From NCBI GenBank assembly GCA_017847725.1, contig JAGAXW010000052.1:1-36476 (forward strand): a stretch of 36,476 nucleotides of DNA, read 5' to 3'. The first letter of the stretch is position 1, and every line of letters starts with the position of its first letter. The notes under the pieces were generated by a model that was not told the origin of the DNA, did not search any database, and saw only the letters and a program-made list of their open reading frames with translations. A program made the position numbers and the translations under genes. Shown in pieces: positions 1-36,476 of this stretch. This stretch comes from Prevotella sp. (GTDB lineage Bacteria > Bacteroidota > Bacteroidia > Bacteroidales > Bacteroidaceae).

Positions 1-2190
1 CAATCGAGCTTTTCCATGTTGCCGCAAGCTGCAAAGCAGATGGAGGACATGTGCCCTGAGATTGAGCAGAAATGCTGCGTGATGAGCCTTAGAGGAAAAG
101 TTAGATATCAGCAGCAGGAAGTAAAAGATGGTGTGAATGAGAATGGCATTATCATGGTGGCAGACTCTACTTTCTTTCATTTTTTTGACTTCGAGTTGAA
201 AGCGGGAGACCGTCTGACAGCATTAGATGCTCCAGACAAGTGCGTCATTACGGAACGATTGGCGAAACGACTCTTCGGTGATAAGAATCCAATAGGCGAG
301 TCATTACAGATTATTGGAGAGGGAGTGGCGGATTCGAGCAATACATTCGATAACTCCTTGTTTTATACCGTTAGTGCAGTTGCAAAGAATCTCGACTATA
401 CGGTACTGCCTAATGAAACGCAGATTATTGCCAGTATGGAGCGCTATCCCCAGATTTTAGGCCATAAATTTGAAGACTATGACTATGCTTTCGGATCAGC
501 AGGTGCCTGCAAGGCTTTCGTCATGCTTAAACCTGGTATGTCTATTGACGGCAAGCAGAAAGCTATCAATGACATGATTGACAAGAATTTCTCGCCTTTC
601 TGGGGAGAATACAAGGTGAGCATCACACCGCTTAAAGATGCTATGTTTGTTCCCCAAAACGATGGGATGGGGCTGTTGAAAAGCGACAAAACACGACTCC
701 ATATCCTATTGGCTTCCGTATTGGCTCTTCTTTTCTTTGCCGTTAGCAACTACATCAACCTAACTGTCGCCAATACGGGATTCCGTTCCAAAGAGATGGC
801 AACGCGACGGCTTTTTGGCAGTAGTCAGCGCGAGATATCATGGAAACTGATAGCTGAATCCACACTGATGGTGGCGGTCTCGTTTGTTATTGGACTGCTT
901 TTGGCACTTTCTTTTCAGCAAGATGCCATTCAACTATTCAAGGGTAAGATTGCATTGGTTGAAGACATCAATGTGGTGAGTGTGAGTTTTTGCATGGGCT
1001 TTATACTGTTGGTGGGGTTCGTCTCGGGTGTCCTGCCCTCTTGGCAGATGTCGCGCTTTCAGCCTATTGACATTGTGAAGGGCAACTTCCGCTTTCGCTC
1101 CAAGATGGTATTGGGACGGTTGTTCATCATCTTACAGAATGTCATCACGGTGACCATGCTCACAGCAAGCCTTGTCATTTGGTTTCAGTTGCGGCATCTT
1201 ATTCATGCGCCTATCGGCTTCAATACAGAGAATCTCATCTATGTCATTAGTCCTGAAGGAAAGGATCAGGCTGTCAGGACCCAGTTGGAGAAGATGCCTT
1301 TTGTAGAGAGAATCGGTACTTTTAACGGTTCTACGTTTACCCCTTATTATGTATTTATGTGTGGTGTCAAACGAGGCGAAAAATATATCCCTTTGTTCCA
1401 GACAGATATGGACACCATCTCTTGGAACCTGTTGGGCCTGCATATCAAGAAGGACTACGGAGCCGGTAATGATGCCTATTACCTGAACGAAGAGGCATTG
1501 CGGCAGTTGGATTATACGGAGGAAACGCGAGAGATAGATTGGGGCAATGGTGGAGAAAAGGATCCTATTGCCGGTGTGTTCAACGATATACACACTATCA
1601 ATGTTCTCACGCCTCAACAGCCATTTGCCATCAGATTATATGAGAACAAAGAGTTCCCTTGGTTTCTTGTAAAGACCAATGGCAACAAGCAGGCAAAAGC
1701 ACGCATTAAGGATATGATGAAAGAGTTGGATGCAGATGATCCTAACGCAGAGAATGTATTGAGCATAGAGGACTGTATCGCCGAGACTTTCAAAGACCAT
1801 CAGAACACGCTGCGCATTGTTTCGCTCTTCACCCTCATTGCCATTATCATCTCGGTGTTGGGCTACGTGGGCCTGTCGCTCTTCTTCATCCGTCAGCGCA
1901 AAAAGGAGATAGCCATCCGCAAGGTGATGGGCTCTACGTCGGGCGAGGTGCTGTTGCTGATGCTCCGCACATTCTCCGTGCCCATGCTGATTTCGTTTGT
2001 CATCGCCGTACCTATCTCATGGTATATCATGAGCGACTGGCTCTCGAACTTCTCCTATCGCATCGCGCTCAGCCCATGGATATTCGCTGTTGCCGGGTTT
2101 ACCTGCTTCATCATTTCCCTGCTCACTGTCGTCATTCAGAGCTGGCGCGCTGCTTCTGAAAATCCCGTCAACAATATCAAGACAGAATAA
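1..2190 (+). CDS. FtsX/MacB-type ABC transporter permease, 5' end cut by window edge
   Basis: Permease of a MacB/LolCE-like exporter, expected in the inner membrane with a periplasmic core domain. The frame is open from base 1, and the first ATG (base 16) lies in an already running periplasmic domain, so the true start and first membrane helix are probably left of the window. Visible are two FtsX modules. The first has hydrophobic segments near residues 230-250, 288-304 and 325-345 (counting from base 16). A new transmembrane anchor and second periplasmic domain follow from about 370. A final FtsX module has helices near 600-626, 653-672 and 687-708, and the protein ends in the usual NPVNNIKTE-type tail. 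The next permease starts 11 bases downstream and an ATPase follows, so this is one export operon. The substrate cannot be told from sequence. Confidence 0.9.
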   Translation, partial: QSSFSMLPQAAKQMEDMCPEIEQKCCVMSLRGKVRYQQQEVKDGVNENGIIMVADSTFFHFFDFELKAGDRLTALDAPDKCVITERLAKRLFGDKNPIGESLQIIGEGVADSSNTFDNSLFYTVSAVAKNLDYTVLPNETQIIASMERYPQILGHKFEDYDYAFGSAGACKAFVMLKPGMSIDGKQKAINDMIDKNFSPFWGEYKVSITPLKDAMFVPQNDGMGLLKSDKTRLHILLASVLALLFFAVSNYINLTVANTGFRSKEMATRRLFGSSQREISWKLIAESTLMVAVSFVIGLLLALSFQQDAIQLFKGKIALVEDINVVSVSFCMGFILLVGFVSGVLPSWQMSRFQPIDIVKGNFRFRSKMVLGRLFIILQNVITVTMLTASLVIWFQLRHLIHAPIGFNTENLIYVISPEGKDQAVRTQLEKMPFVERIGTFNGSTFTPYYVFMCGVKRGEKYIPLFQTDMDTISWNLLGLHIKKDYGAGNDAYYLNEEALRQLDYTEETREIDWGNGGEKDPIAGVFNDIHTINVLTPQQPFAIRLYENKEFPWFLVKTNGNKQAKARIKDMMKELDADDPNAENVLSIEDCIAETFKDHQNTLRIVSLFTLIAIIISVLGYVGLSLFFIRQRKKEIAIRKVMGSTSGEVLLLMLRTFSVPMLISFVIAVPISWYIMSDWLSNFSYRIALSPWIFAVAGFTCFIISLLTVVIQSWRAASENPVNNIKTE

Positions 2191-2201
2191 TAATAGTAAA
2201 T

Positions 2202-4553
2202 ATGAAGAGTAATAATAGAGGACAAGGAACCCTCATTAAAGTCATTTCACTGGCCGTCGGCCTGACCGTCGGACTGGTGCTGATAGCCAAGGTGCAACTG
2301 GAGATGAACTACGACCGTTGCATCGTGGACAAGGAACATGTATATGAACTTTCAGAAACGTTTAAGAAGAAAGGTGAAGACAGCAAGGACTTCTCAAACA
2401 CACCGGGCGGTGCCATCACTGCGCTATGCCGATATATACCTGAGATAGAGGTGGGCACACGGTGGACCTACCAGTTTATGGATGAGAAACTCGTTCTGGA
2501 GGACGGCAGCCGATGGGCATTCTCCAATTCCGCGCTGGCCGACTCGTGCTTCTTCGACATTTTCGCCACACCCATCCTGCGCGGCGATGCTAAGGCCATC
2601 CTTTCCACTAAAGGGAAATGCCTGATCAGTCGCCGGCTGAATGAGCGCATGGGTGGCAACATGGTGGGACAGACGTTCTGCTACATGGCCCATCCAGACA
2701 AACCGATGATGATAGCAGGTGTTTTTGAGAACTACGATGAGAACTCGACGTTCAGTAGGCTGGACATCGTGATGTCTCTCTCCAGCATCGGTCTTTACTC
2801 TTTCGACGGCACCAGCCAACTGTTAGGCAACGACCGCTATCACTCTTACGTCAAGCTGCGTGCCGATACTGACATAAAGAAGGTGGAGCAGAAGATGGAC
2901 AAAATGCTGAAAGAACAACTGCCGTGGGAGGAACTGAAGGTGACTGGCATTGAGGACTTCCGCTTCGTGTTTAACCCTGTGAGTGAGAACCGCATGAAAA
3001 ACGAGACGGTTCGCACCACCTGTATTATCCTCGCCATCGTCGCTTTAGTGATGCTTTTCACGGCGGTGATGAACTATATCCTCGTGGTCATCAGTACGAT
3101 GGTAGCGCAGGCTCGACTTGTTGCCATCCGCAAGGTGCTGGGAGCGCCCAAAAGCGAGTCTTACCTGACAACGATGAGGGAGGCCGCTGCACTCCTGCTT
3201 GTGGCTTTGGCAGTCATGGCATTACTCCTTTGGACTGGGCAAGACTGGATTCGCGATTTGATAGGCGTCAGCGTTGCAACACTATTCTCCACACAGACCT
3301 GTCTGGTGTTGACATTGGTATGCGTCATTGTGCTCTTCTGCTGCGGTGTGCTGCCTGGCTATATCTACTCGCGCATCCCGATGGTCTATGCCTATCGGCT
3401 GTATTCAGAGAACAAACGCACGTGGAAACTATCACTGCTGGCCTTTCAGTTCATATTGAGCACCATGCTTCTGTGTATCCTCAGCACCATCTATCGGCAG
3501 TACGACTATATGATGAATCGCGACCTGGGCTATGAGTATAAGGACGTGGCCTATATAGAAATTCCCGAGCGCTCGGACTCCACCTATACCCTGGCCCGCG
3601 AGATTGAGAAACTGCCATGCGTCAAGTCCTCCTCAACCGCCTATTCACTTTTTCTGCAACACCAGAGCGGCAACAACGTGATGTTGCCAGGTAAGCCAGA
3701 GATGCTGTTCAACTTTGGATGCCTCTACTGGATAGAACCAAGCATCGTAGAGACTATGGGTCTCAAGGTTGTCCAAGGCAAGTTGCCCACACGGATAGAA
3801 CACCCTGGCTGGACTCTGGAGACGATTGTCGATGAGCGGTTTGCCAAGCAGCTGAAAGCTCACACCGGATGGGAGAGTGTAATCGGACAACGCATCGTCA
3901 GCACCGAATGGAACGATAAACTGGTCTTCACCATATCTGCAGTAGTCAAGGATTTCACACTTGGCACCCTTACCAATATCGAAGATCGCCCGGCTATGAT
4001 GTTCAACGGCAATATCTATGCCAAGTATATCCTTGTGCGGTTCCACGACCTCACACCTGAGAATCTCGCCAAGGTGCAACAACTCTGCGACCGCCTTTAT
4101 CCCAAAGCCGAATACTTGGTGAAACGCTATTCCAACGAGCTGGCCGACAGCTATCAAGAGACGAAGCACACCCGCGACCTGATTATGATAGGTTGCCTGG
4201 CATCGCTGCTGATTACGCTTATCGGACTCATCGGTTATGTGCGCGACGAGGTACAGCGCCGCTCGCGCGAACTGGCCATCCGCAAGGTGATGGGAGCCGG
4301 TGTCGGCGAACTGCAGGGGCTGTTTTTGCGGAGCATCGCAATGATTGCCCTGCCGTCCATCATCGTTGGTGTTGCCTTGGGTTGGTATTTCAGCCGTATG
4401 CTGATGGAACAGTTTGCCGAGAAGGTGACGCTCTCGTGGTACGTCTTTACCGGCTGTGCTCTGTTCGTGCTGCTCGTCATTGCTGCCATCGTGCTGCTCC
4501 AGACCTATCGCGTGGCAACCAGCAATCCCGTGAAGTATTTAAAGACGGAGTAA
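2202..4553 (+). CDS. FtsX/MacB-type ABC transporter permease (783 aa)
   Basis: Second large permease of the same operon. It has an N-terminal membrane anchor (about residues 10-30), a periplasmic core domain, an FtsX module with helices between about 265 and 385, a second anchor at about 405-430, a second periplasmic domain, and a C-terminal FtsX module with helices from about 660 to 770. It ends NPVKYLKTE, the typical tail of this Bacteroidetes family. The motif LAIRKVMGA before the last helices matches the equivalent IAIRKVMGS of the upstream permease, so the two are tandem paralogues. The duplicated architecture suggests a permease pair served by the ATPase at 4713. The family exports lipoproteins, antimicrobial peptides or cell-wall-active compounds; the substrate here is unknown. 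Confidence 0.92.
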   Translation: MKSNNRGQGTLIKVISLAVGLTVGLVLIAKVQLEMNYDRCIVDKEHVYELSETFKKKGEDSKDFSNTPGGAITALCRYIPEIEVGTRWTYQFMDEKLVLEDGSRWAFSNSALADSCFFDIFATPILRGDAKAILSTKGKCLISRRLNERMGGNMVGQTFCYMAHPDKPMMIAGVFENYDENSTFSRLDIVMSLSSIGLYSFDGTSQLLGNDRYHSYVKLRADTDIKKVEQKMDKMLKEQLPWEELKVTGIEDFRFVFNPVSENRMKNETVRTTCIILAIVALVMLFTAVMNYILVVISTMVAQARLVAIRKVLGAPKSESYLTTMREAAALLLVALAVMALLLWTGQDWIRDLIGVSVATLFSTQTCLVLTLVCVIVLFCCGVLPGYIYSRIPMVYAYRLYSENKRTWKLSLLAFQFILSTMLLCILSTIYRQYDYMMNRDLGYEYKDVAYIEIPERSDSTYTLAREIEKLPCVKSSSTAYSLFLQHQSGNNVMLPGKPEMLFNFGCLYWIEPSIVETMGLKVVQGKLPTRIEHPGWTLETIVDERFAKQLKAHTGWESVIGQRIVSTEWNDKLVFTISAVVKDFTLGTLTNIEDRPAMMFNGNIYAKYILVRFHDLTPENLAKVQQLCDRLYPKAEYLVKRYSNELADSYQETKHTRDLIMIGCLASLLITLIGLIGYVRDEVQRRSRELAIRKVMGAGVGELQGLFLRSIAMIALPSIIVGVALGWYFSRMLMEQFAEKVTLSWYVFTGCALFVLLVIAAIVLLQTYRVATSNPVKYLKTE

Positions 4554-4557
4554 AAGG

Positions 4558-4596
4558 ACCACCCCTTACCCCTCTCTGTGTGGGAGGGGAGTGGTT
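4558..4596 (+). repeat. Palindromic repeat copy 1 (orientation A), intergenic
   Basis: GC-rich palindromic unit (core CCCCTCTCTGTGTGGGAGGGG with one mismatched pair) immediately after the second permease stop. It is inverted relative to copy 2 at 4669, with about 72 bases between them. It may act as a hairpin between permease and ATPase genes. Confidence 0.75.
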
Positions 4597-4668
4597 ACCT
4601 TGCAAAACAAAACATTAATATAAACCATTTAGAAAAATGACCCTGAAAGCCTGCCAGCAGAACTATTT

Positions 4669-4706
4669 ACTCCCTCCCTCACAGGGAGGGGCTGGGGGTG
4701 GGTCTC
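4669..4706 (+). repeat. Palindromic repeat copy 2 (orientation B), abuts ATPase start
   Basis: CTCCCTCCCTCACAGGGAGG followed by GGCTGGGGGTGGGTC. It is the inverted partner of copy 1 and ends 6 bases before the likely ATG of the ABC ATPase, so it occupies the normal ribosome-binding position of that gene. Confidence 0.8.
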
Positions 4707-4712
4707 TTGATT

Positions 4713-5390
4713 ATGATTAAACTTGAAAACATTCAGAAGGTGTTCCGCACGGAAGAGGTGGAGACCGTAGCCCTGGGTGGCGTGTCGCTCGAAGTGAAGA
4801 AAGGTGAGTTCGTGGCCATCATGGGACCGTCGGGCTGTGGCAAGTCGACGCTGCTGAACATCCTGGGCCTGCTCGACAATCCTACCAGTGGCCGCTACTG
4901 GCTCGACGGACAGGAGGTTGGCACGTTGAAAGAAAGCCAGCGCACGGCTGTACGCAAAGGCCAGATCGGCTTCGTGTTCCAGAGTTTCAACCTAATTGAC
5001 GAGCTCAATGTCGAGGAGAACGTGGAACTGCCGCTGACCTACCTTGGTGTACCTAAGAAAGAGCGGAAGCAGCGCGTAGAAAAGGTGCTGCGCCGCATGG
5101 CCATCTCGCATCGTGCCCATCACTTCCCCCAGCAGCTCTCAGGCGGTCAGCAACAGCGCGTAGCCATTGCCCGTGCCGTGGTGATGAACCCGAAATTGAT
5201 CCTTGCCGACGAGCCGACAGGTAACCTCGACTCGAAGAACGGCCTGGAGGTAATGCATTTGCTCACTCAACTGAACCAAGAGGGCACCACCGTGCTGATG
5301 GTGACCCACTCGGAGCGCGATGCCGGCTATGCCCAGCGCGTGGTAAATATGCTCGACGGTATGCTGGTAGAGGGGAATACCGTTCTTTGA
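4713..5390 (+). CDS. ABC transporter ATP-binding protein, MacB/LolD type
   Basis: ATPase that powers the two FtsX permeases upstream. In a protein of about 225 residues it shows Walker A (GPSGCGKST), the Q-loop (FVFQSFNLI), the ABC signature (LSGGQQQR), Walker B with catalytic Glu ([13 protein letters not shown]) and the H-loop (VTHSERD), all intact. [13 protein letters not shown] after Walker A is typical of the LolD/MacB subgroup. The ATG at 4713 ([11 protein letters not shown]) is preferred over a GTG at 4698, because the sequence upstream belongs to a palindromic repeat and the family starts with this motif. No Shine-Dalgarno is seen because the repeat fills the leader. It converges with dapL 16 bases downstream. 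Confidence 0.95.
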
Positions 5391-5406
5391 GACTTTTTGT
5401 TGTGCG

Positions 5407-6645
5407 TCATTTCTTGCCTGCCCACTGAGCGATTCGCTGGAGTGCTTCTTCCGTCTGCTCGTGACTGCCAAAGGCGGTGAAGCGCACGTAGCCCTCGCCC
5501 GATGGACCGAAGCCCACGCCAGGGGTGCAGACCACATTGGCACCGTAGAGCAGGGCCTCGAAGAATTGCCACGAAGTAGTGCCGTCGGGCGTGCGCATCC
5601 AGATATAGGGGGCATTCTCGCCGCCGTAGCACTCGAAGCCGAGGCTCCTCAGTACCGACAGCATACGGGCGGCGTTCTCCATATAGTAGTCGATGGTGGC
5701 GCTGACCTGTTGCTTGCCCTCGGGCGAGTAGATGGCCTCGGCAGCGCGCTGCGAGATGTAGCTCGTGCCGTTGAACTTGGTGCACTGGCGGCGCAGCCAG
5801 AGCTGGTTGAGGGAGATGCGCTCGCCCTCGAAGGTGGCCACGCTGACCTCTTTCGGCACGATGGTGTAGCCGCAGCGGACACCCGTAAAGCCGGCCGTCT
5901 TGGAGAACGAGCGGAACTCCACGGCACACTTGCGGGCTCCGCGAATCTCGTAGATGCTGTGGGGAATCTCCGGGTCGCGGATATAGGCCTGATAGGCGGC
6001 GTCGAAGAGGATGAGGGCATCGTTCTTCAGCGCGTAGTTCACCCACTTGCGCAGTTCCGGCTTGGTGATGACGGTGCCCGTGGGATTGTTGGGGAAGCAG
6101 AGGTAGATGACATCCACCGGACGGCCCTTCGGCAGTTCAGGCACGAAACCGTTCTCGGCCGTGGTGGGCATATAGCGCACGTTGGTCCAGCGACCGTCGC
6201 GATAGGTGCCGCAGCGGCCTATCATCACGTTGGAGTCGATGTAGACGGGATAGATGGGGTCGGTGACGCCGATGAAGTTGTCCCAGTGGAGCAACTCCTG
6301 GAAGTTGCCGGTGTCGCTCTTCGCCCCGTCATTGATAAAGACCTCGTCGAGGCTGAGGCGCACGCCACGAGGCGCGAAGTCGTTCTTCAGGATGGCCTCG
6401 CGCAGGAAGTCGTAGCCCTGCTCGGGGCCGTAGCCTCGGAAGCCGTCGGCAGTGGCCATCTCGTCAACGGCCTTGTGCATGGCCTCGATGACGGCGGGAC
6501 AGAGCGGCTGGGTGACGTCGCCGATGCCAAGCGAGATGACGTCGGCCTTGGGGTGCATCACCTTGAAGGCATTGACCTTCTTGGCGATGTCGGCGAACAA
6601 GTAGTTCGCCTGCAGGTTCAGGAAGTGGATATTTACTAATGCCAT
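5407..6645 (-). CDS. dapL: LL-diaminopimelate aminotransferase
   Basis: PLP enzyme that converts tetrahydrodipicolinate plus glutamate directly to LL-diaminopimelate and 2-oxoglutarate. This is the short DAP route for lysine and peptidoglycan used by Bacteroidetes, among others. It has 412 residues, the normal family length. The N-terminal region ([15 protein letters not shown], then [11 protein letters not shown] near residues 66-77) is characteristic of DapL. The PLP lysine is K249 in [12 protein letters not shown], and FPNNPTGT at about 184-191 carries the cofactor-binding Asn/Pro. It is the last gene of the gltB-gltD-dapF-dapL run and follows dapF by 15 bases. GltBD makes the glutamate donor and DapF uses the product. 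Confidence 0.96.
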
Positions 6646-6660
6646 AATGTCGTAGTTTTG

Positions 6661-7575
6661 TTATTCCGGAATTTCTATTTCGCCATCGAAGACGAAGGTG
6701 GCAGGGCCAGTCATATAGACGTGGCGATTGCTTTCGCGCCACTCGATGTGCAGCGTGCCGCCGTCCATCACGATGTCACTCTCGCGACCGGCACGACCGC
6801 TGAGAAAGGCGGCCACGGCGGTGGCACAGGCCCCCGTGCCGCAGGCCATCGTAACACCGCTGCCGCGCTCCCAGACACGGGTGCGGATGGTGGCGCAGCC
6901 GTTCCCCTCCCTTGTAGGGGAGGGGTCGGGGGTGGGGTCAGTAATCTTTGCAAATTCGATGTTGCAGCGCTGTGGGAAGGCGGGATGACATTCGAGGATA
7001 CGCCCCGTCTCTGCCACCTGATCGATGTCGTCGGTGAAGATAACATAGTGGGGATTGCCCATCGAAACGAAAGACCCACCTCGCAGCCCCCGGTTGCCGA
7101 CAAACTGCGACGCGTCCTCCAAGACTGGCTCGCCCATGTCAACGGTGACGGAGGTTACAGACCCCACCCCCAGCCCCTCCCCTACAAGGGAGGGGAGCAG
7201 CTGCGCGTCCTTTTCGTGAGCGGGGCACGAAGGCGAAACATGCAGACTGAGCGTCTTGACCCCCGAAAGCGTCAGCAGACGGATTTCTGTCTTGTCCGCC
7301 AGGCCACGCTCATAGAGGTACTTGCCGATGCATCGGCTGGCATTGCCGCACATCATGGCCTCCGAGCCGTCGGCATTGAAGATGCGCATGGCGAAGTCGG
7401 CCTCGGGCACGGGCGAGCGGTCGATGACCACCAGCCCATCGCTGCCGATGCCCTTGTGGCGGTCGCTCCACGCGACAGCGCAGGCCTGAGGATGAGCTAT
7501 CGGGTGCTGCATCGCGTTGACGTAGATGTAGTCGTTGCCGCAGCCGTGCATCTTGGTGAAGGGAATCTTTTTCAT
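6661..7575 (-). CDS. dapF: Diaminopimelate epimerase carrying two in-frame palindromic-repeat insertions
   Basis: Epimerises LL-DAP to meso-DAP for lysine and peptidoglycan. Both catalytic cysteines are present: C76 in MMCGNASRC and C245 in ACGTGACAT. Length is 304 residues against about 270-280 usually; the excess is explained by two repeat-encoded peptides. One, at about residues 125-141, contains [15 protein letters not shown]. The other, at about 211-227, contains [14 protein letters not shown] and falls just before the conserved RVWERGSG strand. Both keep the frame, and the active site is intact, so the enzyme is presumably functional. Its ATG overlaps the gltD stop (ATGA), indicating translational coupling. 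Confidence 0.95.
6898..6945 (-). repeat. Palindromic repeat copy 3, inside dapF (orientation A on coding strand)
   Basis: On the coding strand it begins ATTACTGACCCCACC and ends AGGGAGGGGAACGGC. It is nearly identical, including flanks, to the intergenic copy at 20278. It is translated as [14 protein letters not shown] within DapF. Confidence 0.9.
7155..7197 (-). repeat. Palindromic repeat copy 4, inside dapF (orientation B on coding strand)
   Basis: Inverted partner of copy 3, about 210 bases away. On the coding strand it starts CTCCCCTCCCTTGTAGGGGA and runs into GGGGTCTGTAA. It is translated as [14 protein letters not shown]. The DapF sequence between the two copies is ordinary family sequence. 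Confidence 0.9.
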
Positions 7576-8960
7576 CTCGTCAGATATTCGTTTACTTTCT
7601 TGGCCGTCTCTATGCCGCTGGCCATGGCGCGGACCACGAGCGAGGCACCGCTGGCTGCATCGCCGCAGACGAAGACATTCTCAGGATACTGCGGATGCTC
7701 GGGCCTGAGAAAGCCCATCGCCAACAGGCAGAGCTCGGCCTTGATGACGAATGGCTCGCCCTTCGCCACCATGACGGGGCGAGAAGATACAGCCCCCACC
7801 CCTGCCCCCTCCCCTTGAGGGACGGGGAACTTCCAGTCTATCTCCTGCACCTTTACGCCTGTCAACTTACCGTCCTCGCCCAGGAACTCCAGCGTGTTGA
7901 TGTTCCAGCGGCGGGTGCAGCCCTCCTCGTGGCTCGACGTGGTCTTCAGCGTGCGCGGCCAGTTGGGCCACGGGTTCTGCGGGTCGTCGGGGCCCTCTAC
8001 GGGGCGAGGCATAATCTCTATCTGCGTCACACTGCGGCAGCCCTGGCGGTGGGCGGTGCCGATGCAATCGCTACCCGTATCGCCGCCACCGATGACGAGC
8101 ACATCCTTCCCCTTGGCCGTAATGCGCTCCTTTTCCGGAAACGCCATCCCGGCCAGCACGCGGTTCTGCTGCGAGAGCAGTTCGAGGGCGAGGTGCACGC
8201 CCTTCAGTTCGCGGCCGGGGATATTGAGGTCGCGGGCGCTGGGCGTGCCGGTGGCGATGACGACGGCGTCGGCCTGTCCCGTAGACTGCGGCAGTGCCGC
8301 AGTACACTCAACGTCCTCACCGTAACGGAAAGCGATGCCTTCCTGCTCCATCAGCCGGATGCGCCTGTCGATAATCGCCTTGTTGAGCTTGAAGTTTGGG
8401 ATGCCGTAGCGCAGCAGTCCGCCGGCGGCCTCGTTCTTCTCATACACCGTCACCGTATATCCCATCTGGTTGAGGGCATCGGCACAGGCCAGGCCGGCCG
8501 GACCGGCACCGATGACGGCGACGCGCTTCCCGCAGCGCCGGGCGGGCACCCGCGGCTGGATATACCCCTCGCGGAAGGCGGCCTCGATGATGGCGCACTC
8601 GTCCTCGCGGTTGGTCGTCGGCTCATGGTTGAAGCGGTTCAGCACGCAAGCCTTCTCGCACAGCGCCGGACAGATGCGGCCCGTGAACTCGGGGAAGGGA
8701 TTGGTGCTCGTCAGCAGACGGAAGGCCTGCTCCCACTCGCCCCGATACAGCGCGTCGTTCCACTCTGGCGCCTTGTTGCCCAGCGGACAGGCCCAGTGGC
8801 AGAAGGGCACGCCGCAGTCCATGCAGCGCGAGGCCTGCCGCTTGCGTTCGCGGGTGTTGAGCGTCTGCTCCACCTCGCCAAAGTCGTGGATGCGGTCGTG
8901 CACCGGACGGTAGCCCGCCTCCTGACGGTGTATCTCTAAAAATGCTTTCGGATTTCCCAT
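7572..8960 (-). CDS. gltD: Glutamate synthase small subunit
   Basis: NAD(P)H-oxidising beta subunit of GOGAT, which passes electrons through FAD and Fe-S clusters to GltB. It has 462 residues. N-terminal cysteines for two 4Fe-4S clusters are present (C46, C49, C54, C58 and C97, C101, C105). The FAD-binding [12 protein letters not shown] lies at about 145-156 and a second nucleotide-binding [12 protein letters not shown] at about 291-302. A short repeat-encoded peptide ([13 protein letters not shown], about residues 378-391) sits in a C-terminal loop before [10 protein letters not shown]. It lies 28 bases downstream of gltB and overlaps dapF by four bases. Confidence 0.96.
7788..7830 (-). repeat. 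Palindromic repeat copy 5, inside gltD (orientation B on coding strand)
   Basis: Degenerate copy (plus strand contains CCCCCTCCCCTTGAGGGACG) with the CCCCCACCCCTG flank. It is translated in GltD as [13 protein letters not shown]. No inverted partner was seen nearby. Confidence 0.8.
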
Positions 8961-8988
8961 TGTTTCTCTATACTATAAACTCTAAACG

Positions 8989-13758
<4,770 letters not shown>

Positions 13759-13799
13759 ATTATCCTTGTTTTATCTTTCTTTTGTCTCGATTTCGGATG

Positions 13800-13807
13800 C
13801 AAAGATA
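13800..13807 (-). promoter_or_regulatory. Bacteroidetes -7 box for gltB
   Basis: TATCTTTG on the minus strand, followed by C, matches the TAnnTTTG consensus. It lies about 42 bases upstream of the gltB ATG. A clear -33 TTTG at the usual distance is not obvious. Confidence 0.7.
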
Positions 13808-13861
13808 ATACAAAAGGATAGAAAAATAAGAGTATTTGTGTCAAAATATTTATTGCAATTC

Positions 13862-13887
13862 GTACACAACTATCATTTTGTACACAA
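13862..13887. promoter_or_regulatory. Direct repeat GTACACAA x2, candidate operator in the gltB/glnB spacer
   Basis: GTACACAA occurs at 13862-13869 and again at 13880-13887, 18 bases start to start. Both lie just upstream of the gltB promoter box in the 332-base spacer between divergent gltB and the P-II gene. The rest of that spacer is AT-rich with no convincing coding sequence. The operator role is inference from position. Confidence 0.4.
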
Positions 13888-14020
13888 AGAACCATATTTC
13901 GTGACAAGATGAAAAGAAAAAGCAGCCCGACGTCACCCGAATGTTTACAATTTGTCATCCCGCCTCATTTTGTTGGTACAAAGTTGTAAGTTTATGCGCC
14001 TTTTTCTCACTAATCCCCAT

Positions 14021-14028
14021 AACTTTGC
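14021..14028 (+). promoter_or_regulatory. Bacteroidetes -7 box for the glnB-amt operon
   Basis: TAACTTTG followed by CA lies 62 bases before the P-II start codon, giving a leader of roughly 55 bases. It matches TAnnTTTG; the -33 element is weak. Confidence 0.7.
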
Positions 14029-14090
14029 AGCCGTAATCTTGCAAGACGACACGAAAACTAAGTATTCACAATCTAAAAGAGGTAAAAAGT

Positions 14091-14438
14091 ATGAAAAGGA
14101 TTGAAGCCATCATCCGCAAGACCAAGTTCGAGGAGCTGAAGGATGCCCTGCTGCACTCGGACATCGACTGGTTTGAGTACCACGACGTTCACGGCATTGG
14201 GCAGAGCCGCCAGGAGCGCATCTACCGCGGCGTACAGTATTCCACCGACGTCATCGAGCGCGTAGCCATCACCATCGTCTGCCGCGACGTCATCATGCAG
14301 CCCACGGTCGACGTCATCCTACGGGTGGCGCAAACCGGACAAGTGGGCGACGGCCGCATCTTCGTGAGCGACGTCATCGACACGTGGAGCATCCGCACCG
14401 GCGAGCACGGCGACACGGTGCTAAGGGACAAGAAATAA
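14091..14438 (+). CDS. P-II family nitrogen regulator (GlnB/GlnK type)
   Basis: Small trimeric signal protein that senses 2-oxoglutarate and ATP/ADP and typically gates the neighbouring Amt channel. It has 115 residues. The fold is recognisable from MKRIEAIIRKTKFEELKDAL at the N-terminus, the T-loop (residues about 34-52) with IYRGVQY, and the nucleotide-binding VAQTGQVGDGRIFV and IRTGE segments. Y45 and Y50 align with Y46 and Y51 of E. coli GlnB, Y51 being the uridylylation site there. The T-loop sequence before them (HGIGQSRQER) differs from the enterobacterial GRQKGHTEL form, so modification cannot be assumed. The amt start follows 47 bases downstream, and linkage to amt favours a GlnK role. 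Confidence 0.93.
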   Translation: MKRIEAIIRKTKFEELKDALLHSDIDWFEYHDVHGIGQSRQERIYRGVQYSTDVIERVAITIVCRDVIMQPTVDVILRVAQTGQVGDGRIFVSDVIDTWSIRTGEHGDTVLRDKK

Positions 14439-14485
14439 GATCAATGCGCATGAATGAAATTAACGAATAAAAAAGAATAGAAATT

Positions 14486-15739
14486 ATGAACGAAATAGGA
14501 TTATCACTCGATACCGTATGGATGCTGCTGGCAGCCATGCTGGTTTTCTGGATGCAGCCAGGCTTCGCCCTCTGCGAGGCAGGCTTCACACGCTCGAAGA
14601 ACACGGCCAACATCCTGATGAAGAACTTCGTCGACTTCATGTTCGGCTCGCTCCTGTTTTTTTTCATCGGCTTCGGATTCATGTTCGGCTCCGAGGGCGC
14701 AGGCTTCATCGGTGCGCCCAACTGGGGCGACCTCTCCTTCTGGAAGGGCCAGCTGCCCGTAGAGGGCTTCCTGATTTTCGAGACCGTCTTCTGCGCCACC
14801 TCGGCCACCATCGTCAGCGGAGCCATGGCCGAGCGCACCAAGTTCTCGATGTACCTGGTCTACTCGGCCGTCATCTCGCTCTTCATCTACCCGATAGAGG
14901 GCCACTGGACGTGGGGCGGCGGATGGCTGTGCAACGCGGCTGAGGACTCATTTATGATGCAGACCTTCGGCACCGTGTTCCACGACTTCGCGGGCTCGGC
15001 CATCGTGCACAGTGTGGGCGGCGTGCTGGCCCTGGTGGGCGCCATCGCCCTCGGCCCGCGCCGCGGCAAGTACGGTGCCGACGGCAAGAGCCGCGCCATA
15101 CCCGGCCACAACCTGGCCATGGCCGCCCTGGGCGTCTTCATCCTCTGGATGGGATGGTTCGGCTTCAACCCCGGCTCGCAGCTCGCAGCCTCGGGCGAGG
15201 TCAACCGCACGGCCATCAGCCATGTCTTCCTCACCACCAACCTCGCCGCCGTGGCAGGCGGCACGGCCACCATGCTGCTTACCTATCTGAAGTATGGCAA
15301 GCCCTCGCTCTCGCTGACGCTCAACGGCGTGCTGGCCGGACTGGTGGGTATCACCGCCGGCTGCGACCTTGTCTCGCCCTTCGGAGCCGTCATCATCGGA
15401 CTCCTCTGCGGCATCGTATTGGTCTACGCCATCGAGTTCATCGACCACCGCCTGCACATCGACGACCCCGTGGGCGCCAGCAGCGTACACGGCGTATGCG
15501 GCATCCTCGGCACCCTCATGACCGGCCTGCTCTCCACGTCGACAGGCGCCTTCTACGGCCACGGCTGGGGATTCTTCTGCGCCCAGGCGTTCGGCATCTT
15601 CATCATCGACCTCTGGGCAGCCCTGTGCGGCATCGCCCTCTTCTACGGCATCAAGCGACTGCACGGTCTGCGCGTCGACGACCGCATAGAGGACGAGGGC
15701 CTCGACATCTACGAGCATGGCGAGAGTTGCTACAACTGA
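14486..15739 (+). CDS. amt: Ammonium transporter (Amt/MEP/Rh family)
   Basis: Inner-membrane ammonium channel of 417 residues with about 11 hydrophobic segments starting at residue 10. The twin pore histidines are H175 (SAIVHSVGG) and H335 (SSVHGVCGILG), equivalent to H168 and H318 of E. coli AmtB. HWTWGGGWL at about 140-148 and the Amt signature around residues 166-181 are intact. It sits between the P-II gene and an outer-membrane barrel gene, with 13 bases to the next start, forming a three-gene ammonium uptake and sensing operon divergent from gltBD. Confidence 0.97.
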   Translation: MNEIGLSLDTVWMLLAAMLVFWMQPGFALCEAGFTRSKNTANILMKNFVDFMFGSLLFFFIGFGFMFGSEGAGFIGAPNWGDLSFWKGQLPVEGFLIFETVFCATSATIVSGAMAERTKFSMYLVYSAVISLFIYPIEGHWTWGGGWLCNAAEDSFMMQTFGTVFHDFAGSAIVHSVGGVLALVGAIALGPRRGKYGADGKSRAIPGHNLAMAALGVFILWMGWFGFNPGSQLAASGEVNRTAISHVFLTTNLAAVAGGTATMLLTYLKYGKPSLSLTLNGVLAGLVGITAGCDLVSPFGAVIIGLLCGIVLVYAIEFIDHRLHIDDPVGASSVHGVCGILGTLMTGLLSTSTGAFYGHGWGFFCAQAFGIFIIDLWAALCGIALFYGIKRLHGLRVDDRIEDEGLDIYEHGESCYN

Positions 15740-15752
15740 AAAGATTAAAGGT

Positions 15753-16478
15753 ATGAAAAAGATGGTTTTATTTGCAATGGGACTGGTGCTCAGCAGCACC
15801 GCCCTTGCACAGGACAAGGTGGACCTTACCCTCAAGGCCGATTTCGTGAACGAATACATCTGGCGTGGCCTGAAGCTGGGCGACGTAGCCGTGCAACCGA
15901 CATTCGGCGTAGGCTACAAAGGTCTGTCGCTAACCGCCTGGGGCTCCTACGGACTGTCGAACAAGGACGACGTGAAGGAGTTCGACCTCACCATCGGCTA
16001 CACCACGGGCGGTCTGAATATCGGCATCACCGACTACTGGTTCTCTGAGGGCCTCGACCCCGACGGCCGCTACTTCAAGTACGGCGCCCACGGCACCAAC
16101 CACCTGTTCGAGGCCAACATCGGTTACGACTTCAGCAGTTTGAGGGGATTTGCAATCCCCGTCGTCCTGCAGTGGTACACCAACTTCGCCGGCAACGACG
16201 GCACCAACAAGAGCGGCAAGCGGGCCTACAGTAGCTACTTCGAGGCCAGCGTCCCCTTCCGCCTCGCCACCGTCGACTGGACTGCCACGGTCGGTGCCGT
16301 TCCTTACGCTACGACCACATACGGCACCAGCGGTTTCGCCGTCACCAACCTCTCGCTGCGGGCCACGAAGGACATCCGCGTGACCGACTCGTTCTCCATC
16401 CCCGTCTTCGGACAACTGACGGGCAACCCTTGTTCGCAGAAAGCATACCTGGTTCTCGGTTTCACGCTGCAGCCTTAA
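15753..16478 (+). CDS. Putative outer-membrane beta-barrel protein (TorF-like) linked to amt
   Basis: About 241 residues starting at the ATG at 15753, chosen because it opens a clear signal peptide (MKKMVLFAMGLVLSSTALAQ) while the upstream in-frame ATG overlaps amt. The mature part consists of alternating short strands with many Gly, Tyr, Trp and Thr residues (NEYIWRGLKLGDVAVQPTFG, LSLTAWGSYGLSN) and ends in a strand-like LVLGFTLQP, as in outer-membrane barrels. It resembles the TIGR02001/TorF porin-like family from remembered features. Position after amt suggests a role in outer-membrane passage of ammonium or small nitrogen compounds; this is inference. Confidence 0.7.
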   Translation: MKKMVLFAMGLVLSSTALAQDKVDLTLKADFVNEYIWRGLKLGDVAVQPTFGVGYKGLSLTAWGSYGLSNKDDVKEFDLTIGYTTGGLNIGITDYWFSEGLDPDGRYFKYGAHGTNHLFEANIGYDFSSLRGFAIPVVLQWYTNFAGNDGTNKSGKRAYSSYFEASVPFRLATVDWTATVGAVPYATTTYGTSGFAVTNLSLRATKDIRVTDSFSIPVFGQLTGNPCSQKAYLVLGFTLQP

Positions 16479-16494
16479 TCTTCACCAGGTATCC

Positions 16495-16531
16495 TTCCCC
16501 TCTTCCGCCGCTGAAGGCGGGAGAGGGGAAT
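16495..16531 (+). terminator. GC-rich hairpin (palindromic repeat relative, copy 10) after the amt operon
   Basis: CCCCTCTTCCGCC and GGCGGGAGAGGGG can pair (one mismatch) around a GCTGAA loop, 18 bases after the barrel-gene stop, followed by ATTTCTTCTG. It probably ends the glnB-amt transcript. Composition is like the dispersed repeat family, but the loop differs. The rest of 16532-16760 shows no supportable gene. Confidence 0.6.
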
Positions 16532-16765
16532 TTCTTCTGTCCTTGGCCGAGCCTTCCGACCGTATTCCGTAGGCGAGCAGCCCTTGAGCGTGCTTCTTCA
16601 CCGCACAAGCATAAAGCAACAAATCGTTACGACTTCGGCTGTTTTTAGAGCAAAAGGAAAGGAAAACGCGGAGACCATGCGGTCAACACTTTACAAAATG
16701 TCAGTTTGAAGGCGATTTAACATTCAAAAGTCTGTCGGAAGCGGACGGAATTGGTGGAAAGTGCA

Positions 16766-16773
16766 TATCTTTG
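16766..16773 (+). promoter_or_regulatory. Bacteroidetes -7 box for pyrG
   Basis: TATCTTTG followed by CA lies 24 bases before the pyrG ATG, implying a leader of about 17 bases. No good -33 element was identified. Confidence 0.7.
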
Positions 16774-16797
16774 CAGTCCATAAAATAGATTCGTTTT

Positions 16798-18435
16798 ATG
16801 GATACAAAGTATATTTTCGTCACGGGCGGTGTCGTTTCCTCGTTGGGAAAGGGCATCATCTCCGCCTCCATCGGCAAGCTGCTGCAGGCGCGCGGTTACA
16901 AGGTGACCATCCAGAAGTTCGACCCCTACATCAATATCGACCCGGGGACGCTGAACCCCTACGAGCACGGCGAGTGCTACGTGACGGAGGACGGTTTCGA
17001 GACCGACCTCGACCTGGGCCACTACGAGCGGTTCACCGGCATCCGCACCACGCGCGACAACTCTGTCACCACCGGGCGCATCTACAAGACCGTCATCGAC
17101 CGCGAGCGCCACGGCGACTACCTGGGCAAGACCATCCAGGTGGTGCCGCACATCACCGACGAGATAAAAAGGAGGATGCTGGGTTCCCAAGGGAGAGGGG
17201 CTTTCATTATCTGCGAAATCGGCGGCACCATTGGCGACATCGAGAGTGCACCGTTCATGGAGGCCATCCGACAGTTGCGGTGGGAGCTGGGACGTAACGC
17301 GGTGTGCGTGCATCTGACCTACGTGCCCTACCTGAAGGCTGCCGACGAACTGAAGACGAAGCCGACGCAACATAGCGTAAAGGAACTGCAGGGGATGGGC
17401 ATACAGCCCGACATCCTCGTGCTGCGCACCGAGCGCCACCTCGACGACACCATGCGCCTGAAGGTGGCGTCGTTCTGTAATGTCGACCTGGAGTGCGTGG
17501 TGCAGAGCGAGGACATGCCGAGCATCTACGAGGTGCCGGTCAGCATGCAGCGGCAGGGACTCGACGCGGCTATCCTGCGGAAGATGGGCATCCCCGTGGG
17601 CGAGACACCGGCCATGAAGCCGTGGCACACATTCCTGGACATGCAGCGCAACGCCACCACCGAGGTGCATATCGCACTCGTGGGCAAATACGACCTGCAG
17701 GATGCCTACAAGAGCATCCGCGAGAGCCTGAACCTGGCGGGTATATATAATAAGGTGAAGGCACGGCTGCACTTCGTCAACAGCGAGGAGGTGACGACGG
17801 AGAATGTCGCCAAGCAATTAGAGGGCATGGCGGGCGTCGTCATCTGTCCGGGCTTCGGCCAGCGGGGCATCGAGGGCAAGATTGTGGCTGCCGAATATTG
17901 CCGGACGCACGACGTGCCGACCTTCGGCATCTGTCTCGGTATGCAGATGATGGTCATCGAGTTTGCGCGGAATGTGCTGGGCTATCCCGATGCCAACAGC
18001 AGCGAGATGTCGGCAGAGACGCAGCACCCCGTCATCGACTTGATGGAGGAGCAGAAGAACGTCACCAATATGGGCGGCACGATGCGACTCGGGGCTTACG
18101 ACTGCCAACTCCGCGAGGGCAGCCGCGCCGCAGCAGCTTATGCGGCGACAGGACTGTCTACTCCCCGCCCTACAAGGAAGGGACTGGGGGAGGGTCTGCT
18201 TATCCGCGAGCGTCACCGCCACCGCTATGAGTTCAACAATCAGTATAAGGAGGACTACGAGGCGGCGGGCATGCACTGCGTGGGCATCAATCCCGCTGCC
18301 GACCTGGTGGAGATTGTCGAGATACCGACCCTGCGGTGGTACATCGGCACACAGTTCCACCCCGAATACGCATCGACGGTGCTCCATCCGCATCCGCTGT
18401 TTATGAGTTTCGTCAAGGTTTGTATAAATGTTTAA
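16798..18435 (+). CDS. pyrG: CTP synthase with one in-frame repeat insertion
   Basis: Makes CTP from UTP, ATP and glutamine. It has 545 residues. The N-terminal synthetase domain has GGVVSSLGKGI (residues 11-21) and the conserved DPYINIDPGTLNP. The C-terminal class I amidotransferase has the nucleophile Cys in FGICLGMQ (about residue 380) and the HPE motif in TQFHPEYAS (about 521). Before the invariant ERHRHRYEFNN there is a repeat-encoded stretch (LSTPRPTRKGLGEGL, about residues 455-470) absent from usual CTP synthases, inside a lid-proximal loop. Another short GSQGRGA at about 128 replaces the more usual acidic loop. It is the first of three clustered amidotransferase genes. Confidence 0.97.
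   Translation: MDTKYIFVTGGVVSSLGKGIISASIGKLLQARGYKVTIQKFDPYINIDPGTLNPYEHGECYVTEDGFETDLDLGHYERFTGIRTTRDNSVTTGRIYKTVIDRERHGDYLGKTIQVVPHITDEIKRRMLGSQGRGAFIICEIGGTIGDIESAPFMEAIRQLRWELGRNAVCVHLTYVPYLKAADELKTKPTQHSVKELQGMGIQPDILVLRTERHLDDTMRLKVASFCNVDLECVVQSEDMPSIYEVPVSMQRQGLDAAILRKMGIPVGETPAMKPWHTFLDMQRNATTEVHIALVGKYDLQDAYKSIRESLNLAGIYNKVKARLHFVNSEEVTTENVAKQLEGMAGVVICPGFGQRGIEGKIVAAEYCRTHDVPTFGICLGMQMMVIEFARNVLGYPDANSSEMSAETQHPVIDLMEEQKNVTNMGGTMRLGAYDCQLREGSRAAAAYAATGLSTPRPTRKGLGEGLLIRERHRHRYEFNNQYKEDYEAAGMHCVGINPAADLVEIVEIPTLRWYIGTQFHPEYASTVLHPHPLFMSFVKVCINV
18155..18203 (+). repeat. Palindromic repeat copy 11, inside pyrG (orientation B)
   Basis: CTACTCCCCGCCCTACAAGG then AAGGGACTGGGGGAGGGTCTGC. 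It is a somewhat degraded copy, translated as STPRPTRKGLGEGL. No inverted partner is evident in pyrG. Confidence 0.85.
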
Positions 18436-18466
18436 AAAGGTATGATAAGATTAGTAAAACAGTATA

Positions 18467-20275
18467 ATGGAACAGCTGAAGCATGAGTGCGGCGTGGCGA
18501 TGATTCGCCTGCTGAAGCCGCTGGACTATTACGAACGGAAGTACGGCACGTGGGCGTGGGGCTTCAACAAGCTCTACCTGATGATGGAGAAGCAGCACAA
18601 CCGCGGGCAGGAAGGCGCAGGCTTCGCCTCCGTCAGCCTGACCAACAAGCCTGGCACGGAGTATATGTTTCGCGAGAAGGCGGAGGGCAAGGACGCCATC
18701 ACCGAGATTTTTTCACGCGTCACCGAGGCCATGAAGGGCGAACTGCTGATGGGCCACCTGCGCTACTCGACCACCGGCAAGAGCGGGCTGACATTCGTGC
18801 ATCCCTTCCTGCGCCGCAACAACTGGAGGGCGAAGAACCTCTGCCTCTGCGGCAACTTCAACATGACCAATATCGACGAGGTCTTTTCTTTCCTGACCAG
18901 TCAGGGGCAGTCGCCGCGCATCTACGGCGACTCGTATATCACGCTCGAACTGATGGGGCACCGGCTGGACCGCGAGGTGGAGCGGCTCTATGCCGAGGCC
19001 AAGGCGCAGGGACTGGAGGGCACGGCCGTCACCGACTATATCGACAGTCACGTGGAGATGGCCAACGTGCTGAAGACGACGATGAGCCACTACGACGGCG
19101 GCTACGTGATGTGCGGACTGACGGGCTCGGGCGAGATGTTCGCCGTGCGCGACCCGTGGGGCATCCGCCCGGCGTTCTACTATCGTGACGATGAGGTTAT
19201 CGCCGTGGCCAGCGAGCGCCCGGTGCTACAGACGACTTTCAATATCGACACTGCCGACGTGCAGGAGCTGCTGCCCGGGCAGGCGCTCATCGTGCATAAG
19301 GACGGAAAGATACAGACCCCACCCCTAACCCCTCCCCTTGAAGGGAGGGGAGGAGCAGGGTCATCAGCCTGCTCCTTCGAGCGCATTTACTTCAGCCGGG
19401 GCTCCGACCGCAACATCTACCGCGAGCGCAAACGGTTGGGCGAACAACTGACTCCCGCCATCATGCGGGCCATCAATAATGACGTAGCCAACACAGTCTT
19501 TTCATATATACCCAACACGGCCGAGGTAGCCTTCTACGGCATGACTGACGGCATCCGCAAAAGCCTCCCCTACGGGGGGAGGTTGGAGGGGGCCGACGTC
19601 CGCATCGAAAAGGTCGTGTGGAAGGACATCAAGCTCCGCACCTTTATCTCCGACAGTGCGGAGCGCAACGACTTGGCGGCCCATGTCTACGACATCACTT
19701 ACGGTTCGCTGCGCCCCTACGAGGATAATCTGGTCATCATCGACGACTCCATCGTTCGTGGCACCACGCTCCGCGAGAGCATCTTCAAAATTCTCGACCG
19801 CCTGCACCCCAAGAAGATTGTCATGGTCAGCTCGTCGCCGCAGATTCGCTACCCCGATTACTACGGCATCGACATGTCGCGACTCGAAGAGCTCTGCGCC
19901 TTCCGTGCCGCCATCGAACTGATCAAGGAGCAGACCCACCCCCGGGAGGGTCTGATTGCTGATGTATACTGGAAGTGCAAGAACGAGCCATTGGCGGCCA
20001 ATCACGTGCGTGCCATCTATGCCCCCTTCACGGTGGAGGAGATCAACAAGAAGATTGTCGAGATGCTGCGCCCCGACGGCATGGAGGCTCCCGTCGAACT
20101 GGTGTTCCAGAGCATCGAGGGCTTGCACACGGCATGCCCCCACCATCCGGGCGACTGGTATTTCACGGGGCACTACCCTACCCCTGGCGGCATCCGTCTG
20201 GTCAATCAGGCCTTCGTCCGCTATGTAGAGAATGTATTAAGTAATGATTTTAAAAAACTTGGCACAAATGAATAG
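18467..20275 (+). CDS. purF: Amidophosphoribosyltransferase, long Bacteroidetes form, with repeat-derived segments
   Basis: Glutamine PRPP amidotransferase type, the first step of purine synthesis. The N-terminal Ntn-hydrolase nucleophile is C8 (HECGVAMI) after a seven-residue propeptide, with EKQHNRGQEGAG matching the class II amidotransferase. The PRPP-binding loop VIIDDSIVRGTT lies at about 422-434. It has 602 residues against about 500 for E. coli PurF. As I remember it, the Bacteroides homologue is also long (about 630). Here three variable loops are replaced by repeat-like peptides: TPPLTPPLEGRGGAG at about 285-299, SLPYGGRLEGAD at about 366-377, and THPREGL at about 488-494. Whether it is the housekeeping PurF or a second paralogue cannot be decided from this window. 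Confidence 0.88.
   Translation: MEQLKHECGVAMIRLLKPLDYYERKYGTWAWGFNKLYLMMEKQHNRGQEGAGFASVSLTNKPGTEYMFREKAEGKDAITEIFSRVTEAMKGELLMGHLRYSTTGKSGLTFVHPFLRRNNWRAKNLCLCGNFNMTNIDEVFSFLTSQGQSPRIYGDSYITLELMGHRLDREVERLYAEAKAQGLEGTAVTDYIDSHVEMANVLKTTMSHYDGGYVMCGLTGSGEMFAVRDPWGIRPAFYYRDDEVIAVASERPVLQTTFNIDTADVQELLPGQALIVHKDGKIQTPPLTPPLEGRGGAGSSACSFERIYFSRGSDRNIYRERKRLGEQLTPAIMRAINNDVANTVFSYIPNTAEVAFYGMTDGIRKSLPYGGRLEGADVRIEKVVWKDIKLRTFISDSAERNDLAAHVYDITYGSLRPYEDNLVIIDDSIVRGTTLRESIFKILDRLHPKKIVMVSSSPQIRYPDYYGIDMSRLEELCAFRAAIELIKEQTHPREGLIADVYWKCKNEPLAANHVRAIYAPFTVEEINKKIVEMLRPDGMEAPVELVFQSIEGLHTACPHHPGDWYFTGHYPTPGGIRLVNQAFVRYVENVLSNDFKKLGTNE
19312..19355 (+). repeat. Palindromic repeat copy 12, inside purF (orientation A)
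   Basis: ACAGACCCCACCCCTAACCC followed by CTCCCCTTGAAGGGAGGGGAGG. It is translated as TPPLTPPLEGRGGAG just before the conserved SFERIYFSRGSD block. Confidence 0.88.
19563..19593 (+). repeat. Palindromic repeat copy 13, inside purF (orientation B, degenerate)
   Basis: CTCCCCTACGGGGGGAGGTT then GGAGGGGG. It is shorter and more degraded than others and is translated as LPYGGRLEGA. A vestige with the same GGGAGG character (ACCCACCCCCGGGAGGGTCT) is also present at 19934-19953. Confidence 0.65.
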
Positions 20276-20277
20276 AG

Positions 20278-20402
20278 TAACTGACCCTACCCCCAACCCC
20301 TCCCCTACAAGGGAGGGGAACGGCCATCGCCTTGCCCACCACGGGTATTCCGCAGGCACTCCCCTCCCTTGTAGGGGAGGGGTTGGGGGTGGGGTCAGTA
20401 AT
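20278..20402. repeat. Palindromic repeat copies 14 and 15, inverted pair between purF and asnB
   Basis: Left arm at 20278-20322 (AACTGACCCTACCCCC...) and right arm at 20359-20402 (...GGGGTTGGGGGTGGGGTCAG) are near-perfect inverted copies of about 43 bases separated by 36 bases. Each arm also folds on its own (CCCCTCCCCTACAAGGGAGG). This is the cleanest example of the paired form and could form a very strong hairpin in the purF-asnB transcript. The left flank (GGGGAACGGC) equals that of the copy within dapF. Confidence 0.92.
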
Positions 20403-20468
20403 AGAAATCATACCAAGGTATTTTTTTACGTTCACTAAAGAAGCAATTATAAAAAGAAAGGAAATATT

Positions 20469-22202
20469 ATGTGTGGAATTGTAGCCATATTAAACGTGAA
20501 GGAGCAGACCACAGCACTGCGCCAGAAGGCATTACGAATGAGTCAGAAGATTCGCCATCGCGGACCTGACTGGAGTGGAATCTATTGTGGCGGCTCTGCC
20601 ATCCTCGCCCACGAGCGACTGAGCATCGTAGACCCAGAGTCGGGCGGCCAACCCCTCTACTCGCCCGACAAGAAACAAGTCCTCGCGGTCAATGGCGAAA
20701 TCTACAACCATCAGGAAATCCGGCGCCGCTCTGCCGGGCAGTACGACTTCCAGACGGGCAGCGACTGCGAGGTCATCCTGGCGCTCTATCGTGAATGGCG
20801 CCAGCAGCTCGCCCCATTGGAGTCGCTTGCTACCGCAGGGACGCAAGAAGAGGAGAAGTCGGGGGTGGAAGCTCTATTGGAAAACCTCAGCGGCATCTTT
20901 GCCTTTGTGCTCTATGACGAGGAGCACGACGAGTTCCTGATTGCCCGCGACCCCATCGGTGTCATCCCCCTCTACATCGGTTACGACAGCAACGGCACCG
21001 TTTATGTGGCCTCCGAACTGAAGGCCCTCGAAGGCCAGTGCGAACGCTACGAGCCCTTCCTGCCGGGCCACTACCTCTACAGCCGTGAAGGGTTCTGCAT
21101 GCAGCGGTATTACCACCGCGACTGGTTCGACTACGCCGCCGTAAAGGACAATGCGGCATCAGCTGAAGCCATCCACGATGCCTTGGAAGATGCCGTGCGC
21201 CGCCAACTCATGTCCGACGTCCCCTACGGCGTGCTCCTCTCCGGCGGTCTCGACAGCAGCGTCATCTCCGCCATCGCCCAGAAGTTCAGCGAGCACCGCA
21301 TCGAGGACGACAGCCGCACCCGCGCCTACTGGCCCCGCCTGCACTCCTTCGCCGTTGGTCTGAAGGGCGCCCCCGACCTGGCTAAGGCCCGCCTCGTGGC
21401 CGACCACATCGGCACCGTCCACCACGAAATCAACTACACCATTCAGGAGGGCCTCGACGCCATCCGCGACGTCATCTACTACATTGAGACTTACGACGTC
21501 ACCACCGTCCGCGCCTCCACACCCATGTACCTTCTGGCCCGCGTCATCAAGTCGATGGGCATCAAGATGGTGCTCTCGGGCGAGGGTGCCGACGAGATAT
21601 TCGGAGGCTACCTCTACTTCCACAAAGCCCCCTCGGCCAAGGACTTCCACGAAGAGACCGTCCGCAAACTCTCCAAACTCCACCTCTACGACTGCCTGCG
21701 CGCCAACAAGAGCCTGTCGGCATGGGGCGTAGAGGGCCGCGTGCCCTTCCTCGACAAGGAGTTTCTCGATGTCGCCATGCGTACCAATCCCGAGGCGAAG
21801 ATGTGTCCCGGCCAGACGACAGAAAAGAAGATTGTCCGCGAAGCCTTTGCCGACATGCTGCCCGATGCCGTGGCCTGGCGACAGAAGGAGCAGTTCTCCG
21901 ACGGCGTAGGCTATTCATGGATCGACACGCTGAAGGACATCACCTCGCGTGCCGTCACCGACGAGCAGATGGCCCACGCCGCCGAGCGTTTCCCCATCAA
22001 CCCGCCCAAGAACAAGGAGGAATATTACTACCGCAGCATCTTTGCCGAGCACTTCCCCAGCGACTCCGCCGCCCGCAGCGTACCCTCCGAGGCCAGCGTG
22101 GCCTGCAGCACTGCCGTCGCCCTCGAGTGGGATGCCGCCTTCAAGAACATGAACGACCCCTCAGGCCGTGCCGTCAAGGGCGTTCATGAAATGGCGTATT
22201 GA
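20469..22202 (+). CDS. asnB: Asparagine synthase B (glutamine-hydrolysing)
   Basis: Converts aspartate, glutamine and ATP to asparagine. C2 is the amidotransferase nucleophile (MCGIVAIL), with HRGPDWSG and NGEIYNHQEIR of the class II domain. The synthetase domain has the PP-loop VLLSGGLDSSV at about 255-265 and SGEGADEIFGGY around 371-382. At 577 residues it is slightly longer than E. coli AsnB (554). A loop at about 118-136 (LATAGTQEEEKSG) looks extended, but I cannot show it is repeat-derived. The start at 20469 is fixed by the required MCG. An AAAGGAAAT lies 5' of it. Confidence 0.97.
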   Translation: MCGIVAILNVKEQTTALRQKALRMSQKIRHRGPDWSGIYCGGSAILAHERLSIVDPESGGQPLYSPDKKQVLAVNGEIYNHQEIRRRSAGQYDFQTGSDCEVILALYREWRQQLAPLESLATAGTQEEEKSGVEALLENLSGIFAFVLYDEEHDEFLIARDPIGVIPLYIGYDSNGTVYVASELKALEGQCERYEPFLPGHYLYSREGFCMQRYYHRDWFDYAAVKDNAASAEAIHDALEDAVRRQLMSDVPYGVLLSGGLDSSVISAIAQKFSEHRIEDDSRTRAYWPRLHSFAVGLKGAPDLAKARLVADHIGTVHHEINYTIQEGLDAIRDVIYYIETYDVTTVRASTPMYLLARVIKSMGIKMVLSGEGADEIFGGYLYFHKAPSAKDFHEETVRKLSKLHLYDCLRANKSLSAWGVEGRVPFLDKEFLDVAMRTNPEAKMCPGQTTEKKIVREAFADMLPDAVAWRQKEQFSDGVGYSWIDTLKDITSRAVTDEQMAHAAERFPINPPKNKEEYYYRSIFAEHFPSDSAARSVPSEASVACSTAVALEWDAAFKNMNDPSGRAVKGVHEMAY

Positions 22203-22245
22203 CGATAGTCATGGGCAGGGTAGTTTCTGTAACTTCACCGGCCCT

Positions 22246-24123
22246 TCAAAATGTAATGTTCACCCCTCCCATGAACGTAGCCCGTGGCATGGGATAGCCG
22301 AGGTTGATCTCATAGTTCTGCGCCAGCAGGTTCTCACCACGCAGCCAGAGGTTGAGCCCCTTGTACACGTTGTAAGTGACGGAGGTATTCAGCAGGCAGA
22401 AGTTTTCCTTCTGCTCCTTTTCACCAACGGCTGTGTAGAGCCCGCTGATGTACTGCAGCCCTGCCACGACGGTCCATTTGCAGCAATTGAAGCTTGCACT
22501 GAGAAATCCCTTATAGGTGGGGGCTGCGACGATGTGATTCTTCATGTGCAGCAGCGAGTGGTTGGTGTTGAGCGACCAATGGCTGCCGATGCGGTAGTCG
22601 GCTTCCAGCTCCATGCCGTAGTTTTCTATCTCGCCCGTGTTCACATTCTTACGATTGACGGTCTGAATCATGTTGTCGCCTTTGATGTAGAAGAAGTTGG
22701 CCCCGTAGCGGAATGTTCCGAGGCGATGCCTCCATGAGAGTTCGTAGTTCCAGATGCGTTCTGGCTTCAGTTCCTCGTTGGAAGGTGGGTAGAGATACAT
22801 CTCGCGCATGGTGGGATTGCGGAATCCCTTGCTTGCCATCATCTTGATTTCTCCTTTCTCAATAGGTCGCACCACGATACCTGCCTGTGGAATCCACTCC
22901 GTACCTGAGACAGAATGATGGTCCAGGCGCAGACCGGCGTCGATGGTCAGCCACGTAGCCAAGTCCTGACGGAAATCCACGTAGCCCGCAATCTCGTTGC
23001 GATAGCTCTTCCCGCTCTGTTTGTTGGATGTCTCCATCACCTCTCCCGTCTGCTTCGATGTGTAGTAGGCATTGCCGTAGATGTGCATATAGTCTACTCC
23101 GACAGTCAGGCGGTTGCCTTCAAACAGCTGTGCGCTCTGATACCACGAAAGGCCCGTCAGCGCATCCTTCGAGCGGAAGAATCGCTGGGTGGACTTGGTG
23201 GGGTCTGCCGTGCCGTCGTCAACCTTATGTCGCCCGAAGTTGCTATAGGCGCTCAGTGCGCCGCTGGTCTTGTCGTAGTGGTTCTCCACTGCTACCGATA
23301 CGGCCCCACGGGTAATCCACTGGTCGGCACCGTACATCGGGCTGCTCTCGGCTCCGGGATAACTGCTGTTGAAGTGGGTGACGTCGGCATTGACGTATGC
23401 ATTCCAGTGCTCCGTGAAGTCGTAGCCCAGTTTCAGGTAACCGCCATACTGCTCGAATCCCATGCGTGGACGGTGGTTGTCGGTACGATTGTATTGTGCT
23501 GCCACAGTAGACGAGAATTTGCCGTTTCTTACCTGGTTGGAGGCTTCGGTCTGGATGGTGCCGTAGCTGCCTGCTCCCAGATTGATATGGGTCTTCACGC
23601 CATTCTGGTGCATCGAGCGGGTGACGATGTTCAGCACGCCGCCCATTGCATTGCTTCCATAGAGCACCGAGGCAGGGCCGCGCAGCACTTCCACGCGGTC
23701 GGCCATCAAAGTCTGATAACTGTCGCTGATGGGATGGCCATAGACACCATTGTATTGTGGATGTCCGTCAATCAGCACCAACAGCTGCCCAGCACCGCCA
23801 GAAATACCGCGCAGGTTGATGCCGCCTGCGGCTCCCGTCGACACACCGTACCCCATCATGGAGCGACTGGTGACGAACAGACCGGGCACTTGCTGCATCA
23901 CCGTCGGCAATACCGATGTCTGGTTCTGTTGTGTCAGTTTCTCTCTGCCAACGACCGTCACCGTCATAGGCAGGTGTCGCACATCGGTGGCATTGCGAGT
24001 GCCCGTCACCACCACTTCCTGCAGCGAAATCGAGTCATTGACTACCGCTGCCGATGCTTGGGCAGTAAACACAAGTGTTCCTATAGCCGAAACTGTAAGC
24101 ACTGAACAGATGTTCTTCTTCAC
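22246..24123 (-). CDS. TonB-dependent outer-membrane receptor
   Basis: 625-residue receptor of the siderophore/heme/cobalamin type rather than the SusC type: it lacks the N-terminal carboxypeptidase-like extension. A signal peptide ending near ALA/ASA at about residue 25 is followed by a TonB-box-like LQEVVVTGTR at about 33-42. The plug (MTVTVVGREKL, QVPGLFVTSR, LRGISGGAGQLLVLIDG, DRVEVLRGPASVLYGSNAMGG) and a 22-strand-type barrel follow, with the final residue Phe (VNITF) as expected for barrel insertion. Its ATG overlaps the stop of the upstream DUF362 gene by four bases, so both should be made together. The ligand is unknown; linkage to a redox-associated exported protein suggests a metal or metal complex. 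Confidence 0.93.
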   Translation of the reverse strand: MKKNICSVLTVSAIGTLVFTAQASAAVVNDSISLQEVVVTGTRNATDVRHLPMTVTVVGREKLTQQNQTSVLPTVMQQVPGLFVTSRSMMGYGVSTGAAGGINLRGISGGAGQLLVLIDGHPQYNGVYGHPISDSYQTLMADRVEVLRGPASVLYGSNAMGGVLNIVTRSMHQNGVKTHINLGAGSYGTIQTEASNQVRNGKFSSTVAAQYNRTDNHRPRMGFEQYGGYLKLGYDFTEHWNAYVNADVTHFNSSYPGAESSPMYGADQWITRGAVSVAVENHYDKTSGALSAYSNFGRHKVDDGTADPTKSTQRFFRSKDALTGLSWYQSAQLFEGNRLTVGVDYMHIYGNAYYTSKQTGEVMETSNKQSGKSYRNEIAGYVDFRQDLATWLTIDAGLRLDHHSVSGTEWIPQAGIVVRPIEKGEIKMMASKGFRNPTMREMYLYPPSNEELKPERIWNYELSWRHRLGTFRYGANFFYIKGDNMIQTVNRKNVNTGEIENYGMELEADYRIGSHWSLNTNHSLLHMKNHIVAAPTYKGFLSASFNCCKWTVVAGLQYISGLYTAVGEKEQKENFCLLNTSVTYNVYKGLNLWLRGENLLAQNYEINLGYPMPRATFMGGVNITF

Positions 24124-25067
24124 TCGTCTATGTTAATAAGAACATACTTCTTCGAACCGAGACCGATCTGTTCGGCATAGTCGGTGATATAAGTTCCATG
24201 CTGGCGGTTGATGCGCTGAATAAGCGGTTTGTTGTCGTCGCCGGGCTTGCCCTGATAGTTGAACACCATATCCAGGCAGGCTTGGTCTACTGCCACGGGG
24301 TCGAGCGATGCAACGATGCCCATGTCCTTCAGTTGCGGTTTGGCAGGATGACCGTCGCAGTCACAATCTACCGACATGTTGTTCATCACATTGATGTAGA
24401 TAACCTTGCCGCGGAAGTAGTTGTGTACAGCCTGTGCTGCAGCAGCCATCGATTCCAGGAACGAATCCTGCGGACCTGTATAGTTCCAACATTCAGGCGT
24501 CTTACTGGTCACGCCGTGGGAGTGGATATAGGCTTTCCCGGCCGTAGAAGCCACGCCAATAGAGGCATTTTTCAGCACGCCACCGAAACCGCCCATTGCG
24601 TGCCCCTTGAAGTGGGCCAGGTTAATCATGAAGTCATAGTTGGCCAAGTGCTCACCCACGATGTCGTATTTCAGGTGCTTCCTGTCTTTGACGGGGATGC
24701 GTATCTCGCCAAACTCATCCATCAGGTCAACGGCAAAGATGCTGTCGAACCCATGCTCGTGAATTGTCTCCCAGTGTTTCTTGGGGTCTTGCCGCGAACC
24801 ACCGTATGCCGTGTTGCACTCCACGATGGTGCCGTTCACTTCATCCACCAGGTTGCGTATGAATGTCGGCTTCAGATAGTGCGTATTGCCGCTCTCACCC
24901 GTAGAAATCTTCACTGCCACTCGCCCCTGTGCCTCTACGCCCAGTGCCTTATAGATTCTCACCAACGACTCCGGTGTAATCTCCTTCGTCATGTAAACCT
25001 TGCTTTGCCCGAAGGTCATTGCTGCCGTCATGAGCATCAGGGCGACAGCCGTCATTCGCATTTTCAT
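24120..25067 (-). CDS. Exported DUF362 family protein
   Basis: About 315 residues from the ATG at 25067, chosen because MKMRMTAVALMLMTAAMTFG is a signal peptide; an in-frame ATG six codons upstream is less likely. The mature part matches DUF362: KISTGESGNTHYLKP, NTAYGGSRQDPKKH, HFKGHAMGGFGGVLKNASIG, and a C-terminal VASLDPVAVDQACLDMV. A Cys pair (SVDCDCDGHPAKP) near residue 240 could bind a metal or Fe-S cluster. The adjacent ferredoxin domain of some homologues is missing, so the electron-transfer role is uncertain. It is first gene of a two-gene operon with the TonB receptor, with a leader of about 160 bases. Confidence 0.88.
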   Translation of the reverse strand: MKMRMTAVALMLMTAAMTFGQSKVYMTKEITPESLVRIYKALGVEAQGRVAVKISTGESGNTHYLKPTFIRNLVDEVNGTIVECNTAYGGSRQDPKKHWETIHEHGFDSIFAVDLMDEFGEIRIPVKDRKHLKYDIVGEHLANYDFMINLAHFKGHAMGGFGGVLKNASIGVASTAGKAYIHSHGVTSKTPECWNYTGPQDSFLESMAAAAQAVHNYFRGKVIYINVMNNMSVDCDCDGHPAKPQLKDMGIVASLDPVAVDQACLDMVFNYQGKPGDDNKPLIQRINRQHGTYITDYAEQIGLGSKKYVLINIDE

Positions 25068-25195
25068 ACCGTATTCTAATATCATTTTTATTATTACCTT
25101 ATCATACCAAGAGGGTTCGCATCTTCATTGTTTTTGTTTCGGCTGCAATTCCGTGCAAGTCGAGAGTAGAGCCAAGCTTGCTTGAGCCATGCCGG

Positions 25196-25229
25196 GGCGA
25201 TGCCAGAATCGCCGTGTCACCTTTGACAC
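25196..25229 (-). promoter_or_regulatory. Two adjacent inverted repeats at the DUF362 transcription start
   Basis: GTGTCA/TGACAC (25214-25219 with 25224-25229, four-base loop) and GGCGAT/ATCGCC (25196-25201 with 25208-25213, six-base loop) sit immediately downstream of the -7 box, at and just after the likely start of the transcript. They could be a repressor operator or two leader hairpins. No known riboswitch consensus, including the cobalamin box, is seen in the rest of the leader. Confidence 0.5.
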
Positions 25230-25231
25230 TG

Positions 25232-25239
25232 CAAAGGTA
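25232..25239 (-). promoter_or_regulatory. Bacteroidetes -7 box for the DUF362-TonB operon
   Basis: TACCTTTG followed by CAG on the minus strand matches TAnnTTTG. It lies 164 bases before the DUF362 start, an unusually long leader for this window. Confidence 0.75.
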
Positions 25240-25263
25240 CGAAAAACCCCCGAAACTGCGGTT

Positions 25264-25293
25264 ACACAATTTACGGAGAATTTTACCAAAATT
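25264..25293 (-). promoter_or_regulatory. Shared upstream block, DUF362 promoter copy
   Basis: In the direction of transcription it reads TTTTGGTAAAA, then ttct, then CCGTAAATTGTG. The same block at the same distance (24 bases from the -7 box) occurs before the flavodoxin gene at 35180. Two GTAAA-type half-sites lie 12 bases apart. It is a candidate activator site; the factor is not in the window. Confidence 0.5.
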
Positions 25294-25404
25294 GCGGTTA
25301 AGCGAAATTAAATGAGTACCACACAAAGTATATTGATATAAACATCGAACTCTCAAAAAAATAAGATTCACAACACCACGCATCCATCTGTATGACTGAG
25401 CGTT

Positions 25405-25425
25405 AGGTGTGAAACTAAGTTTTGG
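25405..25425 (-). repeat. Partial inverted copy of the 115-bp repeat
   Basis: Minus strand CCAAAACTTAGTTTCACACC resembles CCAAAAACATAGTTTCACAC of the two longer copies at 25601 and 25947, in opposite orientation. Confidence 0.5.
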
Positions 25426-25526
25426 AGAACACAAGCATGCAGTCCAGGAGTGCGCTATCTATCAAGTTAGGCTGCACCATCATCTACACTAGGTTTATCA
25501 CCGTCTGGAGAGCCTGAGTTTATATC

Positions 25527-25566
25527 GTGCGACGGCCGTCGCACATATCTACCACGGCCGTCGCAC
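25527..25566. repeat. Perfect 18-bp palindrome plus a second partial copy
   Basis: GTGCGACGGCCGTCGCAC at 25527-25544 is perfectly self-complementary. CGGCCGTCGCAC recurs at 25555-25566. The surrounding sequence 25440-25600 is otherwise unannotated. Confidence 0.7.
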
Positions 25567-25600
25567 AATATAACGCCACCGTTACAAAAAATGAAATAGG

Positions 25601-25720
25601 CTATAATGGGAGATGATACAGACGTGGCGAACCAAAAACATAGTTTCACACGTTTCTCGTTAGGTGTCAATAGCATACATCTATGTATGAAACTACATTT
25701 TTTTTCATCGAACTCATGTA
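25601..25720 (+). repeat. 115-bp direct repeat, copy 1
   Basis: About 85% identical to 25947-26062 by eye. Both contain CCAAAAACATAGTTTCACAC near the left and CATCTATGTATGAAACTACA near the right. The arms TAGTTTCAcAC and GTaTGAAACTA can pair, so each copy may fold as a hairpin. There is also an inner near-palindrome CATACATCTATGTATG. The element is noncoding as far as can be seen. Confidence 0.8.
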
Positions 25721-25808
25721 AGTATGGTGCCAATGTGGCGACAACCGTCGTGTCGCGCCCTTTCGCACTTTTAACTCCCCAATCACTCGTAATTTCAAAA
25801 ATATTTCG

Positions 25809-25816
25809 TAACTTTG
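25809..25816 (+). promoter_or_regulatory. Orphan Bacteroidetes -7 box
   Basis: TAACTTTG followed by CAACC reads to the right, between the two 115-bp repeats, but no convincing gene follows before the lipoprotein gene, which is on the other strand. It may drive a small RNA or be a remnant of a lost gene. Confidence 0.35.
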
Positions 25817-25946
25817 CAACCGTAAGGCTGCGAAACTGCTCACACTCGGCAATTGATGCAAGCATCATTGCTCTCGCTTAACCGCAGTTTTAAGTCATCA
25901 TCGACAAAAGTAGTCTTATTGCCTAAGACTTACTTCGAACTCACGT

Positions 25947-26062
25947 TATTATGGGAATCATACAGACGTGACGATCCAAAAACATAGTTTCACACGCTTC
26001 TCGTTAAATATCAACGACATACATCTATGTATGAAACTACATTTTTTCATTGAACTCACGTT
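25947..26062 (+). repeat. 115-bp direct repeat, copy 2
   Basis: Second copy, same orientation as 25601. A 13-base sequence GAACTCACGTTAT occurs at 25937-25949 and again at 26052-26064, bounding this copy. That is what an insertion target duplication or tandem-repeat junction would leave. No gene is seen in 25086-26172. Confidence 0.8.
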
Positions 26063-26172
26063 ATCTTTTATACCTCACAAGAGCCCTCTTTTTGTCCTAT
26101 TTTGCCTGTTTCTTCTGCAATTTAGTTGAAACAGATTAATCCAAAGTGATTATCCAAACAGTTTGATCTTTA

Positions 26173-26586
26173 CTATTCTTTCTGAAATACATAATGGAAG
26201 TTGACCCCATTGCTGGCTGTCCCCTCCCAAGTCATTCTATTACCACTAAAAGACACTTGCATCACAAAGGTATATCCTGTGGTATTCGCTGTTATGGTAT
26301 TGCCGTTTATTGTATAGGTACCCGACTTGCCCATGACCGATGTTCCAGATGAAGCCGTTGATGTATAAGTGCCATTAGCCTTGATAGTAACCTCTGTGCC
26401 TACCAGCAATCCCGTTGCCGATTGGCCACGATAGGTATCAATACTCTGAATACACATCCACGTACCGACAGCCTGGTTTACGTCAATATTTTCACCGTTA
26501 TCATCACTGTCACTGCCACATGCTGTCATAATAGACATCACCATCAATGCGAGCATCCAGATGCTCAGGTTCGCAAGTTTCTTCAT
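26173..26586 (-). CDS. Small lipoprotein, lipocalin-like beta-barrel candidate
   Basis: 137 residues. A hydrophobic signal ends in a lipobox (SIMTAC, acylated C23), followed by an acidic linker (GSDSDDNGENID), typical of Bacteroidales surface lipoproteins. The rest (VGTWMCIQSIDTYRG, VTIKANGTYTSTAS, GTYTINGNTITANTTGY, GNRMTWEGTASNG) is a ladder of short beta strands starting with the GTW motif common to small lipocalin-like domains. The exact family is not recognised. It is monocistronic with its own promoter at 26611. Confidence 0.8.
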   Translation of the reverse strand: MKKLANLSIWMLALMVMSIMTACGSDSDDNGENIDVNQAVGTWMCIQSIDTYRGQSATGLLVGTEVTIKANGTYTSTASSGTSVMGKSGTYTINGNTITANTTGYTFVMQVSFSGNRMTWEGTASNGVNFHYVFQKE

Positions 26587-26610
26587 AATTATTATTTTAG
26601 GTTTTTACTG

Positions 26611-26618
26611 CAAAGATA
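26611..26618 (-). promoter_or_regulatory. Bacteroidetes -7 box for the lipoprotein gene
   Basis: TATCTTTG followed by CAG on the minus strand lies 25 bases before the lipoprotein ATG. Confidence 0.75.
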
Positions 26619-26733
26619 CAAATAAAAATGTACGAAACAAAATATTATTGAAGATATTCTACTGGATAAATAACCGCCTTAGCCAAAGACGTGATAAAAC
26701 TTGCTCATGCATCTCAACAGGCAGGATGAGTTC

Positions 26734-26769
26734 AACCCAAGTTTGCCCCTCGTGTGACAAACTTGGGTT
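26734..26769. repeat. Perfect 12-bp stem inverted repeat
   Basis: AACCCAAGTTTG (26734-26745) and CAAACTTGGGTT (26758-26769) with a 12-base loop. It sits just after the stop of the broken AlbA/RecG-like gene, where a terminator would be, but it lacks a T-tract on either strand. Confidence 0.6.
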
Positions 26770-26777
26770 AATAATCC

Positions 26778-27211
26778 CTACACATTCAAATCCATTAGAA
26801 CGACCCAATATCCTCCATTGTCTGGGCCTTCATGTTTGATGACATTCAAATCTTTGAGGCGTGTTAAGTCACGCTGGATTGTGCGAGGGGAGAGTTTTAT
26901 CTTGCTTGCTATGGAACTTGCCGTTTCTACGACACCATCTACGACAGACTTTCTAATCATTTTGTATATAACCGTCTGACGCTCAGAAAGTTTTTTATAA
27001 CATCGTCTATGACAACATCTACGACATCTTTGCCATTTTCTACGTCACCGCCCTTTGCCTGTATCGCCATGAATTTCTCACGCTTTATCGTGGCCATCAT
27101 GCCGCCCCGCACTTCTTCGAACACAGGTATCTCCAGTTTTTCTTTCTCAAACGCTTCACGTATCTTCTCATAGCCACGCCCCCATGCCTCAATAAATCCT
27201 GCCAAGGGCAA
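26778..27211 (-). pseudogene. C-terminal remnant of an AlbA_2/RecG-like ATP-binding regulator, split by a frame change
   Basis: The first part (27211-26990) contains AGFIEAWGRGYEKIREAFE, the motif of the C-terminal ATPase-like domain in Schlafen AlbA_2 regulators. The second part (26990-26778) contains KLSPRTIQRDLTRLKDLNVI, a winged-helix tail, then GGYWVVL. Joining them requires a -1 shift at AAAAAAC (26996-26990 on the minus strand). That is an exact A AAA AAC slippery heptamer in phase with the first frame and with the LSERQTVIYKMIRKS continuation in the second. The N-terminal two thirds of the gene are missing: its left boundary runs straight into a RhuM fragment, so this is a deletion remnant. 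Confidence 0.75.
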
Positions 27212-27476
27212 TAATCATATCCAGATTATAGAATGTCGTCAGATACGACTTGCCGTCCGCGGCAGCTGTTCGGAATTTCCGAACAACTGCTTCTTCCTGT
27301 AGCTCACCTTCCTCGAAGATGTGCTTGATGTGCTCACTTACGTTCGACTTGCTCGTCTGGTAGAGTTCGCACATTTGGGCTTGTGAAAGCCATAGAGTTT
27401 CCTCCTCCAACTTTACGTCTATTCTCGTAAGTCCACTGCCATCGGTATATATGAGAATTCTATTGTTTTCTTCCAT
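27189..27476 (-). pseudogene. N-terminal remnant of a RhuM/virulence-protein family gene
   Basis: About 95 residues. LEEETLWLSQAQMCELYQTS, ISEHI-like NVSEHIKHIFEEGEL and YNLDMIIALG match the conserved start of RhuM-family proteins, which normally run past 300 residues. The homology ends abruptly after NLDMIIALG and a stop follows within three codons. The DNA at that point (GCCCTTGGCAGG) is shared with the out-of-frame AlbA/RecG-like fragment. A deletion has therefore joined the 5' part of one gene to the 3' part of another. Confidence 0.75.
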
Positions 27477-27487
27477 CACCTTGGATA

Positions 27488-27712
27488 TTATGGTTCAATA
27501 AAAATAGGTGTCCCTTTTGCATGGTCTGCATCCAGCTCGATGAGTCTTTCTATTAGATGATGTTCGACTAGGAAAGTCAAATCCATGTCAAGAGGTTCGA
27601 GAGAGAATGACATATAGCTCTTTCTTGGCTTTTTATTTGGATAACCCATTCCTATCAACTCATCTTTGCCTATTTCACGATAGAATGCTATCAGTCTTTC
27701 TACGCCTTCTTT
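27488..27712 (-). pseudogene. In-frame open stretch following the methyltransferase stop, unrecognised C-terminal fragment
   Basis: Directly after the methyltransferase TAA (27713-27715) the same frame stays open for 74 codons (KEGVERLIAFYREIGKDELI ... GTPIFIEP) until TAA at 27488. Composition looks like real protein, yet there is no start codon near the beginning; the first ATG is at 27649, which would give 53 residues. It may be the tail of a deleted gene or an extension lost by a stop mutation in the methyltransferase. I do not recognise the family. Confidence 0.45.
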
Positions 27713-28483
27713 TTATACCAATAATGTATTCTCTTCAATTTGAACACGCCTCTGGCGGAGACGTTTTTCCATCATTTCAATATACTCCTCGTTGCAATCG
27801 CATAATATAGCTGAACGGCGATGTTTCTTTGCAACACTGCCAGTTGTTCCAGAGCCAGCCATTAAATCAATAACCGTATCGCCCTTCTTTGTACTCATTA
27901 AAATGATGCGTTCAAAAACGGCCTCTGGTTTTTGAGAAGGGTGTCCTGTACGTTCGTTCTTTCCAACGAATCCGACTATTAGAGGGGCTTCAATGACACT
28001 TGTTGGACCTGGTATAAACCGCATCTTGCCTTCGTCGAACCTGAGCTCTTGCTCTGGATTAAGAAAATTCTCAGGATGTAAGCTGGCACCATCTCTTGTG
28101 AATTGAATGCACGCATTTTGGCTTGATCTCCAACCACGAATTACTGAAGGACAATTCTTATAGAACCATGTTAGCCACGCTGTCATCTTAAAACCATTAG
28201 GTGCAAAGCGAACATATGGACCTATAACTTCAGGGAACCCCCATAAATATAGAATATCACTTGTTATAGCGCTTTGATTCAAGAGATTCCTTATGAATTC
28301 ATCATACTCTGCATCTGGTAACACGCCTCCGATACCTTTGTTATACCAAGGGTCCAGAATGCTTGTCGTTGCCTGAATTCCGTTCTTTATAAGTAATGCC
28401 ATGGAGTCATTTACATCCATCGGAGGAAGTATGGCTACCCCAGATTTCTCAATACTTTCTGCTATTGCTTGCTTTAAGTTCAT
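27713..28483 (-). CDS. Type II DNA methyltransferase, beta-class amino-methyltransferase
   Basis: 256 residues. Catalytic motif IV variant DPWY at 44-47, HPSQKP at 181-186 and the SAM-binding motif I DLMAGSGTTG at 206-215 appear in beta-class order (IV before I). It would methylate N6-adenine or N4-cytosine. The gene starts 7 bases after the upstream restriction endonuclease gene, the usual layout of a type II system. Both are AT-rich compared with the housekeeping genes at 5-23 kb, consistent with horizontal transfer. Recognition sequence unknown. Confidence 0.9.
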   Translation of the reverse strand: MNLKQAIAESIEKSGVAILPPMDVNDSMALLIKNGIQATTSILDPWYNKGIGGVLPDAEYDEFIRNLLNQSAITSDILYLWGFPEVIGPYVRFAPNGFKMTAWLTWFYKNCPSVIRGWRSSQNACIQFTRDGASLHPENFLNPEQELRFDEGKMRFIPGPTSVIEAPLIVGFVGKNERTGHPSQKPEAVFERIILMSTKKGDTVIDLMAGSGTTGSVAKKHRRSAILCDCNEEYIEMMEKRLRQRRVQIEENTLLV

Positions 28484-28490
28484 ATGTGTC

Positions 28491-29990
28491 TTATTTCAAT
28501 ATTATGAATTCATTTTCTATCAACCACTGAATTTTTTCCAGAATGTCTTTTGCTGACAATTCTATATCTGGGAATTCTTTGTTGAAAGTTTCTAATAGAT
28601 TTGTTTGGCTCATGCCCCAATTATTCGAAAAGCCAGGTACAAATAGAATGCCCTTTTCTTTTTTCACATTTACCACGTGACCGAAATTTGCAATACAATC
28701 AAGAAGGCAGTATTTAATAATAATATCCCTACGCTCCTCTTTTATAGTGTATTTGCCCTTTTCGAATGCAAGTAAACTATTGTGCTTGCAAATTTCAAGG
28801 CATCTGTAGATTTCTTTTTTATCGTATCCTTGCTTTTGTAATATATCTACAAGTTCTTCTTCTCCGCTATTCCCTGACAAAATTGCATGCTCTATTTCAA
28901 GTGGTGTCAAGAAATCTATCTCCTGTAGTTCACGCCTAAATTTCACAGGAGCAGTTTTTACCTGTATGAAAGATTTTGTCGTTTTCTTTGCCAACATTTT
29001 CTTTAAATCGCCATTCAATGCGGCAAAATAGCCAGCACCGTCTAAGTATTCTACAAATACTGCATCAGGGTAGAACTTTAACGTTTGCTTTCGGGAAGCA
29101 TCAGTCTGGTCAACGACTTTATGAGAAACACTTCCAGAATCACCTGCGTAAAATTGGCATTGTACGAAAAGTTTCTTCCCTTCCGATTTTGAGCGGAAAG
29201 GTACGATGAAATCGTATTTACGCGCCTTGTCATTTTTCTTCTTTTTAATACTAATCAACTCGTAAATGTCAATATCGTCAGTATTGTAATCTGTTCCAGC
29301 ATTAAGCCCCCAATCTGCCATATAGGAGCGAAGTATCCGTTCTGGTTCATGCCCCGCTTTAGCTGTTATAGAGCCTCGCGATTGGAAAATTGCTATTGAT
29401 GAAAGAAGATTCAAGCTTTGCCCCGTTTCTTTCAGTTTATGATACGATACTCCAAGAGTGTAGAGTTGTGACTTGTATTGCTCATCACTCAATAATAGAT
29501 CAAGATATAATTTTAGCTGTGGTGTTAGCATATCAGGGAAGACAGAAAGAGCCTCAAAATGATGGATGACTTTATCTAAATCGAATACGCGTGGTATCTT
29601 TACTAATACGGCTTTTCCATTCTTACATGCAGGAATCTTGCCGTTTTCATAAATTTTGTTTAACACTATAGGATATTGACATTTAAGATTATTGTCGGTC
29701 TTACCTGTTGATAAGAGTATGGCATTTAATATATTCGACAAATGGGATTGAATATCGGCAACTTTACTTATGGAGGATGTTATTTTCTCTGCGACATGGT
29801 AGGAAGAACATGTCTCTAAATTGGAGAAATTATTTGTGTAATTAGATAAAGAGTCGAATCCATCCTCTAGCCTAGCTAAAATATTTCGGAATTCAATACT
29901 ATCTTTGATGTCACCAAGAGACGGGGTTATCCATTTGTCAAATTCCGACAGTCTCTCTCTTTCTGTATATTTATATTTGTTAAGTTTCAT
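28491..29990 (-). CDS. Putative type II restriction endonuclease
   Basis: 499 residues; called from context and a nuclease-like core. PERILRSYMADWGL (about residues 217-230) is followed by KYDFIVPF and then FVQCQFYAGDSGSVSHK (about 275-291). This gives a D-x(n)-(Q)-x-Q pattern that fits a PD-(D/E)XK fold with the QxQ variant of the active site. It is paired with the methyltransferase 7 bases downstream. The N-terminal part is helical and the C-terminal part (residues about 370-499) looks like winged-helix DNA-binding units. No specific prototype enzyme is recognised, so the specificity is not predicted. Confidence 0.7.
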   Translation of the reverse strand: MKLNKYKYTERERLSEFDKWITPSLGDIKDSIEFRNILARLEDGFDSLSNYTNNFSNLETCSSYHVAEKITSSISKVADIQSHLSNILNAILLSTGKTDNNLKCQYPIVLNKIYENGKIPACKNGKAVLVKIPRVFDLDKVIHHFEALSVFPDMLTPQLKLYLDLLLSDEQYKSQLYTLGVSYHKLKETGQSLNLLSSIAIFQSRGSITAKAGHEPERILRSYMADWGLNAGTDYNTDDIDIYELISIKKKKNDKARKYDFIVPFRSKSEGKKLFVQCQFYAGDSGSVSHKVVDQTDASRKQTLKFYPDAVFVEYLDGAGYFAALNGDLKKMLAKKTTKSFIQVKTAPVKFRRELQEIDFLTPLEIEHAILSGNSGEEELVDILQKQGYDKKEIYRCLEICKHNSLLAFEKGKYTIKEERRDIIIKYCLLDCIANFGHVVNVKKEKGILFVPGFSNNWGMSQTNLLETFNKEFPDIELSAKDILEKIQWLIENEFIILK

Positions 29991-30032
29991 TGTAGATATT
30001 CTTTTTTTTTGATGAAATAATCAATTTTCAAC

Positions 30033-30065
30033 TTACCCACTAACTTTTCCGAGTTACCCACTAAC
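30033..30065 (-). promoter_or_regulatory. Direct repeat TTACCCACTAAC x2, candidate operator for the restriction genes
   Basis: TTACCCACTAAC at 30033-30044 and 30054-30065 on the plus strand (GTTAGTGGGTAA in the gene direction), 21 bases or two helical turns apart. They sit in the gap between dinD and the endonuclease start. Placement fits a controller-protein or XRE operator. Confidence 0.45.
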
Positions 30066-30076
30066 CTGAAAAAGGG

Positions 30077-30904
30077 CTATTTCTTGTTCTTCAGCATCTT
30101 CTTCTCTTCACTTGCCAAGCGGCGCTCCACCTTTTTCACATCTTCAGCAGGTGGAAGATTCTCTGGGATGATACCACGTTCGGTAAGCATTTTGCGAACT
30201 GCAGCATTGTTGTCAACATGTTCTTTGGTGATAGCCGTTTCACCTTGAAGGTCTTTTGTCTGTACGTTGACGCTTGTCATCTCGGCAGCAAAGTCCTTAG
30301 CCTTGATGCTGATGGTTGGCAAGAAATCTGCGAGAGGACGACCTTGCGGCATGCCCATCTTTCGCTTCATCATATTGGTGCTTAGTCGGAAAAGTGCCTG
30401 GTCTCCTTTGGAACGGATGACAGCAAAAGTCTGGTCGTTAACACCACGCTCATACAGGATGCCAGAAAGTTTGCGTTCCGTTTCCTGCAGTTTGGCGCGC
30501 GCTTTGACTCGCTCAACTTCCAATAAGCGTTGTTCTATCAGTTCTGCCCGACGAGTCTGCACAGCGAAATAGGTTTGAGCAAAGGCTATCTGAGGCTTGC
30601 GTGGGTCTCCGTTCTGAGCCACGAGATAACAGGCATACCGGGTGAGCATGATGTCCTCCACCTCGCGCTCTGCTCCAGACCCCAAATTGACCATTTTGCT
30701 GACGTCAGCAAAATGGTCGACAGCGGATTGCCCTGCATTGTTACAGGCTTCCTTTGCTTTGTCAATTACGTTGCTGAAATTGCGCCATTGTGTGTAACCT
30801 AACAGGCCACACAACTCTCTTGCACTCCAGCACTCAGTGTTGTCTATTGTGCAAGCCGCCTCCTCATAACTCTTGAATAGAGCAAGTATTTCTTCTTTCT
30901 TCAT
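30077..30904 (-). CDS. dinD: DNA damage-inducible protein D (DinD)
   Basis: 275 residues, full length for the family. [22 protein letters not shown] (about 22-43) is the BRO-N-like N-terminal motif. [22 protein letters not shown] and [37 protein letters not shown] are the strongly conserved DinD core, and [18 protein letters not shown] lies further along. In E. coli DinD is an SOS gene product that inhibits RecA-strand exchange. Here it lies between an XRE regulator and a restriction endonuclease on the same strand, suggesting cotransfer as a defence-linked unit. A perfect 30-bp palindrome lies inside it. Confidence 0.93.
30689..30718. repeat. Perfect 30-bp palindrome within dinD
   Basis: Half-site GACCATTTTGCTGAC followed by its exact complement, with no loop and no mismatch. 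It is translated (minus strand) as [10 protein letters not shown], the conserved DinD core. It is too long to be accidental in a 36-kb window. Confidence 0.95.
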
Positions 30905-30978
30905 GTTTTCTTGTTTTTAACTTATTCACCCGTTTGGTTTTGCGGTTTTGCTCGCAAAGAATCCGGAAATAGAGATAT

Positions 30979-31224
30979 TCAGGTAGCTCCATTTTGTTTA
31001 GATTCCTGTGATAAAAGGTACTGTTTATACTCTCTGACGAGTAATTCTTTGATGTCAACCTCAAGTAAATCTGCAATCCTAAGTAGGCAGGCTACGTCGG
31101 GCTGGGAAGTATTGGTACACCACTTGCTTACTGTTGACGGATTAACCCCAAGTTGCTCTGAAAGCCACTTGCTGGTACGCTTCTTCTCAAAGAGGACCAT
31201 CTTTATTCTGTTTACCAGTTCCAT
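30979..31224 (-). CDS. XRE-family helix-turn-helix regulator
   Basis: 81 residues: a single helix-turn-helix domain with WLSEQLGVNPSTVSKWCTN as the recognition region, followed by LLRIADLLEVDIKELL, the usual end of the XRE fold. Its size and place at the head of the DinD-endonuclease-methyltransferase run resemble controller proteins of type II systems. Independent control of dinD is equally possible. The ATG at 31224 is preceded by a -7 box at 31246. Confidence 0.88.
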   Translation of the reverse strand: MELVNRIKMVLFEKKRTSKWLSEQLGVNPSTVSKWCTNTSQPDVACLLRIADLLEVDIKELLVREYKQYLLSQESKQNGAT

Positions 31225-31245
31225 ATTTATAGCAGTTTTGTGCTA

Positions 31246-31253
31246 CAAAGATA
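31246..31253 (-). promoter_or_regulatory. Bacteroidetes -7 box for the XRE regulator
   Basis: TATCTTTG within CTATCTTTGTAG on the minus strand, 22 bases before the XRE start. Confidence 0.7.
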
Positions 31254-31524
31254 GTGATTTTGTTTCACGTTATGCCATAGTAGCCCTTTAATTTGCCTTA
31301 TATTTATGTTTTTTACGAATTTGGCGGAATAGTCATTTGGTTTTGTAGGGCTTCCTATTCGGCTTCTATCTTTTGTTGTCTCAGTAAAGTTATGCAGATA
31401 TTCCAAATTTTGCGAAGTAAAGGGCAACCTCTTCTCTATCATAACTAACCACATTCGAATTAAGGAATTGCAATACACCTTCACTAATGTCTCTTAAAAT
31501 TATTTAAATTCAAAATTAAAGTTC

Positions 31525-31599
31525 TCATGCACAACGTTTTAGCCCTCCGATACCCTGTGCGCCACCTGTAATGACGACTACCTTATCCTTGAAATCCAT
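31525..31599 (-). pseudogene. Start of a short-chain dehydrogenase gene, 24 codons then stop
   Basis: MDFKDKVVVITGGAQGIG is the start of an SDR oxidoreductase with the TGGAQGIG cofactor motif. After it the sequence runs out of homology and ends at TGA. The rest of the roughly 250-residue enzyme is absent. Between it and the XRE gene (about 31390-31512, minus strand) a second short open stretch ending VALYFAKFGISA may be the tail of another lost gene; I could not identify it. Confidence 0.75.
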
Positions 31600-31624
31600 C
31601 TGTATTCTCTATTATGTCTGTCGA

Positions 31625-31999
31625 TTACCAATTTGGAGGCAGCACGATATTCTCCACACCATGCGCCTCCTCGAACAGCGGAGAGATTTCATCATCCGTA
31701 AAGCCGGCGATGCCACAACCGATGCGAGTGACGAGGTACGTCTGTTCGGGGTGCTGCTTGGCAAACTGGATGAATTCGTCCACATACGGACGGATGGTTT
31801 CCACGCCGCCCTGCATCGTTGGGATGGCATAGCTCTGACCTTGCAGGCCAACGCCCTGGCCCATTATGGCTCCAAACTTGCGATAGGCGACGTATGCCGC
31901 ACCACCGCCATGCATTCCACTCAGATTGCTGCCAAAAACGAATATCTCGTTCGGTTCCAGCGACGTGATACACTCTGGTGTTGTTCTTCTCTGCTCCAT
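31625..31999 (-). CDS. A1S_2505-type phage-associated conserved protein
   Basis: 124 residues. EPNEIFVFGSNLSGMHGGGAA (about 15-35), FGAIMGQGVGLQGQSYAIPT and PEQTYLVTRIGCGIAGFTDDEI match a family found in phages and bacteria that is annotated A1S_2505-like. From its GSN...G-G-G and AIPT features it may be a macrodomain relative (ADP-ribose binding). The function is not established. The gene stands alone with its own promoter box. Confidence 0.85.
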   Translation of the reverse strand: MEQRRTTPECITSLEPNEIFVFGSNLSGMHGGGAAYVAYRKFGAIMGQGVGLQGQSYAIPTMQGGVETIRPYVDEFIQFAKQHPEQTYLVTRIGCGIAGFTDDEISPLFEEAHGVENIVLPPNW

Positions 32000-32030
32000 A
32001 GCTTATGCTTCGATAAAATGAATTCTGCTA

Positions 32031-32038
32031 CAAAAATA
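32031..32038 (-). promoter_or_regulatory. Probable -7 box for the A1S_2505-like gene
   Basis: TATTTTTG on the minus strand, 32 bases before the start codon. Confidence 0.55.
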
Positions 32039-32148
32039 CAAAAAAATCACCGAATTATTTAATCTTTTCCGAAAAACGTCTTATAATCATTTGCGGGCGG
32101 AAGAATGTTAAAGTCACGGAATTATCTCGGATATTCATCAGAAATGAC

Positions 32149-32156
32149 TAATTTTG
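32149..32156 (+). promoter_or_regulatory. Bacteroidetes -7 box for the flavin reductase gene
   Basis: TAATTTTG followed by CC, 69 bases before the ATG at 32225. Confidence 0.6.
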
Positions 32157-32224
32157 CCACTTGCAATCGAGAAGTCTGAAATCGAATGTGACTCAATCTT
32201 GTGAACCAATAAACAAATACGAAT

Positions 32225-32764
32225 ATGAAAAAAGTCATTGTAATATCTACGAGCCTGCGTCATGGCTCAAACAGCGACATACTTGCAGAGAAGTTCGTGG
32301 AAGGGGCGAGGGCTGCCGGAAACGACGTGGAGAAAATCTCACTTGTGGGCAAGGACATCCAGTTCTGCAAGGGCTGTATGGGATGCCAAAAGCTGGGGCG
32401 TTGCGTCATCAAGGACGACGTGAACGACATCATGGCCAAGGTGCTGAAGGCTGATGTCGTCTGCTGGGCAACGCCTATCTACTATTATGAGATGAGCGGT
32501 CAGATGAAGACGCTCATTGACCGTATGAATGCGATGTACGAGCAGGATTACCAGTTCCGCGACGTCTATCTGCTGACCACGGCCGCAGAGGACGAGGAGC
32601 AGACGCCCAAACGTGCAGAGACAGGACTGACGGGCTGGATAGACTGCTATCCCAAGAGCCGTCTGGCTGGAACACTGTTCTGCGGTGGTGTGAACGATGC
32701 CCGCGAGATTATGGGCAACCCCAAACTGCAAGAGGCCTACGAATTAGGAAAGAGCATCGGTTGA
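32225..32764 (+). CDS. Iron-sulfur flavoprotein-like NAD(P)H-dependent FMN reductase
   Basis: 179-residue flavodoxin-fold protein. The FMN phosphate loop is STSLRHGSNS (residues 8-17). A compact Cys cluster CKGCMGCQKLGRC (C48, C51, C54, C60) is typical of the iron-sulfur flavoprotein subgroup. TPIYYYEMSGQMKTLIDRM is the conserved second loop. It likely reduces quinones, nitro compounds or similar. A YjbR-like gene starts 5 bases after it. Confidence 0.9.
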   Translation: MKKVIVISTSLRHGSNSDILAEKFVEGARAAGNDVEKISLVGKDIQFCKGCMGCQKLGRCVIKDDVNDIMAKVLKADVVCWATPIYYYEMSGQMKTLIDRMNAMYEQDYQFRDVYLLTTAAEDEEQTPKRAETGLTGWIDCYPKSRLAGTLFCGGVNDAREIMGNPKLQEAYELGKSIG

Positions 32765-32768
32765 AACC

Positions 32769-33119
32769 ATGAACATAGAGGACTATCGCGAGTATTGTCT
32801 GTCGCTGGGCGACGACATAGAGGAGAAACTGCCGTTTCAGAAGTTTAAGAGCGGAGAGGACGTACTGGTGTTCTACGTTTCAGACCACATGTTCTCGTTC
32901 TTCGACTGCAACGACTTTTCCGTCATCTCGCTCAAATGCCAGCCAGAGCGCATTGAGGACCTGAGGGCACAGTATGATTGTATCGGCAATCCGTACAACG
33001 AATCGCCCAAGCACTGGATAGGCATCAATCCCGCCACGGCTCCCGATGAACTGCTGAAGGAACTGACGCGGAACTCCTACGAGATAGTCAAGGCAAAGTA
33101 CAGGAAAAGAAAGAAGTAG
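32769..33119 (+). CDS. MmcQ/YjbR family protein
   Basis: 116 residues. Matches the double-stranded-DNA-binding-like MmcQ/YjbR fold by MNIEDYREYCLSLGDDIEEK at the start, FYVSDHMFSFFDCND in the middle and ISLKCQPERIEDLRAQY, then HWIGI near 78-82. Its function is unknown in the family. It is translationally close to the flavin reductase upstream. Confidence 0.88.
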   Translation: MNIEDYREYCLSLGDDIEEKLPFQKFKSGEDVLVFYVSDHMFSFFDCNDFSVISLKCQPERIEDLRAQYDCIGNPYNESPKHWIGINPATAPDELLKELTRNSYEIVKAKYRKRKK

Positions 33120-33129
33120 TCATTGGAAT

Positions 33130-33255
33130 ATGAACTGGATAATCTTGATTTTCGCAGGGCTGTGCGAGGTAGGCTTCACCTATTGCCTCGGACGAGCTAA
33201 AGGCGTGACAGGCTACGAATGGTGGACATGGATTGGACTAAAAACGATTTCTTAA
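33130..33255 (+). pseudogene. N-terminal fragment of an SMR multidrug/quaternary-ammonium transporter
   Basis: 41 codons. MNWIILIFAGLCEVGFTYCL is the first helix of the SugE/EmrE small multidrug resistance family, with the essential Glu (E14 equivalent) present, followed by GRAKGVTGYEWWTW. Helices 2 to 4 (about 65 residues) are missing and a TAA follows. Confidence 0.75.
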
Positions 33256-33300
33256 GGCATCGGGCAGTTAGAGCACATCAAAAGATACAATAACACATAT

Positions 33301-33870
33301 ATGACGATACAAGAATTTAGAGACTACATGGCATCGGGCAAGCCCGTCGTAGGCGGTTCTAATGTTCACATGATGTTCCACAAGCTATCTCAGGAGGCAC
33401 TGAAGATAACGGCAGAAATCAACGGCAGCTATCACACGCCAGAGGAACTGCACACACTGCTGGAACAGCTTTGGGGACGAGAGGTGCCCAAGACGGTAGG
33501 CATGTTCCCCCCGTTCCATACCGACTGCGGCAAGAACACCGTCGTTGGCGAGCGGGTATTCATCAACATGGATTGCAAGTTTCAGGACCAGGGAGGCATC
33601 ACTATCGACGAGGGTGCACTCATCGGGCATAATGTCGTGCTGGCGACGCTCAACCACGACCTGGACCCTGCCAAGCGCCAGAGCATGACGTATGCCCCCA
33701 TCCACATCGGCAAGAATGTCTGGATAGGGGCCAATGCCACGGTACTTGCAGGTGTGACCATCGGCGATGGGGCCGTAGTAGCCGCAGGTGCCGTAGTGAC
33801 CAAGGATGTGGAGCCCAACACCATTGTCGGTGGTGTGCCCGCAAAGGTCATCAAGAAGATAGAGGTGTAA
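33301..33870 (+). CDS. Sugar O-acetyltransferase (maltose/galactoside type hexapeptide protein)
   Basis: 189-residue left-handed beta-helix acetyltransferase using acetyl-CoA. [15 protein letters not shown] begins the Maa-type N-terminal helix region. From about residue 75 the hexapeptide repeats run ([75 protein letters not shown]), then [10 protein letters not shown]. The catalytic His is in LNHDLDP (about 119). Substrate not determined. Confidence 0.93.
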
Positions 33871-33948
33871 CACGGCTGTGCAGATAAATCTTGTGGCGTA
33901 ACTTATAAACAGAGGAATTGCCATTCGGCAAGGAAATCACATAATCAG

Positions 33949-34467
33949 ATGAATCAAGACGAGAAACGACAGTTTGCAAGCAAGACGACCAAGGCCGAGC
34001 AGCAACGACAGCGACTGATTGAGAACAAGGCCTATCAGACGATGGAGAGACTGACCCGCTATATGGATCGCTACTATCTGGATGCGCTCATCGGAGTCAT
34101 CCCAGGCTGGGGCGATGCCATCGCACTGCTCAGTGCCGTGCCGTTCGTCTATTTCTCTGCCCGTGTCATCAAGAGCGTACCGCTGACGCTGGCCGTTCTC
34201 AACAATGCCCTTCGCGACGTGCTGATGGGCATGATACCATTCTTCGTCGGCGACATCATCGACATCTTCCACCGTTCCAACATTCAGAACATGCAGATGA
34301 TACGGGGATTCGTTGACGGTGATGCGACTGTCATCAAGCAAGTGAACCAGCGAGCCATTCAGTCTGCCGTCGTCCTTTTCATCCTGCTACTTCTCATCGC
34401 ACTAATGATATGGGCACTCGTCAGTTTCGGAAGCTATCTGTATTCGTTGGTGGCATCCATTTTCTGA
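33949..34467 (+). CDS. DUF4112 membrane protein
   Basis: 172 residues. YYLDALIGVIPGWGDAIALLSAVPFVYFSARV and VLNNALRDVLMGMIPFFVGDIIDIFHRSNIQN carry the two repeated G-IP-(G/F)-GD motifs of DUF4112. One more hydrophobic helix is near the end (about 140-165). The role is unknown. It converges with the flavodoxin gene, nine bases apart. Confidence 0.88.
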   Translation: MNQDEKRQFASKTTKAEQQRQRLIENKAYQTMERLTRYMDRYYLDALIGVIPGWGDAIALLSAVPFVYFSARVIKSVPLTLAVLNNALRDVLMGMIPFFVGDIIDIFHRSNIQNMQMIRGFVDGDATVIKQVNQRAIQSAVVLFILLLLIALMIWALVSFGSYLYSLVASIF

Positions 34468-34475
34468 ACCGCCGT

Positions 34476-35123
34476 CTATAAGGCCTGATAGCCAAGCTTT
34501 TTCAGCCACTTCTCCACGCGTTCCTTGCCCGTGCGGACATCGTGGCCATACATCGAGAAGCCCTGCTGCACGTTGGCCTTCGGATAGGCTTTCTTCACGT
34601 CCTTCACACAACTGCCCAGCCCAGAACCTTCGTGAGTGGTGAAGGGGATGATGGTCTTGCCCGAAAGGTCGTACTGCTTGAAGAACGTAAACATCACCTG
34701 CGGATAGGTGCCCCACCAGACGGGACCGCCAATGAACACGACGTCGTACTTCTTGACATCCACCTTGCCCTCAAAGGGAGGCAGTTCGCCGTCCTCCTGC
34801 TCCTTCTTGGCGAGGTCGCACAGCGGTTTGTAAGCCATGCCGTCGTACTTCGAGGTTTTAATTTCAAACTGGTCGGCACCCGTGAAGTCTGATATGTAGT
34901 CGGCCACTATCTTCGTGTTGCCCACCTTGATATTGCCCACAGCATAGTTGTCGCCAGCATGGGAGAAGAATACCACGAGGGCCTTCTTCTTCGTGTCAAT
35001 CTGCTGTGCAGCCTGTTCCTTACCTGCCTCCTGCGTGTCAGGAGCCGTTTTCTTCCCGTTACAAGCCGTAGCCGTCAACAGAGCGGCAACAGCCATCATG
35101 TACTTAAATATCTTCATCATCAT
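34476..35123 (-). CDS. Exported flavodoxin-like lipoprotein
   Basis: About 215 residues from the ATG run at 35123-35117. The longer open frame is rejected because the promoter box at 35148 lies inside it. A lipobox (LLTATAC followed by NGKK) anchors it outside the cytoplasmic membrane. The flavodoxin-4 type core begins KALVVFFSHAGDNYAVG (FMN loop), then IGGPVWWGTYPQVMF and PFTTHEGSGLGSC. This exported flavodoxin family in Bacteroidales works in periplasmic or surface electron transfer. Its upstream region shares a placed block with the DUF362-TonB operon, suggesting common control. Confidence 0.9.
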   Translation of the reverse strand: MMMKIFKYMMAVAALLTATACNGKKTAPDTQEAGKEQAAQQIDTKKKALVVFFSHAGDNYAVGNIKVGNTKIVADYISDFTGADQFEIKTSKYDGMAYKPLCDLAKKEQEDGELPPFEGKVDVKKYDVVFIGGPVWWGTYPQVMFTFFKQYDLSGKTIIPFTTHEGSGLGSCVKDVKKAYPKANVQQGFSMYGHDVRTGKERVEKWLKKLGYQAL

Positions 35124-35147
35124 ATCGTTTTTATTATTATCACGCCG

Positions 35148-35155
35148 CAAAGGTA
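35148..35155 (-). promoter_or_regulatory. Bacteroidetes -7 box for the flavodoxin gene
   Basis: TACCTTTG followed by CGG on the minus strand, identical in the eight bases to the DUF362 promoter box, 24 bases before the start codon. Confidence 0.75.
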
Positions 35156-35179
35156 CGAAGAAAACGGCAATACGAATGT

Positions 35180-35209
35180 ACACAAATTACGGTTTGTTTT
35201 ACCAAATTT
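35180..35209 (-). promoter_or_regulatory. Shared upstream block, flavodoxin promoter copy
   Basis: In transcription direction AATTTGGTAAAA-type start, a four-base variable part, then CCGTAATTTGTG, 24 bases from the -7 box. Sequence and spacing agree with 25264-25293. Confidence 0.5.
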
Positions 35210-35281
35210 CCTCCACTTTCTCACACTTACAGCAGAAAAACTGGCAGTTTGCAACTTCAACGACATGAACAGTTATTAGGG

Positions 35282-35312
35282 GAATGTAGAAACCTGAGAA
35301 ATTTCTACATTC
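35282..35312 (-). terminator. Hairpin downstream of the toxin-antitoxin pair
   Basis: GAATGTAGAAA and TTTCTACATTC pair perfectly over 11 bases with a 9-base loop, starting 20 bases beyond the PIN toxin stop. It lacks a long T-tract, so it may be a terminator or only an RNA-stabilising hairpin. Confidence 0.5.
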
Positions 35313-35332
35313 AATCAAGTTCACGATATCAG

Positions 35333-35740
35333 TTATCCTCGCAGGACTTTGATGAACTCATCGATGTCAACAACATCAATGAATGGGAAGGGTGTCTGTT
35401 TAAGCACATCATAATGGTGGTCTTGGGTTACGATATAACGGGCATTGGACTTGAAGGCGCAGTCAACAAACTTGTCATCATCAGGGTCGGCAGTTACGAG
35501 ACGCAGATGATAGTAAATTTGAACCATCTTCGTGTTGGGCAGATCGAGGATGGCGGTAATAACGTGAGATGCTATTTCTGCTCCAACTTTATTAGTGAGA
35601 ATCTCTTCATATTCTGCAAGAATCTCGTTTGTGATGCAAAACGTGTATTTGCCATCGACAAAGTCTCGCCAAACAGGATAATAAGGGCTACGACGCGAAA
35701 GCGACATCAGCAGGCAATTAGTATCAAGCACTATGTTCAT
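35333..35740 (-). CDS. PIN-domain toxin of a toxin-antitoxin pair
   Basis: About 135 residues from the ATG at 35740 (MNIVLDTNCLLMSL). The start is preferred because it overlaps the antitoxin stop as TAATG and opens the PIN core. Acidic residues of the metal site are seen in VLDTN, the Glu in NEILAEYEEIL, and TADPDDDKFVDCA. This is the COG1569 type putative toxin family, a ribonuclease in related systems. It is translationally coupled to the antitoxin. Confidence 0.87.
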   Translation of the reverse strand: MNIVLDTNCLLMSLSRRSPYYPVWRDFVDGKYTFCITNEILAEYEEILTNKVGAEIASHVITAILDLPNTKMVQIYYHLRLVTADPDDDKFVDCAFKSNARYIVTQDHHYDVLKQTPFPFIDVVDIDEFIKVLRG

Positions 35741-35976
35741 TACTGCTTGTATGGTGTACGCATGTGTTCGTTCTTCCACTCTTCCATCACGTCTTCATTG
35801 AGAACACCCTCGTCCCATAGGCGGTCAAGAGCATCCTCGGCTCGCTTGGCAAAATACTGGCCCAACATACGGCGAATGTCTTGCATCTCCGCATCAGAGG
35901 ATACTCTGGAAATTAGATCCAGCATCTCAATCTGGAACGGAGTGAACGGCTTCGACTGTACAGTAGTTGCTTCCAT
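35740..35976 (-). CDS. Antitoxin partner of the PIN toxin
   Basis: 78 residues, mostly acidic and helical (FTPFQIEMLDLISRVSSDAE, RRMLGQYFAKRAEDALDRLW, EEWKNEHMRTPYKQ). The sequence type is one often seen directly before COG1569 PIN toxins in Bacteroidetes. No clear DNA-binding fold is visible. Its stop overlaps the toxin start by one base, and its promoter box lies at 36008, about 32 bases upstream. Confidence 0.82.
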   Translation of the reverse strand: MEATTVQSKPFTPFQIEMLDLISRVSSDAEMQDIRRMLGQYFAKRAEDALDRLWDEGVLNEDVMEEWKNEHMRTPYKQ

Positions 35977-36007
35977 AAGTAATTTCCTTTATTATTTGAT
36001 TTGGGTG

Positions 36008-36015
36008 CAAATATA
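36008..36015 (-). promoter_or_regulatory. Bacteroidetes -7 box for the toxin-antitoxin operon
   Basis: TATATTTG followed by CAC on the minus strand, 32 bases before the antitoxin ATG. Confidence 0.65.
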
Positions 36016-36080
36016 CGATAAATCAGCGAAAGAAACAAATAAAAATTGTTTTTTCCCAACAATCTTCATCTCAACAACTT

Positions 36081-36188
36081 ATGGCAACACAGGATTTACT
36101 GAGAAACAAGGTAGACGAAACTCCGACCATCTACGCCTATACCCTCCCGGACGTGCCCAAATACCGGGGACTGCTGAAAGCATCGTAG
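36081..36188 (+). pseudogene. N-terminal remnant of a GIY-YIG (T5orf172-like) protein
   Basis: 35 codons. ETPTIYAYTLPDVPKYRGLL has the IYAYTLP...GLLK start typical of T5orf172/GIY-YIG domains in large Bacteroidales helicase or nuclease proteins. It then stops at TAG instead of continuing with the expected VGYT motif. Downstream (36189-36300) are short hairpins such as GCCTCG-ACTG-CGAGGC, but no gene. Confidence 0.6.
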
Positions 36189-36423
36189 ACGGTGCAAGCC
36201 TCGACTGCGAGGCATAGGAGTCCCTGAGCGCAGGGTGGCAGTATGATTTTCGTTAGAAATAAACATAGCGATTGTGCTATTCGGTGAGTCTTCGCAAAGA
36301 GAAAAAAAACGAAGCGACCAAATAGTCGAGCGCTATTTTTGGGTCACCTGAAAAAACGTGTGTATAGTTTATTGCAATAAATATCCCTTGTCCACGTTGT
36401 AATGAATAAAACAACGTATAAGA

Positions 36424-36476
36424 ATGGAACAGTATAGACTCCTTGCAGAATGCCTTTTGCCTGAACACATGTTGGA
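36424..36476 (+). CDS. Start of a probable transposase (ISAon1-like N-terminal region), cut by window edge
   Basis: MEQYRLLAECLLPEHML, 17 codons to the edge. The LLAE(C)LLPE-type opening resembles the small N-terminal protein of ISAon1-type insertion sequences common in Bacteroidetes. A TATTTTTG promoter-like box lies at 36334-36341. The insertion sequence end could not be located because only one side is present. Confidence 0.45.
   Translation, partial: MEQYRLLAECLLPEHML

What the first reader, a model, noticed from the sequence alone, without database searches (positions are those of the whole stretch)
4558..20402. Family of GC-rich palindromic repeats inserted in frame into housekeeping enzymes
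About 16 related copies lie between 4.5 and 20.4 kb. Eleven are inside dapF, gltD, gltB, pyrG and purF, all in frame and all translated. One orientation yields (T/D)P(R/T)P(L/D)P..REG type peptides and the other [12 protein letters not shown] or PTREGPGEG type. The host proteins keep their catalytic residues and are longer than usual by about the repeat length. Rickettsia palindromic elements are the known precedent for coding repeats. I do not know of a described equivalent here, but cannot exclude one. Both strands must avoid stop codons in the used frame, and the element seems built for this.
Basis: partly seen in the sequence, partly recalled or inferred. Interest (0 to 1): 0.8.

Follow-up and report, generated by a model that had tools for sequence, protein, structure and literature searches.

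The report
Triplex-forming repeats encoded inside essential enzymes
Short palindromic DNA repeats, of a type that in E. coli lies only between genes, have in this rumen Prevotella lineage spread into the coding parts of many enzymes, often as mirror-image pairs and nearly always without breaking the protein reading frame.

Summary
The repeats are real: 13 copies (not about 16) lie at 4554-20397, nine (not eleven) in frame inside dapF, gltD, gltB, pyrG and purF. Nearly all congeners or solved homologues compared lack the inserts in DapF, GltB, GltD and PyrG; PurF is less clear. Each copy is a hairpin plus a third purine-rich arm that mirrors, and covaries with, the hairpin's purine arm: the BoxC/PIT/TM "intrastrand triplex" design, reported as always intergenic in E. 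coli. In one 99% complete congener I counted 178 copies. Most neighbours form inverted pairs of two kinds: tail-in pairs, outside genes, like most E. coli pairs; and head-in pairs (29 or 31 nt spacer), about half inside genes, where arms and spacer are read as a roughly 40-residue linker (PriA, GMP synthase, pyruvate formate-lyase, an Era-like GTPase). Of 49 units with coding on both sides on one strand, 45 are open through. RAYT transposases do not track copy number. In gltB, arms use eight sites, each with one polarity, around native segments; partner arms share subtype, suggesting template-switch copying. Frame retention looks like selection, not design. New variant of a known kind; translation is not shown.

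The parts
4554..4597 (-). TM-type arm outside genes, left member of a head-in pair (strand = strand on which hairpin then G-rich third arm read 5'-3')
   Evidence: nhmmer; triplex parse (7/8 pairs, 6/8 triads)
4664..4706 (+). TM-type arm outside genes, right member of the head-in pair (66-nt gap)
6661..7575 (-). dapF (304 aa) with two in-frame arms
   Evidence: Pfam PF01678; PDB homologues; congeners
6900..6940 (+). arm in dapF, read as [14 protein letters not shown]
7158..7200 (-). arm in dapF, read within the insert [13 protein letters not shown], absent from 29 of 29 congeneric DapF aligned
7572..8960 (-). gltD (462 aa) with one in-frame arm
   Evidence: Pfam; PDB homologues; congener alignment
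7792..7828 (-). arm in gltD, read as [15 protein letters not shown]
8989..13758 (-). gltB (1589 aa) with four in-frame arms forming two head-in pairs around native segments
   Evidence: Pfam; congener alignments; PDB
11649..11693 (-). arm in gltB (site about 618 of the reference), read as ELSTPLSTGEGPGERL
11846..11888 (+). arm in gltB (site about 576), partner of 11649-11693, read as LPRPLSRREGSDYSQ
13143..13184 (-). arm in gltB (site about 168), read as VPTPLPTREGPGEG
13265..13308 (+). arm in gltB (site about 142), partner of 13143-13184, read as TLPRPLPCREGSDYLQ
16798..18435 (+). pyrG (545 aa) with one in-frame arm
   Evidence: Pfam; 16-residue gap in the solved homologue
18157..18198 (+). 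arm in pyrG, read as STPRPTRKGLGEG; a decayed copy
18467..20275 (+). purF-like gene (602 aa) with one in-frame arm
19313..19353 (-). arm in purF, read as TPPLTPPLEGRGGAG; insertion less clear-cut against PDB homologues
20282..20321 (-). arm outside genes after purF, left member of a -/+ pair (35-nt gap)
20357..20397 (+). arm outside genes before the next ORF (20469), right member of the pair

Best explanation
A dispersed, mobile repeat family of BoxC/TM type. The unit arm is a class II intrastrand triplex motif: pyrimidine arm, loop, purine arm, 2-4 (mostly 3) nt, then a third arm mirroring the purine arm. Arms amplify as inverted dimers of about 110-120 bp. Tail-in dimers stay outside genes. 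Head-in dimers (29/31-nt spacer) insert in genes and persist where they add an open, hydrophilic linker of roughly 35-40 residues to a tolerant place; frame-breaking insertions are removed. In gltB and pyrG the two arms flank native sequence at fixed sites; I infer that replication template-switching at the hairpin copied one arm to the other side and keeps the partners alike. Shown: architecture, covariation, pairing, in-frame excess, absence from most homologues, near-identical units at different loci. Inferred: triplex in DNA, mobility mechanism, template switching, translation of the inserts.
For: Third arm mirrors purine arm: purine-arm position 2 versus third-arm position 7 is G/G 127, A/A 34, G/A 19, A/G 1 in 181 unique arms; mean triad matches 7.72 of 8 against 7.25 (max 7.36 of 2000 shuffles) when third arms are dealt anew. 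In G059 (178 copies in 65 loci), adjacent pairs within 300 nt are -/+ 50, +/- 14, ++ 7, -- 3; all 14 +/- pairs are outside coding-like ORFs (11 with 25-27 nt gaps), while -/+ pairs are 26 coding, 7 half, 17 noncoding. Pooled with eight other genomes: -/+ 44 coding, 11 half, 27 non; +/- 2 coding (neither compact: gaps 217 and 284), 16 non; Fisher p 2.5e-5. Partner arms share subtype in 76 of 81 pairs against a shuffle mean of 55, max 66 of 500 shuffles. Of 49 G059 units with coding on both sides on one strand, 45 are open through (42 by script, 3 by my reading of its output). Twenty scanned hosts all carry Pfam domains, among them PriA, RNB, GMP synthase, PFL (two units), Era-like, Mur ligase-alanine racemase, CCA-adding-like, GH92, GH94. 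Two units 97.5% identical at two loci with largely different flanks. gltB: 60 arms in 18 of 53 loci at eight sites, one polarity per site, alternating; 22 of 23 pairs agree in subtype though subtype differs between species at three of four site pairs. Template switching homogenises inverted-repeat arms and was studied in genes (PMC8604942, start of abstract in the listing).
Against: The mobiliser is unknown: RAYT (PF01797) presence does not track copy number (Spearman 0.17, p 0.18; 10 of 26 genomes with at least 10 copies have none). No target-site duplication was recognised by eye. The TM paper did not find stable triplex in vivo by footprinting (passage). Outer-arm length modulo 3 is not constant. 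Within-locus L-R identity in gltB exceeds between-locus L-L at three of four site pairs, not at 768/840, and between-locus R-R is higher at 576/618 and 1173/1230, so concerted evolution is only moderately supported. Subtype sharing could also come from insertion as ready-made pairs. In the named loci one compact tail-in pair (28 nt) does lie in a coding-like ORF. Head-in pairs are not confined to genes. Relatedness of copies inflates the covariation test, and the parser maximises triad matches. Coding calls rest on a codon-usage rule, with a looser threshold for open-through units than for the others; most relatives are unnamed draft genomes or MAGs.
Confidence: 0.7

Rival explanations
1. Classical RAYT-mobilised REP/REPIN elements that happen to land in genes; in-frame copies are survivors.
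For: Palindromic repeats in inverted dimers; REPs in ORFs and in-frame REPs inside subclass 2.4 tnpAREP genes are described (PMC3733652, PMC6006769); a Y1_Tnp gene exists in the genome.
Against: None of the 13 window copies has GT[AG]G just 5' of the hairpin; GTAG stands in the loop of 4 (by inspection). The copies have a third arm.
Confidence: 0.15
2. The head-in dimer is a coding-adapted mobile element: polarity and spacer are selected so that insertion in sense orientation yields a benign linker.
For: In the 31-nt family of G059, 13 of 14 coding units have the same spacer polarity relative to the gene; 5.3 antisense would be expected from open frames, P(<=1) 0.0096. The used frame is more hydrophilic in 39 of 52 comparisons with other open frames of the same units. 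Units with spacers of 29-31 nt in G059: 19 coding, 5 half, 5 noncoding.
Against: Open-frame excess is small (2.5 against 1.7 of 6); outer length is not a multiple of three; purifying selection on random insertions could give the same bias; polarity was assigned by me from the printed units and open-frame counts were retyped.
Confidence: 0.25
3. The inserts are selected because they work, for example as DNA or mRNA structures that time replication or translation, or as functional linkers in the enzymes.
For: Same gltB sites and polarity in many species and subtype agreement of partners; striking density in the gltB-gltD-dapF-pyrG-purF block.
Against: 35 of 53 gltB loci have no arm at the threshold used; hosts are of many unrelated functions; patchy presence between relatives; no effect could be measured here.
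Confidence: 0.12
4. Assembly or binning artefact.
For: Window lies in a fragmented draft genome (56 contigs, 80.6% complete, 2.6% contamination).
Against: Same gltB sites recur in other assemblies, including the single-contig genome G364 (locus L284); two-contig genomes G262 and G298 hold 24 and 35 copies; reading frames are kept.
Confidence: 0.02

Closest known systems
BoxC / PIT / TM intrastrand triplex motif (E. coli TMECO; PMC4666352)
   Same: Pyrimidine arm, short loop, purine arm, 3-nt second loop, mirrored third arm; inverted pairs. By the coordinates of the paper's Table 1 (my reading), four of five E. coli pairs are tail-in with 16-27 nt gaps, like the 25-27-nt tail-in pairs outside genes here.
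   Different: E. coli copies are always intergenic (paper's statement); here many are in frame in genes, mostly as head-in pairs or single arms. None of 265 arms matches the E. coli consensus exactly (3-8 mismatches in 24 specified positions; shuffled arms 8-15).
Rickettsia palindromic elements (RPE)
   Same: Palindromic repeats inserted in frame in many unrelated genes (as cited in PMC3733652; otherwise recalled).
   Different: Different organism; RPE sequences were not compared and a third arm was not looked for in them.
Intragenic REPs and REP dimers (Opitutus terrae, Rickettsia conorii and others; PMC3733652)
   Same: Repeats, more than half dimers or groups, in ORFs, adding 20-30 residues; one case of about the same site in related recB genes.
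   Different: Those carry GTAG or CGTC tags; here no GT[AG]G foot was seen, the arm has a third strand, and dimers differ by orientation between genic and non-genic places.
REPs inside subclass 2.4 tnpAREP genes (PMC6006769)
   Same: In-frame insertion of palindromic repeats, subclass common in Bacteroidetes.
   Different: Described there for the transposase genes, with GT[AG]G feet; here in housekeeping genes and without relation to Y1_Tnp presence.

Membership tests
BoxC/PIT/TM intrastrand triplex motifs | Hairpin plus third purine-rich arm mirroring the purine arm (class II) | tested here: met
   254 of 265 arms have at least 7 of 8 hairpin pairs; 257 of 265 have at least 7 of 8 triads; linker 3 nt in 214 of 265
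BoxC/PIT/TM intrastrand triplex motifs | E. coli consensus CCCTCNCCC N3-6 GGGNGAGGG N3 GGGNGAGGG | tested here: not met
   0 of 265 arms match exactly; best 3 mismatches. So it works like TM, but is not filed as the E. coli subtype
BoxC/PIT/TM intrastrand triplex motifs | Intergenic location (E. coli) | tested here: not met
   9 of 13 window copies and 77 of 178 G059 copies lie in coding-like ORFs
BoxC/PIT/TM intrastrand triplex motifs | Forms a triplex in vitro | not testable with these tools
   CD/NMR needed
RAYT-associated REP / REPIN | 5' GT[AG]G foot | tested here: not met
   0 of 13 window copies have it just 5' of the hairpin; GTAG stands in the loop of 4, and several arms have CTACT on the 5' side (by inspection)
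RAYT-associated REP / REPIN | Cognate RAYT (Y1_Tnp) in the genome | tested here: not met
   No correlation over 60 genomes; 10 of 26 copy-rich genomes without Y1_Tnp at E <= 0.001
RAYT-associated REP / REPIN | Inverted dimers | tested here: met
   64 of 74 adjacent pairs in G059 are inverted
Rickettsia palindromic elements | In-frame insertion in many unrelated genes | tested here: met
Rickettsia palindromic elements | Sequence relationship to RPE families | not tested
   RPE sequences were not fetched or compared

The most novel reading that the evidence does not exclude
Rumen Prevotella carry a distinct class of mobile element, a head-in dimer of intrastrand-triplex arms, that lives in coding sequence: it enters genes in sense polarity, adds a disordered linker, and propagates locally by template switching that copies an arm across native gene segments and keeps partners alike.
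Probability: 0.3. Interest if true: 0.82.

Novelty: new variant of a known kind. Interest (0 to 1): 0.66.

Why it matters
It links two separate curiosities: BoxC/TM triplex repeats, reported as strictly intergenic in E. coli, and protein-coding palindromes, best known from Rickettsia. It offers dozens of natural cases, many in enzymes with solved homologues, of how DNA repeats add peptide linkers to proteins. The gltB series across species is a test bed for template-switch mutation in coding DNA. It also warns annotators that PLPxREG, TPLPxREG or YSPPSQGGAGGG peptides in Prevotella proteins are element-derived.

Tried and rejected
RAYT as mobiliser: no correlation. Fixed in-frame unit length: rejected. 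Special openness of the element: only slight. Independent random insertion of single arms in gltB: disfavoured by fixed site polarity. Rfam: no match at gathering scores in 4000-21000. A loose regular-expression scan missed copies and was replaced by profiles. One early GltB alignment mixed strands and was redone. The probability for 'all sense' printed is circular (sense was defined as the gene strand) and is not used. Structure prediction of DapF (alignment A2) was not possible.

Literature: in eight searches on repeats I saw no paper on these repeats in Prevotella genes; listings were cut and most subscription papers are not held, so this is no proof of absence. A ninth search was on template switching. 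PMC4666352: abstract, passages, sections 15 and 18. PMC3733652: passages and section 15. PMC6006769: passages. PMC8604942 and PMC8794818: listing with start of abstract only. Rickettsia RPE papers: recalled and as cited in PMC3733652 (not held).

Rows left out or biased: in G059 the scan scored only 150 candidates (149 matches); loci of four listed copies (C37:27781, C42:13969, C43:294, C43:7836) were not fetched. The loci were chosen because they held strong hits or pairs, so fractions and the pooled figures are biased; G059 is the less biased set. Searches used one draw of 60 congeners. The gltB set is 53 loci: 30 (own included) plus 23 new ones, best-scoring matches only; gltB arms were taken at E <= 0.01, decayed copies are missed, and the eight sites were set from the data. 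The 44 coding pairs include pairs in orthologous gltB genes.
Full report
What was checked. The finding claims about 16 GC-rich palindromic repeats between 4.5 and 20.4 kb, eleven of them in frame in housekeeping enzymes. Profile search finds 13 copies (with a profile made from those copies; refined coordinates). Nine are inside open reading frames of dapF, gltD, gltB (four), pyrG and purF; four are outside. Pfam confirms DapF, GltB and CTP synthase and gives oxidoreductase and Fer4_20 domains for GltD, which matches solved glutamate synthase small chains; the purF-like protein has only glutamine-amidotransferase domain hits in Pfam but matches solved PurF chains. The core pattern has 23 matches in the genome, at 21 places, and none for its reversed control. 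With the covariance model R1 there are 25 distinct places at E <= 5e-4, 13 of them in this 16 kb. So the density here is exceptional even for its own genome.

The inserts are insertions. DapF: all 29 congeneric sequences aligned lack the insert at about residues 115-137 of the window protein (a few have some extra residues) and show no element-like sequence at the second site, though several have other loop lengths there; PDB homologues also lack them. GltB: most element-free congeners read straight through at the four sites, for example KQIFVTGVTD-DKVSAFERTLYI where the window has a TLPRPLPCREGSDY-bearing insert; the solved GltB lacks the first two and leaves residues 626-697 unaligned. GltD: of 31 other rows 29 lack the stretch; L085 and L003 have extra residues there. 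PyrG: a 16-residue gap in the solved homologue around STPRPTRKGLGEG. PurF: only one congener row and a distant PDB alignment, so less secure. DapF residues C76 and C245, which I take from memory to be the catalytic cysteines, are invariant in the alignment; catalytic residues of the other hosts were not tested.

What the repeat is. Each arm is pyrimidine arm, loop, purine arm, mostly a 3-nt linker, then a second purine-rich arm. That last arm is the mirror image of the purine arm, with G over G and A or T over A, as in a purine-motif intrastrand triplex. Of 265 arms from nine genomes, 254 have at least 7 of 8 hairpin pairs, and in 181 unique arms the purine arm and the third arm vary together (G/G 127, A/A 34, G/A 19, A/G 1). 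A third arm that is not Watson-Crick paired has no reason to covary in a plain hairpin. A search of papers for motif strings found one paper: the BoxC/PIT/TM motif, shown there to form a triplex in vitro, not confirmed in vivo by footprinting, and said to be always intergenic in E. coli K-12 (PMC4666352). The E. coli consensus itself is not matched: 3-8 mismatches at 24 positions, against 8-15 for shuffled arms. I therefore say it works and is built like TM, without filing it as the E. coli subtype.

Distribution. Of 60 congeners, 40 have matches at E <= 1e-6, up to 104, with candidate caps. In the family 16 of 101 genomes and 8 of 30 genera match at E <= 1e-9; in the order, the own genome and one other of 149. 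Presence of Y1_Tnp transposases does not follow copy number.

Pairs. In the relative G059 (99% complete) I fetched 65 loci around the best 149 matches, less four, and found 178 copies. Adjacent copies within 300 nt are inverted in 64 of 74 cases. Tail-in pairs (third arms inside): 14 of 14 outside coding-like ORFs, 11 of them with 25-27 nt gaps. Head-in pairs: 26 in one coding frame, 7 with one arm in a coding frame, 17 noncoding, with spacers of 31 and 29 nt dominant. In the E. coli table of PMC4666352 four of the five pairs are tail-in by their coordinates (my reading). So the tail-in dimer outside genes is the familiar BoxC form, and the genic head-in dimer is the new form. Pooled over nine genomes the difference has p 2.5e-5, with the caution that the other loci were picked for strong hits; the two tail-in 'coding' pairs there are not compact (dapF of the window, gap 217, and neighbours of two units in L043, gap 284). 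In the 120 named loci, which partly overlap the unnamed set, 80 of 84 inverted pairs are head-in (33 coding, 13 half, 34 noncoding); of the four tail-in pairs two are in coding-like ORFs, one of them compact, which goes against a strict rule.

Coding units. Forty-four head-in pairs lie in one coding frame. They read, for example, THPQPLPVREGSDY-spacer-VSTPLPHREGQGVG or THPQPLPKGRGADSSAVDKSDGKSIYSPPSREGQGEG. Twenty of the host ORFs were scanned and all have Pfam hits: among them PriA, an RNB ribonuclease, GMP synthase, pyruvate formate-lyase with two units, an Era-like GTPase, a Mur ligase-alanine racemase fusion, a CCA-adding-type enzyme, a radical-SAM protein, an ABC exporter and glycoside hydrolases. 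In G059, of 113 units, 42 are open through in one ORF by script and three more on reading; four others have coding on both sides on the same strand but are not open through (one of these, L185, is plainly between genes); 37 have no coding flank, 25 one, one has opposite strands and one is at an edge. The script's threshold was looser for the open-through class. One in three would be expected from frame alone.

Is the element designed for coding? Not clearly. Compact coding pairs have 2.5 of 6 frames open, shuffles 1.7, noncoding pairs 2.1, and outer length modulo 3 is not constant. Two hints point the other way: the used frame is more hydrophilic than other open frames in 39 of 52 comparisons, and 13 of 14 coding units of the 31-nt family have the same polarity, 5.3 antisense being expected (P 0.0096; polarity assigned by eye).

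gltB as a natural experiment. Over 53 gltB loci of the genus, 18 carry arms, 60 in all, at eight sites only. Every site has one polarity and the sites alternate: L142, R168, L576, R618, L768, R840, L1173, R1230. The L-R pairs flank native protein segments. In 22 of 23 pairs the two arms share the A or G subtype, although at three of four site pairs the subtype differs between species. Within-locus identity of L and R exceeds between-locus L-L at three of four site pairs, but between-locus R-R is higher at two of the four. Old insertions plus copying between partner arms fit best. Template switching between inverted-repeat arms is known to homogenise them (PMC8604942) and to create and maintain hairpins (PMC8794818; both seen only as listing and start of abstract). 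An insertion in one arm of an imperfect inverted repeat copied to the other would give the head-in partner around native sequence. This step is inference.

Verdict. The repeat is a Prevotella branch of the BoxC/TM-type family that has colonised coding sequence, largely as head-in dimers, with reading frames kept by selection. Intragenic palindromic repeats are known; I saw no description of this combination of triplex architecture, orientation split between genic and other dimers, and fixed-polarity sites in the eight searches named under Tried and rejected. Translation of the inserts, the mobilising enzyme and any benefit remain open.

Noticed in passing
L190:2475-2662; L184; L220 (G059): Outer third arms are often tandemly repeated outward (for example SQGGAGGGSFLSSQGGAGGGSFLSSQGGAGGGS in L190), as if by slippage at the triplex motif.
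   Followed up: no
L014 / L058 (G050 gltB): gltB matches fall in two different frames near a lone arm at the first site: either a frameshifting insertion or an assembly error.
   Followed up: no
window 4500-20400: GC is 59% here against 48-49% on either side within the window; other element-bearing loci of the genome are 52-60%.
   Followed up: partly
L132:6000-6116 (Sphingomonas): A tail-in pair of the same motif outside coding-like ORFs in an alphaproteobacterium, arranged like most E. coli pairs.
   Followed up: no
window 25613-26047: Two 91-nt repeats, 89% alike and starting 344 nt apart, in a lower-GC stretch, unrelated to the triplex repeats.
   Followed up: no
L001:1105-1896 (own genome, contig C41): The only Y1_Tnp gene found in the genome, a 263-aa RAYT-like protein; by eye there is a GC-rich palindrome near the locus start (about L001:40-70).
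   Followed up: partly
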